From contig JAAYPC010000171.1 of NCBI GenBank assembly GCA_012519985.1, positions 1-64,000 of the forward strand: a stretch of 64,000 nucleotides of DNA, written 5' to 3'. The notes below the pieces were generated by a model. The model was not told the origin of the DNA. It saw only the letters and a list, made by a program, of their open reading frames with translations, and searched no databases. Below are positions 1-64,000 of the stretch, one piece after another. Position 1 is the stretch's first letter. Each line of letters starts with the position of its first letter. The DNA is from Fibrobacter sp. (GTDB lineage: Bacteria; Fibrobacterota; Chitinivibrionia; Chitinivibrionales; Chitinispirillaceae). The translations under genes were made by a program, and so were the position numbers.

Positions 1-439
1 TACCTGTATCTCCGGAGGTGGCAACCAGTATGGAAGTGTGACTGGAGCTGTTGATTTTCTTTTTTGAGATCTGCAGAAGATGAGGCATTATCTGCAGAGC
101 GACATCTTTAAAAGCAGCAGTTGGTCCGTGCCATAGTTCCAGAATGGAGAGACCATTTTCCAGTTGAATCTGACTGGTTACAGAATCGCTTCCAAATTTC
201 TCGGAATTATAAGCCTTATTGATACATAAATCGAGCTCTTCAGAGGTGAAATCGGTCAGGAAACGGCTCAACACTTCACGTGCCACAGTCTGATAACTGG
301 CAGATGAATACAGAAAATCCTTACTCAGATGCGGAATCGATTCCGGGACAAACAAACCACCCTGAGGAACCATTCCCATGCAGATTGCCTCAGAAGATGA
401 TACTGGTGAATGATTGCCTCTAGTACTGATATAAACCAT
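1..439 (-). CDS. thrC: Threonine synthase, N-terminal part (cut by window edge)
   Basis: The first 146 residues of threonine synthase, the PLP enzyme that turns O-phosphohomoserine into threonine in the last step of the pathway. The ATG is at 437-439 and the rest of the gene lies beyond position 1. The segment ELWHGPTAAFKDVALQ (about residues 101-116) is the family signature, with K111 as the expected PLP-binding lysine. VATSGDTG (139-146) is the start of the phosphate-binding loop region. It follows hom by 29 bp on the same strand, so the two probably form a threonine operon. The identity rests on these motifs and the neighbour. Confidence 0.95.
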   Translation of the reverse strand, partial: MVYISTRGNHSPVSSSEAICMGMVPQGGLFVPESIPHLSKDFLYSSASYQTVAREVLSRFLTDFTSEELDLCINKAYNSEKFGSDSVTSQIQLENGLSILELWHGPTAAFKDVALQIMPHLLQISKKKINSSSHTSILVATSGDTG

Positions 440-468
440 AATTTCTCAACCACAGGATATATTGTTCA

Positions 469-1770
469 CTAATCTTCTATACGGATTAATTGTGTTTTTG
501 CTCTGATGTAATCGGATTGTTCGATTTTTCTTAAAGCCAGATTAATTCCTTTTTCCAATGCCTGATGTGTTAAAATAATAACCGGAACGCTATTATCAGG
601 ATGCCACTCCTTCTGCATTACTGATGCTATGGAAATTCCCTGACTGCCCAGGTCAGAAGCAATAGAAGCAAGGACACCAGGTCTGTCATCTACTGTAAAT
701 CGCATGTAGTACCTGGAGCTGACCGAATCCATAGTTTTAACACTTGTTGCATTAGTGTAACTATAAAAGTTCATCGGAACACGAATCGGGGTTTTACCTG
801 AGATGTTTCTGGCAACATCTATGACATCGCTTACCACTGCAGATGCTGTGGGCATTTCACCGGCACCTTTGCCGTAAAGAAGAATCTGACCAACCGCATC
901 ACCTTCGATTAATACTGCATTGAAAGCATCTGAGACCGAGGCCAGAATATGATTTTTTCGCAGCATCGCCGGGTGCACACGGACATCCAATCCGTCTTCA
1001 CCCTTGTCTTTTTTAATGATTCCCAGAAGCTTGATAACATACCCCAGTTCGTTGGCAAAAGCAATATCCTGGGCTCCGATGGTGGTGATTCCTTCTTTGT
1101 AAATTTTGTCATAGCTGATGTAGCCGTTACTTATCAGCGAGGCCAGAATAGCCACCTTATGACCGCTGTCACCACCGCTGATATCCAGAGTTGGATCGGC
1201 TTCCGCATACCCTTTTTCCTGTGCTGCCTTGAGCACCTGCTCGAAAGGAAGGCCTTCTGAGGTCATGGTTGAGAGTATGTAATTACAGGTTCCATTGATA
1301 ATGGTTTTGACCGAGAAAATATCATTTCCTACCAATCCTTCTCTGATAGCCTTAATTACCGGCATGCCACCACCAACCGATGCTTCAAAGTATAGAGATA
1401 CATTGTTTTTCTCTGCGCATTCAAAGATTTGTGGCCCGAATTCAGCAATCAGTGCCTTGTTGGCTGTAATCACATGTTTCTTATGATTAAGGGCGTCCAG
1501 AACAACGGTTTTGGCGAATGTGGTACCCCCAATGAGCTCAATAACTATATCGATAGAAGGGTCATTAATTACATCGTTTGCTTCGGTTGTACAGATAGCA
1601 TCTTTTACTGGAAGTTCATTAAATCTTGAGCTGAGCTTGTCTGCAATGCGAGCCAGTTTGATAGAAAGTCCCAATTCTTTTTTGAAAGCCTCAACTCTAT
1701 TGGCCAGAACCTTGACTACACCACCACCGACTGTTCCGGCACCGATTAAGCCAATACGAATCTCGTTCAT
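469..1770 (-). CDS. hom: Homoserine dehydrogenase with C-terminal ACT domain
   Basis: 433 residues, the usual length for the monofunctional enzyme, which reduces aspartate semialdehyde to homoserine with NAD(P)H. The N-terminal nucleotide-binding loop is GLIGAGTVGGG (residues 7-17). The catalytic part shows NGTCNYIL and EADPTLDISGGDSGHK. An ACT domain occupies about residues 355-425 (RPGVLASIASDLGSQGISI), so feedback inhibition by threonine is likely from family knowledge. No aspartate kinase domain is fused. The ATG is preceded by AAAGGA. It lies just upstream of thrC, and a promoter candidate is in the 141-bp gap behind it. Confidence 0.96.
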   Translation of the reverse strand: MNEIRIGLIGAGTVGGGVVKVLANRVEAFKKELGLSIKLARIADKLSSRFNELPVKDAICTTEANDVINDPSIDIVIELIGGTTFAKTVVLDALNHKKHVITANKALIAEFGPQIFECAEKNNVSLYFEASVGGGMPVIKAIREGLVGNDIFSVKTIINGTCNYILSTMTSEGLPFEQVLKAAQEKGYAEADPTLDISGGDSGHKVAILASLISNGYISYDKIYKEGITTIGAQDIAFANELGYVIKLLGIIKKDKGEDGLDVRVHPAMLRKNHILASVSDAFNAVLIEGDAVGQILLYGKGAGEMPTASAVVSDVIDVARNISGKTPIRVPMNFYSYTNATSVKTMDSVSSRYYMRFTVDDRPGVLASIASDLGSQGISIASVMQKEWHPDNSVPVIILTHQALEKGINLALRKIEQSDYIRAKTQLIRIED

Positions 1771-1798
1771 GGGGGTCCTTTCTTATGATCCTTATAGA

Positions 1799-1827
1799 AT
1801 AAGAAAAAATGACTGAATAGAAGTCAA
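1799..1827 (-). promoter_or_regulatory. Candidate sigma-70 promoter for hom-thrC
   Basis: On the minus strand TTGACT (plus coordinates 1822-1827) is followed after 17 bp by TCTTAT (1799-1804), about 30 bp upstream of the hom ATG. The -35 box is one base off consensus and the -10 box two bases off. It sits in the only sizeable gap between ptsH and hom. Confidence 0.4.
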
Positions 1828-1911
1828 TTATTACTCCTGTGCGTTTATCGCAGATTTTCAATAATCTGGTTGGAGCAAAATTAAAGAGGATAAAATAGTA
1901 GTTGAAAACGG

Positions 1912-2178
1912 TTATTCCTCATTAAATTTTTTCTCAAACAAGGAAGCTATAGCCTCAATTGCCTCATTTTCATCTTCTCCGGTTGCCCGGATGAGGACCT
2001 GGGATTTATAAGCTGCAGCCAGCATCATCACACTCATGATGCTTTTGGCATCGGCTGATACCCCGCCTTTGGATAAGGTGATATTGGATTTAAATTTCAT
2101 CGCCGTCTGCACTATCATCGATGCAGGACGGGCATGGATTCCTAAAGTATTAATTACCGGTATGAGTCTTTCTGCCAT
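1912..2178 (-). CDS. ptsH: Phosphocarrier protein HPr
   Basis: An 88-residue HPr, the small phosphoryl carrier between PTS enzyme I and the EIIA proteins. I chose the ATG at 2176-2178 rather than the TTG eight codons upstream. It gives the standard length and puts the two key residues at their canonical numbers: His15 in GIHARPAS (phosphorylated by enzyme I) and Ser46 in AKSIM (the HPr kinase site). The TTG would overlap mlaD by 23 bp; the ATG starts one base after the mlaD stop. A purine-rich stretch precedes it. Ser46 suggests regulatory phosphorylation by HprK/P, but no hprK is in the window. It sits at the end of an rpoN-hpf type gene series, a common place for PTS relatives. Confidence 0.95.
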   Translation of the reverse strand: MAERLIPVINTLGIHARPASMIVQTAMKFKSNITLSKGGVSADAKSIMSVMMLAAAYKSQVLIRATGEDENEAIEAIASLFEKKFNEE

Positions 2179-2179
2179 A

Positions 2180-3121
2180 TTACTTTTTCTTTTTTCTGCC
2201 AAATCCCAGTTTTATTCTTAATTTAAGCGCATCTCCCTGCACTTCATTTATTAGCGTGTCCAGATTGGATATAGTTTTCTTAAGATCATGATAGAATTCA
2301 GAATCATTTACAATCATTCCTAAAGAACCTTCACCCTCTTTTATCTGGCCGATTATCTGATTTAATGAGACTGTTAACGAATCAACCTGTGAGGCAATCC
2401 CAAGGGCTGCCGCAGAGAGTGAGTCACCATTATTCATTATTGCATCGATATGATCACTGTTTCTGGAAACTATTTCCTTAAGGTCGCTTGAGATGGTTTG
2501 CAGGTTTTTGAGACTGCGATCAATAACCGGTTTGTTTTCTGAAAGAAGTACTTGTGCGACGTTGGATATAGTGTCCAGACGATTAACCAATGTTTTAAAT
2601 ACGGTCACAAAAGCAGTGTCACCCACTGTGTTTTGTACAATTGAACTTACATTTTCCACAAGCGTTTCCACTTCAGCTAATACCACTCCCAACATTGACA
2701 TTGCTTCCGCTATTCCAGGATCGAATACTCCGGGAACAAAGCTGGTGTCGGATTTGGTGTTGGCTTTTATTGGACGTCCTTTATCTGAATACAATATTCC
2801 GATTCCACGCTCTCCCATTATTCCAATATTTTGTACACTAAATTTGCAGGAATCGGTTAATTTCACTGATTTCTCAATATCAAGTACTACTGCCACTCCA
2901 TTGGTGCGCAGATATATGTTTGAAACGGCTCCTTTGGAGACGCCATTAACTTTTACAGGATCTCCGATCTGTAATGTTCCAACATTGGGGAAAAGCACAG
3001 TATGTGAGACCATCTTTGCGGATATGGAAACATCTTTTAACCACAGTACTCCACCAATAAGAATTACTACTGAAATCAGGATGGATCCGCCAACTATCAG
3101 ATCCATATTGGTTTTTTTCAC
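2180..3121 (-). CDS. MlaD-type MCE-domain membrane protein
   Basis: 313 residues. A single N-terminal membrane helix (about residues 7-28) is followed by an MCE domain (about 36-115, including GDPVKVNGVSKGAV and GERGIGI). A long helical C-terminal region with regular heptad-like spacing follows, ending in a basic tail (GRKKKK). MCE proteins form hexameric rings that carry phospholipids between the inner and outer membranes, usually with an MlaE/MlaF ABC transporter; no such partner is nearby here. The GTG at 3119-3121 is favoured because AAAGGAG lies 6 nt upstream; a TTG two codons earlier would sit right against that site. It lies between hpf and ptsH and abuts ptsH. Confidence 0.85.
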   Translation of the reverse strand: MKKTNMDLIVGGSILISVVILIGGVLWLKDVSISAKMVSHTVLFPNVGTLQIGDPVKVNGVSKGAVSNIYLRTNGVAVVLDIEKSVKLTDSCKFSVQNIGIMGERGIGILYSDKGRPIKANTKSDTSFVPGVFDPGIAEAMSMLGVVLAEVETLVENVSSIVQNTVGDTAFVTVFKTLVNRLDTISNVAQVLLSENKPVIDRSLKNLQTISSDLKEIVSRNSDHIDAIMNNGDSLSAAALGIASQVDSLTVSLNQIIGQIKEGEGSLGMIVNDSEFYHDLKKTISNLDTLINEVQGDALKLRIKLGFGRKKKK

Positions 3122-3207
3122 AACCAACTCCTTTCGGCTGCAAACAGAAAACTTCCCTGCTGTGCAGGAAAGCCCGGGACAGCAGGAAAGTTTCAGTAAG
3201 AGAAATG

Positions 3208-3504
3208 TTAAGCTGGTTTGTGACTTTTAATCTTCTGATTCAGTTTTTTCAACTGGCGTTCAGTTTTGGCCAGCGCTTCATCAATAGCTTTACCGATACT
3301 TTCTGCTTTGGCAAACGCTACTACCTGACGTCCCTGTGTGCTCATAGTTATTTCGACGGTTTTCTCAACATGTTCACTGTCAAGAATTACATGTGCTGAG
3401 GTGATCTTATCAAAGAACTTCTCCATTTTGTTTAATTCGGCGGTGATTGTGTCCTGAAGTGTTTGAGATGCTTTGTTGTGGCGTGAGGTGATCTGAATCT
3501 CCAT
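3208..3504 (-). CDS. hpf: Short-form ribosome hibernation promoting factor
   Basis: 98 residues of the HPF/YfiA (S30AE) family, which binds the 30S decoding region and promotes inactive 100S ribosomes in stationary phase. It starts MEIQITSRH and has the basic C-terminal end typical of the short form, with no dimerisation domain. The ATG at 3502-3504 is preserved with AAGGAG 9 nt upstream; an upstream TTG is unlikely. In many Gram-negative bacteria hpf directly follows rpoN; here lipA and a plus-strand gene separate them. A second, fused HPF homologue lies at 38416-38985. Confidence 0.92.
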   Translation of the reverse strand: MEIQITSRHNKASQTLQDTITAELNKMEKFFDKITSAHVILDSEHVEKTVEITMSTQGRQVVAFAKAESIGKAIDEALAKTERQLKKLNQKIKSHKPA

Positions 3505-3614
3505 GGTCACCGTCTCCTTTTGAAAATGGTTGAACAAATCTGAAACTACGCAGCAAAAATTGCCGGCAGTTTCTTTAAATCAATAAGGATAATATTATCA
3601 TTTATATCAGAACT

Positions 3615-3636
3615 TGAACAGTATTTATACAGTTCA
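3615..3636. promoter_or_regulatory. 22-bp inverted repeat between lipA and hpf
   Basis: Two 10-bp arms, TGAACAGTAT and ATACAGTTCA, are separated by 2 bp and pair at nine of ten positions. The repeat begins 4 bp past the lipA stop codon and lies about 110 bp upstream of hpf. There is no T-run, so it does not look like a terminator; the symmetry fits an operator. No binding protein can be named. Confidence 0.35.
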
Positions 3637-3640
3637 GGTA

Positions 3641-4534
3641 TCATTTCGTAACCTTGCTCCACAACTCGTCTGCTCTGTAAGAACTTCTCACATAAGGGCC
3701 TGCAGAAACTTCTGAAAAACCTAACTCCTTTGCAGTCTTTGAGTATTTCTCAAAAAGTTCTGGGTGAACAAATTCTGCCACTTTTATCTGATCAGCAGAT
3801 GGCTGCAGATATTGGCCAATAGTGAGAATGGAGCAATCAACGCTTCGTAACGCCTCCATTGTTTGTATCACTTCCTCACTTTTTTCTCCCAATCCAACCA
3901 TTATGCCGGATTTAGTGGTTAAGCCCTGATCAGAGGCGCGCTTAAGCACCTCAAGAGAGCGCTGGAATGAAGCCTGTGGTCTGATAATAGGGTAGAGCTG
4001 TGGTACGGTTTCCACATTATGATTCAGAATGTCTGGCTTGCAGACAAAGACGGTGTCAAGAGCTCTGACATCCCCCTTAAAATCAGGAATAAGAAGCTCA
4101 ATAGTAACATCCGGAAGAGTTGTTTTAAGCTTTTTCACTATCAAAGCATACACAGATGCGCCACCATCCGAAAGATCATCTCTGGTAACCGAGGTTATTA
4201 CCACGTGTCTGAGATTTAACTCTGCAACCGCCTCTACTATGTGATCCGGCTCGGAAGGGTCAAGCTTCGGAGGGGTCCCATGGGAAACGCTGCAGAATGA
4301 GCAATTTCTGGTGCACACATTTCCCATGATAAGGAATGTGGCCACACCTCTGGAATAACACTCACCTCTGTTGGGACATTTGGCTTCGATACAGACAGTG
4401 TGGAGACCTTTGGCATGAATATTACAGCGGATGCTGTTATGTTTACCAGAGTAAGCGATTTTGCGCTTAAGCCAGGGAGGCATTAGCTTTTTGGGCTCTT
4501 GTGCGACCTCGCTTCTCTTTTTTATTTCTGTCAT
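3641..4534 (-). CDS. lipA: Lipoyl synthase
   Basis: 297-residue radical SAM enzyme that inserts two sulfurs into octanoyl groups on lipoyl domains. Both iron-sulfur clusters are visible. The auxiliary cluster is C48-x4-C53-x5-C59 (CIEAKCPNRGEC). The radical SAM cluster is C74-x3-C78-x2-C81 (CTRNCSFC). The C-terminal RSSY serine motif that ligates the auxiliary cluster is present. It starts at ATG 4532-4534 and its length is normal. lipB is not adjacent. Its position between rpoN and hpf is unusual. Confidence 0.97.
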   Translation of the reverse strand: MTEIKKRSEVAQEPKKLMPPWLKRKIAYSGKHNSIRCNIHAKGLHTVCIEAKCPNRGECYSRGVATFLIMGNVCTRNCSFCSVSHGTPPKLDPSEPDHIVEAVAELNLRHVVITSVTRDDLSDGGASVYALIVKKLKTTLPDVTIELLIPDFKGDVRALDTVFVCKPDILNHNVETVPQLYPIIRPQASFQRSLEVLKRASDQGLTTKSGIMVGLGEKSEEVIQTMEALRSVDCSILTIGQYLQPSADQIKVAEFVHPELFEKYSKTAKELGFSEVSAGPYVRSSYRADELWSKVTK

Positions 4535-4705
4535 TTATTGAGTACACCTCTAATAATACCGATAATTCATAGAAAACCGGTAAGTTAACCATAAATAGTA
4601 CGTTAAGAGAATATAATTTGTTTTCAGAAAATGAATGATTTTTTAAAGCTTTGGAAGGAACAAGATCGAGATTAAGCTGCGAAAACTGTGATAAGCGTTC
4701 AATTT

Positions 4706-4735
4706 TTGCATAACTTGTACCATGTTCAATACAAT
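4706..4735 (+). promoter_or_regulatory. Candidate promoter for the DUF4256 gene
   Basis: TTGCAT (4706-4711) and TACAAT (4730-4735) are separated by 18 bp, about 85 bp upstream of the start codon. This lies in the 285-bp gap between lipA and the DUF4256 gene, a divergent pair. I see nothing else firm in that gap. Confidence 0.4.
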
Positions 4736-4819
4736 ATGGATCTATCCCGGAACAGGTTTCAAAAATTTATACCCTGTTTTAAGTAATTTATTTCTGTACT
4801 ACAGCTTTAGGAGGTGAGT

Positions 4820-5386
4820 ATGGGGGAGCCATTCTCAGCGGAACCACAGAAAGAGTTGCTCAAAGTGTTGAAAACCCGTTTTGAGGCAAATATGAATCGT
4901 CACAAAGGTTTACAATGGGCTGAGATTCTACACCGCATTTTGGAGATGGAAAATAGCTCTAAGAAGCTCTATGCGCTCTATGAAATGGAGAGAACTGGCG
5001 GTGAACCGGATGTAATTAGCTATGATGCAGCAACTGATGAATACATTTTTTGTGATTGTTCTGCAGAAGCTCCTAAAGGACGCAGAAGTATCTGTTATGA
5101 TCGCCAGGCACAGGAATCAAGGAAAAAATTAAAGCCGGAGAATAACGCAGTAGATATGGCAGATATGATGGGCATCGATATTTTATCGGAAAAGCAGTAT
5201 CGGGAATTGCAGGAAATCGGGGAATTCGATACAAGGACATCCTGCTGGTTAAAGACACCATCTGATATTAGAAAAGCAGGTGGAGCTCTCTTTGGAGATC
5301 GTCGCTACGGGCACGTGTTTGTCTATCACAATGGTGCAGCTTCTTACTTTAGTGACAGAGGATTCCGCGGTACACTAAAGGTTTAA
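4820..5386 (+). CDS. DUF4256 family protein
   Basis: 188 residues, soluble, no signal peptide. The text matches the DUF4256 family along its whole length: EMERTGGEPDVI (about residues 58-69), then DCSAEAPKGRRSICYDR, and a C-terminal GGALFGDRRYGHVFVYHNGA. The function of this family is unknown to me. The ATG at 4820 is chosen because AGGAGG lies 5 nt upstream; the GTG at 4814 would sit directly on that site. It is a plus-strand gene set among minus-strand genes, converging with rpoN at 29 bp. It thus interrupts the usual rpoN-hpf neighbourhood, which suggests later insertion. Confidence 0.85.
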   Translation: MGEPFSAEPQKELLKVLKTRFEANMNRHKGLQWAEILHRILEMENSSKKLYALYEMERTGGEPDVISYDAATDEYIFCDCSAEAPKGRRSICYDRQAQESRKKLKPENNAVDMADMMGIDILSEKQYRELQEIGEFDTRTSCWLKTPSDIRKAGGALFGDRRYGHVFVYHNGAASYFSDRGFRGTLKV

Positions 5387-5415
5387 AGCCACACCAGTCA
5401 GAAATGAATCCAAGC

Positions 5416-6843
5416 CTACTCATATTTTTGACGTAGCCTGGCAGGGAGGATTTTCATCTGTTCTCTGTATTTAGCCACAGTTCTGCGTGCGACCGGCAAA
5501 TTCTCAGAAGAAAGAATATCGGAGATCTTCTGATCTGATAAGGGCTTCCTGGGGCTTTCAGAATTAACCAGTTGTCTTATTCGGTTTTTAATTCTCTCAG
5601 ATGAAATATCGGTTCCTTCTGGGTCCCTTCCTACGGCTTCAGTAAAGAAATACTTAAGCTCGAATATTCCATGTCTGGTCTGCACATATTTATTGCTGGT
5701 TACCCGGCTTACCGTAGAGATGTGCATTTCTACCATATCAGCTACATCCTGAAGCTTTAATGGATGCAGATTAGGAGGTCCTTTTTCAAAGAAATCGTTC
5801 TGACGTTCTATAATGGCGTACATCACCTTGAGCATGGTAGTTTTCCGTTGCTCGATAGAACGGATAAACCAGGTGGCGCTGTTGAATTTTTCGCGAATAT
5901 ACTTTTTTACGTCTCTTTTAGCGTTACTGCCCCGTTTTATCAGATTGGCATAGGATTTATTGATATGCAGTGAAGGAACCGAGCGGTCATTAAGCATTAC
6001 CATAAATTTGCCATCGATTTTCTCCACAATCAGATCAGGAATGATAGTGGATGGTTTATCTGGATTATACTGATAGCCCGGTTTGGGATTTATAGACTTT
6101 AAAGTATCTAATGCTTCCTGCACCTGACGGGGTTCCACACCAAAATGTCTTGAAATCTCGGGGATTTTTAGTTTTTCAAAGAGGTCCCAGGTTTCGTCTA
6201 CGATTCGCATAGCCAGAGTTTTCTCCAGCCCCCGGTAGCGTAACTGAAGAAGTATACACTCTCTGAGGTTTCGTGCACCTACACCGTAAGGTTCCATTTT
6301 CCAGAGTATATGTAGAGCTTCTTCGATTTCGAAGATTGATACCTTGGCAAAATCTGCCAAATCTTCCAGAGGAATACGCAAATATCCATCGATATCTAGG
6401 CTTCCGATAAGCAATTGAACCAGAAGCCTGGTTTTTTCATTGAGTTTTTTTTCAGACAACTGACTATTGAGGTGCTCTTCCAGGGTAATCTGGTAGATAG
6501 GTGTAGGCTCGTAACGTTCTTCGTTTTTATCTACCTCTTCGTTGTAGGAATAACCCAGATCGAAGCCTTCTTCCAGATATTCTTCCCAATCGATATTGTC
6601 TTCATTTATGTCAAGTTCTTCTTCCTCTTTATCTTCAGCATTATCTTTTTCCTGTTGCTCCGGTAGCTCATCTGTTTCATTTTCCAGCTCCTCTGTTGCC
6701 TCCAAAACTGGATTCATTTCCAGTTCGGTTTTAAGAAGCTGCTCTAGCTGAAGAGTATTAACCTGCAATAGTTTCAGTGACTGTATCATCTGAAATGACA
6801 GCTTCTGCTGAAGCCTCAGTGACATGTCAAGACCAAGATTCAA
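5416..6843 (-). CDS. rpoN: RNA polymerase sigma-54 factor
   Basis: 475 residues. Region I at the N-terminus is rich in Q and L (GLDMSLRLQQKLSFQM). It is followed by a very acidic region II (about residues 50-105, many E and D), the core-binding part, a helix-turn-helix, and the RpoN box ARRTVAKYRE at about 452-461. The start is taken as TTG at 6841-6843: AAGGAG lies 7 nt upstream, and the family's GLxLxL N-terminus begins before the first internal ATG (6823-6825). RpoN needs AAA+ enhancer-binding activators; none is seen in this window. It lies downstream of lptB across a 119-bp gap. Confidence 0.97.
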   Translation of the reverse strand: MNLGLDMSLRLQQKLSFQMIQSLKLLQVNTLQLEQLLKTELEMNPVLEATEELENETDELPEQQEKDNAEDKEEEELDINEDNIDWEEYLEEGFDLGYSYNEEVDKNEERYEPTPIYQITLEEHLNSQLSEKKLNEKTRLLVQLLIGSLDIDGYLRIPLEDLADFAKVSIFEIEEALHILWKMEPYGVGARNLRECILLQLRYRGLEKTLAMRIVDETWDLFEKLKIPEISRHFGVEPRQVQEALDTLKSINPKPGYQYNPDKPSTIIPDLIVEKIDGKFMVMLNDRSVPSLHINKSYANLIKRGSNAKRDVKKYIREKFNSATWFIRSIEQRKTTMLKVMYAIIERQNDFFEKGPPNLHPLKLQDVADMVEMHISTVSRVTSNKYVQTRHGIFELKYFFTEAVGRDPEGTDISSERIKNRIRQLVNSESPRKPLSDQKISDILSSENLPVARRTVAKYREQMKILPARLRQKYE

Positions 6844-6962
6844 AAGCAGTCTCCTTCAAGATTTAAACCCTACACTTATTATTTCAAGAACTGTAAAAAT
6901 AATACTATCACATTTCGTGCCGATTGGGGAAATGTTTTTTAAAAGAAACCAAACCACTTTTT

Positions 6963-7742
6963 TTAATCAAGACGGAAATTCTGGCCCAGATAGATTCTTC
7001 TGGCCTCCGGATTTTCAGCCAGCTCTTTTGCAGTTCCGGAAATCAGTATCTGGCCACCAGCCATTATATAAGCACGATCAGTAATTCTTAAAGTTTCTCT
7101 AACGTTGTGGTCAGTTATTAATACTCCGTATCCTTTATTACGGAGCTCGTGAATGATACTCTGAATGTCTTCCACCGCTATGGGGTCTACACCCGCAAAG
7201 GGTTCATCAAGTAAGATAAAATCCGGCTTTATTGCCAGAGTTCTGGCGATCTCAACTCTTCTTCTTTCCCCACCAGAAAGCATGTAACCAAGGCTTCGCT
7301 CCAGATGCCCCACATGAAGCTCCTCCAGAAGTTCCTTCATCCTTCTTTTACGCTCCTTGCCGCTCATCTGCTGGTATTCAAGAACCGAAAGCACGTTATC
7401 TGCGACAGAAAGTTTGCGAAAAATGGATGGTTCCTGTGGAAGATACCCTATCCCCATCCTGGCCCGCTTATACATAGGTTTTTTAGAAATGTCCAAATTA
7501 TCCAGGTATATTTTACCTTTATTTGCCCGGATCAGGCCCACTATCATATAGAAAGAAGTGGTTTTCCCGGCACCATTAGGACCCAATAAACCAACGATCT
7601 CGCCCTGGTTCACCTTAATCGATGCACCATTGACCACATAACGCTTGTTATATATCTTTACCAGGCCTTCGGTGCGAATCTCCCTTGACTTTTTCTCTTG
7701 CACCGTTATGGGCATTGGTTCTGAGCTGGTATCGTTATGCAT
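6963..7742 (-). CDS. lptB: LPS export ABC transporter ATPase LptB
   Basis: 259 residues. Walker [10 protein letters not shown] (about residues 54-62), signature LSGGERRR, Walker [14 protein letters not shown], and the LptB-typical TDHNVRETL switch. It drives extraction of LPS from the inner membrane together with LptF/LptG, which are not in this window. The ATG at 7740-7742 is preferred; a GTG four codons earlier is possible. It follows lptA by 15 bp, and the lptC-lptA-lptB-rpoN order supports the assignment. The first 20 residues before the conserved core are somewhat longer than usual. Confidence 0.95.
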
Positions 7743-7757
7743 AAAATCACACACTCT

Positions 7758-8918
7758 TTAAAGGTCCCGTGGAAAATAAATCCCACGTGCGCTTCCAACA
7801 AGCGTCAATATCTTAGCTCTACCGTTTTTAAAGGTAACGGTAATACTGTCGCCACTTGCTTCGTTGGTTCCTCTGTTTCTTTGCTCTTCAATATGGTATT
7901 TGCTGCGGGCGTTTCCCCATACTTTAACGTTTTTTACATTGCCGTTGCTCTCAAAAGCCATGAGCATCGTTTTGCCGCTAGCATCACTGACCATTTCAGG
8001 TGAACTGGACATGTAGTATTTGGTTTGAGCTTTTCCGAATGCCCAAAGTGAATCGAAACCCATAGAATCCGAAACTGATATGTAAAGGCTATCACCCCAA
8101 ATATGAGTGTATGCAGTGTCCTTTCCATCAGAGGTCGAATCAATATAAACCCCGTGGGAATGCCCGATAACAGAAGCGTTTCTAAGGCTTTTTTCCCCAA
8201 AAGCCAGGTTTATCGAATCACCGGTAAGTGTATGTGCTTCAAAATTGATAACCGGTTCTTTGCGTAAATATGCAGTGCTGCTGTCAGTAAAGAAATGCGC
8301 CAGACCGCACCTGGAGTTCATTTTACCTTTGGTGATACGGACACTGTCCGATACAGTTGCTATCTTTAAAGAATCGGTATAACTCATTCTCAAACCGGTG
8401 ATAGTAAGAGTGTCTGCAGCAGCAGTATCAAAATGAATCATTCTGGGATTGCCTTTTAAAACAAAGGCTCTGCTGTCAATATTATAAACAGCATCATTTC
8501 CGGTCAGTTGGGTTTTTTCCAGAGTGTCAACATAGTGAAAATTACCGTTTGCAGTCAACTGATTGCTGTTTTTGGTAAAATGCATCCTGTCACAGCTCAG
8601 TACCGAACTCCCACGCTTCACTTTTATATTGTCCTTAAAACTGATGATTCCCTGGTTTCGCCACCAGGTTGCTTCATCAGAGCGGATTGTGATGTCATCG
8701 TAGGTAAACACCACATTTTCTCTCAGTATGCTGATAAACTCACCGTTTATGTAGCTGTTTTCATTACTGTTTGCTGATTGAAGCACCAGGGTAGGGGATG
8801 GATTCTGCTTTTTGGGTGAAGCCAAAAGGGTGAGCGCTCCCCAGAGAAACAGCACCATAAAGGTGTGTTTACCTTTAAAAATTCCAGGAATGCAAACTCT
8901 TTTACCTTTAATTTTCAC
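7758..8918 (-). CDS. lptA: LptA/OstA-like LPS transport protein
   Basis: 386 residues. A hydrophobic N-terminal export segment (about residues 20-36) is followed by repeated beta-rich OstA-type units. Examples are ISFKDNIKVKRGSSVLSCDRMHF, where the pattern of a modified strand followed by a coloured acidic turn recurs. Family knowledge: LptA forms the periplasmic bridge that carries LPS to the outer membrane. At 386 residues it is about twice the length of E. coli LptA, as in other lineages with extended OstA-like proteins. I chose the GTG at 8916-8918 because AGGAG lies 7 nt upstream. It sits between lptC and lptB. Confidence 0.85.
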   Translation of the reverse strand: MKIKGKRVCIPGIFKGKHTFMVLFLWGALTLLASPKKQNPSPTLVLQSANSNENSYINGEFISILRENVVFTYDDITIRSDEATWWRNQGIISFKDNIKVKRGSSVLSCDRMHFTKNSNQLTANGNFHYVDTLEKTQLTGNDAVYNIDSRAFVLKGNPRMIHFDTAAADTLTITGLRMSYTDSLKIATVSDSVRITKGKMNSRCGLAHFFTDSSTAYLRKEPVINFEAHTLTGDSINLAFGEKSLRNASVIGHSHGVYIDSTSDGKDTAYTHIWGDSLYISVSDSMGFDSLWAFGKAQTKYYMSSSPEMVSDASGKTMLMAFESNGNVKNVKVWGNARSKYHIEEQRNRGTNEASGDSITVTFKNGRAKILTLVGSARGIYFPRDL

Positions 8919-9009
8919 CTTTACACTCCTAAGCTCCCTATTATCCACCAGTGTACATGACTTGTGCTGTTGTTATATTCTAAGGTGATCTTTTCTGTAC
9001 CAGATCCCT

Positions 9010-9597
9010 TTAGAACATGCTCTCCTCTTTATTTTCCATCCGTCGTTTAAAATCAGGAAAAGCACCGGTTACATCTTCTTTAAAGCTGAAACGGGAAAAA
9101 TCCTCGGTGGCGTCCAAACCCTTACCTCTTAAAACATCACCCTTTTTTGTTTCAATCTGAACATAAGTGTCAGATTCTACTTTTCGGGTTTTCTTTAACC
9201 ATCTCAACTTTTGGGTACGAACCACCATAGAGTCTCTGGTCCGGATAAGTACATCACCCCATACCAAATAACTTTCCATATCATTAGCAACCAGACCGGA
9301 GTCAGCCATAACCCTGGTCCGCACTGCACCAATAGAGTCAAACAGTACCAGGCGAACCGGGACCACCAAAATCGATCCGGTATCATTAAGGGGCTTACGC
9401 ATCATCTCCGCATCCAGTTTCCATTGAATTTTCTGCATATTATAAAAATACATAGAAGCATCATTGAATTGCTGAACCGGGGTATCTATGCCCTCTTTGG
9501 CCATAGGAATCGGATCTTTTTTCGGCGCACACCCCTCAAAAAATAATATGCAGGCTACCAGCAATACGCTCAATGAACACAGGTCTTTAAAAATCAC
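9010..9597 (-). CDS. lptC: LptC-like LPS transport lipoprotein
   Basis: 195 residues. The N-terminus has a hydrophobic stretch ending FFEGC, read as a lipoprotein signal with Cys at about residue 24. The body has the beta-strand pattern of LptC (DSGLVANDMESYLVWGDVLIRTRD, then QIETKKGDVLRGKGLDA). LptC anchors the LptA bridge to the inner-membrane complex; most LptC proteins keep a membrane helix rather than a lipid anchor, so the lipobox is notable. The GTG at 9595-9597 has GGAG 6 nt upstream, 19 bp after the acyltransferase stop. Assignment rests on fold pattern and gene order. Confidence 0.8.
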   Translation of the reverse strand: MIFKDLCSLSVLLVACILFFEGCAPKKDPIPMAKEGIDTPVQQFNDASMYFYNMQKIQWKLDAEMMRKPLNDTGSILVVPVRLVLFDSIGAVRTRVMADSGLVANDMESYLVWGDVLIRTRDSMVVRTQKLRWLKKTRKVESDTYVQIETKKGDVLRGKGLDATEDFSRFSFKEDVTGAFPDFKRRMENKEESMF

Positions 9598-9616
9598 AGA
9601 AAACTCCAGCCAATTA

Positions 9617-10540
9617 TTAACAGGTGGGTTGAGTTTTCCACCTGCGGTGCATCCATACCCATTGCGATGGATATTTCTCGATTGTCCTGCAGATAAGATC
9701 GTTTGCCTTTTGAACATTCTCTCTCAGATCCGATTCAAAATCTCCTGTTTCACTAAGAGCTATCTGCTCACTGATGAAAACATAGTGTGTATTGTCTTTC
9801 TGGCGCGCAGTAGTAGCCACAAAAGCCGGTATACCCAGTTTCATCGACAATTTCAGCGGTCCCGATGGAGTCAAAGCCTGATGCCCCAGGAATGTGGCAA
9901 ACACACTCTCCACTTTGGTATCCTGATCTATCAGAACTCCGAAAGCTTTCCCCTGCTTTAATAATTTTACCAACTTTATGGTACCTTCGCTACGGTCCAT
10001 ATACTCGATATTATCACCGGAGCGGGTCTTTCTGATAAGATCCTCCAGACGCTGATCAAACATTTTCCTGCCTACCGCAAAGCTTCTAAACCCATGCAAT
10101 GCAAAGAAATGCAGAAGCATTTCAAAACAACCCACATGTGCTGTTATTACAATCACTCCTTTATTGAGTTCATAAGCCTTGCGGAACTCATCCAAAGAAT
10201 CATGATGAACAATCCGGTTAAACTTCTCCGGACTCAAACGAGAGAGGTAAATCGCATCAAACAGATTTTTCCCTAGCCCGATATATACTTCCCGGGCTGT
10301 AACGCGAATCTGCTTTTCAGACCATCGGTCTCCATAAATAAATCTCAGATGGGAAAGCGTTCTTCTCTTTTCACGGTTGGGGAAAAGAAAAATTAACGCT
10401 CCAATCTGTCCGAAAATAAACAACCCGATGTTACGGGGAATCTTTGAAGCAAGATTAAAAGCAATTTGTGCTCCCCTGTAGAGCAAATGATGTCTTAGCT
10501 TTTTGTCTAAGAGAGCAGATTGCGACACTTTTTTTCCCAT
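9617..10540 (-). CDS. LpxL/HtrB-family lipid A late acyltransferase
   Basis: 307 residues. The HX4E acyltransferase motif is at H135-E140 (AHVGCFE), and a hydrophobic segment near residues 36-53 is the likely membrane anchor. The later DQDTKVESVFATFLGHQALTPSGP segment is typical of the LpxL/LpxM family. It adds a secondary acyl chain to the Kdo-lipid A precursor at the inner membrane. It starts at ATG 10538-10540 and lies 18 bp after ileS and 19 bp before lptC, fitting an LPS operon. Which acyl chain it adds cannot be told. Confidence 0.88.
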   Translation of the reverse strand: MGKKVSQSALLDKKLRHHLLYRGAQIAFNLASKIPRNIGLFIFGQIGALIFLFPNREKRRTLSHLRFIYGDRWSEKQIRVTAREVYIGLGKNLFDAIYLSRLSPEKFNRIVHHDSLDEFRKAYELNKGVIVITAHVGCFEMLLHFFALHGFRSFAVGRKMFDQRLEDLIRKTRSGDNIEYMDRSEGTIKLVKLLKQGKAFGVLIDQDTKVESVFATFLGHQALTPSGPLKLSMKLGIPAFVATTARQKDNTHYVFISEQIALSETGDFESDLRENVQKANDLICRTIEKYPSQWVWMHRRWKTQPTC

Positions 10541-10558
10541 TACGGCCTGAGCATACCT

Positions 10559-13500
10559 TTACTGTCCCAGTACATCAGTTTTTTCAACAACAACTGAAGC
10601 TTTGAGCTCATCGATTTCAATCTGTTCGCCCAAAGTGGGATCATAGCCCTCATAACCATCACAGAGCAGATCAACTGCCAGTGTCTCAGCACAGACATAA
10701 TCACGGAATCTGCTTAACGCCTTAGACAATGCCTCCGGGCAATTGCATCGGATTACAATGCGGTCTGTTACATTGAGACCACTGTTTTTCCTGATATTCT
10801 GAACCCGGTTTATGAATTCCCGTGCCATACCTTCCTGTAGAAGCTCTTCAGTAACAGTGGTATCCAGCGCTACAGTCAACTCTCCTTCGGTCTCTACTTC
10901 TATCCCTTCCAGCTTGCATCGACGAATCTCAATGTCCTCAAATCCTATCTGTCGGCCCGCAATTTCTATATTCGCTCCATTCTGAAGCTCCCTTATCTGT
11001 TTCACAGACAGGGCTTCGATCTGAGATGCGGCCTCTTTCATTTTGGGTCCGTAGATTTTACCCAGCCTTTTAAAATTGGCTTTGGCAGAGATGCTGACTA
11101 CCACTTCTTCTTCGGTATCAAAACGGACTTCCTTTACATTGAGCTCATCCTTGATCATGGCTTCCATCTGTCGGAGAAGAGAGAGGGTTTCATCATCTCT
11201 GACTATGATCACAAATTCCTTCAATGGTTGACGGGTCTTGATTGTGAATCTGCTGCGCAAAGCCCGCCCCATGGTTACAGCCTGACGGATAAGACGCATC
11301 TTCCGTTCCAGCGCCAGATCGGTTCTGCCTTCTACCGATTTGGGATATGGGTTGAGATGCACACTTTGCGGGGCATCAGGAAGTTTACCCACAACCAGAT
11401 TTCTGTAAATGGCTTCGGTGAGAAAAGGAAGAAATGGCGACATTACCTTTGAGAACTCAACCAGCACGAAATAAAGGGTACTGTATGCGACCATCTTGTC
11501 TTGATCGTTTTCACTCTTCCAGAACCTTCTCCTGCTGCGTCTGATATACCAGTTGGTCAGATTATCTATATAGTCAACCAGAAGTGGAACGACCTTATAA
11601 AGGTTATACTGTTCCATCTCTGTATTGATCGATGCTATGGTGTTGTTAAGCAGAGAGATAATCCAGTTATCCAGTTCGGTGCCGTTCTGAGGCGGTTGGC
11701 AATCTTTGGGAATCCAGTTGTCCACATTTGCATAAGTAACAAAGAACGAATAGGCATTCCAGAATGGAAGAAGTACCGCCCTGGAAATCTCCATTACCCC
11801 TTTTTCAGAAAACCTCAGATCATCAGCTTTAACTGCAGGTGAGTTGATCAGGAAAAGCCTTAAAGCATCTGCTCCCAGTTTGTTGAGGATCTCCTCCGGT
11901 GGGGCATAGTTTTTAAGTCTCTTGGAGAGCTTTTTACCATCTTCGGCAAGAATTATTCCGTTGACAATAACGTTTTTGAATGCCGGTTTATTAAAAAGTG
12001 CAGAAGCAAGCACTGTCAGAGTGTAAAACCATCCTCTGGTCTGATCCAGACCTTCGGCAATAAAATCGGCCGGGAAACTGGACTCAAAGCGTTTCTGATT
12101 CTCGAAAGGATAGTGCACCTGAGCATAGGGCATAGAACCGGATTCAAACCAGCAGTCAAGGACTTCAGGAGTCCTTTTCATAAGTTGCTTCTTGCAGGCA
12201 GGACACCTGATTTCTAATTGATCGATAACATGGCGGTGAATATCATTGGGACTGATACTGCATTTTTCAAGTTTATCTGCCCATGAAGTATCAACGCCGA
12301 AAGCTTCGAGCCGGTTTCGGCTCTCTGAATGAAGCTTCTTTTCGATTGCTTTTACTGCATCAGCATGAATTTTCTTGCCGGCTTCCAGATTTCCGTCTCC
12401 GGTCAGCTTATGAAGTTCATCGAGGCTTCCAATAACTTCCTGATGTCCGCATTCGCAAATCCAGATTGGAATGGGAGTTCCCCAGTAACGGTTTCGTGAG
12501 ATGTTCCAGTCCGGAGCACTCTCGATCCCTTTACCGAATCGCCCGTTTTGCAGATGTGAAGGAACCCAGTGAATCTGCTGATTGTTGGAAAGCATATTCT
12601 TTTTAAGAGGTTCGATTTGCATGAACCAGGTGGTTATTGCTTTGTAAATAAGTGCCGTGTCGCAACGGTAACAGAACGGATACCGGTGAGTGATCGTGGC
12701 CCGATGAATCAGTCTTCCGCGGCTTTTAATGTTTCTGATTATCTCATCATCAGCCTGGTAGACAAGTCTCCCTTTCCATTCGGGGACTTCATCGGTAAAT
12801 TTACCTTCATCATCCACAGGACAGACTATGGGAAGTCCCAGTTTCTGGCCTACCTGGAAATCGTCCTCTCCGAAAGCAGGTGCTATATGCACAATACCGG
12901 TACCATCTTCGGTAGAGACAAAAGATGCGCTGGTTACCCGGAAGAAACGCGGGTCTTTATCTGCAAAGTAATCGAACATGGGAACATAAGCCAGACCTTC
13001 GAGTTCTTTGCCTGTCAATTCAGCAAGAATCTGAACAGAGGAAAGATCTTTGTAATAGCTGCCAAGACGGTCTTTGGCAAGAATAAAGATATCATCTCCG
13101 TCCTTGACCTTTACGTAGCGGATGTCGGGCCCGACTGCCAGTGCCACATTTGAGGGGAGAGTCCAGGGTGTAGTAGTCCACACAAGAATTTTTACTGAAC
13201 TATCTTCCTGAAGAGGAAAAGAGACTGTAATAGAAGGCCCGGTAGTGTCTTTGTATCCCTCATTTACTTCAAAATTGGAAAGTGGTGTGGCGCATCTGGG
13301 ACAGTAAGGCTGAACCCGGAATCCCTGATAGATAAGTTTCTTTTCCCAGATCTGCTTAAAAACCCACCAGATACTCTCCATGTACGGTGGATCCATGGTT
13401 CTGTACTGATTTTTAAAGTCTACCCATCGACCTACCCGGTTGACAATGCGCTCCCATTGGCTGGTGTAACGAAGCACGATCGAGCGACAGGCCTCATTGA

Positions 13501-13858
13501 AAATGTAAATGCCAAGTTTTTCGATGTCTCTTTTTCCGGAGACTTTGAACTCTTTTTCCATCTCGTTTTCGACTGGAAGTCCATGGCAGTCCCAACCGAA
13601 CCGACGTTCTATATAGTGCCCCTGCATGGTCCAGTATCGCGGGATAATATCTTTAAGAGTACCTGCCAGCAGATGCCCGTAGTGGGGGAGACCTGTGGCA
13701 AAGGGAGGACCATCATAGAAAACAAAAGCATCTTTATCACTGGTTAATTCAAGTGATTTTTCAAATATATTTTGCTCTTTCCAGAACTTCAGAATCTCTT
13801 CTTCGATAGCTGGAAACTTGATCTGAGTTTGTACTGCTGAGAAAAGTGGTTCACTCAT
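10559..13858 (-). CDS. ileS: Isoleucyl-tRNA synthetase, eukaryote-like (type 2) class
   Basis: 1099 residues. The class I signature is HYGH (H59-H62, in GLPHYGHLLAGT) and the second signature is KLSKR at about residue 641. Both are the forms seen in the type 2 IleRS class (eukaryotes, some bacteria), which tolerates mupirocin; the common bacterial class has HMGH and KMSKS. A CPAC pair (CPACKK, about 550) fits a zinc site, and the WESGSMPY-type segment and editing CP1 region are present. The length is longer than type 1 (about 940). The ATG overlaps the stop of the preceding gene by 4 bp. It charges tRNA-Ile and edits valine. Confidence 0.97.
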   Translation of the reverse strand: MSEPLFSAVQTQIKFPAIEEEILKFWKEQNIFEKSLELTSDKDAFVFYDGPPFATGLPHYGHLLAGTLKDIIPRYWTMQGHYIERRFGWDCHGLPVENEMEKEFKVSGKRDIEKLGIYIFNEACRSIVLRYTSQWERIVNRVGRWVDFKNQYRTMDPPYMESIWWVFKQIWEKKLIYQGFRVQPYCPRCATPLSNFEVNEGYKDTTGPSITVSFPLQEDSSVKILVWTTTPWTLPSNVALAVGPDIRYVKVKDGDDIFILAKDRLGSYYKDLSSVQILAELTGKELEGLAYVPMFDYFADKDPRFFRVTSASFVSTEDGTGIVHIAPAFGEDDFQVGQKLGLPIVCPVDDEGKFTDEVPEWKGRLVYQADDEIIRNIKSRGRLIHRATITHRYPFCYRCDTALIYKAITTWFMQIEPLKKNMLSNNQQIHWVPSHLQNGRFGKGIESAPDWNISRNRYWGTPIPIWICECGHQEVIGSLDELHKLTGDGNLEAGKKIHADAVKAIEKKLHSESRNRLEAFGVDTSWADKLEKCSISPNDIHRHVIDQLEIRCPACKKQLMKRTPEVLDCWFESGSMPYAQVHYPFENQKRFESSFPADFIAEGLDQTRGWFYTLTVLASALFNKPAFKNVIVNGIILAEDGKKLSKRLKNYAPPEEILNKLGADALRLFLINSPAVKADDLRFSEKGVMEISRAVLLPFWNAYSFFVTYANVDNWIPKDCQPPQNGTELDNWIISLLNNTIASINTEMEQYNLYKVVPLLVDYIDNLTNWYIRRSRRRFWKSENDQDKMVAYSTLYFVLVEFSKVMSPFLPFLTEAIYRNLVVGKLPDAPQSVHLNPYPKSVEGRTDLALERKMRLIRQAVTMGRALRSRFTIKTRQPLKEFVIIVRDDETLSLLRQMEAMIKDELNVKEVRFDTEEEVVVSISAKANFKRLGKIYGPKMKEAASQIEALSVKQIRELQNGANIEIAGRQIGFEDIEIRRCKLEGIEVETEGELTVALDTTVTEELLQEGMAREFINRVQNIRKNSGLNVTDRIVIRCNCPEALSKALSRFRDYVCAETLAVDLLCDGYEGYDPTLGEQIEIDELKASVVVEKTDVLGQ

Positions 13859-14676
13859 AGCGCTTCAAGAACTTTCTGAATAAGCTTTACTAAAACAGGC
13901 TCTGCCTTATCTGCAACTGCGATTATCTTTTTTATATCTGCCGGCTCCAGGGCATCGGGAAGACATGAATCGGTGACAACTGAGAGTCCAAGTACCTCAA
14001 GACCGGCATGAACTGCGGCTATCACCTCCGGTACTGTGCTCATGCCTATAACATCTGCACCGATGATTTTGAGCATCCGGTACTCCGATCTGGTTTCCAA
14101 AGAGGGACCGCTCATGGAAGCATAAACACCACTTTCCAGTCTGATACCATTCTTAAGGGCTACTTTGTGTACCAGTTCCAGAAGCCTTTTGGAGTATGGT
14201 TCCGACATATCAGGAAAACGTGGCCCGATGCGGTTGTCATTTGGTCCGATAAGCGGGTTATCACCCAGTAAATTTATATGATCTGTAATTGCCATAATGG
14301 TGCCTGGATGGAAGTTCGGATTGATTCCACCACAAGCATTTGACACGATCAGAGTCTTTACACTCAGAAATTTCATCACCCTGATGGGAAACACAATCTG
14401 TTGCATGGAATATCCTTCATAGTAATGGAATCTTCCCTGCATGGCCATCACCTTTTTGCCGGCGAGCTCACCAAAAATCAGCTTCCCTGCATGAGTTTCA
14501 ACTGTAGAGACAGGGAAATGAGGAATTTGTTCATAGGGAATGACACAGTCTGCTTTTATAGCATCAGCAAGTCTTCCCAGCCCTGTTCCCAGAATTATAC
14601 CGTACTCCGGTTTGCAATCGGTTTTACTTGCAATAAACTTCATTGACTCCTGGATCATTTCAAATGTTGCTGTCAT
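13855..14676 (-). CDS. Purine nucleoside phosphorylase, trimeric type
   Basis: 273 residues, the length of the trimeric PNP/MTAP family. Phosphate loop GTGLGRLAD (about residues 30-38), GRFHYYEGY, the SNACGGINP segment and the SGPSLETRSEYRML purine-binding segment are all present. It cleaves inosine or guanosine with phosphate to base and ribose 1-phosphate. AGAGGAAG precedes the ATG at 14674-14676. The stop TGA overlaps the ileS ATG (ATGA), so the two are translationally coupled. Orthologues are called punA, deoD or pnp, so I leave the symbol blank. Confidence 0.93.
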   Translation of the reverse strand: MTATFEMIQESMKFIASKTDCKPEYGIILGTGLGRLADAIKADCVIPYEQIPHFPVSTVETHAGKLIFGELAGKKVMAMQGRFHYYEGYSMQQIVFPIRVMKFLSVKTLIVSNACGGINPNFHPGTIMAITDHINLLGDNPLIGPNDNRIGPRFPDMSEPYSKRLLELVHKVALKNGIRLESGVYASMSGPSLETRSEYRMLKIIGADVIGMSTVPEVIAAVHAGLEVLGLSVVTDSCLPDALEPADIKKIIAVADKAEPVLVKLIQKVLEAL

Positions 14677-14719
14677 GAGCTTCCTCTTTCGAATATAAAC
14701 TTCTGGTAAAGGTTAATTT

Positions 14720-14998
14720 TTACTGCTTCAAACGTTGTATTATTTCATCCCCGGATAAACCTTCAACCGAGATGACTTTATTTCTGCAATGTTCTCCCCG
14801 GATAATTTCCAGTGATCTTTTGGGAAGATCCAGCTTATCTGCAAGAAGTTTTATCAGATGCTGGTTAGCTTTATTGTCAACTGGCGGAGAGGTCACAGAT
14901 ACTTCCAGTGTCCCATCTTCTGAAAGTTGAATCTGGTCTTTTTTGGCACGAGGTTTAAGTCGTATCTCAATAGAGCAGTTTTTCATTACCTCAGGCAT
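14720..14998 (-). CDS. DUF167 (YggU-like) family protein
   Basis: 92 residues, matching DUF167/UPF0235: RLKPRAKKDQI near the start, then SPPVDNKANQHLIKLLADKLDLPKRSLEIIRGEHCRNK, the family core. The function is unknown; proteins of this family commonly neighbour yggS and yggT, as here. It overlaps the end of divIVA by 8 bp. An alternative ATG four codons in (14986) is equally possible. Confidence 0.85.
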   Translation of the reverse strand: MPEVMKNCSIEIRLKPRAKKDQIQLSEDGTLEVSVTSPPVDNKANQHLIKLLADKLDLPKRSLEIIRGEHCRNKVISVEGLSGDEIIQRLKQ

Positions 14999-15542
14999 CC
15001 AGTGATCTGATATTGGGCTGAGGAGGTACCTCGTCCATGGTTTCTTCTGCGATCTCCATGACAGAGTCGTTTTGCTCTTCTGTACTCTGCTTAAGATCGC
15101 CGCTAATGATTTCCAAAAGATTTAATTGCGTGGTCAGCATTGCTTTGAATCGGGCCAGAAAGCTATCCCGCTGGTTTCTTAAGGCGACCAGCTCACTTTC
15201 CAGGGCGTGGACCCGTTGCCTGGCCTCATCCTCGTAACGGTCTGCACGCAAGCTGGCATCCTTCAGGATCAGTTCTGCTTCTTTCTGTGCATTGACTCTG
15301 GCCTCATCGGTAGCTTTCTGAGCAGAAATAAGTGTCTCATTAAGAATTCGCTCGATTTTAAGGTAGCTTTCCAGGCGTTGTTCCAGGTTTTTAATCTGTG
15401 TGGCATATTCACTGTTCTGGCGGATAACAGCCTCATACTCTCCTGCAACCATATCTAGAAAGTTCTGAACCGCATCAGGATCGAACCCCTGAAAGGTTCG
15501 CTTAAAAGGCATTTTCCTAATATCCAAAGGTGATATCTGCAT
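14991..15542 (-). CDS. DivIVA-domain protein
   Basis: 183 residues. The N-terminal ISPLDIRKMPFKRTFQGFDPDAV segment (residues 3-25) is the conserved DivIVA lipid-binding head. It is followed by a long coiled coil (about 35-130, heptads of L, E, A, R) and an acidic tail. DivIVA/GpsB proteins sense negative membrane curvature and organise division or polar growth; in a diderm the role is uncertain. It starts at ATG 15540-15542 and is followed by DUF167 with overlap. The yggS-yggT-divIVA-ileS order recalls the ylm-divIVA-ileS series of Firmicutes. Confidence 0.9.
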   Translation of the reverse strand: MQISPLDIRKMPFKRTFQGFDPDAVQNFLDMVAGEYEAVIRQNSEYATQIKNLEQRLESYLKIERILNETLISAQKATDEARVNAQKEAELILKDASLRADRYEDEARQRVHALESELVALRNQRDSFLARFKAMLTTQLNLLEIISGDLKQSTEEQNDSVMEIAEETMDEVPPQPNIRSLDA

Positions 15543-15557
15543 TCAGTTGCTCCTGGA

Positions 15558-15803
15558 TTAAAATAAAGACTGAATCAGGAGTCGCTTGACAACTCCCATT
15601 AAAAGTAATACTACCAAAGGCGACAAGTCTATACCGATTCTCTCAAAAGGGATTATAGTACGTATCGGGCTAAGAACCGGTTCTGTGAGTCTGTAAATCC
15701 AGACCACTACCGGATGATAATGGTCAACCTGGACCCAGGATATTATTACTCTGGCCAGAATTATTATCTCATATATGCGAAAAAGTAAAAAAATCAGCCC
15801 CAT
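15558..15803 (-). CDS. YggT-family membrane protein
   Basis: 81 residues with two membrane helices (about residues 3-20 and 57-76) around RVIISWV and PVLSPIRTIIP, the YggT/YlmG signature. In other bacteria the family is implicated in membrane organisation or osmotic shock tolerance, with no firm biochemical role. The ATG at 15801-15803 overlaps the yggS stop by one base (TAATG), which fits translational coupling. An extended start 22 codons upstream would lie inside yggS and is unlikely. Confidence 0.88.
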   Translation of the reverse strand: MGLIFLLFRIYEIIILARVIISWVQVDHYHPVVVWIYRLTEPVLSPIRTIIPFERIGIDLSPLVVLLLMGVVKRLLIQSLF

Positions 15804-16480
15804 TACTGCCTTTCTCCAAGTAGAAGCGATCCGATTCGTACCATAGTTGAACCTTCCTGGATAGCCCACTCAAAATCGTTACTCATACCCATGGACAACT
15901 CGATTCCGGGGGCCAGATCGCTGCATTGCTCCCCAAGCTCACGCAACAGAGAAAATGATCTGCGAACTGCAACTTCTCCTCCTTCAAGAGGGCCAATGGT
16001 CATCAGGCCGCAAAACTTTAATGCTGGACTGCCGGCAATTCTCTCCGCCAAAGCTCTGCATTGTGACGGATCACATCCGGATTTTGAAACCTCACCGGAA
16101 GAGTTTACCTCAAGAAGCGCATTGATCTTTTCTGCAGACTGATGCTGCTTCTCGATTTTGGCAATAAGCGGTTCTCTATCGATAGATTGAATCCATTTCA
16201 CTAACGGAAGCACCTTGGAGACCTTGTTCGTCTGAAGATGCCCGATCAAATGCATCGTGAATTCGCCCTTGAGTCTTGGGACCTTTGCCTGGATCTCCTG
16301 TACCCGGTTTTCGCCCAGATCTTTTATACCAAGGTCGATTAATTTTTGCAGAATCTCTGCCGGATGAGTCTTGGTAACTGCTATCAACCGCACCGACTGT
16401 ACAGACCGCCCTGATTTTTCACAAGCACTTATAATGCGCTCCTGAACAGTTTCCAGCCGTTTTTTCAGTTCATTTTCCAT
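15803..16480 (-). CDS. YggS-type PLP homeostasis protein
   Basis: 225 residues, matching the YggS/PLPBP family, a single-domain alanine-racemase-like fold that binds PLP and keeps PLP and amino acid pools balanced. K37 in RLIAVTKTHP is the expected PLP lysine. LGENRVQEIQAK, HLIGHLQTNK and the C-terminal GMSNDFEWAIQEGSTMVRIG are the family signatures. It starts at ATG 16478-16480 and is the first gene of the long minus-strand operon that runs to rpoN. A palindrome and candidate promoter lie just upstream. Confidence 0.93.
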   Translation of the reverse strand: MENELKKRLETVQERIISACEKSGRSVQSVRLIAVTKTHPAEILQKLIDLGIKDLGENRVQEIQAKVPRLKGEFTMHLIGHLQTNKVSKVLPLVKWIQSIDREPLIAKIEKQHQSAEKINALLEVNSSGEVSKSGCDPSQCRALAERIAGSPALKFCGLMTIGPLEGGEVAVRRSFSLLRELGEQCSDLAPGIELSMGMSNDFEWAIQEGSTMVRIGSLLLGERQ

Positions 16481-16499
16481 TATGGGATGGTTTATCTAT

Positions 16500-16529
16500 G
16501 TAATAGAACTATTACGGGTTAATTGCCAA
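16500..16529 (-). promoter_or_regulatory. Candidate promoter with 16-bp palindromic operator ahead of yggS
   Basis: GTAATAGAACTATTAC (16500-16515) is a perfect inverted repeat with 7-bp arms and a 2-bp spacer, 20 bp upstream of the yggS start. On the minus strand TTGGCA (16524-16529) and TATTAC (16500-16505), 18 bp apart, could be the -35 and -10 boxes. The palindrome would then cover the -10 and part of the spacer, as a repressor site would. The inferred leader is very short. The rest of the 318-bp gap up to 16798 holds nothing I can name. Confidence 0.4.
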
Positions 16530-16798
16530 AAAGATCGTTTGGTTTAGGTTACAGAAAAACAAATGTAGAATATAATAAAATGCAGCAATTAAATTAATGG
16601 CTCACTTTTTATTCCTGCTCCCTAAATCACACATTGGAGACTTAGGGGAACACGGGCCTAAGGTCAACAAATTCCTATTCTTATTTCTGTGATTAATATA
16701 TACTTATACCTGATTCTTAGTTTGAATCTTATCGATTCTCATACATTAATTCATAACGAAATACAGTTATTTTGATAAAGCCTGGGGCAGGAGTTAAA

Positions 16799-17395
16799 AT
16801 GCAACAGTTGATAAATAAACTGGCGGTTACACTTTTAATAAGTTTTTTCGGATGCAGCAGTGTGAAACTTATAGAGCAGGTCTCCGATGAGGGACAGCAG
16901 CGCTTTTCCATCAAACAAAGCGGTAGTGCTTCTGATACAGTGTATCATGGTATTTACACCGTCTGGTATCCAAATGGAGTAAAAAAACTTGAGGTTACCT
17001 ATAAAAACGGTAAAAAACAGGGAATGGAATCTCTTTGGGACCCCCATGGAACCAGAATTCGTGAGACCTGGTATAAAAGTGGCAAAAAAAGCGGAATTGA
17101 ATCATATTGGGATAATCGTGGAAATCTGAAAAAAACCATGCAATTTCAAAATGGCCTTCAAAATGGTATGGAAGTCACCTATTCAGCGGATGGCAAAAAG
17201 CTCAAAGAAGAATTCTACAAAGCGGGTCTTAAGGAGGGGGTGGAGAAAGGCTACGATGAGAACGGGAGACTGGTGTATCAGGTTTTTTACAGTAAAGGCA
17301 AAAAGCATGGAAAAGAATCCTTTTTTGATTACTCTAAAGGGGGAGTTCCTACCGCAACAGAGGTGAATTGGCAAAATGGCGAGGTGGTGAAATAG
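16799..17395 (+). CDS. MORN/YwqK-type repeat lipoprotein
   Basis: 198 residues. A signal segment ends in FFGC (Cys at about residue 19), suggesting a lipoprotein. The body is a tandem of 20-25-residue units of the form YxNGxKxxEVxYKNGKKxGxExxWDxxG, repeated about five times (about residues 55-195), matching MORN-variant repeats seen in YwqK-type antitoxin-like proteins. Repeats of this kind usually give elongated beta sheets; the binding partner is unknown. AGGAG lies 5 nt before the ATG at 16799, which is better than the TTG nine codons upstream. Confidence 0.75.
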   Translation: MQQLINKLAVTLLISFFGCSSVKLIEQVSDEGQQRFSIKQSGSASDTVYHGIYTVWYPNGVKKLEVTYKNGKKQGMESLWDPHGTRIRETWYKSGKKSGIESYWDNRGNLKKTMQFQNGLQNGMEVTYSADGKKLKEEFYKAGLKEGVEKGYDENGRLVYQVFYSKGKKHGKESFFDYSKGGVPTATEVNWQNGEVVK

Positions 17396-17579
17396 GAGTT
17401 TCTGTTTCAGTGCAGTAATAGGGTACGCACTTTCCTGCTGGGGTTACGCTACAACAACACCTGGCCCTCTCTTTCAACGTAATTGACAAAAATCAGAGAA
17501 TCTGCGGGACTGTGATAACGAAGTTCTGAATTCGAATATTGGAGTCCAACCGCACCGCCCATCGAAAAGCAGTTTTTAC

Positions 17580-18368
17580 CTACTTGATCAGTCTTCTTTC
17601 AATTCTGTAAATTGCCGGCCAGACGCTAAATAATGTAAAAACCACGATAAACAGAAAGTCCAGAAATAATACTGGTGAATAATCACCCAGACACAGTGCT
17701 CTGGTTGGTCTTACCACATGGGTCAGGGGAAAGAATTCTGCAATGATTCTCAAGGCTGGTGGAAGATTTTCAATAGGGAATACCACGCCTGAGAAGAAAA
17801 ACATGGGGGAGAGAAACCCGGTGAAATAAAAATTGAAATGGTTGATGTTCTTAACAAAGGTGGTTATCAGAAGTGAAAAAGAGGCAAACATTATACCGGT
17901 AAGAAATCCGATTACCGGCGTAAACAGGCTCCATGGAAGTGGAATAAAACCGAATGCTGCAACCACAATGGTTACCGCAAAAGAAAAAAACAGCCCCTTT
18001 GTTCCTGCCCACAGAATCTCTCCAAGCATCATGTCTTTTACGTTTAAGGGAGCAGCCAGCATTCCATCATATACCCGGTCAAATTCCAATCGGATAAATG
18101 TGCCGTAGGTGAGTTCGAATGCTGAAGTGAACATTGCAGCGGTAATGGGGAGCCCTGTTGCCAGAAAAGTGATATACGGAATCCCTGCCATCTGATCGAT
18201 GTACCTGTTCATACCGAGTCCGATTCCTGCCAGAAAGACCAGTGGTTCAAGAAAGGGGGGCAACCCATTACTTATAAGATTTTTGGTGTAGACCCGGAAA
18301 TGGCGGAACCATACGCTGTAAATTCTATTGAATGTTGATGGATAAAGCCTGTTATTACTGGAGTGCAT
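17580..18368 (-). CDS. ABC-2 type exporter permease (NodJ-like)
   Basis: 262 residues with about six membrane helices and the ABC-2 layout: a cytoplasmic start, LEPLVFLAGIGLG, the amphipathic RVYDGMLAAPL segment and the closing FFPLTHVVRP segment. This matches the NodJ/ABC-2 permease family, which exports oligosaccharides, drugs or lipids. The ATG at 18366-18368 overlaps the ATPase gene by 14 bp, with GGAG 8 nt upstream, so the pair is coupled. The substrate cannot be told. Confidence 0.88.
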   Translation of the reverse strand: MHSSNNRLYPSTFNRIYSVWFRHFRVYTKNLISNGLPPFLEPLVFLAGIGLGMNRYIDQMAGIPYITFLATGLPITAAMFTSAFELTYGTFIRLEFDRVYDGMLAAPLNVKDMMLGEILWAGTKGLFFSFAVTIVVAAFGFIPLPWSLFTPVIGFLTGIMFASFSLLITTFVKNINHFNFYFTGFLSPMFFFSGVVFPIENLPPALRIIAEFFPLTHVVRPTRALCLGDYSPVLFLDFLFIVVFTLFSVWPAIYRIERRLIK

Positions 18369-19287
18369 TAAGAGTGCTCCCGGTTGTTTTAAGAAAAAGG
18401 TCTTCAAGATTGGATTGGCGAAGATAATACTCCCCCGGTTTGAGTTTTTTAGTAAGCGTTTCAAGAGTAAGCTGTTCTCGGCTGTAGATCCGGATCACAT
18501 CTGCAGATTCATCAACTCTGGTTATTGCCGGAATATTCGCCTTTATTTTCTGAAAAGAAACCATGGAATTGATTTCCAGCACGAATGGTTCTATGTTGGC
18601 ATTAACCAGTGCATGCGGATTACCCTCCAGAATCTTCTCTCCTCTGTTCATGATTATTATGCGATCGCAGATCTGAAAGGCTTCATCCATGTAGTGGGTG
18701 GTTAAAAGAATAGTCATACCTTGCCGTTTCAAATTTCTGAGTTTCTCCCAGATCAGATGGCGCACCTGAGGATCAAGTCCGGTAGTGGGCTCATCCAGAA
18801 TCAGAAGCTTGGGGTTATTAAGCAGTGCACGTGCAATGACAAGCCTTCTTTTCATTCCTCCCGAGAGTTCCTGAATACGGGAATGCTGCTTTTCGGAAAG
18901 CTCCATGAAATTCAGCAATTCAGCTATCCTTTTGGTTGCTTCTTTTTTGGGAATACCATAAAAACGGGCAAAGACTTTCAGATTCTCTTCTACATTGAGT
19001 TCTTCATCCAGATTGTTCTCCTGGGGAACCACTCCAGAGAAAAACTTTATAGCCAGGGAATCTTTTTGAGGATCAAATCCAAATACTGACATCTTCTCCG
19101 TTTTGCCATAGTCTCGCTTGCTGACCCCATAAATCATTTTCATGGTGGTTGTTTTTCCTGCTCCATTTGGTCCCAGAAGCCCAAAGCATATCGATTGGGG
19201 AACAGAAAAGCTGAGATCTTTAACAGCTGTGAATGATCCAAAGCATTTATTTATATTCTGCAGGATTATTGCTTCTTTTTCTTCCAT
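18355..19287 (-). CDS. ABC-2 type exporter ATPase (NodI-like)
   Basis: 310 residues. Walker [11 protein letters not shown] (about residues 36-45), signature LSGGMKRR, Walker B LLILDEPTTGLDP and the H-loop TTHYMDEA. The C-terminal 90 residues are a non-ATPase domain typical of NodI/CcmA-type exporters. It energises the membrane partner encoded by the overlapping gene downstream. It starts at ATG 19285-19287. It is divergent from the AsmA gene across a 347-bp AT-rich gap (19288-19634), where I found no strong promoter. Confidence 0.93.
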   Translation of the reverse strand: MEEKEAIILQNINKCFGSFTAVKDLSFSVPQSICFGLLGPNGAGKTTTMKMIYGVSKRDYGKTEKMSVFGFDPQKDSLAIKFFSGVVPQENNLDEELNVEENLKVFARFYGIPKKEATKRIAELLNFMELSEKQHSRIQELSGGMKRRLVIARALLNNPKLLILDEPTTGLDPQVRHLIWEKLRNLKRQGMTILLTTHYMDEAFQICDRIIIMNRGEKILEGNPHALVNANIEPFVLEINSMVSFQKIKANIPAITRVDESADVIRIYSREQLTLETLTKKLKPGEYYLRQSNLEDLFLKTTGSTLNALQ

Positions 19288-19634
19288 TTTTTTCTCAATT
19301 TTCAGATAATTAATAATTCTGGTTTTAAGGCAAACTAAACCGGAGCAGTCACTTTAAATTAGTTCAAATTACTTTGTAGAGGAAATTCCAACGTAAGGAA
19401 ATTATAATAAAACTCAAGCTGATCCGTTTTCATATATATTTTAATATCTGCTCAATTTTGGCAAACGCAGTTTATAACTGTTTTTGTATTTTGAATAAGC
19501 CCGGGCGAATCAGTAGTCTGAACAATTTAATTTCAGTTTTGGACTTATTAATATCTGTTCGCTGGCAATGTTGGTTTTGGAACAGAAGCAGTATTCAATA
19601 ATAATAAACCAATCCATAAAAATCCGAGGATTAT

Positions 19635-22379
19635 ATGGGAAAAAAAACTAAAATTGTCGGAATTACCCTGGGGGTGATTCTTGTAGTCTTAATTGCATCA
19701 CTGCTGACCTTATGGATAATGTTTCCACCTGAAAAAATAAAAGCGCTTATCATTCCACAGGTGGAAAAAGCCCTGGACAGAAAGGTTACTCTGGAGAAGG
19801 CATCGCTAAGTTTTTTTCCGGTTATGGGAGTTAATCTGGGTGGACTCAAGATTTCCAATACCGAGCGAGAGGGTTTCTCAGATGAGCCTTTCGTACAAGT
19901 GGAAAATCTAATGATCCAGATACCGCTTCTTACGCTGATAAAAAAGCAGCCGGAAATATCGAAGATTCTGATTAAAAAGCCTCAGATTATTCTGGAAATC
20001 GATTCAAGCGGACATTTTAATTACGATGATCTGGCTTTGATACCCAAAGACAAAAAAGCAGACGAGGATACCGTTAAAAAGAGTGAGAGTAAAGGTATGA
20101 TCGCTCTGCCGGTTCCCATCACCCTGAAAGAGTTTACAATTCAGGATGGGGCGTTCACTTATAGAGATAGACGTTCGGGCCAGGAGTTTGTAGTCGGAGA
20201 TATGGATCAGACCGTGAGGTTCTCCATAGACAAAGAACTCAAAGATGTGAATACCTCCGGTGATCTGGTTTTTTCACAGGTCTCTGTAAAAACAAAAGAG
20301 ATTACCAAACCTCTGAGTGATTTGCGGATAAGTCTGAGTCATGATGTGCAGGCAGATCTGATAAGCGGTAAAGCTGATCTGAAGATGGTGCGGTTATCTT
20401 TTCAGAAAGTTTTTCTTAATCTTAACGGTACTGTCAGCAATTTTAATGCTGTCCCGCATCTCGATCTGCAGATCGATTCCGATCCCATAGAGATAAGGGA
20501 TATTCTGGCTGAGATTCCCCGTGAACTGGTACCTGATCTTGCCAGACTGGCAGCATCCGGAACTGCGGAACTTGATCTGAGTATTAAAGGTGCTTTGGAG
20601 AAAAATGCTAAATTTCCGATTCAGGGAAGTTTGACCATCAAGGATGGAATGGTAAAGTATTCTGATCTGCCCAAATCAATAAATAAAATCAATACATCTC
20701 TTAATTTTACTGACAACAGCCTGGATATCAGGAACCTGAGCTTGTTATTTGGCGCCAACCCAATAGAGTTGAAAGGAACCGTGAAGAATTTTGCCAGTCC
20801 GGTGATTGATTTACTTGTAAAAGCGAATGTGGATCTTGGTGATCTCAAACAGATGGCCAGTTTACCTGAGGGCGCATCACTTTCTGGCAAAATAAAAACC
20901 GATATTTCTGCCAAAGGCATGGTTGACCCCTCAGATCCATCGAAACTCGATGTGAAAGGCAGAGCCGATTTGCAGGATGTATCAATCAAATGGCCGCCTC
21001 TGGTAAAACCCGCGGTTATTAATGGATTGTTCACACTGTCTTCAAAAGCAATTGGGCACAATCTGGCTTTGAAGATGGGGAATTCATCGATGAAAATGGA
21101 TGCCTCAATTAACAATTATCTAAGCATGATTATTGTCGATAGCACAAAGAAGGCACCACGGCCATCGATCGATTTTAAAATCACATCACCCTTGCTGAAT
21201 TTTGATGAATTTCTGCCACCTGCTAAAGAAACAGCAGATACTGAAAATAAAGCAGTTGCTAAAACAGATGATAATTCTTCAGGAGGACCTCTTATTGCAC
21301 CGCTTCCTGGCATAGACATGAAAGGGACTATTTCGGCTTCCAAAATAGTCTATAAGAATGTGGAAATGAAGAATATGCAGATGAAGGTTTCGGTGCTCAA
21401 TGATATCGCAGATCTTGACATAAAGACTGGATTTGCCAAAGGTACCATAACTGAAAAGATTCATGCAGATCTGCGCAATACAAAATTGGTAACTATTAGA
21501 AACAATCTGGCTATTTCAGAAGTGGAAATCAATGACCTGCTGGTACGTTTTGGTAATTTTATAAAGCCTACCAATGCTTTGAACAAAGAATTGAGAAATG
21601 TGCAGAATAACCTCTATGGAAAGATCAACCTCAAGAGCGATCTAACTACCACCGGAGGAACGCAGCAGGAGCTCTCAAAGAGTCTCAGAGGCACCATAGA
21701 TGCAAAATTTGCCAATGGAAAGATTTCCAATTCCCTTATTCTTAACAGGATTTCCGGTATCCTGAGTAAATTTATAGATGTCAAAGATATTAACTTCCGC
21801 AACCTCAAGACTACCTTACGTATTGAAGATGAGACGGTTTATTTTGATAATTTCAACCTTCAATCGGATCTGGCAGGTGATTGGGATCTCAGGGGAAATG
21901 TGGGTTTTGATGCAAAACTTGACATGAATATCGATCACAGAATGACCAAAGCTGCTTCGCAAAAAGTCCTTGCCGTTCAAAACACCAGTAAGAGTAAACT
22001 GCAGGGTATGCTGGAGGGAACCAAACTCAGTGCTGCATCAGGATTATTGGATAATGTGGGTATACCTTCTGATGCAGAGGGAAGGATCACCCTTAAAATC
22101 GCCCTTTCCGGTACTGCATCCGATCCCAAACCCACCTTTAGTGGCTTTGGAAAGGGAAGCAGCAGTTCGTCTGCGGCTTCCAAGACGCAGACTCCTAAAG
22201 AGCAGGTGACTCAGCAGGTAAAAAGTGTGATTGAACAGAATAAGGCAACTGTTGAAAAGAAACTCACAGAAGAAAAACAGAAGATAGAGGAGGAGATAAA
22301 GAAGAAAGTACCGGTTACCCCGGATCAGGGTCAAGAATTAAAGAATAAAGCAGCCAACAAACTGAAAAAACTCTTCTAA
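19635..22379 (+). CDS. AsmA-family inter-membrane protein
   Basis: 914 residues. A single N-terminal helix (about residues 7-29) anchors it in the inner membrane. It is followed by the AsmA start (IPQVEKALDRKVTLEKASLSFFP) and a very long beta-rich periplasmic body. A charged low-complexity tail (about 830-905, rich in K, E, Q, S) follows. AsmA-like and TamB proteins are thought to form grooves that move phospholipids between the membranes. GAGG lies 6 nt before the ATG at 19635. It stands alone, bounded by a terminator downstream. Substrate is inference from the family. Confidence 0.88.
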   Translation: MGKKTKIVGITLGVILVVLIASLLTLWIMFPPEKIKALIIPQVEKALDRKVTLEKASLSFFPVMGVNLGGLKISNTEREGFSDEPFVQVENLMIQIPLLTLIKKQPEISKILIKKPQIILEIDSSGHFNYDDLALIPKDKKADEDTVKKSESKGMIALPVPITLKEFTIQDGAFTYRDRRSGQEFVVGDMDQTVRFSIDKELKDVNTSGDLVFSQVSVKTKEITKPLSDLRISLSHDVQADLISGKADLKMVRLSFQKVFLNLNGTVSNFNAVPHLDLQIDSDPIEIRDILAEIPRELVPDLARLAASGTAELDLSIKGALEKNAKFPIQGSLTIKDGMVKYSDLPKSINKINTSLNFTDNSLDIRNLSLLFGANPIELKGTVKNFASPVIDLLVKANVDLGDLKQMASLPEGASLSGKIKTDISAKGMVDPSDPSKLDVKGRADLQDVSIKWPPLVKPAVINGLFTLSSKAIGHNLALKMGNSSMKMDASINNYLSMIIVDSTKKAPRPSIDFKITSPLLNFDEFLPPAKETADTENKAVAKTDDNSSGGPLIAPLPGIDMKGTISASKIVYKNVEMKNMQMKVSVLNDIADLDIKTGFAKGTITEKIHADLRNTKLVTIRNNLAISEVEINDLLVRFGNFIKPTNALNKELRNVQNNLYGKINLKSDLTTTGGTQQELSKSLRGTIDAKFANGKISNSLILNRISGILSKFIDVKDINFRNLKTTLRIEDETVYFDNFNLQSDLAGDWDLRGNVGFDAKLDMNIDHRMTKAASQKVLAVQNTSKSKLQGMLEGTKLSAASGLLDNVGIPSDAEGRITLKIALSGTASDPKPTFSGFGKGSSSSSAASKTQTPKEQVTQQVKSVIEQNKATVEKKLTEEKQKIEEEIKKKVPVTPDQGQELKNKAANKLKKLF

Positions 22380-22394
22380 ATCTTGTATTGTCTA

Positions 22395-22456
22395 CCCCCC
22401 CAAATCCCCCGAAGAGGGACTTTAAGATCCCTTAATGTAATGGGTGATTAGGGGGC
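22395..22456. repeat. C/G-rich palindromic intergenic element, copy A
   Basis: Just after the AsmA gene is a run of C tracts, then GAGGGACTTTAAGATCCC, then GGGTGATTAGGGGGC. The C-rich left end can pair with the G-rich right end. A related element is at 31526-31583 and shares GGGTGATT(T)AGGGGGC. Elements of this C-tract/G-tract type are dispersed in many genomes as short palindromic repeats. Confidence 0.5.
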
Positions 22457-22472
22457 TGTCCTTTCCGGCCTT

Positions 22473-22505
22473 AAGCCCCTTTCTTTGAGGAATAGGGGCT
22501 TTTTT
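22473..22505 (+). terminator. Rho-independent terminator after the AsmA gene
   Basis: AAGCCCCT (22473-22480) pairs perfectly with AGGGGCTT (22494-22501) across a 13-nt loop, followed by TTTT. It lies about 90 bp after the AsmA stop, so it may end that transcript. Confidence 0.75.
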
Positions 22506-22668
22506 CATATAAATCAAATCCTCTTACTTCTATACTCTGAACCTCCAAAACGAATATCGAATATCGAAGTAAAAAAGATAAGAACCGTTTAACCTCTTGC
22601 TCTGAGATGGCAACTTTTTTGCGCTTTAGAATGGAAAAATGATATAAAAAGGTGGGTTATTTTTCTAT

Positions 22669-23070
22669 ATGCAGATTAATGTTACCACACCTGCTCTCCT
22701 TTTCCCGGCGATTTCACTTTTACTTCTGGCTTATACCAGTCGATTCCTGGCACTGGCTAATCTTATAAGGGATCTTCAATCCGAACATCGCAAAAGTAGA
22801 GATACACTGATATTAGGACAGATCAAAAATCTTCATATCCGCTTGAAGATAATACGTAACATGCAGGCTTTGGGTGCTTTCAGTTTTTTTCTCTGTGTTT
22901 TTTCCATGTTTTCTTTATTATTGGAAAGGATTACTCTTGGGGAGGTACTTCTGGGAATAAGCCTGCTTTTGTTAATGGGTTCTTTAGCACTTTCAATCTG
23001 GGAAATACAGATATCTGTTGATGCACTGGAGCTTCAGATGAGAAAAATCGAACATCTAAAAAAGGATTGA
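22669..23070 (+). CDS. DUF2721 membrane protein
   Basis: 133 residues with three membrane helices (about residues 5-25, 62-84 and 92-112). The N-terminal sequence TPALLFPAISLLLLAYTSRFLALANLIRDL is the DUF2721 signature, and the family length fits. Function unknown. It starts at ATG 22669; the AAGGTGG about 14 nt upstream is not ideally spaced. It converges with the BNR-repeat gene. The 163-bp gap before it contains a repeated GAATATC motif but no clear promoter. Confidence 0.8.
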   Translation: MQINVTTPALLFPAISLLLLAYTSRFLALANLIRDLQSEHRKSRDTLILGQIKNLHIRLKIIRNMQALGAFSFFLCVFSMFSLLLERITLGEVLLGISLLLLMGSLALSIWEIQISVDALELQMRKIEHLKKD

Positions 23071-23111
23071 TATAACTACAGTATATAAGCTCTTCTGCAA
23101 ATCTTCCCGGA

Positions 23112-24731
23112 TTACCGCAATACCACCTTTTCACAGAAAACGGCATTAATATCTGGAAAAGCCTTATCTTGTGTAATTTTGATCAAATACACCCCTGTTG
23201 AGAGATTTCTCTGAGAAATCCTGCACTGTTTGCCGTTGAGGAATCTCTTTTTCAGAATCAGTTTGCCATTGAAAGAAAAAACTGATGCTGTTAAGGAAAT
23301 GTTCCGGTAAGCGTTTTTAAAATCACCTGTGATAATTATTCCGGAATGGTTTTTCTTTACATAGAATTTACCTGAAGAATTTCGGGTACGTTTCTGAACT
23401 TCTGTTTCGATGGAGAACCTGTAGACACGTAATGTACTTGCCGGGGGATAAGTACCATCAGGACGGGATTTATCCTGGTTGATGGGCATGGTTTCCCACC
23501 TCAGATAGTATTCTCCATCACGAATACGATTGACCTGTAAACCCGGAAATGTGGATTCGACCTCATATAATTCTCTCATTGCCTGTGGAGATTCATAAAC
23601 AATATCGCTTTGAGGTTTGAGGGTTTCTTCATTGAGTATCCATCGTTTCATCTTCTGGTTTGGGTATACATAGTCCTGTATAAGTTCTCCGTTTTCATCG
23701 ATGGAAAGCAGTGTTGCTGCAATGTCATGCGACAACGAGCCTTCACGATCAAGATTCCATTTGAAATTGGTCCAGTTACTGGTTTGATAGATTTTCCACT
23801 TTCCGTTCTCCCATCGGGTGTTGAAAATCTGACTTATATTATTGTCGTCATAACGATGATAGGTAATTACTGCACGGTTTAGTCTGTCCCAACTGATCCA
23901 GTAATCCATGTTTATCAGGCCTCGTCCGCTTGAGATGGGGTCGACCACTACATCAGGGGTGCTTGTTTTAACAGGTATGGAAATGCTTTTTCCGGACATT
24001 GTTTGCCAGGTGATAAGATCACTGCTTTTCATGTGTGATATGTGAAAGTTGGTATTGGCGACCGGTGTTTCCCGCCACATCCAGACAATATGGAAAAAGT
24101 TATCAGGTCCCAGCACAGGGGAGATATGGTAAGCGCTAACCTTGTTTTCTCCGTCAAATAATCCTTTACTGGTTAAGCGAGTCCATTTTTTTGTTTTGGT
24201 ATCATAGCTATTGCAGATGGTAATTCCATTGCCGCTTCCACCGGTACGGTATTGGAAGAAGAGTTGATTGTTGGGGCCTTCGATAAATTCAGGATAAGTA
24301 ATGCTGTTCTCAAGAGTCCCGATCATCCCTGGGGATTCAAAGGAATCGGTGTTCCAGGGTTTTTTCGAACGAAAGTAGATAAGATTAACATTATGCATAT
24401 TTCCGCTTATATGGATATAACCGGAGTCATCTATGGCCATTGCTATATAGTTGTGAGAATCCCATCCGGTAGTGGTCGGAAGCTCGGTATATTTCCAGGA
24501 AGTACTATCGGGTGATCGGGAAGCAACGACCATTCTACGATTAGTGTTATAAAAGGCTACGCATTGCAGCTTTTCGGTGGTTCTAATGGCGAAGTTTACC
24601 GGGTGTCCTGCCCAGACCTGTGCGATATCCAGTTTTTCCATCAGGATGATATTGGCAGAATCGACTGGGCATGGTAAGAAAAACAATATAAACAGAGCTG
24701 AGAGAAGTGTGTAAACAGAAGATTTGAGCAT
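23112..24731 (-). CDS. Secreted BNR_4-type beta-propeller protein with C-terminal sorting-like domain
   Basis: 539 residues. A signal peptide (residues 1-25) is followed by a propeller with repeated aromatic Asp-box-like motifs (SPDSTSWKY, DDSGYIHISGN, GPDNFFHIVW). This resembles the BNR_4 family found in sialidase-like and polysaccharide-lyase proteins. The last 80 residues (about 460-539) are a beta domain ending in LSTGVYLIKITQD, close to the type IX secretion C-terminal sorting pattern. A role in extracellular polysaccharide binding or cleavage is likely but the substrate is unknown. It starts at ATG 24729-24731 with AAGGAAA upstream. Confidence 0.7.
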   Translation of the reverse strand: MLKSSVYTLLSALFILFFLPCPVDSANIILMEKLDIAQVWAGHPVNFAIRTTEKLQCVAFYNTNRRMVVASRSPDSTSWKYTELPTTTGWDSHNYIAMAIDDSGYIHISGNMHNVNLIYFRSKKPWNTDSFESPGMIGTLENSITYPEFIEGPNNQLFFQYRTGGSGNGITICNSYDTKTKKWTRLTSKGLFDGENKVSAYHISPVLGPDNFFHIVWMWRETPVANTNFHISHMKSSDLITWQTMSGKSISIPVKTSTPDVVVDPISSGRGLINMDYWISWDRLNRAVITYHRYDDNNISQIFNTRWENGKWKIYQTSNWTNFKWNLDREGSLSHDIAATLLSIDENGELIQDYVYPNQKMKRWILNEETLKPQSDIVYESPQAMRELYEVESTFPGLQVNRIRDGEYYLRWETMPINQDKSRPDGTYPPASTLRVYRFSIETEVQKRTRNSSGKFYVKKNHSGIIITGDFKNAYRNISLTASVFSFNGKLILKKRFLNGKQCRISQRNLSTGVYLIKITQDKAFPDINAVFCEKVVLR

Positions 24732-24820
24732 ATTAATTTCCTTTTTTTAGTGTCTCTGGCAAAATAAATTATGATTTCAAAAGCGAACTGGACTACATTA
24801 AAAAAATGTTGAAAATATTA

Positions 24821-24849
24821 TTGACCTGATTGTTTTATTATGATATGAT
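24821..24849 (+). promoter_or_regulatory. Strong sigma-70 promoter for the SAP/Cys gene
   Basis: TTGACC (24821-24826) and TATGAT (24844-24849) are separated by exactly 17 bp and lie 36 bp upstream of the start codon at 24886. Both boxes are one base from consensus, among the best in this window. Confidence 0.7.
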
Positions 24850-24885
24850 GTTTATTCAAAAGAAAATTCAAGGAAAGGAATTGTG

Positions 24886-25068
24886 ATGACACACAGTAAA
24901 ATTGTATCTATCGCCAAGAGCATGGGTATCAGTAACGCTTCAAAACTCAAGAGTGCAGACCTTATACGTACAATTCAGACTAAAGAAGGCAATTTTGCCT
25001 GCTTTGGTACAGGAAAAGTTGAATGTGACCAGCATCAGTGCTGCTGGAGAGAAAATTGCATAAAATAA
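24886..25068 (+). CDS. Small SAP/Rho-N-like protein with cysteine cluster
   Basis: 60 residues. The first 32 look like a SAP or Rho-N-terminal helical module (IAKSMGISNASKLKSADLIRTIQ). The end carries C39, C47, C52, C53 and C58, with the CxWREdC pattern of a recurring family of short proteins. Four of the cysteines could hold a metal. It may bind nucleic acid, by analogy only. ATG 24886 has AGGA 6 nt before it; a GTG one codon earlier is possible. A strong promoter and a terminator bracket it, so it is a single-gene unit. Confidence 0.75.
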   Translation: MTHSKIVSIAKSMGISNASKLKSADLIRTIQTKEGNFACFGTGKVECDQHQCCWRENCIK

Positions 25069-25074
25069 GGCGGA

Positions 25075-25138
25075 CAGAGTGGGAATAAGACCATTCACTA
25101 TCTATTAAAAACGGTTTTAATTCCCACTCTGGTTTTTT
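25075..25138 (+). terminator. Rho-independent terminator after the SAP/Cys gene
   Basis: CAGAGTGGGAAT (25075-25086) pairs perfectly with ATTCCCACTCTG (25120-25131) across a 33-nt loop, followed by TTTTTT (25133-25138). It begins 7 bp after the stop codon. The loop itself may fold further. Confidence 0.8.
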
Positions 25139-25217
25139 CTAAAGTCCAACCTGACTGTTCGATAACGAATCAGAAATCCCTTCCAGCGTAATCACATCAT
25201 TGTTGTCGCTGCTGATT

Positions 25218-27173
25218 TTACTTCAGCCTGGTTTCAAAACCATTGGAAAGAAGTTTGGTTTTGGAGTCCCGTTCATTGCTAAGTCTTACATTTGAAATCA
25301 TGTATTTCCCGGAGGTATTGCATCCGGAGGCTTTAAACGCAATTCTTCTGACACCATTAAGATCCAGACGATTATTATGAATAGCATCTTCTGGCTGAAA
25401 ATGTATGAATTTTGTGAATTCCCGGAATGGAAGAATGATATCGTTCCAGCCTCGTAATGCACCTACATTGGCTACGAAGTGCTCATTTTCACTGTCTGCT
25501 ATCTGTACAGTTATTCCCTGAAACTCCTTGTCTGTATACAAATGAAACCGGATTCCCCAGTGTTTTGTCCAGTCCCGTTTCAACGAGTCGAAATCAGTGC
25601 TGTCGTAAGGACAATAGATGTCACACCAATCAAGAAGAGAATAGGAAAAAGACATACACTTTGAAATATCTTCAGGTGCATTTTCTGGTGCATCAATTAA
25701 TTCAAAACTGCATTCGCTTTTCGGCCCTTTTGAGGAGAACCAGCTAAGCTTTTCACTATCCTGAAAATCATGAAGCAAAAGTTCCGGTTCTGTGCTCTGG
25801 AAGTTGTTCCAGTATTTTTCAAATTCTGAAGTGTCAGAGAGGTTCTTAACGATGCATATATTGTCCAGATATAAAGTCACCGGAACAGTATCCTTGCTTT
25901 CTGAATTCCTTTTTGCACAACAGAAGCGGAGTTCGTGAATTGAATTCCAGGCGATTGGAGATTCAATTTCCTGTTTTAAGTTTTCATCCCAGAATAATCC
26001 GATATCGCAAAAGTGACACAGAGGTATTGTGAACAGTTTCCACACTTCAGTCAATTCACCATACTGTTCTATTAAAACCCGCGATTGTACTTTCCTGTCT
26101 TTCTGGTGATCAAGAAAACCTATCTGAATGCTGGCAGTCTTCAATCCGCATTTTGCCCAGAACACTAACCCGCCTGTTTTCCGATAATCCCTGAGGTCTA
26201 CTGGTTTATTGTTGTCAGTTGCTATGGTAACCGCTGAATAATCATTATCATCCAGATAACATGCCAGAATTTTTCTATCGGAGTACATGGCATTTTTCTG
26301 AAGAACACAGGCAGTGTTGCCACCGTAAACGTAAGTAAAACTGTTTTCTTCAAGTCTGCCGTCAAAAATGTTCAGAACTATCTCATCGGTATCTCTAAGC
26401 GATGAGCGTGGGGGATAGATCGATTCTATGAGTTCACTCCAGGATAATAATTCTGGCTGGATAGTGGTGGTGTCAAAAACATTGGGTTCTATACAAATAT
26501 CATCAAGGAAAACTGTAAAGGCCTGGTTTTCATCCTTTTTTATCTCCAATCTTACTTCTGCAATCCTGTTCCAATCGATATCACAGGGAATCTCTGCTCT
26601 TTTATTGGCATCCCAGAAAACCCCTTTGTCTGAAAAGTGAAACAGGGGGATCGAAACAAGTTGCCATTCTGTGGTGAGTTTCGTGTATCTGCTCAAGGGC
26701 AATTTTACTGCAACCTTTTCTCTGGATGAACTGGATTGGTCCAATAACGCTACCCAGGCTTTTTCGCCACCTTTTTTCCCTTTAATCCAGAATTTTAAAG
26801 CCCCGTTATTTCTGTATGGCCTCAGGTCAACACTATTGCCCAGGCTGATTGCACCGCCGGAGAAATCAGCAGCATTCAGAGTCATCTGTACCGAAAGTAT
26901 CCCATTTTTTGAATCAGTATCAATATCGTTAATCTTTGATTTGCTGGGGTAAGCATAGAGGAAACCACCTGGAGCTAACTTTTCGTTAAAGAAAAAAACA
27001 GTACTCAAAGCATTGGCAGACCCACTAATCTCAATTCCACCTGAGCCGGGTTGGATTTTAATCTCAGAAGAGGTGGTCAGAGATTTTAAACAGACATTTG
27101 AGCAGTGCAGAAAAAGAAAAAAGGTTACTGATACAAGTAAGTTTCTTTTGCTGCTAAAATGGATTTTTCCCAC
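25218..27173 (-). CDS. Envelope protein with three CBM/jelly-roll-like modules
   Basis: 651 residues. A hydrophobic N-terminus (about residues 12-27, ending near Cys24 and Cys28) suggests export or lipid anchoring. Three similar beta modules follow, ending with related strands: VFLDDICIEP (about 220), VTLYLDNICIVKN (about 430) and a third with ISNVRLSNE near the C-terminus. Units repeat WQLVSIPLFHF...DKGVFWD and WKLFTIPLCHF...DIGLFWD. This resembles CBM11/CIA30 jelly rolls that bind carbohydrate. The GTG at 27171-27173 is favoured, with AGGAG 9 nt upstream. No catalytic domain is visible, so the role is likely binding. Confidence 0.6.
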   Translation of the reverse strand: MGKIHFSSKRNLLVSVTFFLFLHCSNVCLKSLTTSSEIKIQPGSGGIEISGSANALSTVFFFNEKLAPGGFLYAYPSKSKINDIDTDSKNGILSVQMTLNAADFSGGAISLGNSVDLRPYRNNGALKFWIKGKKGGEKAWVALLDQSSSSREKVAVKLPLSRYTKLTTEWQLVSIPLFHFSDKGVFWDANKRAEIPCDIDWNRIAEVRLEIKKDENQAFTVFLDDICIEPNVFDTTTIQPELLSWSELIESIYPPRSSLRDTDEIVLNIFDGRLEENSFTYVYGGNTACVLQKNAMYSDRKILACYLDDNDYSAVTIATDNNKPVDLRDYRKTGGLVFWAKCGLKTASIQIGFLDHQKDRKVQSRVLIEQYGELTEVWKLFTIPLCHFCDIGLFWDENLKQEIESPIAWNSIHELRFCCAKRNSESKDTVPVTLYLDNICIVKNLSDTSEFEKYWNNFQSTEPELLLHDFQDSEKLSWFSSKGPKSECSFELIDAPENAPEDISKCMSFSYSLLDWCDIYCPYDSTDFDSLKRDWTKHWGIRFHLYTDKEFQGITVQIADSENEHFVANVGALRGWNDIILPFREFTKFIHFQPEDAIHNNRLDLNGVRRIAFKASGCNTSGKYMISNVRLSNERDSKTKLLSNGFETRLK

Positions 27174-27415
27174 AAACAAAATCTCCTCAATGTATCTGCT
27201 ATTTCAAGAAACCTTGCTCATACCGGAAATAGTGAAGCTGTTTCCTAAATTATACTCAGATTGCTATGATTTATCAAATATACATTCCAGTGCACTTTAA
27301 CAAGTATTCTGAATAAAGGTGCACTTCTGCATACAGGCTTATTTTTTGCTCTTCCTAAGTAAATTAATTTGGGTTGTTACCCATTACAGTAAAATTATCA
27401 TACTGGAGCAATCCT

Positions 27416-28360
27416 ATGAATCATTTCAGCCCATTCGGATTTATCAGTGGAAACCAGCATTGGCCTGCTCTGCCTTTTCATCAATGGAAAAGCACCTACA
27501 TGACTCTTCATCTGTGGACTCAGATTGTTGGAAAAATCCGTCTGGTTCAGACCCCTTGGACTAATCACTCCTGGCATACCGCCCTTTATGTTACTTCCAG
27601 AGGATTGACCACTTCACCTGTCCCTTATGGTGCCAGGACTTTTCAAATCGATTTCGATCTGATTGATCATGAGCTTTGTATTAGCACCAGTGATGGACAA
27701 AGCAGAATGATGATACTTTCCATGCGTCCTGTGGCTCAGTTTTATGATGAAATGTTTACAAAACTGGATGAACTGGATCTTTCTTTGAAAATCAACACCA
27801 TGCCCAATGAGCTGATCGCACCGATTCCTCTGGATAAGGATTATGAGCATGCCGTTTACGATGCAGAGCATGCGAACCGTTTTTTCCACGCGCTGGTTCA
27901 GGCCGACAGAGTAATGAAAAAATTCCGATCGCGTTTTATCGGCAAATGCAGTCCGGTACACTTTTTCTGGGGTAGTTTCGATCTGGCAGTAAGCCGTTTT
28001 TCCGGCAGAACCGCCCCGGAGCACCCTGGCGGTGTCCCTCATCTTCCGGACTGGGTCACCAGGGAAGCTTATTCGCATGAAGTATGCAGTTGCGGTTTCT
28101 GGCCAGGAAGTGATTTGAGGCCTCAGGCTGTCTTCTACTCCTATATCTATCCTGAACCTTCAGGTTATTCTGCTGCGAAGATAGATCCTGATGGAGCACA
28201 GTATGACTCGCAACTAAAAGAATTTATCCTTCCATACGATATTGTCAGAGAATCGGCTTCACCCGATGAGACTCTGCTTACTTTTCTGCAAAGCAGTTAT
28301 GAAGTCGCTGCAAACCTGGGAGATTGGAACAGGGCAAAACTGGAGAAAGAGTTCTGGTAA
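27416..28360 (+). CDS. DUF5996 family protein
   Basis: 314 residues, matching DUF5996 throughout: LWTQIVGKIRL near the start, LYVTSRGLTTSPVPYG, SRFIGKCSPVHFFWGSFDLAVSRFSGR in the middle and LPDWVTREAYSHEV. No signal peptide and no catalytic residue is known to me. Function unknown. ATG 27416 has GGAG 7 nt upstream; the TTG 14 codons before lacks one. The 242-bp gap before it contains a hairpin-like pair GTGCACTTT (27290) and AAAGGTGCAC (27315) of unclear meaning. Confidence 0.85.
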   Translation: MNHFSPFGFISGNQHWPALPFHQWKSTYMTLHLWTQIVGKIRLVQTPWTNHSWHTALYVTSRGLTTSPVPYGARTFQIDFDLIDHELCISTSDGQSRMMILSMRPVAQFYDEMFTKLDELDLSLKINTMPNELIAPIPLDKDYEHAVYDAEHANRFFHALVQADRVMKKFRSRFIGKCSPVHFFWGSFDLAVSRFSGRTAPEHPGGVPHLPDWVTREAYSHEVCSCGFWPGSDLRPQAVFYSYIYPEPSGYSAAKIDPDGAQYDSQLKEFILPYDIVRESASPDETLLTFLQSSYEVAANLGDWNRAKLEKEFW

Positions 28361-28430
28361 AACATTGCGACTACTCAGGTATCTTGTGGGAAAAAATCGT
28401 AGTAATATCAAATCGGAAAAAAAGGAACTA

Positions 28431-28517
28431 ATGTCAAAACAATATCTAATCAGAAGTAATCTGAGAAAAATATTTAAACGAAGAATCATCGATTGTAATT
28501 TTAACTTATGCTACTGA
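28431..28517 (+). CDS. Possible 28-residue peptide ahead of the hydrolase
   Basis: ATG 28431 with AAGGAA ideally spaced upstream opens a 28-codon frame that ends at 28517, 10 bp before the hydrolase start. The peptide is basic and Ile-rich ([18 protein letters not shown] near its start). It resembles no family I know. It may be a leader peptide or a chance frame. Confidence 0.25.
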
Positions 28518-28527
28518 GGGGGAGATA

Positions 28528-29352
28528 ATGAGCAGAATAAAAATGGAAGATGGGACCAGTATCTATTATAAGGACTGGGGAAGTGGGCAGCCAGTTGTGT
28601 TTAGTCATGGTTGGCCTTTAAGCGCTGATAGCTGGGAATCGCAGATGCTTTTTCTGGCATCCAACGGTTATCGCTGTATCGCTCATGATCGCCGGGGTTT
28701 TGGCCGTTCCAGTCAGCCCTGGGATGGAAACAACATGGACACCTATGCAGACGATCTCGCAACGCTCATCGAGAGCCTTGATCTTAGAGATTGTGCCCTG
28801 TTTGGTTTTTCTACCGGAGGGGGTGAAGTGGCCCGCTATATTGGCCGCCATGGCAGTAAACGGGTAAGGAAAGTCGCTTTAATCAATGCGGTTCCCCCTC
28901 TTTTGGCCAGGAATGAAAACAATCCTGACGGTATACCGATGGAAGAATTGGATCAGTTAAGGGCAAGTGCAATAGCTAATCGCTCACAATTTTATAGAGA
29001 TCTCGCCAGTGGTCCTTTTTTCGGCTTTAATCGACCAGGGGCAAAAGTGTCCCAAGGGCTTATCGATTGGTTTTTCCTTCAGGGCATGATGAGTGGAAGT
29101 AAAAATGCGTTGGATTGTATCAGGGCTTTCTCTGAGACCGATTTTACCGACGATCTGAAGAAATTTGATGTACCCACTCTTATCATCCATGGTGATGACG
29201 ATCAGATCGTCCCTATAGGCAGTTCATCGATGAAGTCTTCGAAGATAATCGAGAAAGCAACCTTTAAAATCTATAAGGGCGCACCTCATGGTTTAACCGA
29301 TACCCATAAGGAACAACTCAACAACGATCTGCTGGCATTTCTTCGGAATTAG
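28528..29352 (+). CDS. Alpha/beta hydrolase, chloroperoxidase/perhydrolase-like
   Basis: 274 residues, close to cofactor-free haloperoxidases and arylesterases. The oxyanion region is HGWPLSAD (27-34), the nucleophile is Ser95 in GFSTGGGE, the acid is in HGDDDQIVP and the histidine in GAPHGLT. These enzymes hydrolyse esters and can make peracids; the natural substrate is not known. No signal peptide, so cytoplasmic. GGAG lies just before ATG 28528. It is followed by the 43-bp repeat array in its likely 3' untranslated region. Confidence 0.9.
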
Positions 29353-29431
29353 GTGCAGGTTGACCCGGTTACTCTATGGGATCCGTATAACACCCGAACC
29401 AGCACAGAGCTTCGCTCAATGCTCTTTTCAG

Positions 29432-29661
29432 TCAGGTTAGTACGAGTTGAGACGTCTTGAGTCACGCTGACCATTCAGGTTAGTGCGAGTTGAGACGTCT
29501 TGAGTCACACTGACCAATCAGGTTAATGCGAGTTGAGACGTCTTGAGTTACACTGACCAATCAGGTTAATGCGAGTTGAGACGTCTTGAGCCACACTAAC
29601 CAGTCAGGTTATTCGAGTTGAGACTTTTGGAGTCACACTAACCTTTTAGGTCAGTGCAAGG
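29432..29661 (+). repeat. Tandem array of five 43-bp hairpin repeats
   Basis: Units start at 29432, 29475, 29518, 29561 and 29604; the first four are exactly 43 bp, the fifth has lost one base, and a partial sixth runs to about 29661. Each unit is a 38-nt imperfect palindrome plus a constant 5-nt linker (AATCA-like). Arms in unit 2 read GGTTAGTGCGAGTTGAGAC and GTCTTGAGTCACACTGACC; as plus-strand RNA about 17 of 19 positions can pair if G-U is allowed. Since 43 is not a multiple of three, it is not a protein repeat. The rest of the 456-bp gap (29353-29808) has a small TCACACC/GGTGTGA hairpin at 29755-29772 and no gene. Confidence 0.9.
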
Positions 29662-29808
29662 AGGAGGCAGTCGGGGGTAGTCTTACTGCCCTCTCTGGCG
29701 TCAGCGTTTTTTGCACACCTGCCTGGTCCTGCAATAGAATTGGCAGAAAAATCCTCACACCGCCAGGTGTGAAATCATGCATAAGCTGTATACAGGCTAC
29801 TGCGCAGC

Positions 29809-31074
29809 TTACGGAAGCAGATCCTGGAACTGAATTAACAGGTCTTCGAGCGTATCTCTTCTTCTGATAAGTATATCATTGCCCGATTGATCTATCAGGA
29901 CCTCTGCGGGTCTGAGACGGCAATTGTAATTGGAGCTCATGACCATGCCATACGCACCTGCATCCAGAACACCGATAACATCGTTTTCTTTTATTGATGG
30001 AAGAGTACGGTCTTTTGCCAGGATATCACCAGTTTCGCAGATATTTCCCACGATAGTGACTTTCTGCATTTCTGAATCGGTTGCAGGTACATCTCTGTAG
30101 ATCTCGATATCATGATGCGAGCCATAAAAGGCAGGGCGGATAAGGACATTGAATCCGATGTCGGTTCCTGCGTATAGAGTTTGGGCATTTTGCTTTAAGG
30201 CATGGACTCTGCCAAGAAGTACGCCGCATTCGGCAACTATGAACCGACCAGGTTCTATTTTGATCGTAAGTTTTTTTCCGGTTTTCCTGACGAAATCATC
30301 GATAAGTTTTTGCAGCTCTGAGCCCAGCGTTTTGAGGTCGAGTGGTTTTTCCTGAGAGTCTTTATGGTAGGGGATTCCAAATCCGCCACCAAAATCTACA
30401 AACTGCAGCTCCGGAAAGTTCTGTGCGTAGGAAAGAAGAAACGATGCAGCTTCGATATAGGATTCAGGTGTCATGAACAGGGAACCGATATGCTGATTCA
30501 GCCCTGTGAGATGAAGGTTAAATTCTTTCAGTATGCTTTTGAGTTCGGCGGTGAATTGGGGATCGACTCCGAATTTGGTCTTTTGCCCACCGGTTATCAC
30601 TTTTTCATGATGTCCTGCACCGATTCCAGGATTGATTCTGACCGCTACTTTACCGCCTCTATTGAGCTGTCCGATTCTTCTGAGTTGTGACACAGAGTCT
30701 GCGCTTATCAGAACACCGGCATCGATCGCAAAGCGAAGTTCCTCATCAGAGACATTGTTGCAGACAAGAAGAATTTCTTCGGGTGTAAACCCTGCTTTCA
30801 GTTCCAGAAAAAGTTCACCTGCAGACATGGCATCCACGGTAAGACCCTCACTGCGAATGATCCTGAGCAGGCTGAGGTTGGTGTTGGCTTTTGCTGAATA
30901 GTTTACTTTGAAAGCCGGGTAGGAAATCAGGGAGGTGAGTGCTTTGCAGCGGCTTCTAAGTATGGATTCGTTGTAAACATAAAGAGGTGTGCCATATTTG
31001 GAGGCCAGTGCAAGAGGATCGGTGTTTCCGAAGAAATTGGTTTTTTCTGTCCAGATATTATGGATATAGTTCAT
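29809..31074 (-). CDS. lysA: Diaminopimelate decarboxylase
   Basis: 421 residues, a fold-III PLP enzyme that decarboxylates meso-diaminopimelate to lysine. The PLP lysine is in KVNYSAKANTN, the HIGSLF and GGGFGIPY segments bind the cofactor phosphate, and GNICETGD carries the cross-subunit catalytic Cys. ATG 31072-31074 has GAGGGAG 8 nt upstream; a longer TTG form is unlikely. It stands alone: the array of repeats is downstream, and the 609-bp gap (31075-31683) upstream holds a palindromic element and a short frame. Confidence 0.95.
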   Translation of the reverse strand: MNYIHNIWTEKTNFFGNTDPLALASKYGTPLYVYNESILRSRCKALTSLISYPAFKVNYSAKANTNLSLLRIIRSEGLTVDAMSAGELFLELKAGFTPEEILLVCNNVSDEELRFAIDAGVLISADSVSQLRRIGQLNRGGKVAVRINPGIGAGHHEKVITGGQKTKFGVDPQFTAELKSILKEFNLHLTGLNQHIGSLFMTPESYIEAASFLLSYAQNFPELQFVDFGGGFGIPYHKDSQEKPLDLKTLGSELQKLIDDFVRKTGKKLTIKIEPGRFIVAECGVLLGRVHALKQNAQTLYAGTDIGFNVLIRPAFYGSHHDIEIYRDVPATDSEMQKVTIVGNICETGDILAKDRTLPSIKENDVIGVLDAGAYGMVMSSNYNCRLRPAEVLIDQSGNDILIRRRDTLEDLLIQFQDLLP

Positions 31075-31417
31075 GAGTGGTTCTCCCTCTTTTGATTTAC
31101 GTGATTCTGTTTTGAATTTATTGAATATAGTGAAAAACTGGTGAAGGCTCAAACCCTAATAAGGGAGAAAAAGCGGGATTATTGCCTGATTTGGAATTTA
31201 TTAGGCACTGTCCGCCATCCTCCTTTAACATTGGCCATTTCTCTTAGAATCGGAAAATGGTGACGAAAATTTGTAAACTTCAATGGTTATTCACTAAGCG
31301 ACCTGTGACTCCTAAGCTTAATCTGAAAATGGTAAGCAGAACCTGCCATTGTCGAGAGAGTGCTGCTACCTACCCGGGATCATTTGAGCGCACAAAGATC
31401 AATATAAAGGAAAATGT

Positions 31418-31588
31418 GTGAACTCGCTTAAAGTAATAATCCCAAATTTTCCTCCAGGTGCCAGTGATCCGGACACCCTGGTTGAACGCTCACAGCGAAT
31501 TCATACATTTTTCTTTACCATTGTGAAATTCCCCCTTAATCTCCCACCCCCTTTGGGTGATTTAGGGGGCCGGGGGGGATTTTGCTAA
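31418..31588 (+). pseudogene. Short frame possibly truncated by palindromic element
   Basis: A GTG at 31418, with AAGGA 6 nt upstream, opens a 56-codon frame. The first 35 residues look protein-like (start MNSLKVIIPNFPPGASDP), then the frame runs into the C/G-rich palindrome and ends at 31588 with a Pro/Gly-rich tail. This could be the start of a gene broken by the element, or a chance frame. I do not recognise it. Confidence 0.25.
31526..31583. repeat. C/G-rich palindromic intergenic element, copy B
   Basis: Outer arms AAATTCCCCC and GGGGGGATTT, inner CCCCCTTAATC against GATTTAGGGGG, and a CACCC/GGGTG centre form a nested inverted repeat of about 58 bp. It shares GGGTGATTTAGGGGGC with the copy at 22395-22456. 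It has no transposase and sits 100 bp from the stop of the exporter gene. Confidence 0.6.
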
Positions 31589-31683
31589 TAAACACCTGTG
31601 AATTTCTAAACCTCATCTATACTCTTTGTCTAATTTTTCCAAAACCCTATGGGATGATACTGATTTTGAGTTTTGTGATTGAA

Positions 31684-33816
31684 TCACCCGGTTTTCTCAA
31701 ACTGCAATCTGAAGAACTCATAATAGAGTCCTTTAAGCTCCATCAGGGTATCATGATCACCAAACTCAGCTATCTGGCCTTTGTTAAGTACCAGTATTTT
31801 TTCTGCACTTCTGATAGTAGAGAGCCGGTGTGCGATTACAATCGAAGTTCGTCCTTTGATGAGCTGAGAGATGGCATCCTGAATCAGAGCTTCGGTTTCG
31901 GTATCAATGTTGGAAGTGGCTTCATCGAGGATAAGAATCGAGGGATTAAAATAGAGTGCCCGTGTAAAGGCCAGAAGCTGCCTTTCGCCTGCAGAGAAGG
32001 TTACTCCTCTTTCCATGACTTTCTGATCTGCTCCATCAGGAAGGCGCTGAAGGAATTTGCTGGCATGGGTGATGGTGGTGACCTGCTGAAATCTGTGTTC
32101 ATCCCAGCCTTTTCCCATTATGATATTTTCCCTGATAGTGCGTGAGAAAAGGAAGACATCCTGCATAACGGTGGCGATATTAGAGCGCAATTGACCCGGA
32201 GGAATTTCTGTGATATCTGTTCCATCAATCAGTATTCTTCCTTTACTTATCGGGTATAAACCAGAGATGAGATTTATTATGGTGCTTTTTCCGGAGCCGG
32301 TTTCGCCAACTATAGCCATAGTGCTTCGTGCCGGTACCGAGAAAGACACTCCTTTTAAAACCCACTCTCCTGGAGTGTAGCAGAACCAGACATCATCAAA
32401 AACGATCTCTCCGTGCAATGAGTTTTCAGGTAAGAGAAGATCTGGTTTACTGTGCAGAACCGGTTCTTTGCGGCAGGGGGCATTGAGTACGGTCAGGATC
32501 TTTTCACCTGCAGCGGTTGCACTCTGAAGGATATCGAATTTTTCTGCGAGATCACCTATGGGTTCGAAGAAACTGTTTATATAGGCCAGAAACATCACTA
32601 TCAGACCGTAGGAGATTGTACCTTCAAGAAAAAAAGTGGTTCCAAAGTAGATTACCAGACCTATGGTGAACCATTTGAAAAAATCGATCAGCGGACGAAA
32701 AATCGCATAGATGATCACCTGACGGAGGTTTGCCTGATAGACCAGGCTGTTGATTAATTTGAATTTGTTGAATTGACGAAGCTCCTGTACGAATACCTGG
32801 ATTATCCGGATGTTGGAGATGTTTTCATTGAGAAACGAATTCAGATCTGCTATTCTGGTTCTGATGACCCGGTAGGCCTGACGTGCCTTGATTCTGAAAA
32901 GAAGCATTACTGTAAAGAGAGCCGGAAAAGAGATACTGACCACCAGTGCCAGATGGTGATCTGTGAAGAACATGATAATGGTTATACCAGTGAGAATGAG
33001 AACATCCTGAACCAGGGTAACAAGCACGGTAGAGAACAGTTCATTAAGGGATTCGATATCGTTGGTAATTCGGTTGACCAGTTTTCCTATGGGATTTTTG
33101 TCAAAAAAGGATAACTCCAGAGAGGTTATATGAACGAAAAGGTCTGTTCGCAGGTCTCTCATCGCGTACTGTGAAAGTTTCATAAGAGTAATTATCTGGA
33201 AATATGAGGCTGCGAACTGCAAAATGAAGAGTCCCAGAATGAAAAGTACCATAAAACCGGTCTGACGGATATCATGGATTCGAAGGAGTGCGGTTTCTGA
33301 GACGGTGAAAAAAGAGCTGCTGTTATCCTTAAGTAAGTATCGGTTATTGGGGAAGGCACGTAATATGCCTTTTGACAGAGCTTCGCTGATTTTTATTTCC
33401 AGTTTATTGTCAAACGCGGGTGATTCGATCAGGGTGAATGTGCTTTCGGAAAGGGTACCTTCACTTGTAAGTTTTCTGATTTCATCTGCGGAAAGTCCTG
33501 AGAGGTCGTTTTTAAAGGCAAAGAGGGTGTCATCTTTGAGGACCATGCTTTTTGATAAAAGTTTTTCAAAATCCCTGCTTTGTTCCACATTTGTTTTGTC
33601 ATGTCTGACCAGGTAACCGGATTTGACGATGAATCGGTCGATTGTAATTCTGGAAAGAAAGGGTACTGTAAGGGTAGCGGTAGAGATTATAGAGACAAAA
33701 AGAAAGGCCAGATAAAGATGGCCGCGATATCTCAGAATGTATTTAAAAAGCAGCTTGACTACATCTTTATTGAAAAAGGAATCTGGAGAGTTCTCTTCCG
33801 GATAATAGTTACTCAT
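31684..33816 (-). CDS. Heterodimeric ABC exporter half, catalytic-Glu subunit with extracytoplasmic insert
   Basis: 710 residues: transmembrane domain then ATPase. Walker A GETGSGKST, Walker B ILILDEATSNID with the catalytic Glu, but a degenerate signature FSAGE. Known heterodimers (TM287/288, BmrCD) split this way, so it pairs with the 586-residue gene upstream. Between helices 1 and 2 there is an insert of about 115 residues (about 68-182), hydrophilic and mostly helical, far longer than the short loop normal in exporters. Its start ATG overlaps the partner's stop by 4 bp. Substrate unknown; drugs or lipids are usual. Confidence 0.92.
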   Translation of the reverse strand: MSNYYPEENSPDSFFNKDVVKLLFKYILRYRGHLYLAFLFVSIISTATLTVPFLSRITIDRFIVKSGYLVRHDKTNVEQSRDFEKLLSKSMVLKDDTLFAFKNDLSGLSADEIRKLTSEGTLSESTFTLIESPAFDNKLEIKISEALSKGILRAFPNNRYLLKDNSSSFFTVSETALLRIHDIRQTGFMVLFILGLFILQFAASYFQIITLMKLSQYAMRDLRTDLFVHITSLELSFFDKNPIGKLVNRITNDIESLNELFSTVLVTLVQDVLILTGITIIMFFTDHHLALVVSISFPALFTVMLLFRIKARQAYRVIRTRIADLNSFLNENISNIRIIQVFVQELRQFNKFKLINSLVYQANLRQVIIYAIFRPLIDFFKWFTIGLVIYFGTTFFLEGTISYGLIVMFLAYINSFFEPIGDLAEKFDILQSATAAGEKILTVLNAPCRKEPVLHSKPDLLLPENSLHGEIVFDDVWFCYTPGEWVLKGVSFSVPARSTMAIVGETGSGKSTIINLISGLYPISKGRILIDGTDITEIPPGQLRSNIATVMQDVFLFSRTIRENIIMGKGWDEHRFQQVTTITHASKFLQRLPDGADQKVMERGVTFSAGERQLLAFTRALYFNPSILILDEATSNIDTETEALIQDAISQLIKGRTSIVIAHRLSTIRSAEKILVLNKGQIAEFGDHDTLMELKGLYYEFFRLQFEKTG

Positions 33817-35573
33817 GATACCGGTTCACCTGTTTTTTGCAGTTCATAGAGTCGGGCGTAGAAACCGCCTGCAGAGAGAAGCTGTTCATGGGATCCCTGT
33901 TCGCTTATTTTTCCATCGGCAAGCACTATTATCTTGTCGCAATCTTTTACTGTAGAGATTCTGTGAGCAATAATCAGTGATGTTTTTTTACGGATCTCAT
34001 GAGTTAAAGCAGTACGGATTTCCCGCTCTGTGGCAGAGTCAACGGCTGAGAGTGCATCATCCAGAATAAGAATGGGGGAGTCCAGAAGAAGTGCTCTGGC
34101 GATGGCCAGTCTCTGTTTCTGACCTCCGGACAGGGTGATACCCCGTTCGCCGATTCTGGTGGAGTAGGCCTGGGAGAAGTTAAGGATATCTTTATGGATA
34201 GATGCTTTTCTGGCTGCGTTTTCGATAGCTTCCTGTGCGATATTGTCATTTAAACCGAAGGAAATGTTTTCGCGTATACTGTCGGAGAAGAGCGAGGAGT
34301 CCTGGGGGACAAATGCTATTGAGGAGCGCAAGAGTGAAAGGGGGATGTCGTTTATATCGTGACCATCGATAGTGATCTGGTTATGGCCTACGGGGTAAAG
34401 ATGAAAAAGAAGAGAGACCAGAGTGGTTTTTCCGGAGCCCGCTTTACCGATTATACCCAGGGAACTTCCTGCAGGAATCACCAGGTTGATATCAGAGAGA
34501 ACTGGCGGCGACTGTTCATTGTAGCGGAAAGAAAGCGAATTGAATTGAATGTTTCCTTTTAGAGGGGAGAAGTTTTCCCCGGAGTTTTTGATCGCTATTT
34601 GTGGTTTTGTGTTCATCAGTTCAAGTACTCTTCTGGTGGATGCCAGACCTCGTTGAAACATGTTAAAGACCCAGCCGGTAGCGATCATGGGCCAGATCAG
34701 AAGGTTTATATAGAATGTAAAAGAGACGAACTGCCCGATGGAGATCTGCTGCAGGATCACCTGTTTACCGCCAAAATAGATAAGAAATCCTAACGCCAGT
34801 GATCCCAGAAGAGTGATTGAGGGGAAAAGAAGACCCCAGATTTTTACCAGTGAGATATTGGATGAGACGTAGGTATCACAGAGTTGTCGAAACCGGTTGA
34901 TTTCGTGGCGTTCCTGGTGGAAACTTTTTACCAGACGAATCCCGGAGATGGATTCTTGGGCGTGAGATGAGATGGCATCGAAGGATTGTTGGACCCGGAT
35001 ATGGCGGTTTTGAATCATTTTGCCGGTTCTGATCATCAGAAAAATTATTGCCGGCAGGGGAATGATTGTTAACAGGGTCAGTTTTACGCTGATAGTAAAC
35101 ATGAACAAAAGGGACATGGTGCTTAAAAAGAGAGCATCTACCAGGCCGATCAGTGCCATTCCGCAGGCCATGCGGATGGAGTTAAGGTCATTGATGAAGA
35201 GGGCCATCAGATCGCCTGTTTTTGATTTATTGAAATAGGAGGGGGATAATTGTTCCAGATGCTCGAACATATCCTCACGAAGTTGGGTTTCGATCTTGCG
35301 TGAGGGGCGTATGATGAAGAGGCGCCAGAGGAATCGCAAAACTATGGTACTGGCTGCCAGAGCGATTATGATTAAAGATTTTTTCAGGATTATGGAGGTA
35401 GAGAAAGAGGTGTTACTCAGGGTGTCCAGTGTTTGCTGGATAATTTTGGGGATAATTAGCTGAATAGTGTCCACAGCGATTAATACCAGCATACCCAAGG
35501 TGATAGAGGTGGTATGCTTTCGAAGATAACTGAGAAGAAATTTTGTAGCCTGGGAATCTAGGTTTAGCTTCAT
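33813..35573 (-). CDS. Heterodimeric ABC exporter half, canonical-signature subunit
   Basis: 586 residues: six-helix domain then ATPase. Walker A GKAGSGKTT (about residue 375), canonical signature LSGGQKQR (about 479), but Walker B ILILDDALSAVD carries Asp where the catalytic Glu belongs. This is the complementary half to the following gene, so only one of the two ATP sites of the dimer is expected to be hydrolytic. It starts at ATG 35571-35573 and is translationally coupled to its partner (ATGA). It is divergent from rpiB across 151 bp. Confidence 0.93.
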   Translation of the reverse strand: MKLNLDSQATKFLLSYLRKHTTSITLGMLVLIAVDTIQLIIPKIIQQTLDTLSNTSFSTSIILKKSLIIIALAASTIVLRFLWRLFIIRPSRKIETQLREDMFEHLEQLSPSYFNKSKTGDLMALFINDLNSIRMACGMALIGLVDALFLSTMSLLFMFTISVKLTLLTIIPLPAIIFLMIRTGKMIQNRHIRVQQSFDAISSHAQESISGIRLVKSFHQERHEINRFRQLCDTYVSSNISLVKIWGLLFPSITLLGSLALGFLIYFGGKQVILQQISIGQFVSFTFYINLLIWPMIATGWVFNMFQRGLASTRRVLELMNTKPQIAIKNSGENFSPLKGNIQFNSLSFRYNEQSPPVLSDINLVIPAGSSLGIIGKAGSGKTTLVSLLFHLYPVGHNQITIDGHDINDIPLSLLRSSIAFVPQDSSLFSDSIRENISFGLNDNIAQEAIENAARKASIHKDILNFSQAYSTRIGERGITLSGGQKQRLAIARALLLDSPILILDDALSAVDSATEREIRTALTHEIRKKTSLIIAHRISTVKDCDKIIVLADGKISEQGSHEQLLSAGGFYARLYELQKTGEPVS

Positions 35574-35724
35574 GGGCAGAAAAATACTTTCTGCTGATGG
35601 AGCAGGATAAGCTATTGAATCGATTAGAGAAAAGGAAATTTTTCTGGCATGTTTCTTGGGGAAAAATTCTTTTGGGGCATATCAGTAAAGGGTAGAGGCT
35701 GGAAGGAAAAAACGGGATGAAAAA

Positions 35725-36168
35725 ATGATGATAGGAATAGCAGTGGATCATGGTGGTTTTCATCTGAAGACTCCTCTTATTACTGCTTTGCGGGAATGGG
35801 GACATGAGGTAAGGGATTTTGGGGCTTACCATTTTGAAGCCGATGATGATTATCCGGATTTTGTTATAAAAGCATCTGCTGCGCTTGCCAAAGGGGAGGT
35901 AGAGCGGGGAATAGCGATTTGTGGAAGTGGAATTGGTGCAAGTGTTTGTGCCAATAAAATCAGGGGAATAAGAGCGGGGTTAGTTTCTGATGTGTTTTCT
36001 GCTCATCAGGGAGTTGAGGATGACAATATGAACATGATCTGTCTTGGGGCAAGGGTAATTGGTTATGAATTGGCAATAGAGTTGGTGGAGGTGTTTCTGA
36101 AGGCCAGGTTCAGCAGTTGTGAACGGCATTTGAGGAGATTGGCAAAACTTCAAGCCCTGGAAGAGTAG
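35725..36168 (+). CDS. rpiB: Ribose-5-phosphate isomerase B
   Basis: 147 residues of the RpiB/LacAB fold, interconverting ribose 5-phosphate and ribulose 5-phosphate. DHGGFHLK near the start binds substrate, and AICGSGIGASVCANK carries C66, the position of the catalytic Cys of E. coli RpiB. EDDNMNMICLGARVIG is the other family signature. It starts at ATG 35725, with a second ATG directly after. It stands alone with a terminator-like hairpin after it. Confidence 0.95.
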   Translation: MMIGIAVDHGGFHLKTPLITALREWGHEVRDFGAYHFEADDDYPDFVIKASAALAKGEVERGIAICGSGIGASVCANKIRGIRAGLVSDVFSAHQGVEDDNMNMICLGARVIGYELAIELVEVFLKARFSSCERHLRRLAKLQALEE

Positions 36169-36190
36169 GTTTTTTTAAGGGGGCTTTTCT
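36152..36190 (+). terminator. Probable terminator at the end of rpiB
   Basis: AAGCCC (36152-36157), inside the last codons of rpiB, can pair with GGGCTT (36181-36186), followed by TTCTTTT. The loop is 23 nt and the stem short, so this is moderate. Confidence 0.4.
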
Positions 36191-36365
36191 TTTATATAAA
36201 TATGGTATCACTTGCTGAGTTTTATCCGTAATTTTTAAAGAAAAAGATATCTTATTGTCTGACACATGGTAGAGAAGTCTATGGAAACCTCTGGCATGTG
36301 CAGGCACACAACGGATAACCTGCAGGTGTTAATAGTAATAGAAAGTTGGGGCAAAGGAGAATCTT

Positions 36366-37043
36366 ATGGATATAGCTGCACAACGAGGATATGAAGCAGC
36401 CAGGCCAGAGACTCGTACGACTGCCAGAGTGATTGGAAGTGGATCTTTTGTAGAGGCTCTGGTTGGTGCTGGTGCTGTGGCACTTGCCATTTTAGGTTTA
36501 GCCGACATATTGCCGTTATGGATGGCTACGATAGCTACAATTGCAATAGGTGCTGCATTTTTGATAGAGGGGATTTCGATCTCTTCACGCATGGCGGAAA
36601 TGATGGAATCGGACAAAGCCGGTCATTTTGACATTGCTGAGGTGGGAGGAGGGATAACGGCGGAATTTCTAGCTGGTCTCAGTGGAATCACCTTGGGAGT
36701 GTTGGCTTTACTTGGTATACAGCCTGTAACGCTTATGGCTATTGCACTGATCGTTTATGGTGGTGCTTTGATAATGAGTAGTGGAACCACATCCAGACTC
36801 AATTATCTCTCTAATATAAATCTTCCCACCAACAGTGCCAAAATGATGGCCAAGGAAGCGTTGAATGCTGCTGCAGGGTTGCAGGTAGTAGCTGGTGTAG
36901 GTTCAGCAGTGCTGGGGATACTGGCTCTGGTCGACCAGCCAAGGTTTACATTCGTATTAGTTGGCCTATTAATAGTCAGTGCTTCCAGACTAATCACTGG
37001 TACTGCATTAGGTGGCAGGCTGATGGGTATGTTTCGTGGCTAG
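36366..37043 (+). CDS. Six-helix membrane protein with threefold internal repeat
   Basis: 225 residues, about six hydrophobic segments. Three units each have a helical pair separated by a short turn and ending in Ser/Gly-Arg-Leu/Met: AILGLADILPLW...ISISSRM (about residues 40-76), GVLALLGIQPVT...GTTSRL (about 109-145) and GILALVDQPRF...ALGGRL (about 182-221). It resembles no family I can name. The Gly/Ala-rich, small-residue composition suggests tight helix packing. AAAGGAG lies 6 nt before ATG 36366. It stands alone between rpiB and the radical SAM gene. Confidence 0.7.
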   Translation: MDIAAQRGYEAARPETRTTARVIGSGSFVEALVGAGAVALAILGLADILPLWMATIATIAIGAAFLIEGISISSRMAEMMESDKAGHFDIAEVGGGITAEFLAGLSGITLGVLALLGIQPVTLMAIALIVYGGALIMSSGTTSRLNYLSNINLPTNSAKMMAKEALNAAAGLQVVAGVGSAVLGILALVDQPRFTFVLVGLLIVSASRLITGTALGGRLMGMFRG

Positions 37044-37135
37044 TGATCTGATTAAGAGGGTGGCCTACGCTTAAATTTTGTATTGACGAACCGGCAACAG
37101 TCATACAGTTTAGGGCGTTGAGCCGCCTTATTTTG

Positions 37136-37210
37136 ATGGAAAAAATACTGCAGAATGGCAGGTATCTTGCTTTTGAGAAAAGCCGCAGGATTTCCGTATT
37201 TGTCTGGTAA
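37136..37210 (+). CDS. Possible 24-residue peptide ahead of the radical SAM gene
   Basis: ATG 37136 opens 24 codons ending in TAA at 37208-37210, where the stop overlaps the ribosome site of the next gene. The frame is open upstream to 37052 without a good start. The peptide is basic and aromatic at its end (RRISVFVW). It could be a leader, a precursor peptide or chance. Confidence 0.25.
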   Translation: MEKILQNGRYLAFEKSRRISVFVW

Positions 37211-37219
37211 GGCGGACTT

Positions 37220-38338
37220 ATGGATATTTCAAAGGAGATGATGGCGGGAAAGGCTTCTGGTTTGATCGGTTTCAGTTTTGATCCGCAACAGGCAGTTCTG
37301 GCACGGGATCAGAAACGTTTGCTTTCAATAAGAATTGAATTAAATACCACTTGTAATCTTCAATGCAGATATTGCTTTTCAGAGTGTTCCAAGAGGGAGC
37401 CTCGGGAAGTCGGTTTTGACAATGTGAGAAAAGTGATAACCGAAGCAGCAGATTTGAACGTAGAATCGGTGATAATCAGTGGTGGTGGAGAACCTTTACT
37501 TCATTCAAGGTTTACAGATATAATTTCCTTAATTTTCGATAGTGGATTGCGGCCGGTAGTTTTTTCCAATGCGATGTTAGTGACTTCTGAATTGGCAGCT
37601 TTTTTATTTGATCATGAAGTTTCTTTTATGGCCAAGGTCGATTCATTGCATCCGGCCACCCAGGATAGTCTGGCAGGGGTGCCGGGGGCGTATGTTGGTA
37701 TACAGGCAGGGCTTCACAATCTTATTCAGGCTGGTTTTTCCCGTCCGGAGGACCCCAATCTTTTACGCCTTGGGGTTTGTTTTGTGGCAAACAGCAGAAA
37801 CATAAATGAAATAGAGGAACTATGGCATTTTTGCCGCAGAAATGCAATTTTCCCGCATATTCAATTGATTTATCCGGACCGTTGTAACGGGGTTGATGAT
37901 TTGTTGCTTAGTTTTTCTGAGATAAAAGGGTTGCAGCAGCGGTTGCATATAATTGATAGGGAACATTATGGTTATCACTGGACTTCACATACACCTTTTA
38001 TTGCTGGAGAATGCCTTCAGCACTTTTACAGCATGTATGTGACTGTGAACGGAGATATTCGTCCGTGTATGTACACCAATTTTGATGAACATCCGTTTTT
38101 CTGGAAAGATGGCAGGTATCCGTATAATGCTTTTGTGGGAAGCATTACCCAGGCATACAATGCAGAACCGTTTGTCTATGCCCGCAGTATTGATCGTTAT
38201 CTGGAGGGGAAGTGTTCGACATGCGATTGTCTTCCGCACTGTGTTGGATGCAGGGGGTATGCATATCGCAGCGGAATTAAGCAGGGATTGACTCCTTACC
38301 AGGCTTTGCGAATATCTTGTCAGCTTTGTGGTCCCTGA
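37220..38338 (+). CDS. Radical SAM/SPASM-domain enzyme
   Basis: 372 residues. The radical SAM cluster is C45-x3-C49-x2-C52 (CNLQCRYC) and a glycine-rich SGGGEPL follows at about residue 91. The C-terminal half has the SPASM pattern: Cys, 12 residues, Gly, 4 residues, Cys (CLQHF...NGDIRPC), then C332-x2-C335-x5-C341-x2-C344, and C367. Such enzymes often carry auxiliary Fe-S clusters and modify peptides or act as sulfatase-maturating enzymes. No sulfatase or clear precursor peptide is adjacent, so the substrate is open. AAGGCGG precedes ATG 37220. Confidence 0.85.
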   Translation: MDISKEMMAGKASGLIGFSFDPQQAVLARDQKRLLSIRIELNTTCNLQCRYCFSECSKREPREVGFDNVRKVITEAADLNVESVIISGGGEPLLHSRFTDIISLIFDSGLRPVVFSNAMLVTSELAAFLFDHEVSFMAKVDSLHPATQDSLAGVPGAYVGIQAGLHNLIQAGFSRPEDPNLLRLGVCFVANSRNINEIEELWHFCRRNAIFPHIQLIYPDRCNGVDDLLLSFSEIKGLQQRLHIIDREHYGYHWTSHTPFIAGECLQHFYSMYVTVNGDIRPCMYTNFDEHPFFWKDGRYPYNAFVGSITQAYNAEPFVYARSIDRYLEGKCSTCDCLPHCVGCRGYAYRSGIKQGLTPYQALRISCQLCGP

Positions 38339-38415
38339 GAATCTGTGGTATGTTGTTTGCAAAACTGTTAACTATAATAAAAAATTGCTCTAACAATGAT
38401 CCGGGATGAGTGGAT

Positions 38416-38985
38416 ATGCAGGTTCCCTTAGAAATAACTTTTCGAGATGTTGAGAAGACTGAAGAACTTGAGGAGCTGATTCGCCGTAAGGCTGCAAAGC
38501 TGGACAGAATATTTGGTCATATTAACAGTTGCAGGGTGATTGTAGAAAAAGTGCAAAAGCATCAAAGCAGCGGGCAGCCTTACCGGGTAAGATTAGACAT
38601 AAAGATTCCTCCTGGTCATGAGCTGGTGGTCAGTCGTGATCCATCAAAAGGGGATCTTCATCTGGATGTGGCTGCGGAGATTCGTTGGGCATTTGAAGCT
38701 GCCGCCAGGCAAATAAAAGAGCTGGTGGACAAATTAAATGGTGATGTGAAAGTGCATCCTTATCAGCAGGTGCAGGGGGTAATAGAGAAGATTTTCTATA
38801 ATGAGGATGCCGGATTTATTCGTACTGTCGATGGGCGGGAGATCTTTTTTCACAAAAACAGTCTGCTTCATTTCTCATTTGATCAGTTACGGGTAGGAAT
38901 GGGAGTGCGATTTTCTGAGGAGATGGGGGAAAAGGGACCACAGGCTACATCTGTGCAGATAATGGAGATACCGGAATCTTATTGA
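38416..38985 (+). CDS. HPF-like protein fused to a cold-shock domain
   Basis: 189 residues. Residues 1-110 are an HPF/S30AE-type domain (LEITFRDVEKTEELEELI start, then a basic helix). Residues 118-189 are an OB-fold cold-shock domain (VQGVIEKIFYNEDAGFIRT, IFFHKNS). The combination suggests a ribosome-associated factor with RNA affinity, perhaps in stress. Start could also be GTG 38410. A perfect TATAAT lies at 38373 but I see no good -35. It is the second HPF gene in the window; the other (3208-3504) is the short form. Confidence 0.85.
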   Translation: MQVPLEITFRDVEKTEELEELIRRKAAKLDRIFGHINSCRVIVEKVQKHQSSGQPYRVRLDIKIPPGHELVVSRDPSKGDLHLDVAAEIRWAFEAAARQIKELVDKLNGDVKVHPYQQVQGVIEKIFYNEDAGFIRTVDGREIFFHKNSLLHFSFDQLRVGMGVRFSEEMGEKGPQATSVQIMEIPESY

Positions 38986-38990
38986 CAAAA

Positions 38991-39014
38991 AAAGGCGCAT
39001 TTTTTTGCGCCTTT
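38991..39014. terminator. Bidirectional terminator between converging genes
   Basis: AAAGGCGCA (38991-38999) pairs perfectly with TGCGCCTTT (39006-39014) around a T-rich loop; A-runs and T-runs flank it on both sides. It lies 5 bp after the HPF-cold-shock stop and 6 bp after the stop of the RRM gene on the other strand. Confidence 0.85.
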
Positions 39015-39020
39015 GTTATT

Positions 39021-39326
39021 TCAGGATCGTGAACCGCCAAATCTTTTTCTGAAACCGTTATTTCCGCGGTGACCACCGGGGCGATGCTCTTTTTCCCGTG
39101 CTTCACTCACGGTTATTTTCCTTCCACCAAGTTCTTTCCCGCTGAGTTCAGAAATAGCGGTATCTCCATTTTCCATCTCTACAAAACAGAAACCTCTGGA
39201 TCTTCCGGTTTCGCGGTCTGTAATGATTTTTACTGAACTGACCTCCCCTACTTGTGAAAAAAATTCACTGATTTGCTCTTCAGTTGCATTAAATGGGAGA
39301 TTGCCTACATACAACTTAGTGGCCAC
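39021..39326 (-). CDS. RRM RNA-binding protein
   Basis: 101 residues: one RNA recognition motif (about residues 3-77) with RNP2 KLYVGNLPF and RNP1 RGFCFVEM, then a Gly/Arg-rich tail (about 80-101). This is the bacterial glycine-rich RNA-binding type, often cold-induced in cyanobacteria and others. The GTG start at 39324-39326 has GGAGG 7 nt upstream. It converges with the HPF-cold-shock gene at a shared terminator. Confidence 0.93.
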   Translation of the reverse strand: MATKLYVGNLPFNATEEQISEFFSQVGEVSSVKIITDRETGRSRGFCFVEMENGDTAISELSGKELGGRKITVSEAREKEHRPGGHRGNNGFRKRFGGSRS

Positions 39327-39452
39327 AAAGAACCTCCATGAGAACGGTTGCAGATGTTGTAACGGAAAGGAGTGGAAAAAATGCTCTCCCGGGTCCGAAT
39401 ACCATAATGAAAGTTAAATACACTTTTCCCACGATAAAGGCAAGAAAAATTA

Positions 39453-40448
39453 TTAGAAAAGTGATCTGATTCGCTGGTAACCAGAATCGGGAATACTTGC
39501 TCCGATAACCTGACATACTTCATAGCCGCAAGCGGAGCCCAATTCACCACATTTTTTCAGGGGGAAACCTTTAAGCAGGCCAAAAAGAAAACCCGCAGCC
39601 CACAGATCTCCGGCACCGGTAGTGTCAATTGCAGTGCCGTCACCCATAGCCTTAATGGTAAAGGTTTCACCGTTACTGGCTATATGGCTTCCCCGCTTAC
39701 CTACTTTCAGTACCGCAATGGGGGATTTTTTGGAAAGTGACAGGAGTGCTTTTTCTTCGTCGCTATGGCCGGTGAATGCCCGTGCCTCATCTTCATTGGC
39801 AATAAGTATGTCTACATATTCCTCGGTGATTTTTTCCAGAAGCTGATGGGCGGTTTCTACTACAGTAAAGCTGGCCAGGTCAAGAGAGATATATGCGCCT
39901 GCAGTTTTGGCTGCTTCCAGTGCTGCCATCATCAGTTTCTCATTGAACAGAAGATAGCCTTCCAGATGGACAATTGCGCAATCGGAAAAAAGATCTGGAG
40001 TGATCTCCTCGGGAGTCGTTTCGGCAGCAGCACCCAGGTAGCTAAACATCGATCGTTGAGCATCGGGGGTAATAACTGAGAGTACGTGGCCTGTGGGAGT
40101 TTGAGATTGCATCAGAACCGGTTCCACATTATGGTTACGAAGACCATCTTCAAAGAGTTTTCCCAGCTCATCGTTACCTCTTTTACCAATGAAGCGGCTG
40201 GGAGCGCCAAGCTTTCCTGCACCCAGAATAGTATTGCAGGCAGATCCCCCGGGAACAATAACCGGTTGTTGTTTTGATTTTTTAAGTATCTGCTGGATAA
40301 ATTGGTTGTCTACCAGGGTCATTCCACCTTTTCTGGTGCCGGTCTGGGCGAGGAAGTCATCATCTTCCAGAAGACAGAGGTCTACCAGAGCGGAACCTAC
40401 GGCTGCGATTTTATTTCGGGATGAGTCCATGGTAATTGGCAATTTCAT
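39453..40448 (-). CDS. PfkB-family sugar/nucleoside kinase
   Basis: 331 residues of the ribokinase fold. GGSACNTILGAGKLG (about residues 67-81) is the N-terminal PfkB motif and DTTGAGDLWAAGF the C-terminal one, with the catalytic Asp in GAGD. Closest in pattern to adenosine-kinase-like or fructokinase-like members; the acceptor cannot be told. GGAG lies 6 nt before ATG 40446-40448. It is divergent from thiL across 137 bp, in which TATAGT (40555) and ACTATA (40568) form a small inverted repeat. Confidence 0.88.
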   Translation of the reverse strand: MKLPITMDSSRNKIAAVGSALVDLCLLEDDDFLAQTGTRKGGMTLVDNQFIQQILKKSKQQPVIVPGGSACNTILGAGKLGAPSRFIGKRGNDELGKLFEDGLRNHNVEPVLMQSQTPTGHVLSVITPDAQRSMFSYLGAAAETTPEEITPDLFSDCAIVHLEGYLLFNEKLMMAALEAAKTAGAYISLDLASFTVVETAHQLLEKITEEYVDILIANEDEARAFTGHSDEEKALLSLSKKSPIAVLKVGKRGSHIASNGETFTIKAMGDGTAIDTTGAGDLWAAGFLFGLLKGFPLKKCGELGSACGYEVCQVIGASIPDSGYQRIRSLF

Positions 40449-40585
40449 GATTTTCTCCAGGGTTTAAAGGTAAAAACAGAGATAAAGGGCAAAAATAGTA
40501 ATTAGCGCTGTTTTTCAAAACCTATATTTGCTGAAAAACTTATCAAATTCGTGCTATAGTTAGTCGTACTATAAAAGAGGTATAT

Positions 40586-41641
40586 GTGGCTCAGCGGGCA
40601 TTTCCTTCCGCAGAATTCGAAATAATAAAAGATTTGCAGCATATTTCTGGATGTTTTCGCAATGAAGCCTACCAGATCGGTATAGGTGATGATGCCGCTG
40701 TGCGGTGTTCTCAGAATGCAGAAAAACTGATCCTTACCACAGATGTTTCTGTGGAGAATGTGCATTTTTCGCTCGATACCATGAGTTTGCAGGAAGCCGC
40801 ATACCGGGCGATGGTTTCGAATATAAGTGATTGTGCCGCAATGGGGGCTTTACCCGATAGCGCTTTGGTTCAACTGGTTTTCCCTGAAAAAGGTGAGGAA
40901 CTCAGAGAGAAAGTTCTCTCTGTTTACAGAGGTTTTTCAGAGGCATGCTCCAGATGGCAGTTTCCGATAGTAGGGGGGGACTTGTCGGCAGGAGGGCAAT
41001 GGGTCTTTGGGATAACTTTGTTGGGGAAGGTTTCTGAGGGGCAGAGGATATTGCAGAGAAAAGGTGCCAGAGCTGGAGATAATTTATGGGTCAGTGGATT
41101 TCCTGGCAGAAGTGCTGCTGGTTTTGAGGTTTTAAAACGATGGGGCAGGGAAAATGTCCCTTCCCGCTTTAGTGAACTGGTAATGAATCACATCAGACCG
41201 GTGCCACGGGTAGAAGCTGGTCTGAGACTGGCGGCAGATCCGGAGGTGCATGCCTTAATGGACCTCTCTGATGGGCTTTCCAAAGATTGCAGAACGCTTT
41301 CCTACGAAAATAAGCTGGGTATCATTCTGAAATATGATGCTTTACGGATTCCGAAAGAAATGATACAATTGAGCGCGGAAGTGGGCATAGCAGTGCAGGA
41401 TTGGTTTCTTAATGGGGGAGAAGATTATGAATTGTTATTTGCAGCTTCCGATCATTTTGATCCTCTGACTGTAGCATCACAGTACAGTGGTGGTCTTTTT
41501 TGTATCGGTCAGTTTACTGGCGATCGTCAGGGGCTGTTTCTGGAAAAGGATAGAGTGGTTTCGGAGGTGGCTGGCTGTGGCTGGGATCATTTCAGAAATA
41601 TTGATAAAAGAAAAAGTACCAACATTTCTCAAGCGACATGA
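40586..41641 (+). CDS. thiL: Thiamine-monophosphate kinase
   Basis: 351 residues of the PurM/ThiL family, phosphorylating thiamine monophosphate to the diphosphate cofactor. IGIGDDAAV (about residues 32-40), NISDCAAMGALP (79-90), LMDLSDGLSKD and NGGEDYELLF are the family motifs. The GTG at 40586 has GAGG 5 nt upstream. It is followed after 3 bp by the GspE/PilB-like gene, so they may share a transcript. A Cys replaces the usual aliphatic residue in NISDCAAMG. Confidence 0.94.
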   Translation: MAQRAFPSAEFEIIKDLQHISGCFRNEAYQIGIGDDAAVRCSQNAEKLILTTDVSVENVHFSLDTMSLQEAAYRAMVSNISDCAAMGALPDSALVQLVFPEKGEELREKVLSVYRGFSEACSRWQFPIVGGDLSAGGQWVFGITLLGKVSEGQRILQRKGARAGDNLWVSGFPGRSAAGFEVLKRWGRENVPSRFSELVMNHIRPVPRVEAGLRLAADPEVHALMDLSDGLSKDCRTLSYENKLGIILKYDALRIPKEMIQLSAEVGIAVQDWFLNGGEDYELLFAASDHFDPLTVASQYSGGLFCIGQFTGDRQGLFLEKDRVVSEVAGCGWDHFRNIDKRKSTNISQAT

Positions 41642-41644
41642 ACA

Positions 41645-43537
41645 ATGGTGGAGAAACGGCGTAGAAAATTAGGTGAGATACTGCTTTCTCAGGGTCTTAT
41701 CAACCATGAACAGTTGCTCATGGCTTTAAAAGAGCATAAAAGAACTGGTGCCACGCTGGGTAGTGTACTGGTGAAACTGGGTTTTATCAGTGAAGATGAA
41801 CTTTCCGGTGTTCTGGGGGCCCAGATTCATCTTGACCAAAAGAAAAGAATAGGAGAGGTGCTTCTGGAGCAGGGCCTCATAACTGAGCAGCAGCTTCAGT
41901 TGGGGCTTGAGGAGCAGAAAAAAAACGGTCTTCAACTGGGAAAATGTCTTACCAATCTTGGTTTTATAACTGAAAGTAAACTGGTTGATGTCTTGAGTGC
42001 CCAGTTGGATGTGCAGCATGTGGTTTTGGAAAATTTTACTTTTTCCCGTGCACTTATCGGTCAGATTCCTGAGGAGATGGCCCGTAAATATAAGGTAATT
42101 CCGCTTTTTGAGTCCGATGATGTATTGACGGTGGCAATGGCAGATCCTACCAATCTGCGGACAATCGATCATTTGAAATTTAAGACCGGAAAAGAGATTG
42201 AGCCGGTAATAGCTACAGAAAAGAGCATTGTTGAGGCCATAGAGAAAAATTATTCTTCAGGTCTGGAAGACATGACAAGGCTTCTGGGACAGGCTTCCAC
42301 CTCAGAAGAGCTTGATGTAGTAAAGGTGGAGGATGAGTTTGACTCGGCCTCTGATGAGGAGGGGGCGCAAGTAGTTAAACTTGCCAATCTCCTCATAAAT
42401 CAGGCGATTTTGGAACGGGCTTCGGATATTCATATAGAACCCCTGGAAAAATATGTAAGGCTGCGCTTTCGTATTGATGGGGAACTGGTTGAGAAAAACC
42501 CCATACCTTTGCAGTTGCGTGCCCAGATCACTTCACGATTAAAAATCATGTCCGGAATGGATATTGCCGAGAAGAGAAAACCTCAGGATGGCAGGTTTCA
42601 GATTCGTTTTGAAAACAGAGAGATCGATTTGAGGGTTTCTACCTATCCTATGATGACCAGAAAGCGCGGGGTGAATGAGAAAATTGTGATGAGAATTCTT
42701 GATCCCTACGCAAACAATCTTACTCTGGATAAACTGGGCTTTCTTCCTAAGATGATAAAAGAATTTGAACGGGTCATAGAAGCTCCTGACGGGATTATAC
42801 TGGTGACAGGGCCAACCGGAAGTGGAAAAAGTTCCACCCTTTATTCCTGTCTGCAGAAAATCTATGATACCTCCAAAAATATAGTCACTATGGAGGATCC
42901 GGTTGAGATTCATCTTGATGGGATCTGTCAGGGGCAGATCAATACCAGGGCTGGCTTTACCTTTGCAGAAGGAATGCGATCTATATTACGTCAGGATCCT
43001 GACATCATAATGATTGGTGAAATGAGGGATCTGGAAACCTGTCAGATGGCTATTCAGGCAGCATTGACCGGGCATCTGGTGTTTTCCACACTTCACACTA
43101 ATGATTCTGCAAGTGCTTATACCCGTTTACTTGATATGGGAATTGAGCCATTTCTGGCCACTTCCACGATTATTGCAATTCTGGCACAGAGGCTGGTAAG
43201 AAAGTTGTGTCAGAAATGCAAGGAAGCATATCAGCCCGATGAAGAGCTTCTGAAAAGAATCGGTTTGCGAAGCGGGGTGCAGTTTTACAAAGCTAAGGGA
43301 TGCAAATTTTGTAATGGAAGCGGCTACAAGGGGCGTATTGGGGTTTTTGAGCTTCTGATACCAGATTCCAATGTTTCAAAACTGGTTTCTCAGAGGGTTC
43401 CGGCCGAACAGATTAAACAATACTGTCTAAAGCGAGGTGATTTTGACACTTTGCGGCGTGATGGTTTAAGAAAGGTACTTGATGGATTAACTACTATCGA
43501 TCAGGTACTTGGAGCGACACAGAATGATACAATTTAA
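41645..43537 (+). CDS. GspE/PilB-type secretion or pilus assembly ATPase
   Basis: 630 residues. Two consecutive MshEN-type domains open the protein (about residues 7-60 and 67-190), which in relatives bind cyclic di-GMP. Walker A GPTGSGKSS is at about 388-396, followed by the Asp box and His box (FSTLHTNDSASA). A zinc-type four-Cys set is at about 522-525 (CQKC) and 551-554 (CKFC). It powers pilin or pseudopilin assembly in the cytoplasm. No GspF/PilC partner is adjacent, so whether it serves a type IV pilus or a type II system is open. Confidence 0.93.
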   Translation: MVEKRRRKLGEILLSQGLINHEQLLMALKEHKRTGATLGSVLVKLGFISEDELSGVLGAQIHLDQKKRIGEVLLEQGLITEQQLQLGLEEQKKNGLQLGKCLTNLGFITESKLVDVLSAQLDVQHVVLENFTFSRALIGQIPEEMARKYKVIPLFESDDVLTVAMADPTNLRTIDHLKFKTGKEIEPVIATEKSIVEAIEKNYSSGLEDMTRLLGQASTSEELDVVKVEDEFDSASDEEGAQVVKLANLLINQAILERASDIHIEPLEKYVRLRFRIDGELVEKNPIPLQLRAQITSRLKIMSGMDIAEKRKPQDGRFQIRFENREIDLRVSTYPMMTRKRGVNEKIVMRILDPYANNLTLDKLGFLPKMIKEFERVIEAPDGIILVTGPTGSGKSSTLYSCLQKIYDTSKNIVTMEDPVEIHLDGICQGQINTRAGFTFAEGMRSILRQDPDIIMIGEMRDLETCQMAIQAALTGHLVFSTLHTNDSASAYTRLLDMGIEPFLATSTIIAILAQRLVRKLCQKCKEAYQPDEELLKRIGLRSGVQFYKAKGCKFCNGSGYKGRIGVFELLIPDSNVSKLVSQRVPAEQIKQYCLKRGDFDTLRRDGLRKVLDGLTTIDQVLGATQNDTI

Positions 43538-45752
43538 AAACCGATTTTCGATACTGGATAAAATGGTCTTAAACTCTGTGCAGCGTGATGCTGTGCTTTA
43601 TACAGGGGGACCAGAACTGGTCTTTGCCGGGGCAGGGACCGGTAAAACCAGAGTCTTGACTGCAAAGATCGCCTATCTGATTGACAGCGGCATTGCCCCG
43701 GGGCACATTTTTGCGGCGACATTTACCAATAAAGCAGCGCGGGAGATGCGCAGCAGAGTAGAGTCACTGATTGGTATTCCTGTAAATGGACTATGGATAG
43801 GGACTTTCCATTCCCTGTGTGCCCGCATTCTGCGAATGGAAGGAAGAGCGATTAGTTATGACTCTGCATTTACTATTTATGACAGTGATGATCAGTTGTC
43901 ATTGATAAAAAAGGTTCTTAAAAGTTTAGATATAGATGATCGCAGTATCACTGCCAGACAGGCTGCAGGTCTGATTTCCAGATATAAGAACCGCTGCATG
44001 ACTGTAGAAGAAGTCGAGAAAATGGCCAAAGGCTTTTATGAACAGGAAATCTCACGCATCTACAAACAATACCAGAAACTGCTTCGTGAGCAACAAGCCA
44101 TGGATTTCGATGATCTGCTGAGTAATACGGTTTTTCTTTTCAGGCATAATTCAGAACTGCTGCAGCGTTATCAGAGGCTTTTCAAATATGTCCTGGTTGA
44201 TGAATACCAGGATACCAATACTGCACAGTTTCTGATTATCAAAGAGCTTTGCGCATTACATGGAAACATTTTCGCTGTGGGCGATGATGACCAGAGCATA
44301 TATGGATGGCGAGGTGCCCAGATTGACAACATACTGTATTTTGAGAATGTGTTTCCCAATACCAGAGTCTTCAAGCTGGAGCAAAATTACCGTTCCTGCA
44401 GAACTATACTGAACTTTGCCAATGCGGTTATTGCGGATAATGAGAAGAGAACACAAAAGCAGCTCTGGACAGAGCGCAATGAAGGGGAAGCGGTACAGGT
44501 CTGTCGTTACAGAGATGACCGGCAGGAAGCTTTGGCAATTGCCGAAAAAATCACGAATTCTGTGAAAGGAAAGATTCGTGGAGGGGATGTTGCAGTATTG
44601 TTCAGAACCAATGCACAGTCCCGGGTCTTTGAAGAGGCGTTTCGAAGGTCGCGCATTCCTTACATTCTGGTTGGAGGGATCAGTTTTTATGAACGGGCTG
44701 AGATAAAGGATTGTCTGGCTTATTTACGGCTGTTAGTAAATCCCCGCGATGATCTGAGTTTTGACCGCATTTACAATGTACCTGCAAGGGGGCTGGGAGA
44801 GAAAGCTCGTGAGCAGTTGGCTGATTATGCAAAAAAAAGCTCACTTTCCATGCTGCAAGGTTTGCTTAATGTGGATGTGGCAGCTTTGGGAAGCAGATAC
44901 CAGAAGGGGTTTTCAGAATTAAAAAGCATATTTGAATTGCTGATTGATCTTTGTAATAATGGAACACCCGTTGAGAAAATTCTCAATGAGATGCTTCAGT
45001 TGACAGGGTATTTGGACATTTTAAACAAAGAAAAAACTGAGGAGTCTCTGGGAAGACTGGAAAACGTAAACGAGCTTTTAAATGCCATTGCTATCTGGTC
45101 CCGAGATAATCCCGATAAGAAACTGTCTGATTTTTTGGAGGAAGTTTCCCTTGTTTCTGATATCGATAGCTGGGAGAAAAAAGAGAATGCGGTGAATCTG
45201 ATGACACTGCATTGTGCGAAAGGACTCGAGTTCAAGCATGTTTATTTGGTTGGTCTGGAAGATGGGATAATTCCTTCAAAACAGAATTTCGATGATGAAA
45301 GTAAGATTGAGGAGGAGAGAAGGCTTTTGTATGTGGGAATCACCAGAGCTATGGAGAAGCTGGAGTGTTCTCATGTGGATCAGCGCTGGCGATTTGGGGT
45401 TCTTCTCCCAGGTGTTCCTTCCCGTTTTCTCCAGAGCCTTCCGAAGAGTTACTTTGATTATAAAGATGAAAGCATCTCTTTTGGGCAGATCAATCCCAGT
45501 GTTGAGAAAAAGGCTGCAATGCGGTCTAAAGTTTCTCAACAGGTTCAATCACCTTCTGAAATGCCGGGATATGAGGATTTTTCGCAGGAAACGGTTGAAT
45601 TTAGAATGGGACAGTATGTACGACATAAGTCCTATGGTCGTGGCCGCATTTTGAGTATCAGCGGTTTTGGTGATGATATGAAGCTGACTGTTCTGTTTAA
45701 TGATGGTGTGAGAAGAAAGTTAATGGCTAAATTTGCCAATTTTGAAAACTGA
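43524..45752 (+). CDS. pcrA: UvrD/PcrA-type DNA helicase
   Basis: 742 residues of superfamily 1A, a 3'-to-5' helicase in repair and replication restart. It opens LNSVQRDAVLYT, Walker A is GAGTGKT (36-42), motif II is VDEYQDTN, motif IV LEQNYRSC, and motif VI VGITRAMEKLECS. The last segment VRHKSYGRGRIL is the C-terminal Tudor-like region of PcrA/UvrD. ATG 43524 has GGAG 9 nt upstream and overlaps the GspE-like gene by 14 bp. Whether it should be called pcrA or uvrD cannot be decided from sequence alone. Confidence 0.9.
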   Translation: MIQFKNRFSILDKMVLNSVQRDAVLYTGGPELVFAGAGTGKTRVLTAKIAYLIDSGIAPGHIFAATFTNKAAREMRSRVESLIGIPVNGLWIGTFHSLCARILRMEGRAISYDSAFTIYDSDDQLSLIKKVLKSLDIDDRSITARQAAGLISRYKNRCMTVEEVEKMAKGFYEQEISRIYKQYQKLLREQQAMDFDDLLSNTVFLFRHNSELLQRYQRLFKYVLVDEYQDTNTAQFLIIKELCALHGNIFAVGDDDQSIYGWRGAQIDNILYFENVFPNTRVFKLEQNYRSCRTILNFANAVIADNEKRTQKQLWTERNEGEAVQVCRYRDDRQEALAIAEKITNSVKGKIRGGDVAVLFRTNAQSRVFEEAFRRSRIPYILVGGISFYERAEIKDCLAYLRLLVNPRDDLSFDRIYNVPARGLGEKAREQLADYAKKSSLSMLQGLLNVDVAALGSRYQKGFSELKSIFELLIDLCNNGTPVEKILNEMLQLTGYLDILNKEKTEESLGRLENVNELLNAIAIWSRDNPDKKLSDFLEEVSLVSDIDSWEKKENAVNLMTLHCAKGLEFKHVYLVGLEDGIIPSKQNFDDESKIEEERRLLYVGITRAMEKLECSHVDQRWRFGVLLPGVPSRFLQSLPKSYFDYKDESISFGQINPSVEKKAAMRSKVSQQVQSPSEMPGYEDFSQETVEFRMGQYVRHKSYGRGRILSISGFGDDMKLTVLFNDGVRRKLMAKFANFEN

Positions 45753-45768
45753 AATGTTAAGGGGAGTT

Positions 45769-46056
45769 ATGTTAAGTAGCGAATTAGTGCAGAAAATTGC
45801 CTCTTTGGCGCGGTTGAAGCTTTCTGATGAAGAAACGGAAAGTCTTACTGTTCAATTGGATTCGATTCTTGAATACATCCAGCAGTTAAACGAATTGGAT
45901 ACCTCAAAGGTAGAACCTACCAGCTTTATGGCACCGGCTCATGATCCGCTCAGGGATGATGCAAATTCGGAGTCTCTGACTCAGGAACAGATTTTACAGA
46001 ATGGGCCAAGTGTGAAAAAGTGTCATTTTGCCATACCGAAGGTTATCGGTGGTTGA
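45769..46056 (+). CDS. gatC: Aspartyl/glutamyl-tRNA amidotransferase subunit C
   Basis: 95 residues. It begins with helices (VQKIASLARLKLSDEE) and has the motif PTSFMAPAHDPLRDD and the closing FAIPKVI typical of GatC, the small subunit that holds GatA and GatB together. GatA and GatB are not adjacent. ATG 45769 sits at GGGGAG. The adjacent kdsB gene starts 16 bp downstream. Together the GatCAB complex would make Gln-tRNA-Gln or Asn-tRNA-Asn. Confidence 0.92.
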   Translation: MLSSELVQKIASLARLKLSDEETESLTVQLDSILEYIQQLNELDTSKVEPTSFMAPAHDPLRDDANSESLTQEQILQNGPSVKKCHFAIPKVIGG

Positions 46057-46072
46057 AGGTCAGGTAAAACTC

Positions 46073-46816
46073 ATGGATGAAAAGGTAATTTGTGTTATTC
46101 CTGCAAGGTATGGCTCGACCCGTCTTCCTGGAAAACCGCTCTGTAAGATCAATGGGTTGCCGCTTGTGATGTGGGTTTATGAGTGCGCCTGTCGAGCTGA
46201 GGTTTTTGATAGTGTGATTGTTGCTACCGACGACACAAGGATTGTGGAAGCGGTTAAATCTTATGGTGGTGAGGTGGTTTTGACCTCTTCAGAACATTCC
46301 AGGGGAACTGACAGGGTGTATGAGGTTATTAAAAAAGTGGGGGGATCCTGGGTGGTTAACCTTCAGGGAGATGAACCTTTGATTCCAGCGGATGTTTTGA
46401 AGGATTTTGTCTCTGAACTTAAAAAAATTGATGACAATAGCTTGCTTACGATTGCCTCTCATGCTACAATTGAGGAAAGAGACAATCCTCATGTAGTAAA
46501 GGTTGTCATGAACCGATTTGCAGAGGCACTTTATTTTTCCCGCTCACCATTACCTTATGATGTGAAAGGGAACGCGGAATTTCTCAAGCATAAAGGGATC
46601 TATGGCTTTACCGTGGGTGGGCTGGCTCGATTTTGTGCCCTCCCTATGGGGGAGCTTGAGAAGCGGGAGAGTCTGGAGCAACTGCGTGCACTCGAGTACG
46701 GGATGAAAATTCGCTGTCTGGTACATGATTTCGAATCGATCGGTATTGACACACCAGAGGATTTGGAAAATTTTAAACTACGGGCAGCAGCATTTGATTA
46801 TGGTAAGCCAGAATAA
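46073..46816 (+). CDS. kdsB: 3-deoxy-manno-octulosonate cytidylyltransferase
   Basis: 247 residues. VIPARYGSTRLPGKPL (residues 8-23) binds CTP; QGDEPLI and the ESLEQLRALEYG segment are the KdsB signatures. It activates Kdo as CMP-Kdo for the LPS core, which fits the lpt and acyltransferase genes at 6963-10540. ATG 46073 is chosen by homology, since the residues before it are not conserved. The downstream regulator gene overlaps its end by 17 bp. Confidence 0.96.
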   Translation: MDEKVICVIPARYGSTRLPGKPLCKINGLPLVMWVYECACRAEVFDSVIVATDDTRIVEAVKSYGGEVVLTSSEHSRGTDRVYEVIKKVGGSWVVNLQGDEPLIPADVLKDFVSELKKIDDNSLLTIASHATIEERDNPHVVKVVMNRFAEALYFSRSPLPYDVKGNAEFLKHKGIYGFTVGGLARFCALPMGELEKRESLEQLRALEYGMKIRCLVHDFESIGIDTPEDLENFKLRAAAFDYGKPE

Positions 46817-48242
46817 ACATGTTCTGATTGTCGATGATGAAACATCCATTTGTGAAATCCTTGGGCGATATCTTCAGAAAAAGGGCTATGCTGTAACCAC
46901 TGCTCAATCTGCTGAGAATGCTCTTGAATTGATGGGCAATGTTGGGATTGATCTGGTGGTAACCGACATAAAAATGCCTGGAATCTCGGGAGTTGAGCTT
47001 TTAAAACAGATTAAAGAGAAAAACAACACTTTACCGGTCCTTATCACAACTGGCTTTCCTACTCTTGACAGTGCTATTGATGCATTAAAGTTCGGAGCAA
47101 GCGATTATCTGACAAAACCATTTCATCTGGAGGAGATCAGTGAGAAGGTAAAGCGGGCTCTGGAAAGAAAGCAACTGGAAGAGGAGAACTTGTTATTTTC
47201 CAAACTGGTTTCTTTGCATGAGGTAACCAAGATTCTGGCATCCACGCTGGATGTTTTCGATCTTAATTCAAAATTTCTGGATTATTCTATCCGGATGTCC
47301 AAGGCTGATGGTGGAGCGTTACTTTTTCTGGAAAATTCGGGGAAACTTTCTCTTGCTGAGAATGTTGGAGTTTTTAGTCGCGATTACTGGATCAGTTCTG
47401 CATTTATCACCGCATCCAAATGGGTTGCTACTCATGGAGAACCTCTGGTGTTAGAGCCTTATGAACAGGTTCTGCCAAATGGACTTTTACCAATACCATC
47501 AGAGTTCCAATCATGTATCTTTTTCCCTTTAAAAACACCTTCCAGGACCATCGGAGTTTTAAATCTCGCCAGATTATCCGGAAGAGAGGCTTTTTTAAAT
47601 GTAGATTTGGAAATTGTAAATGTGCTTGCTTCTCAGGCCAGTATTTCCATCGAAAATGTTCGTTTGTATCATAATATCAGGGACAATTATCTTAAAACGA
47701 TTCGTGCCTTTGCTTTGGCAGTCGAAGCCAAGGATGAGTATACTCACGGGCATTCTGAAAATGTGATGAAGTATACCGTAGTATTGGCAAAGCATTTAGG
47801 GCTTCCTGATAACGAGATAGAACTGGTAAAATATGCCGGTTTGTTGCATGATATCGGTAAGATTGGAATAAGTGAAGCGATACTTAACAAGGCGGCGAAG
47901 CTTACTCCTGAAGAATTTGATCAGATAAAAAAACATCCGGAGCTTGGGGCACGAATTATTGCTGATGTTCCTTCGCTCAAGGCGTTAGTACCTATGGTGC
48001 TTCATCATCACGAATTTTTTAATGGGGGAGGCTACCCAATGGGGATAAGGGAAGATGAGATTCCTTTTGGTGCCAGGATTCTCAGTGTTTCTGATGCATA
48101 TGAGGCTATGACCTCTGACAGACCTTACCGAAAATCTCTTCCTCAGGACGTCGCATTCAATATTTTAATTAAGGAGCGGGGCAGACAGTTTGATCCTCAG
48201 ATTGTAGATGCATTTCTGGATATTATGCGTTCAAAAGGATAG
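46800..48242 (+). CDS. Response regulator with REC, GAF and HD-GYP domains
   Basis: 480 residues. A receiver domain (1-120) has acidic D12 and D13, the phosphorylated D56 in VVTDIKMPG, and K107. A GAF-type domain follows (about 140-300). The end is an HD-GYP domain (about 310-475) with HGHSEN, LLHDIGKIG, HHHEFFNGGGYP, a complete cyclic di-GMP phosphodiesterase set. So it probably breaks down cyclic di-GMP on phosphorylation by an unknown kinase. No histidine kinase is nearby. ATG 46800 overlaps kdsB by 17 bp. Confidence 0.93.
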   Translation: MVSQNKHVLIVDDETSICEILGRYLQKKGYAVTTAQSAENALELMGNVGIDLVVTDIKMPGISGVELLKQIKEKNNTLPVLITTGFPTLDSAIDALKFGASDYLTKPFHLEEISEKVKRALERKQLEEENLLFSKLVSLHEVTKILASTLDVFDLNSKFLDYSIRMSKADGGALLFLENSGKLSLAENVGVFSRDYWISSAFITASKWVATHGEPLVLEPYEQVLPNGLLPIPSEFQSCIFFPLKTPSRTIGVLNLARLSGREAFLNVDLEIVNVLASQASISIENVRLYHNIRDNYLKTIRAFALAVEAKDEYTHGHSENVMKYTVVLAKHLGLPDNEIELVKYAGLLHDIGKIGISEAILNKAAKLTPEEFDQIKKHPELGARIIADVPSLKALVPMVLHHHEFFNGGGYPMGIREDEIPFGARILSVSDAYEAMTSDRPYRKSLPQDVAFNILIKERGRQFDPQIVDAFLDIMRSKG

Positions 48243-48249
48243 ACGGTAG

Positions 48250-48627
48250 ATGAAATCCAGGTCAGGTTTAATTTTTTTGTGGTTTATGGCCGTGATTTTT
48301 TGGGTCATGTGGCTGGTAAAAAAAAATGGAAATTCTTTTCTCATAGTGGGCAAATGTAGTAACGATGTGGAGGAATGTGAGGAGAAAGTCACAGAAAGTG
48401 TGCAAATTAACTCCCATAAAGAAGACATCGATGAAACCTGCATAAATATCAATACTGCCACACTGGAGGAGTTGATACGGCTTCCAGGAATTGGCAAAGC
48501 TATCGCTCAGGACATAATAGATAACCGTTTGGAAAATGGGTTGTTTCAAAAAATAGAGGATCTGGAGCGGGTTAAGGGGTTGGGACCTGCAAAACTTAGC
48601 AAAATAAAAGACAATATCTCATTTTAA
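48250..48627 (+). CDS. ComEA-like helix-hairpin-helix protein
   Basis: 125 residues. A single N-terminal membrane helix (about residues 7-23) is followed by a linker, then a ComEA-type double helix-hairpin-helix (about 65-123): ININTATLEELIRLPGIGKAIAQDII then VKGLGPAKLSKI. In competent bacteria ComEA binds DNA outside the membrane during uptake. It lies directly after the HD-GYP gene (7 bp) and before PilM/PilN-like genes, fitting a DNA uptake link. The two closely spaced Cys (about 36 and 43) are unusual. Confidence 0.82.
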   Translation: MKSRSGLIFLWFMAVIFWVMWLVKKNGNSFLIVGKCSNDVEECEEKVTESVQINSHKEDIDETCININTATLEELIRLPGIGKAIAQDIIDNRLENGLFQKIEDLERVKGLGPAKLSKIKDNISF

Positions 48628-48810
48628 TGGGAGATTTTCTTTAATGGTTAACTGGCTAACTGGCTCCAGCAGATTCTATATTTTAAACTGTAATTCAATG
48701 AATCGTTTGCCCGTTTCAGTTCTAAAAATGATATTTAATCCTGATTCGTGCAGCAAAAGGTGAAAATACTGAATTAGAGGTATTGCTGCTCATCGGAATC
48801 AATGATTATG

Positions 48811-48825
48811 GCACAAATTATGTGC
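48811..48825. promoter_or_regulatory. 15-bp inverted repeat upstream of the PilM-like gene
   Basis: GCACAAATTATGTGC has perfect 5-bp arms around AATTA, and ends 13 bp before the start codon at 48839. It overlaps the ribosome-binding region, which could mean an operator or a hairpin. The 211-bp gap holds no clear promoter. Confidence 0.3.
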
Positions 48826-48838
48826 TAGATCGGTTATT

Positions 48839-49750
48839 ATGAGAACAACCAAAAAATATTTGAGTGGCTTGGATATACAGAGTGATTATATGAGTATCGC
48901 TCAGTATTCGCCACAGGAAAATGCGGTTCTTTCTGTGGCGATACAGCCTTTTTCCGTTGATAAGGGGGGAGACAGTTGGGAATGTGCAGAGCAGGAACTC
49001 AAGAAACTTAAAAACAAGTTTAAGTTCTACAGCCCCGAAGTCGCTTGTTCTCTGCCTTCAGAACATGCAATAATTAAGCATATACAGCTTGAAAGTGAAG
49101 AGACAGAGGTGGGTGAGCTCTTAAAATGGGAATTGGCTCAGCAAATTATCGGACCCATCGATGAATATTCGTTTGATTTTCAGGAGTGCACTTCTGAAGA
49201 TGGCAATCTGAAAAATTACCTGACTGTGGCATTCCGTAATACTCTGGTTGAGCGATTCCTGATTCTTTTAAAAGGAATGAAGCTCAATCCGCAGGTCATT
49301 GATCTGGATGCTTTTGCTATTATAAACACATTTGAGGCAAATTACAGAGAACGTATTTATACACCGGCAGTAATCGTGCATGGTGAAAGTGAAAAGACTA
49401 AAATTATTCTTACCCGCAATGGGGACTATATCGATATGGATTGTTTCTGCTATACTTATGAGAGTCTGAATGCGGAAACTTATTCTATGCAGTTACAGTC
49501 AGAAATAAATCGTTTTCTTGCAATGAATAAAAAAATCGATTGTCAGCCCAGGGTAAGTCTCTATTTTACAGGCTCATTGTTTTCTCAGGTGGAGTTCCGG
49601 GATGCGGTTTTTGCAAAAATGGGTAATGGAGAACTGCTGTACCCTTTTCGTAAAATTGGCTGCCGGATCGCTATCGATAGTGATCAGTTAATGACATACG
49701 CACCTCAATTGGCTGTTGCAGTCGGATTAGCACTGCGTGGAAACGAATAG
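48839..49750 (+). CDS. PilM-like pilus assembly protein
   Basis: 303 residues. The layout fits an actin-fold PilM: a start of YLSGLDIQSDYMSIAQY, PSEHAIIKHIQL, then ELLKWELAQQI and a Q-rich nucleotide-binding centre. In type IV pili PilM sits in the cytoplasm and binds the N-terminus of PilN. The next gene starts 5 bp later with MLKINLI, the PilN peptide that PilM grips, which supports the call. The sequence is quite diverged, so the name is an inference from pattern and neighbour. Confidence 0.7.
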   Translation: MRTTKKYLSGLDIQSDYMSIAQYSPQENAVLSVAIQPFSVDKGGDSWECAEQELKKLKNKFKFYSPEVACSLPSEHAIIKHIQLESEETEVGELLKWELAQQIIGPIDEYSFDFQECTSEDGNLKNYLTVAFRNTLVERFLILLKGMKLNPQVIDLDAFAIINTFEANYRERIYTPAVIVHGESEKTKIILTRNGDYIDMDCFCYTYESLNAETYSMQLQSEINRFLAMNKKIDCQPRVSLYFTGSLFSQVEFRDAVFAKMGNGELLYPFRKIGCRIAIDSDQLMTYAPQLAVAVGLALRGNE

Positions 49751-49755
49751 ATTAC

Positions 49756-50664
49756 ATGCTTAAAATAAACCTCATAAAAAGTAAAACCGGGAAAAATGGA
49801 TCAACTCAGAGGTCAATTCCTAAAAAGTTGATTGTGTTGAGTGCATCGATCCTTATAGTACTGAGTGGTGGCGTTTTATTCTGGGTCAATTTCCAGAGTG
49901 GAAAAAGCAAACCGGTGGCTAAGAGCCCCATTTCTAAGGATTATCAGAGTTCAACCCATTCTCCGCACAAAGCTATTGAGGATATTGTAAAAGAGGTAAA
50001 TACAGAGAAGAGCGCTTCGCCGGGATTATTGGATATTGCTTATAACGATATGGCATTTAATGAACGGGTGACCTATGAAGTCTTACACACAAAAAAGGTG
50101 CTCGAAATGCTCAGCCGTACTTTCCCTGAAGGAATAGGGTTGAGAAAACTTGAAATTTCAAAGTTCCAGACAGTGTATGCGGTTGGTTTGGGTGATACAA
50201 AGGAGATTATTGGGCAAACCTTCAATTCGCTTCGCAAGGAACGGATCGAACTTTTACCCAAGCCTTACTCTTTTATTACTTCTGATGGAAATGGATATCG
50301 TTTCATTGTTACCCTCAAAACAAATTTCGGTTTGGATTTTGCAGACCGTTTTCAGGCAATCGATCACATTGTCTCCAGAGAATTTCTTTCAGATCAGTTG
50401 AAGAAAGTGGAAAAAATTGCTTTGCGTGATGATATCAACTTGAAATCTGAACCAAAACAGATGGATATGGAGCTTGTGGGCGGATATCGCAGATATATTT
50501 ATAAATTCAAGGCTGAATGTACTTATAAAGATTTTGTCCGTTTTGTGATGGACCTCAATTCTGAACAAATACCTTGCGCCTTTAAGGAGATCGCTATAAA
50601 TGCCCTGGTTGGTTCCACAATCGGAGTTGAAGCTCAGTTGTTAATTACGGTTAAGAATAACTGA
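49756..50664 (+). CDS. PilN-like pilus assembly protein
   Basis: 302 residues. The cytoplasmic start MLKINLIKSK is the PilN signature that binds PilM; a membrane helix follows (about residues 23-45), then a low-complexity linker (S, K, P) and a periplasmic domain to the end. The periplasmic part is longer than in PilN, and two halves could be a PilN-like plus PilO-like fold, but I cannot separate them firmly. PilO, PilP and PilQ are not next to it; rsmD follows at 3 bp. The genes are likely in one transcript. Confidence 0.65.
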   Translation: MLKINLIKSKTGKNGSTQRSIPKKLIVLSASILIVLSGGVLFWVNFQSGKSKPVAKSPISKDYQSSTHSPHKAIEDIVKEVNTEKSASPGLLDIAYNDMAFNERVTYEVLHTKKVLEMLSRTFPEGIGLRKLEISKFQTVYAVGLGDTKEIIGQTFNSLRKERIELLPKPYSFITSDGNGYRFIVTLKTNFGLDFADRFQAIDHIVSREFLSDQLKKVEKIALRDDINLKSEPKQMDMELVGGYRRYIYKFKAECTYKDFVRFVMDLNSEQIPCAFKEIAINALVGSTIGVEAQLLITVKNN

Positions 50665-50667
50665 TAA

Positions 50668-51234
50668 ATGAGATTACGGATAATTGCCGGTACATTAAAG
50701 GGACGTTTCATAAATATTCCGGGGCGAAATGCTGAGTTTAGACCAACTCTTGAGCGGACAAGGCAATCAGTCATCGAAATAATCAAGTTTGATCTGCCGG
50801 GAGCAGTCGCTGCAGATGTATGTGCCGGAAGTGGTGCCTTTGGATTTGAAATGATCAGCAGAGGAGCTTTGCGGGTGGATTTTGTAGAAAAAGACCGCCA
50901 CAGAGCAGAGCTGTTAATGAAAAATTCCAGCATATTATCGGTAATGGACCGGTGCAGATGTATCACTGGAGATGTAAAGTCCTTTGTTAATAAAAGCAAG
51001 GGACCTTACCAGATAATTTTTTATGATCCTCCTTATGAAGATGAGACTTTGGCGCTTTTGGTACCTGATCTTATGAAGTTGTTGGCACCAGATGGAATTC
51101 TGGTGTATGAGAGAGCGCTAAGGCATAATTTCCTGCAGAATTCACCAGTTAATGAATTCTGCTTTGATAGCAGAGACTTTGGTGATACGGTGGTGGAATT
51201 TTACCGCTATTCTAAAGAGTTCAAAAAGGTTTAA
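50668..51234 (+). CDS. rsmD: 16S rRNA (guanine966-N2)-methyltransferase
   Basis: 188 residues. RPTLERTRQSVIEI (about residues 25-38) and the SAM-binding DVCAGSGAFGFE, with the catalytic FYDPPYED (about 117-124), are the RsmD signatures. It methylates G966 of 16S rRNA on the small subunit. ATG 50668 is 3 bp after the PilN-like stop. It is followed within 4 bp by coaD, the usual rsmD-coaD pairing. Confidence 0.95.
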   Translation: MRLRIIAGTLKGRFINIPGRNAEFRPTLERTRQSVIEIIKFDLPGAVAADVCAGSGAFGFEMISRGALRVDFVEKDRHRAELLMKNSSILSVMDRCRCITGDVKSFVNKSKGPYQIIFYDPPYEDETLALLVPDLMKLLAPDGILVYERALRHNFLQNSPVNEFCFDSRDFGDTVVEFYRYSKEFKKV

Positions 51235-51238
51235 ACAA

Positions 51239-51721
51239 ATGAAAGCAGCTTTATACCCGGGTACTTTCGATCCGGTTACTAATGGACACATCGATATTGC
51301 GGTGCGGGCTTCAAGAATCTTTCCCAAGGTGATAGCAGTGGTTGCAGAAAATCCGGCTAAAGAGCCATTGTTTTCTGCAGATGAAAGGGTAGAGCTGGCA
51401 AAGGAATCATTTAAAGAGGTCCCCCAGATAGAGGTGATAAAGTATTCCGGTTTATTGGTCAATTGCTTGAGGGAGTACAATGCATCGGTGCTGATCAGAG
51501 GTTTACGGGCTTTGTCGGATTTTGAATATGAGTTCCAGATGGCATTTACAAATAGAAACCTGTTGGCTTCTTGTGAAACGGTTTTTTTAATGCCCAGTGC
51601 CAAGTACACTTATCTCAGTTCCACTATGGTTAAGCAGATAGCCCAATTAAAAGGAGATATTACTGCTTTCGTTCCGGATTGTGTCCGGTTAAAAATTGAA
51701 GAAAAATACCGCAAAATATAG
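51239..51721 (+). CDS. coaD: Phosphopantetheine adenylyltransferase
   Basis: 160 residues, the exact family length, catalysing the step from 4'-phosphopantetheine to dephospho-CoA. It opens with YPGTFDPVTNGH (nucleotidyltransferase HxGH-type motif) and shows RGLRALSDFEYEFQMA and YLSSTMVKQIA near the end. AAGG 9 nt before ATG 51239 sets the start; upstream residues in frame overlap rsmD and are not family-like. It neighbours rsmD, as in many genomes. Confidence 0.97.
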   Translation: MKAALYPGTFDPVTNGHIDIAVRASRIFPKVIAVVAENPAKEPLFSADERVELAKESFKEVPQIEVIKYSGLLVNCLREYNASVLIRGLRALSDFEYEFQMAFTNRNLLASCETVFLMPSAKYTYLSSTMVKQIAQLKGDITAFVPDCVRLKIEEKYRKI

Positions 51722-51730
51722 AGGTACTAA

Positions 51731-52573
51731 ATGATGACAATCGGTACACCGGGAGTCGGCCGTTCCATTAAATATCTGCTGATTGCCACCTTGGCGGTAT
51801 ATGTTATTCAGATCATCCCCTGGTTCCGACAGGCTCTAATTGCCTGGTTCGCTTTGATTCCCATACCTGCATTTACTCAGGGCCAGATCTGGCGATTTTT
51901 TTCTTATATGTTTCTGCATGATCCGGATTCTCCTCTGCACATTTTGTTTAACATGTTAATGTTATGGATGTTTGGGGTTGAAATTGAACAGATCTGGGGA
52001 GCAAGACGTTTCACTCTGTTTTATCTTATCTGTGGAGCAGGTTCCGGACTGTTTAGCTTTTTTAGCCTTTTTAATCCTATGGCCAGTATTACTCCGGTAA
52101 TCGGAGCTTCTGGAGCCGTGCTTGGAGTGTTGACTATTTACGCGTGGTATTTCCCTCATCGTCAGGTATTACTTTTCTTTATTCTTCCAGTCAATATTCG
52201 TCTGGTGGTGATTGGATATGCAATTATTTCTCTTTCTGGTGCTTTTGCATCCAGGGGGATTATTTCCCATATCACTCACCTTGGAGGAATAATTGTAGCT
52301 TTGATCTATATTAAATTGCACCCGATGATCTCTGAATGGTATCATAATATAGTAACCGGTATTAAGCAGCGTCAGTATCGAAGAAAAAAGGCTGCAGAAC
52401 AGGCCAGAGAACGTTTCTTCGAGCAGAAAGTTGACCCGATTCTGGAGAAAATTTCCAAACAGGGAATGGGGTCACTGACCATGCAGGAAAGAAAAATTCT
52501 CAAGGATGCTGCCAGATACGACCGGTACCGTCTTAAAAAAGGACGGATAATACCATTAGATCCATTCAGATGA
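51731..52573 (+). CDS. Rhomboid-family intramembrane protease
   Basis: 280 residues. Six membrane helices; the catalytic Ser127 is in GASGAVLG and His183 in HLGG, with the supporting HILFN at residues 70-74. The tail (about 200-280) is a charged cytoplasmic extension with no known domain. GAGG precedes ATG 51731. It cleaves membrane proteins within helices; the substrate is unknown. It lies between coaD and the SpoIIE phosphatase gene, 3 bp from the latter. Confidence 0.93.
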   Translation: MMTIGTPGVGRSIKYLLIATLAVYVIQIIPWFRQALIAWFALIPIPAFTQGQIWRFFSYMFLHDPDSPLHILFNMLMLWMFGVEIEQIWGARRFTLFYLICGAGSGLFSFFSLFNPMASITPVIGASGAVLGVLTIYAWYFPHRQVLLFFILPVNIRLVVIGYAIISLSGAFASRGIISHITHLGGIIVALIYIKLHPMISEWYHNIVTGIKQRQYRRKKAAEQARERFFEQKVDPILEKISKQGMGSLTMQERKILKDAARYDRYRLKKGRIIPLDPFR

Positions 52574-52576
52574 GAA

Positions 52577-53956
52577 ATGTTAGAAAAAACCATTGACACC
52601 GAATTTAGTGAAATTTCGCAACGCACCAGAATCGCCAGTTTGCTCTTTCAGATAAGGCAACTGCGTTTACAAAACAGGGTCTTGCTGAAAAAAAACAACT
52701 CTCTTGAAAAAGACCTGTGGCAACAGGAACTTCAGATCAAACAACTGACCCATTATCTTTCCAGTATAAACTCTGAATTTGACGAGGAGATGGAGACTGC
52801 TAAAAAAATCCAGGAAGGATTAATGCCAAAAACTCTTCCTGAAATGATAAATATCGATTCTGCGGCTGTATATATTCCTGCCAGTAAAGTCGGGGGAGAT
52901 CTTTATGACATTATGATCACTCCTTCTCAGAAAACTGCTGTTCTCATTTTTGATGTATCTGGTCATGGGATTCCTGCTGCTTTGGTTGGTGCTATGGCAA
53001 AGATGCTTTTTGCCCATTTCATAGAAAAAACTGAGTCTCCTGCAGAAGTATTCAGATTAATCAATAAACAGATCTGTTCCTTTATCAAAACCGAACAGTA
53101 TCTGACTGCCTTTCTGGGTATTATCGATCCAGTCAAAAATATCATGACTTACTCAAGAGCCGGCCATGTACCCCCATTGGTATATAGAAAAAATGAGCAA
53201 AAAATCATAAGCCTGGACTCCAGGGGCTTTTTTATTGGCCATTCTGCGTTGGAGAATCTTGCCGAATACTGGGAGCAGACCATAAATCTGGAGCCTGGGG
53301 ACAAGATACTTTTTTACACTGATGGGCTGACCGAGGGGCGCAACCCTCAAGGGGTACTCTATGGAAATGAACGCTTGAAAGCAGTTTACAGCAGTTGCGC
53401 GGAGAATAATCTGGATTCTATACTTGATAATATTGTTTCTGATCAAACAAGTTTCCGTAGAGGCATGCCTTTACGTGATGATTTCACTCTGCTTTGTATA
53501 GAACTGGGCAACTCTGAATCGTTACTGAAAGATTCCGGTTTTACACCTGAAGATCAGCCCGAGATCAGAATCCTTAATAGTCACACCGAGATTGAGAAGA
53601 CCTGTGATCTCATTCTTAAAGAAATGGATAAAAGAGGTTTTAGCGAAAAGTGCATAAAGCAGTTTAAATTGTGCATATATGAAATGATTACCAATGCACT
53701 GCTTCATGGGAACAGGGGAGATACTTCAAAAAAAGTGATAGTTTTTTATAAGATCACTCTTTTTGCTGCTACAATAAGTGTATTGGATGAAGGGGAGGGT
53801 TTTAACTATAATGATATTCCCAATCCACTTCTTCCGGAAAACAGAATAAAAGATCATGGGCGTGGGCTGTTTCTGATCCGTCGTTATCTGGATGAGGTTA
53901 CATTTAATGAACGGGGAAACAGGATTACTGGTCGTAAATATTATAGCGGAAAGTAA
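52577..53956 (+). CDS. SpoIIE-type PP2C phosphatase fused to anti-sigma HATPase
   Basis: 459 residues. A coiled-coil start (about 20-75) is followed by a PP2C/SpoIIE domain (about 76-310) with metal ligands D108 in VGGDLYD and D126 in FDVSGHG, and RDDFTLL. The C-terminal HATPase_c domain (about 335-459) has an N box YEMITNALLHGN and the glycine boxes LDEGEGFN and DHGRGLFLI. Thus phosphatase and RsbW-type kinase are in one chain, so it could both phosphorylate and dephosphorylate an STAS antagonist. The STAS gene starts 1 bp downstream. Confidence 0.92.
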   Translation: MLEKTIDTEFSEISQRTRIASLLFQIRQLRLQNRVLLKKNNSLEKDLWQQELQIKQLTHYLSSINSEFDEEMETAKKIQEGLMPKTLPEMINIDSAAVYIPASKVGGDLYDIMITPSQKTAVLIFDVSGHGIPAALVGAMAKMLFAHFIEKTESPAEVFRLINKQICSFIKTEQYLTAFLGIIDPVKNIMTYSRAGHVPPLVYRKNEQKIISLDSRGFFIGHSALENLAEYWEQTINLEPGDKILFYTDGLTEGRNPQGVLYGNERLKAVYSSCAENNLDSILDNIVSDQTSFRRGMPLRDDFTLLCIELGNSESLLKDSGFTPEDQPEIRILNSHTEIEKTCDLILKEMDKRGFSEKCIKQFKLCIYEMITNALLHGNRGDTSKKVIVFYKITLFAATISVLDEGEGFNYNDIPNPLLPENRIKDHGRGLFLIRRYLDEVTFNERGNRITGRKYYSGK

Positions 53957-53957
53957 A

Positions 53958-54323
53958 ATGGAATTTTTTCAGTTCATTTTAAACGATGCAGTGCACATTT
54001 CTCTGATTGGCCAGCTATGGCAGAAGGAGGAACTCAGCGCTCTAAGCGATGCGATTGATTCATGTATTCACCAGCAGCAGAATATTGTAGTACTGGATCT
54101 GCAAAGACTCAGCTTTATTAGTAATCAGGGGTTGGGATTACTGGTCAGAATTCATAGCACTCTGGAAGCTGCTGGAGGCAACCTTATCCTTAACTGTAAT
54201 AATTCAGATATTCTGGAGTTGTTCAGAATCTCTGGATTCGGTGAATTTATGAAAATTGTTAATAATCAGATTGAGCTCCAGCAGATATTAGCATCAATAC
54301 CAGCCAAAATCTCCCACGTATAA
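53958..54323 (+). CDS. STAS-domain anti-sigma factor antagonist-like protein
   Basis: 121 residues of the STAS fold: strand VVLDLQRLSFI then NQGLGLLVRI and the closing LILNCNNSDILELFRISG. It is the expected partner of the preceding phosphatase-kinase. However, where SpoIIAA-type proteins have DSSG, with phosphorylated Ser, this has SNQG, so the standard phospho-Ser is absent. It might be regulated another way or be a decoy. ATG 53958 is 1 bp after the phosphatase stop, so they are a pair. Confidence 0.85.
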   Translation: MEFFQFILNDAVHISLIGQLWQKEELSALSDAIDSCIHQQQNIVVLDLQRLSFISNQGLGLLVRIHSTLEAAGGNLILNCNNSDILELFRISGFGEFMKIVNNQIELQQILASIPAKISHV

Positions 54324-54368
54324 ATTCTGACAGAAAAGAAATACAGGAAATTCAACCTTTATTGTTAC

Positions 54369-56507
54369 TCATAATACTTTGATTTCGTGATTAATCAGAC
54401 GAACTGTTTTGGGGCCGATAATTTCTTCTTTTACCAGATAATGACGTTCGCCGAATTTGAACATAGTACCCGGCATAGCCGAATGCTCGATTTTTATGAA
54501 TGCACTGGCTGTGTTATGCATTTTTGAACAGATCTCTAATTTCTGCTTTTCAAGTAAATCCATCTGCTGCTTATATTTGACAATAGCGTTTCTTATTCTT
54601 TCCAGAAGGAATCTCTCATTGGGGGGAAGTTGTTTGCGAATAGCAAGAATTTTATCGTATTTTTTTGCGGATTCCAAAAGCTTCGAGTGCTTTTCTGATA
54701 ACTCCAGGAAAAGTAATTCTTTCTTTCCCAGTTCCTCGACCAGAGTAAAATCGATCCCGACTTCCAGAACCGTTCTTATCCCGCTTTGATTACCCACTGT
54801 ATAGAGGGTAACCGATTCTCCGGCAGTAAATAAACCACCTGCGACAGACAAGGGCTTCCCGTGCACAGTAATTGCTTTTCTGGCAAATAATGTGCTGTTT
54901 ATAGCTTCTTTGGCAATGTTTATGTTTTGTCTGCTTTTAATAATCTGATTCTTGGTGAAATTCAGATTTATATCACCCTTTGCATCTATTAGCCCTTTGC
55001 CCTGGCCGACAAAGCCCATTCGACAGAGAAGATTTCCTCCTATGGTAACCTTGCTGTCTTCGATGGTGCCATTGACCTGAAGATCACCACCGCATTCGAC
55101 ATTGAAACCGCTCTTGATATCACCGCTGATCACTACGTTTTTACCATATTTGATATGGCCGGTTGAAAAATCGACATCACCGGCAATAACCAGCCCTTCG
55201 CTGACTTCTATGGTGGAATTTACATAACGTACAAAGCCGTCGGTTGCAGACAAGAGTGTATTTGGATCCTGTGGATCAATAATTGTATTCTGACCGGTTG
55301 GCAGGTTGACTGCTGTTCCGTTTACACAGGGAATGATTTGTCCTGAAATGTCTTTTCCTGGGACACCGGAAGTTGGAGGTATGAGTTCCGCAAGTTTTTG
55401 TTCCTTAACTACAGTGGTGATGATGTTTATATTCTTATAATCTACGCTTCCGTCAGGATTCTGCTGAGGTTTAAGGGAAGTCTCTGTATTGAACAGTAGT
55501 TTGACAAATCCATTTTCTCCATTGTGGGCAGCAGTACCTTCTGCAATGACAACCGGCTCCTCAGGGTATTGGTTGTTGGAAAAATTATGGATCAGCTCTG
55601 ATATTCGATGATGGAGAATGCCATAGACAATCCCTCTGGCACGAAGCATGTCTAGTATCTCCTGCTCTTTTGGCATGGAACCGCCTTCGCAGGGTGGATG
55701 CACCACTATGCTTGCTGCCATTTTGTCTTCCTGGATAAGAATATCGACTGTACCATCACACTTCAAGAATATAACACCGATTGTATCATCACAAAAAAAG
55801 GGAATACCCTGAGTCTTGGCTATCACATAATTGTTATCCCTGGATAGATATACACTCTCGGTTAGGTTCAGACTATATCGGATGATTTCATCGGTATATA
55901 TTGGTTCACCTAATATATTCATTCCTGAAACGGAGGGTATGTCTTCCTGCTTTTTAGCGATAACAGTTCCAGATGGCACCATTTTTACATCTGAAGGAAT
56001 GTCTTGAGCAATTTCCCAAAAATAGCGAGCGCATCGAGCTTCATTTATGAGCTCTTTGGATGTCAAATGAGCAACAGTCATCTCATAGATTCCGGCGATA
56101 GCCGGAGTTGCCGGAGTACCCAGGACAATATCTTTGATTTGGGTTTTTTGTTTCTTCTGATTCCACTGGGCTGCAATTGTCCTGATTCTTTCAGTATCTA
56201 TTGCGTACACAATTTTTTTCTGATTTAATGCCCTCTCAATCATATCGGAATCGATATCTGAAGAATTCTCGGCACATGGAGCGATAATAAGTGTTGCTGA
56301 CATCAGGTCTTCACTGAGGATGAGCTCAAGAGATGGAGCCGAGATGGTATCTTCAACATTGATCTCTCTTATACCTAATCGTAGAAGGACATTTATTATA
56401 TCGGCACTGAGGGATTGCTGCTTCCTGATTAAAATTCCACCTCTGGGATTAATGACATCCTCTGTGATGATCATCCCGGGTTGGGCTTTTTGAAGATCAA
56501 TGAGCAA
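54369..56507 (-). CDS. FapA-like (DUF342) beta-helix protein with N-terminal extension
   Basis: 712 residues. The core (about residues 250-640) matches DUF342/FapA: GVPGKDISGQII (a strong family motif), then a right-handed beta-helix region with regular G-D-I spacing (VVISGDIKSGFNVECGGDL). The first 55 residues (GMIITEDVINPRGGILIRKQQSL) look like the short module found at the start of many HD-GYP proteins. The C-terminal 100 residues are coiled coil. FapA-type proteins of some bacteria are polymers or polar markers; function here is open. The TTG start has GGAGG 6 nt upstream. Confidence 0.85.
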   Translation of the reverse strand: MLIDLQKAQPGMIITEDVINPRGGILIRKQQSLSADIINVLLRLGIREINVEDTISAPSLELILSEDLMSATLIIAPCAENSSDIDSDMIERALNQKKIVYAIDTERIRTIAAQWNQKKQKTQIKDIVLGTPATPAIAGIYEMTVAHLTSKELINEARCARYFWEIAQDIPSDVKMVPSGTVIAKKQEDIPSVSGMNILGEPIYTDEIIRYSLNLTESVYLSRDNNYVIAKTQGIPFFCDDTIGVIFLKCDGTVDILIQEDKMAASIVVHPPCEGGSMPKEQEILDMLRARGIVYGILHHRISELIHNFSNNQYPEEPVVIAEGTAAHNGENGFVKLLFNTETSLKPQQNPDGSVDYKNINIITTVVKEQKLAELIPPTSGVPGKDISGQIIPCVNGTAVNLPTGQNTIIDPQDPNTLLSATDGFVRYVNSTIEVSEGLVIAGDVDFSTGHIKYGKNVVISGDIKSGFNVECGGDLQVNGTIEDSKVTIGGNLLCRMGFVGQGKGLIDAKGDINLNFTKNQIIKSRQNINIAKEAINSTLFARKAITVHGKPLSVAGGLFTAGESVTLYTVGNQSGIRTVLEVGIDFTLVEELGKKELLFLELSEKHSKLLESAKKYDKILAIRKQLPPNERFLLERIRNAIVKYKQQMDLLEKQKLEICSKMHNTASAFIKIEHSAMPGTMFKFGERHYLVKEEIIGPKTVRLINHEIKVL

Positions 56508-56638
56508 TTTCTTCCTCCGTACCTGTTTAGAATAAAGTACTGGATTTATCTTTGAAAGGGCTTTAATTTATACCTGAATCAGCTATTCTGTGACCAAACC
56601 TGGCTCACTCACATTCTCCGGATCAAAAAAACATTACC

Positions 56639-58873
56639 ATGACTTTTGAAAACGGTCAACTAAATTCTTGTTCTTCTTCTGAAACTTGCGGCAGTGTCGT
56701 AAGTGTTGCTTTTCCCATAGCTATTCCTGGCTTGTATGATTACAGAATCTCTCATGAATTCAAGGGACTTATCAAAACCGGAACCGCAGTGCTGGTTGAT
56801 GTCAGAAACAAACAGATCTGGGGAGTTGCAGTTGAGATCAAATCCTCATCTCCCTATACAGAACTAAAACCTGTATTAGCAGTAAAAAATGGAAAGCTTA
56901 TTGATGACAGTGGTTCATTAATCAAGCTCTATGAGTGGATGGCCTCCTATTATCAGTGCGATATCGGCAGGGTTTTCAGACCCCTGGTCAGCAAAGGTCT
57001 GATGAATGCCAATGCTAAAACGGTTCAGGCATTTTCAGTATTGCCCAAAACGACTGATAAGCTTAAACCGGCATACAAACAGATTCTTGATACATTGGCA
57101 AAATATAAAGAGTTTACTTGTGCTCAGGTTGAACGCCTGGAGGGTATTAAAAAATCGGCTGTCGCTTATCTGCATAAAAACGGTTTTCTGGAGAAAAAAA
57201 AAGTAGAGGTATTGCGGGAAGCCGATGAATTGAAAGATGATGTTGGCAGACATGAAATTTTACTGAGTGAAGAACAGCTCTATTCTGTTGAAATGATAAG
57301 TCAGGAACTGGATAAACCAAAAAAGCCATTTCTTCTTTATGGTATTACAGGAAGCGGAAAAACTCATGTCTATATTGAGCTGGCTTCCAGGGTATTGCAA
57401 AAAGGACGTGGGGTGATAATTCTGGTACCTGAGATTACATTGACACCACAGACGATTCAGCGTTTCAGGGCTGTGCTGGGAGATGTGATTGCTGTTATCC
57501 ATAGCCACATGTCTGATGGCGAAAGGCGCGACAGTTTACAGGAACTGGTTACTGGCAATAAGAAGATGGTCATAGGGGTTCGCAGTGCGATTTTAGCACC
57601 TGTTCAGAACCCGGGATTGATTATTGTTGATGAAGAGCATGATGGCAGTTATAAACAAGGGGATATGGAACCCAGATATAATGCCAGAGATGTAGCGGTG
57701 ATGCGTGGCTCGATTCAGAATGCAGTGGTTCTCCTGGGAAGTGCCACACCCAGTTTTGAGAGCTACTATAATAGTATCAGTGGAAAGTATAACCTGCTCA
57801 AGCTTTCCCAAAGGTTTGGTGCTGCAACTTTACCCAGGGTGCAGATTGTCGACATGGCAGAGGAGCACAGAAATAACAACTGGACCCTTCTTTCCCGTTA
57901 TTTGTTTGAGCGGATACAGCAATGCCTTGATCAGAATCGTCAGGTTATTTTATTGTTGAACCGGCGTGGTTTTGCCACTGTATTGTTATGTAAAGAGTGT
58001 GGGCATAGCTGCATGTGTCCCAACTGTTCGGTAAGTCTCAGGTATCACAGGGCAGACCGAACCGTAAAGTGTCATCTATGCGGTTATGAGAGCAATGCGC
58101 CTGATCGTTGTCCATCGTGTGAGGGAGAACAGATAAAGTATAAAGGAAGTGGTATACAAAAAGCAGAAGAACTAATAAGGCAGAGATTTCCTGATGCCAG
58201 GATATTGCGCATGGATCAGGATACCACCAGGCGCAAAGGTTCACACATCTCCATACTCAAAGAGTTCGCAGACAGGGAAGCAGACATTCTTATAGGAACT
58301 CAGATGGTTTCCAAAGGTTTAAATTTCCCTAATGTGGCGCTGGTTGGAGTCTTACAGGCGGATACCGGACTGCATTTTCCAGACTTCAGAGCATCGGAGA
58401 AAACATTTCAGCTTTTGGCACAGGTTGCCGGTCGTGCTGGCAGGGCTGACAATCAGGGAGAAGTGGTCATTCAAACTTATTGCCCCGAAGAAATAGCTAT
58501 CAAGACCGCCCAGCACCATGACTATGAGCAGTTTTTTAATTATGAGCTGAAAAATCGGCAGGAACTTTCTTATCCGCCCTTTAGCAGGCTGGCAAGAATA
58601 ATTGTGGAAGGTAACGTTGAGCAGGAGGTTAAAAACAGAATCTGCGGTATTTCCTCCATGTTACGCCGTTTTGCTGGCCCGGAATTTACAATTCTTGGTC
58701 CGACGCCTGCCGTTCTTGAAAGAATTGCAAATGAATCAAGATATTCCCTGCTTATTAAGGCGCAATCGGCACGCAAATTGGGAGAGGCACTCAGAGAGGT
58801 CAGAAAAAGTAATAGTAGAATGTCTAAGAACCTCAAAGTTATTATCGATGTTGATCCGGTTAATATGTTGTAA
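56639..58873 (+). CDS. priA: Primosomal protein N' (replication restart helicase)
   Basis: 744 residues. An N-terminal DNA-binding domain, Walker A GITGSGKTH (about residues 236-244), DEEH box VDEEHDGSYKQ, and two zinc sites in CKECGHSCMCPNC and CHLCGYESNAPDRCPSC (about 445-490). It restarts stalled replication forks by loading the replisome. Length is normal. It starts at ATG 56639, with no good ribosome site, and is divergent from FapA across 131 bp. Confidence 0.97.
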   Translation: MTFENGQLNSCSSSETCGSVVSVAFPIAIPGLYDYRISHEFKGLIKTGTAVLVDVRNKQIWGVAVEIKSSSPYTELKPVLAVKNGKLIDDSGSLIKLYEWMASYYQCDIGRVFRPLVSKGLMNANAKTVQAFSVLPKTTDKLKPAYKQILDTLAKYKEFTCAQVERLEGIKKSAVAYLHKNGFLEKKKVEVLREADELKDDVGRHEILLSEEQLYSVEMISQELDKPKKPFLLYGITGSGKTHVYIELASRVLQKGRGVIILVPEITLTPQTIQRFRAVLGDVIAVIHSHMSDGERRDSLQELVTGNKKMVIGVRSAILAPVQNPGLIIVDEEHDGSYKQGDMEPRYNARDVAVMRGSIQNAVVLLGSATPSFESYYNSISGKYNLLKLSQRFGAATLPRVQIVDMAEEHRNNNWTLLSRYLFERIQQCLDQNRQVILLLNRRGFATVLLCKECGHSCMCPNCSVSLRYHRADRTVKCHLCGYESNAPDRCPSCEGEQIKYKGSGIQKAEELIRQRFPDARILRMDQDTTRRKGSHISILKEFADREADILIGTQMVSKGLNFPNVALVGVLQADTGLHFPDFRASEKTFQLLAQVAGRAGRADNQGEVVIQTYCPEEIAIKTAQHHDYEQFFNYELKNRQELSYPPFSRLARIIVEGNVEQEVKNRICGISSMLRRFAGPEFTILGPTPAVLERIANESRYSLLIKAQSARKLGEALREVRKSNSRMSKNLKVIIDVDPVNML

Positions 58874-58897
58874 GAAAACTGCAGGTTAACTATTTTC

Positions 58898-58952
58898 TGA
58901 TCTGCCAGTACAAATCCGCCTTCGGGAGTAATTTTTTTTTCAGGGCAGATCA
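58898..58952 (+). promoter_or_regulatory. Hairpin covering the ribosome site of the LPG-synthase-like gene
   Basis: TGATCTGCC (58898-58906) and GGCAGATCA (58944-58952) pair perfectly over 9 bp, with a 37-nt loop ending in a T9 run. The right arm spans most of the AGGG ribosome site and the first base of the ATG, so folding would hinder initiation. It begins 24 bp after the priA stop. Confidence 0.4.
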
Positions 58953-60028
58953 TGCATAGTAAAATTTCCAATGATTGCCAAGGCATTCGATCAGAAAATA
59001 CCCCGGTATTGCCAGCGAAGCCAAAATCTCTTTTCACCTTCTTCAAAAGTACTCTCTTTAAAAGTCTTTTGAAACTGGGTTTAACCACCTTTTTTGTGAT
59101 CCTGGTTAATCGAAATCTCAAACAAAATGATTTCAGACTGATAATAGGACAGATCGATCTGTTATCGGTTCTGGTTGCGCTTATATTCAGTGGATTAAGT
59201 TTTTGCTTTCAGCTTATTCGCTGGCAGCAGATTCTTAAGTCGCAATCCATGCCTTGCCACATCCGAATCGCTGCAAAATCGATGTTAGTTGGTTTCTTTC
59301 TGGCTTTTCTGACTCCAGGAAGAATAGGAGAGTTTTTCAGAGGTATAGGAATCTTTGCTCATCAAAGGACTGTCTCGATACTGGCAGTGATAATAGAGCG
59401 TTTTTATGGAGTATTTCTGACTGTGGTTTTCGGAATAATCTCTGTGATCATTCAATTTTTCATTTTTAAAAGAAGTTCAGCACTCTATTTTGAAATCCTT
59501 CTGGTTATCTCATTTCTGCTTTTCTGTTTAGCAGGCCCAGTTCTTCGTATGATCTGCGGAAAGATTCCTGATATAAAAGCACTCAGGCCTCTTTTTGATA
59601 TAGCAAAATTGTTTGAATCCAGACTCCATACGTTACCTTCCATACACCTGGTCTTTTTTTCTGCCCTGTCACAACTCTTCTTGATTTTGCAAACTGCAGT
59701 TCTTCTGGGGATGTTTGGCAGTGGTAATTTTATTAAAAATTGTATAATAGCTGGACAGTCGTATGCTTTGATGCTTTTTATGCCTTTTTTTGTGGCAAAT
59801 ATAGGAGTAAGAGAGTTATCTTTTTCTCTTTTTCTGAAAAGACTGGAAACAGCATCATCATCAGCACCCCAGGCAGCGGCTATAGCTTTTGGTGTGTCAG
59901 GAATGATACTTTTAATAAATGTGATTCTTCCGGCTGTCTTTGGCCTTATATGGATGTTAAAGGGGAACAGAAAAAGCAGGGAGAATTTCTCTGGCAAGGA
60001 CATCTCTTCAGTTGTAAAGGCGGAATGA
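58952..60028 (+). CDS. Lysylphosphatidylglycerol synthase-type integral membrane protein (UPF0104)
   Basis: 358 residues with about seven to eight membrane helices. The motif FLAFLTPGRIGEFFRG (about residues 115-130) and a late RELSFSLFLKRL fit the LPG_synthase_TM (UPF0104) family. It lacks the cytoplasmic lysyl transferase domain, so it is not a lipid-aminoacylating enzyme; such stand-alone proteins may flip lipids or polymers. Its stop overlaps the next gene by 4 bp (ATGA), tying it to the glycosyltransferase. The ribosome site lies in a predicted hairpin. Confidence 0.85.
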   Translation: MHSKISNDCQGIRSENTPVLPAKPKSLFTFFKSTLFKSLLKLGLTTFFVILVNRNLKQNDFRLIIGQIDLLSVLVALIFSGLSFCFQLIRWQQILKSQSMPCHIRIAAKSMLVGFFLAFLTPGRIGEFFRGIGIFAHQRTVSILAVIIERFYGVFLTVVFGIISVIIQFFIFKRSSALYFEILLVISFLLFCLAGPVLRMICGKIPDIKALRPLFDIAKLFESRLHTLPSIHLVFFSALSQLFLILQTAVLLGMFGSGNFIKNCIIAGQSYALMLFMPFFVANIGVRELSFSLFLKRLETASSSAPQAAAIAFGVSGMILLINVILPAVFGLIWMLKGNRKSRENFSGKDISSVVKAE

Positions 60029-61812
60029 TGATTGACAGTTATGGGGCTTTCGACCATATATTTCAGACAAAGCTGGATAGTTGGGTTCTGATCCAGAAAA
60101 ATTTACATGAAGTATTCAGTCAGCGTGAATTTGATCTGTTATATCGTACCGAAAGAGTTTTCAATCCTTCTGAACGAATAATAGTGTTTTTATCTTTTGA
60201 GAACAGTTATGCCTCCCTGGGAGGTCTGGCGGCTGTGGCCAGGATTCTTCCAAAAAAACTGATGGAAATTGGTGAAAAAGTAGTTTTTGTAACTCCTTTT
60301 CATTCGGCAAACTCTGCTGTGCTGAAGGCACGGGATAAGGGGATATTGAAGCTAAAGTTCAGTGATGCCGTTTTTCATTTGTGTAATTATGAGGGAGTTC
60401 TTAACTGTTATGAGGATACTTCCAGTGATATTCCATCCTTTCATCTTGAAATAAAGAATCACTTCAATGCAGGAGACAATCCTTATTTCTATAATGAGAT
60501 TTCAGATGAGAAACTGCTTTTTGATTCGTTGGCCTTTTCTGCATCTGTTCCTTATGCCATGAACCGTCTGGGATACGCAAGTAACCTTATTTTCCATGCT
60601 CATGATTGGGAGACTGCTCCCATCTCCATAACTTCGAAGTACGCAGTTATCAGTAATCTGTTAAATCAGGCACGTACCGTTTTGACTCTGCATAACAGCT
60701 TTGATGCCGGCATTCCCGATGAATTCAAAATGCTTTTTTTCAATAAACTTATCCCGGGGCATACCATTTTGCAATGCAGCCTGCCTCTTCTGAACGGACC
60801 TCTCACTACTGTCAGCACACCATTTGCTCACGAACTTCGTCACGATCCAATTCAGAAGGGCATCTTTACAGATCATCTCCAGAGCTATTTTTCCATTAAT
60901 CCGCCTGTAGGCATTGAGAATGGCATGTTCGAAGAACCCACTTGCCCTTTTTCTGATTCGGCTATAAGTAAGGCTTTTAAAAAGAATTTTAGTGCGATTT
61001 TGGGACAGAAGCAGAATTTCCGGGAGAAATTTATTGGTCAGCTCTGCACTTGTACCGATCCTGCAATCATAGGTAAACTTACCATAGAAGAGGGTTGTAC
61101 TGCCCCGATCTTTTTTATGTCTGGTCGTCTGGACATCATGCAGAAAGGTTTCGACATCATTTTCTATGCTTTCGAGCGTTTGCCCAGGGGAAGTGCAAAG
61201 CTATTTTTCTGCCCTTCTTCAGCATCCAATACCCAAAATCTTTCATTTTTCAGAGAGTGTGCAGAGCGTTGCAGTGGAGACATCACAATCTGGCCCTTCA
61301 GAATCTCCAATAACCAGTATAAGAGCTTCCTTCAGGGTTCCAGCTTTCTTCTGATGCCATCCTTTTACGAACCCTTTGGTGCTGCAACTGAAGGCCTGAT
61401 TCGCGGAGTGCCTGTTATTGCCAGAGGCACAGGGGGGTTGTGGGTGCAGATTAATCCTTGTAATCAGGTCAATACCCCGCAGTTTTATGGCAGTATATTC
61501 GCCGGGAAAAAATCTCGTATTTTACCAACTGGAATTTTATTCCGGGAAGATTACCCAGATGATCTGGCTGAGTATAAGTGGCGTGATCTGCTCAATCTGC
61601 CTTTGGAATCACGAATAGAAAATCCACTTTTCTGTTCTATGGTTGATTCTGCACATAATGCTTTACTGACAGCAATAGATCTGTACAAAAAACCACAGGA
61701 ATATGCTGCGATGATTCTTAATGGTACCGAAAATGTTAAAAGCTTTTCCTGGGATAAAAATGTGTGCAAATATCGCAAAGTTTATGATATTGTTTGTAAT
61801 CGGGGAATTTAG
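60025..61812 (+). CDS. GT5-like glycogen/starch synthase-type glycosyltransferase
   Basis: 595 residues with the GT-B double fold. The start of the catalytic part is ASLGGLAAVARILPKKL (about residues 60-80), related to the KxGGL loop of glycogen synthases but with Leu for the usual Lys-Thr. The middle has HAHDWETAPI, then SGRLDIMQKGFDII and the C-terminal PSFYEPFGAATEGLIRG. The family makes alpha-1,4-glucan from ADP- or UDP-glucose; whether this is glgA or a surface glycan enzyme is unclear. Coupled by ATGA overlap to the membrane protein upstream; two adjacent ATGs (60025, 60028). Confidence 0.82.
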   Translation: MMIDSYGAFDHIFQTKLDSWVLIQKNLHEVFSQREFDLLYRTERVFNPSERIIVFLSFENSYASLGGLAAVARILPKKLMEIGEKVVFVTPFHSANSAVLKARDKGILKLKFSDAVFHLCNYEGVLNCYEDTSSDIPSFHLEIKNHFNAGDNPYFYNEISDEKLLFDSLAFSASVPYAMNRLGYASNLIFHAHDWETAPISITSKYAVISNLLNQARTVLTLHNSFDAGIPDEFKMLFFNKLIPGHTILQCSLPLLNGPLTTVSTPFAHELRHDPIQKGIFTDHLQSYFSINPPVGIENGMFEEPTCPFSDSAISKAFKKNFSAILGQKQNFREKFIGQLCTCTDPAIIGKLTIEEGCTAPIFFMSGRLDIMQKGFDIIFYAFERLPRGSAKLFFCPSSASNTQNLSFFRECAERCSGDITIWPFRISNNQYKSFLQGSSFLLMPSFYEPFGAATEGLIRGVPVIARGTGGLWVQINPCNQVNTPQFYGSIFAGKKSRILPTGILFREDYPDDLAEYKWRDLLNLPLESRIENPLFCSMVDSAHNALLTAIDLYKKPQEYAAMILNGTENVKSFSWDKNVCKYRKVYDIVCNRGI

Positions 61813-61819
61813 GAAATGT

Positions 61820-61848
61820 TTGACTTATATTCCTGTGTGAATTATAAT
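61820..61848 (+). promoter_or_regulatory. Strong sigma-70 promoter for the DEQP-repeat gene
   Basis: TTGACT (61820-61825) and a perfect TATAAT (61843-61848) are separated by 17 bp. The start codon is at 61938, so the leader would be about 83 nt. Confidence 0.75.
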
Positions 61849-61937
61849 AATAGCTGTTCAGTGAACTTTTAAGTATTGCCTTTAAAGTTGAATGTATCTG
61901 CTTTTTAAAGCGAACTTAACCGCTAAACGGAGGATTT

Positions 61938-63527
61938 ATGGATTCGTCTTTTCTTTATCTGGTTGTGGGGTTTCTGGCAGGAACTTTGGCTTCTGGATTA
62001 CTGCTTTTATGGATCTCTAACCAAAATAAAAAGAAACAGGATGCCTCCCTTGAAAAACGCAATCAGATTATTCGGTCGGTCGCTGAAATCTTCACAGATA
62101 TCGATTCTCTGATTACTTCTTTCAGAACTGATTTGCTTCCAGAAGATAAGTTCCGCAATTCTCTCTATTCCAAACTGGATGCTGCAAACAAAATCTACAA
62201 ACCTAACATGCATCTTCTTGATTTATACTTCGTAAAATTTACCGATATGCAGTTTGCCAGATATCATCAGTTGGCTCATGGAAAACTGACTAACCTCCAG
62301 CTTGATGGGCAGACGGCTTTCGATAATGAAATTGCTGCTATCGAAAAATCTTCAGATTTGATCCATTCCTCTGGCCCTGATAAGAACGATTCACAATCAT
62401 CAGCAGGATTCTTTATTGATAAAGCGGCTGTGAAATCTTCTGAAGATTATAATGTCACCAAAGATGTTAATGTTATGGATGATGAGGGTGAGGATGAGAA
62501 GATCCCGGATTTTGAATTTGTAAGCATGGGAACGGATCAAAATCAAGTGGTGGTAGAAGAACAACCTGCTGCGATAGTAGAAGAACAGCCTGCAATTGTA
62601 GATGAACAACCGGTGATAGTAGAAGATGAGCAACCGGTAATTACAAATGATGAGCAGCCTGCGGTGGCAGATGAGCGATCTGTAATTACAAATGATGAAC
62701 AACCCGCTGTGGTAGTAGATGAGCAACCGGTGATAGCAGATGATGAACAACCCGCTGTGGTAGTAGATGAGCAACCGGTGATAGCAGATGATGAACAACC
62801 CGCTGTGGTAGTAGATGAACAACCAGAGATAATAGACGATGAGCAACCAGTAATAGTAGATGAGAAACAGGCTGTAATCTCTAATGAAGAACCTGGGATG
62901 ATAGTTGAAGAGCTTTCGGCTGTTGAGGATTCCAAAAGTACAGCAGATCTTGATGATGAGATTGTTTTTGAGGTTGATCCAGATAATGTCGCTGATAAAA
63001 AAGAATCATCTCCTATCAGTAATACCACAATAGAGATGAGCAAAGCAGCAAGTTCTGATAAAAGCAGCATTAGTTTAATTGATGAGAGCGTTAAGGAACA
63101 GAAAAGCGCTTTTCAGCAGGAGTTTGAGCAAGTAGCAAAAGAACCTCAGGATGAGGAGATGCTTGAAACTATTATGGATCTGGATATGGGTAAATTATTG
63201 CGCACCGGATCCATTAACATTGAAAATATCGATAAAAATACCTTGCCTCCTAAATACGCTGCATCTGGTAGGGGAACCGATTTTGCACAAGTAAAAGAAG
63301 AAGACAGCGCTGCTGAAAAACCAAAGAAAGCAGTTCAAACTGCGCAAGAAATTGAGGAGCAGGAAAAGATTGTAATTGCCAGGGGAGATGATGGCAGTCT
63401 GGATACAATTCTGGAAGAAGCATCAACAGATGTCGAAACAAGCAACAAGTCTGGCGATGTGAATGATGTGGCCATTACTGGTGATGATGTAGCCAACAAA
63501 ATCGATTCATTCTTTGGTATAAAGTAA
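61938..63527 (+). CDS. Membrane-anchored acidic DEQP-repeat protein
   Basis: 529 residues, strongly acidic. A single membrane helix (about residues 5-26) is followed by a basic stop-transfer and a folded-looking helical region (about 30-140). A repeat region (about 203-315) of DEQPxVVxDEQPVIxD units comes next, then an acidic disordered tail with a conserved-looking end (NKIDSFFGIK). I do not recognise the family. The topology suggests a cytoplasmic tail after the helix. GGAGG is 4 nt before ATG 61938. Strong promoter upstream, hairpins downstream, so it is monocistronic. Confidence 0.8.
   Translation: MDSSFLYLVVGFLAGTLASGLLLLWISNQNKKKQDASLEKRNQIIRSVAEIFTDIDSLITSFRTDLLPEDKFRNSLYSKLDAANKIYKPNMHLLDLYFVKFTDMQFARYHQLAHGKLTNLQLDGQTAFDNEIAAIEKSSDLIHSSGPDKNDSQSSAGFFIDKAAVKSSEDYNVTKDVNVMDDEGEDEKIPDFEFVSMGTDQNQVVVEEQPAAIVEEQPAIVDEQPVIVEDEQPVITNDEQPAVADERSVITNDEQPAVVVDEQPVIADDEQPAVVVDEQPVIADDEQPAVVVDEQPEIIDDEQPVIVDEKQAVISNEEPGMIVEELSAVEDSKSTADLDDEIVFEVDPDNVADKKESSPISNTTIEMSKAASSDKSSISLIDESVKEQKSAFQQEFEQVAKEPQDEEMLETIMDLDMGKLLRTGSINIENIDKNTLPPKYAASGRGTDFAQVKEEDSAAEKPKKAVQTAQEIEEQEKIVIARGDDGSLDTILEEASTDVETSNKSGDVNDVAITGDDVANKIDSFFGIK
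62694..62837 (+). repeat. 48-bp in-frame tandem repeat inside the DEQP gene
   Basis: Copies begin at 62694, 62742 and 62790, at an exact 48-bp interval; the first two are identical and the third diverges after about 30 bp. Each encodes 16 residues, DEQPAVVVDEQPVIAD. The near identity at DNA level shows recent duplication and likely copy-number variation. Confidence 0.9.
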
Positions 63528-63543
63528 TTCCTCATAAAATCAG

Positions 63544-63592
63544 GCAGGTAGCCAGTGCTACCTGCATCCGTATGCTTTCTTGCATACGGTTT
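63544..63592 (+). terminator. Two consecutive hairpins after the DEQP gene
   Basis: GCAGGTAGC pairs with GCTACCTGC around CAGT (63544-63565), directly followed by CCGTATGC pairing with GCATACGG around TTTCTT (63568-63589), then TTTAT. The T-run is short, so termination is likely but not certain. From there to 64000 I see no supported gene; a 97-codon frame at 63696-63989 on the minus strand lacks a ribosome site. Confidence 0.6.
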
Positions 63593-64000
63593 ATGCATGA
63601 TATTACCCCTGCGGCTAGTAATGTTCGTTCATTAATCCAACCTTTCTTTGCTTCGATATTTGTATTTGGTTTCAGAGGGTCCGCACTCACTCCTTTCAGT
63701 CATTTAACCCTGATAGATCACCGTTTTTACATAACAGGTCATCATTTATTCCATTATTGAGTTCAATCCAGGTTTCCTGCATTCCAATCCAAATTACCCG
63801 CAATTCTATCTGAGCTTCCCGCAGTAAAATATCGACTCTGCGGAAGAATCGATATAATTGCTTCATTAAAATTTCTGGTCTTCTGATCCAATTTAAAAGA
63901 GAAACTTTTTTATTCTTTGTTTTCGGGAATAGTAAGCCAGATTGTGTGATTACAAAGTTACCACAAAGGATGTGTAGAAAATTGCACATTAGAAGGAATA

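Follow-up and report, generated by a model that had tools for sequence, protein, structure and literature searches.

A tandem array of 43-bp imperfect palindromes in a Fibrobacter sp. genome, one of many non-coding arrays at 21, 42 or 43 bp

What kind of element is a row of five imperfect palindromes set between two genes that converge on it, and is it held together as RNA or as DNA? The array lies in a 64,000-nt stretch of DNA (the window) from a host genome of 4.74 Mb in 367 contigs (G000), where it sits in the gap 29353–29808 between a hydrolase gene and a convergent lysA gene. TRF places it at 29432–29657 (period 43, 5.3 copies, 88% matches), and the 22-base left half of the unit, with up to three mismatches, occurs four times against 0.00 in shuffles; both confirm the tandem 43-bp array proposed by the first-pass annotation. 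The locus is laid out as follows.

28528..29352, + strand: alpha/beta hydrolase gene (domain match, Abhydrolase_1), upstream of the array
29432..29474, + strand: unit 1, TCA plus the 38-nt imperfect palindrome (29435–29472) (TRF, sequence and fold)
29444..29458, + strand: first copy of the 15-base core GAGTTGAGACGTCTT; further copies start at 29487, 29530 and 29573
29475..29517, + strand: unit 2, the best hairpin (sequence and fold)
29518..29560, + strand: unit 3, with stem position 6 broken from G-C to A-C (sequence and alignment)
29561..29603, + strand: unit 4, whose opposite strand folds better (sequence and fold)
29604..29645, + strand: unit 5, 42 bp, with a degenerate core GAGTTGAGACTTTTGGAG (sequence and fold)
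29646..29670, + strand: degenerate half unit at the right edge, after unit 5 (read from the sequence; the TRF extent runs to 29657)
29753..29774, - strand: terminator-like hairpin of the lysA transcript, ahead of the array in the lysA reading direction
29809..31152, - strand: convergent diaminopimelate decarboxylase-type gene, lysA (domain match, Orn_Arg_deC_N / Orn_DAP_Arg_deC)

Each unit is formed by TCA, a 38-nt imperfect palindrome that opens with GGTT and closes with ACC, and two variable bases. Successive lengths of 43, 43, 43, 43 and 42 bp bear out an exact period in four of the five units, and the earlier statement that this is not a protein repeat also holds: a period indivisible by 3 rules out a coding repeat, and the array is without a long open frame. 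The linker between units had been described as a constant 5 nt and in fact varies (ATTCA, AATCA, AATCA, AGTCA, then TTTTA). The 38-nt palindrome itself stands, unit 5 being degenerate; the accompanying figure of about 17 of 19 paired positions is limited to unit 2, the counts for units 1–4 being 16, 17, 16 and 15 (on the sequence, G-U allowed). Elsewhere in the window, the lysA terminator region (29746–29802) has a weak copy at 63581–63611 and, on contig C82 (6409–6461), a 53-bp copy of 81% identity (E 8e-5); an in-frame tandem acidic-peptide repeat (EQPVIADDEQPAVVVD...) occupies 62553–62860 inside a 529-aa protein (61938–63527).

The genome holds one further locus of the family, two units with degenerate edges on contig C136 (3469–3574, 81% identity). 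A covariance model of the unit recovers the window and C136 loci only, and there are no dispersed single units. Homology between the two loci is confined to the array, their flanks being unshared. Within it the core GAGTTGAGACGTCTT is identical in units 1–4 and in both C136 units, and the resulting run of invariant columns has a permutation p of 0.0006, a statistic drawn from six units that are not independent samples, given that the loci are related by descent and units homogenise within an array. Neither C136 unit folds as a hairpin, nor does either fold better than its shuffles. Between the loci it thus appears to be a sequence that persisted and not a structure, and since the core is unchanged at C136 while the hairpin is lost, comparison of the two sites favours recognition at the level of DNA.

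Outside this genome, the covariance model returned no match from 167 other genomes of the phylum, same-family relatives included, so the pairing that the first-pass annotation looked to find conserved in relatives is not there; of the two observations it had named as refuting an RNA (no conserved pairing in relatives and no transcript through the array), this is the first. Blastn did not find the unit in 60 relatives, and searches of viral, phage and plasmid collections did not find it either. Scanning the contigs of 84,980 species for the pattern gave three single matches against a chance estimate of about 15 (about 17.5 specified bases), and the stretches read around these matches contain no array. 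For the two closest lysA genes (66–67% identity), the retrieved downstream DNA is other sequence, with no array.

The reading that we prefer, at a probability of about 0.5, is that of a lineage-private palindromic minisatellite, BOX/REP-like in character, which evolves at the DNA level and whose core is probably bound by a protein. A 43-bp imperfect dyad with its core would have grown by tandem duplication in the gap between the convergent genes, perhaps as the hairpin-prone unit underwent replication slippage or unequal exchange, and would also have been seeded at a second genomic place. Recognition by a putative sequence-specific DNA-binding protein, whose sites would be spaced by about four helical turns, may have retained the core; the array could be near-neutral, or a weak spacer or barrier between two gene ends, and any RNA hairpins made by transcription from the hydrolase side would be a by-product. 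It counts against this explanation that unit 2 makes a good hairpin on one strand and that core conservation comes from loci sharing descent.

The alternative that survives best, though we judge it unlikely, is an array of RNA hairpins: the hydrolase transcript would enter the array and the hairpins would protect or end the mRNA, with RNA pairing under selection, in the manner of the 3′ UTR stabiliser or attenuator role proposed for REPs. Placement agrees with this: on the hydrolase strand, the array begins 80 bases past that gene's stop (29352), just behind it as already noted, and no canonical terminator was found between the two. The region as a whole folds above its shuffles (z −6.1); on the + strand unit 2 reaches −18 kcal/mol (z about −3.8 to −5) and unit 1 folds moderately better than shuffles, and a second palindromic family in the genome (family B, described below) shows covariation. 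Against it, units 3–5 gain little or nothing over shuffles on that strand, with units 4 and 5 and both C136 units at shuffle level; unit 5 carries a deletion and core changes, and unit 4 forms its more stable fold on the opposite strand. The absence of the unit from the 167 phylum genomes also argues against an RNA role, and Rfam gave no match above the gathering score anywhere in the window.

Compensation had been the main argument for RNA. Base changes between units were thought to be partly compensatory, with stem position 4 (U-G to U-A) as the example, but an alignment of six units (window units 1–4 and the two from C136) contains no pair changed on both sides, and the change at position 4 is one-sided. 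Five stem pairs vary on one side and five deviate solely via unpaired cells; about 13% of stem cells are unpaired, position 6 among them in units 3 and 4 (G-C to A-C), and shuffled partners score equally well. With no double-sided changes and weak folding in most units, selection for an RNA hairpin is not shown in the window array. Three options had been offered at the outset, an RNA array, a protein-binding array and an amplified palindrome. The RNA array, argued from compensation, loses that ground; the better fit is the amplified palindrome, with a core that is sequence-specific.

Movement of a REP/BIME-like element by a REP-associated tyrosine transposase (RAYT) is, in our assessment, improbable. 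In its favour, a RAYT-like Y1 transposase occurs in the genome in at least eight close copies, and one such gene (a weak NF047646 match) has the C136 array upstream of it; long inverted repeats found in the vicinity of family B arrays also turn up close to some RAYT copies. However, the DNA common to the copies begins about 80–90 bases ahead of the gene, and on C136 this repeat homology starts at ~4040 whereas the array ends at ~3600. The array thus falls about 440 bp outside the left end of the repeat, and the RAYT element is rejected as its carrier. Nor is the unit present at other RAYT copies in the genome or dispersed singly, and GTAG is absent at either stem end in every unit (the unit starts TCAGGTTA). 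Given the gap of about 440 bp and the absence of the unit at other copies, the association is probably fortuitous and at most reflects a common neighbourhood. The transposase family (328 aa) is itself amplified, on contigs C69, C51, C327, C87, C336, C35, C39, C292, C277 and C136, with copies 71–90% identical over the aligned part and several at contig ends. A MITE-like element whose inverted ends measure about 85–115 bp is dispersed in the genome, in some copies near RAYT-like genes; it was seen at L134 (15299–15412 and 16082–16165), L062 (4246–4512), L144 (5243–5608), L122 (15399–15646), L055 (17515–17742) and other sites.

Less probable again is an operator-like array, by which one regulator would control the flanking genes at both loci. 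The sequence-conserved core at two loci and the multiple sites at regular 43-bp spacing speak for it; the window array, however, is downstream of both neighbours, and so is no ordinary promoter operator for either, and the two loci have no common gene function. A replication origin or partition-type site we set aside as highly improbable: in the window GC skew is negative at 0–16 kb and strongly positive at 32–52 kb, with genes tending to face away from the middle, which is suggestive only. DnaA-box-like sites form no cluster and, at 11 against 7 expected by chance, show no clear excess; genes for replication or partition were not seen nearby, and the array occurs at two loci and is not conserved in relatives. 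The skew shift and diverging genes at 16000–36000 of the window make a nearby replication origin possible but unproven.

Among known systems the array stands near REP and BOX elements and is a formal member of neither, since tests for the GTAG and CGTC tags, for flanking of RAYT genes and for shared end modules all came out negative. Pneumococcal BOX elements have the structure boxA-(boxB)n-boxC, with a middle module of variable number, and the likeness lies in a short hairpin-forming module that is tandem and intergenic, as well as in the long inverted end repeats that enclose at least one family B array, that on C59 (PMC3049150). Here the unit number differs by locus within one genome, five in the window and two at C136. 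Unlike BOX, whose defined ends boxA and boxC are common to the copies, the window family has just two loci that share no flanks, a unit of exactly 43 bp and no visible sequence kinship. REP, BIME and REPIN elements are likewise short imperfect extragenic palindromes, comparable to the window array in its convergent gap; tandem-order clusters of them are known, and RAYT-type transposases occur in this genome (PMC3733652, PMC3116915). In contrast to them, the window units run head-to-tail and not as inverted pairs, and occupy two loci and not tens to thousands. Copies of GTAG REPs flank RAYT genes, whereas here units lie near a single RAYT copy, beyond the boundary of its repeat. CGTC REPs carry an unpaired CGTC at one end, a stem of 8–9 bp, a loop of 4–5 nt and a CCA-like tail (PMC3733652). 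The window unit differs in that CGTC sits mid-dyad and the stem has about 15–17 pairs.

MIRU/VNTR-type intergenic minisatellites are repeated in tandem, have the potential to vary in copy number and end in degenerate units, all of which applies to the intergenic window array; it departs from them in its strong dyad symmetry and in a period common to unrelated families. Integron attC arrays, too, consist of imperfect palindromes able to fold on one strand, as the window units might, but no GTTRRRY/RYYYAAC core pair can be read in the latter and no cassettes lie between them.

The window array is not the only palindromic array of 42/43 bp in its genome; it has counterparts there that are alike in unit length and dyad form and mostly different in sequence. 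A TRF survey of 1.19 Mb (25% of the genome; periods 15–110 bp, outside long open frames) gave 30 non-coding arrays, and in 23 of these the period is 21, 42 or 43 exactly; if all periods from 15 to 60 were used evenly, an idealised null, the binomial tail would be about 7e-22. Open frames across 21- and 42-bp arrays carry little meaning, since a stop-free unit remains stop-free when repeated. A further 43-bp case, on C7, is found under an 86-bp row in the TRF list, and its unit (GGCAGTGTG...GAGTCACACTGTCC) is weakly like that of the window (69% identity, E 6.5). Palindromy exceeds that of shuffled units (p 0.01 or less) in the window array and those of C8, C59, C74, C54 and C69, the last of which may be coding. 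Three of them form family B (CATAGTAC...GTACTATG), with about nine loci in this genome and none in other genomes of the phylum.

C8 5169–5597 (L064): family B array
C59 15668–16054 (L134): family B array
C74 866–994 (L149): family B array
C233, C310, C331, C327, C73 and C82: further family B loci

Family B units make strong 36-nt hairpins on both strands (z down to −10). In six pairs, at least one unit has changes on both sides (14 such cells), the covariation score being reached by 7 of 500 shuffles and the double changes by 33 of 500. Family B therefore covaries modestly, and the idea of a hairpin array is not empty in general. This covariation is no proof of RNA function, since template switching within hairpins can yield the same double-sided changes, as one study describes (PMC8794818). 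The arrays on C8 and C59 are duplicates of a whole array: the 587 bp that they share at 91% take in the degenerate edges and part of the flank. The C59 array lies between inverted repeats of 85–115 bp that are dispersed in the genome.

A relative from another genus of the family (G005) has, within 100 kb, a 21-bp array of 22 copies, a palindromic 42-bp array (9.4 copies) and a palindromic 43-bp array (4 copies), all differing in sequence from those of the host genome; samples of 70–160 kb from five further relatives contain no such arrays. The 21-bp tandem arrays are non-palindromic and fall into several families, often with an A-tract (CAAAAACG...) every two helical turns. In the host genome they were seen at L063 (1–190) and L127 (12795–13049), apparently one family in opposite orientation, and at L095 (33–315), L109 (19494–19652), L148 (8573–8704), L072 (19176–19379), L079 (13790–14065) and L101 (1–64); that of the relative is at L185 (5253–5711). 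Two related 42-bp arrays with a TCGTACGACGATACGAG core, L129 (4793–5036) and L132 (3261–3553), are likewise in opposite orientation, and each runs into a contig end.

A single palindromic minisatellite, which is how we read the window array, is ordinary, and the more interesting point is the common period of unrelated families. Tentatively, and against what we regard as rather long odds, a dedicated process of the lineage might make arrays from modules of about two helical turns, either direct at 21 bp or, at 42/43 bp, made of two inverted halves, with the sequence free to vary by family and species and the length measured by a putative enzyme or bound protein; the window array would be one product. 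The possible importance lies in the many non-coding arrays at 21, 42 or 43 bp in one genome, among them unrelated palindromic families, and in the separate versions, different in sequence, that a relative of another genus carries. That length is fixed while sequence is free would suggest a ruler, physical or enzymatic (for example helical phase, the size of the hairpin, a nucleoid protein or a transposase), and such arrays offer a concrete test system for the de novo origin of REP-/BOX-like palindromes.
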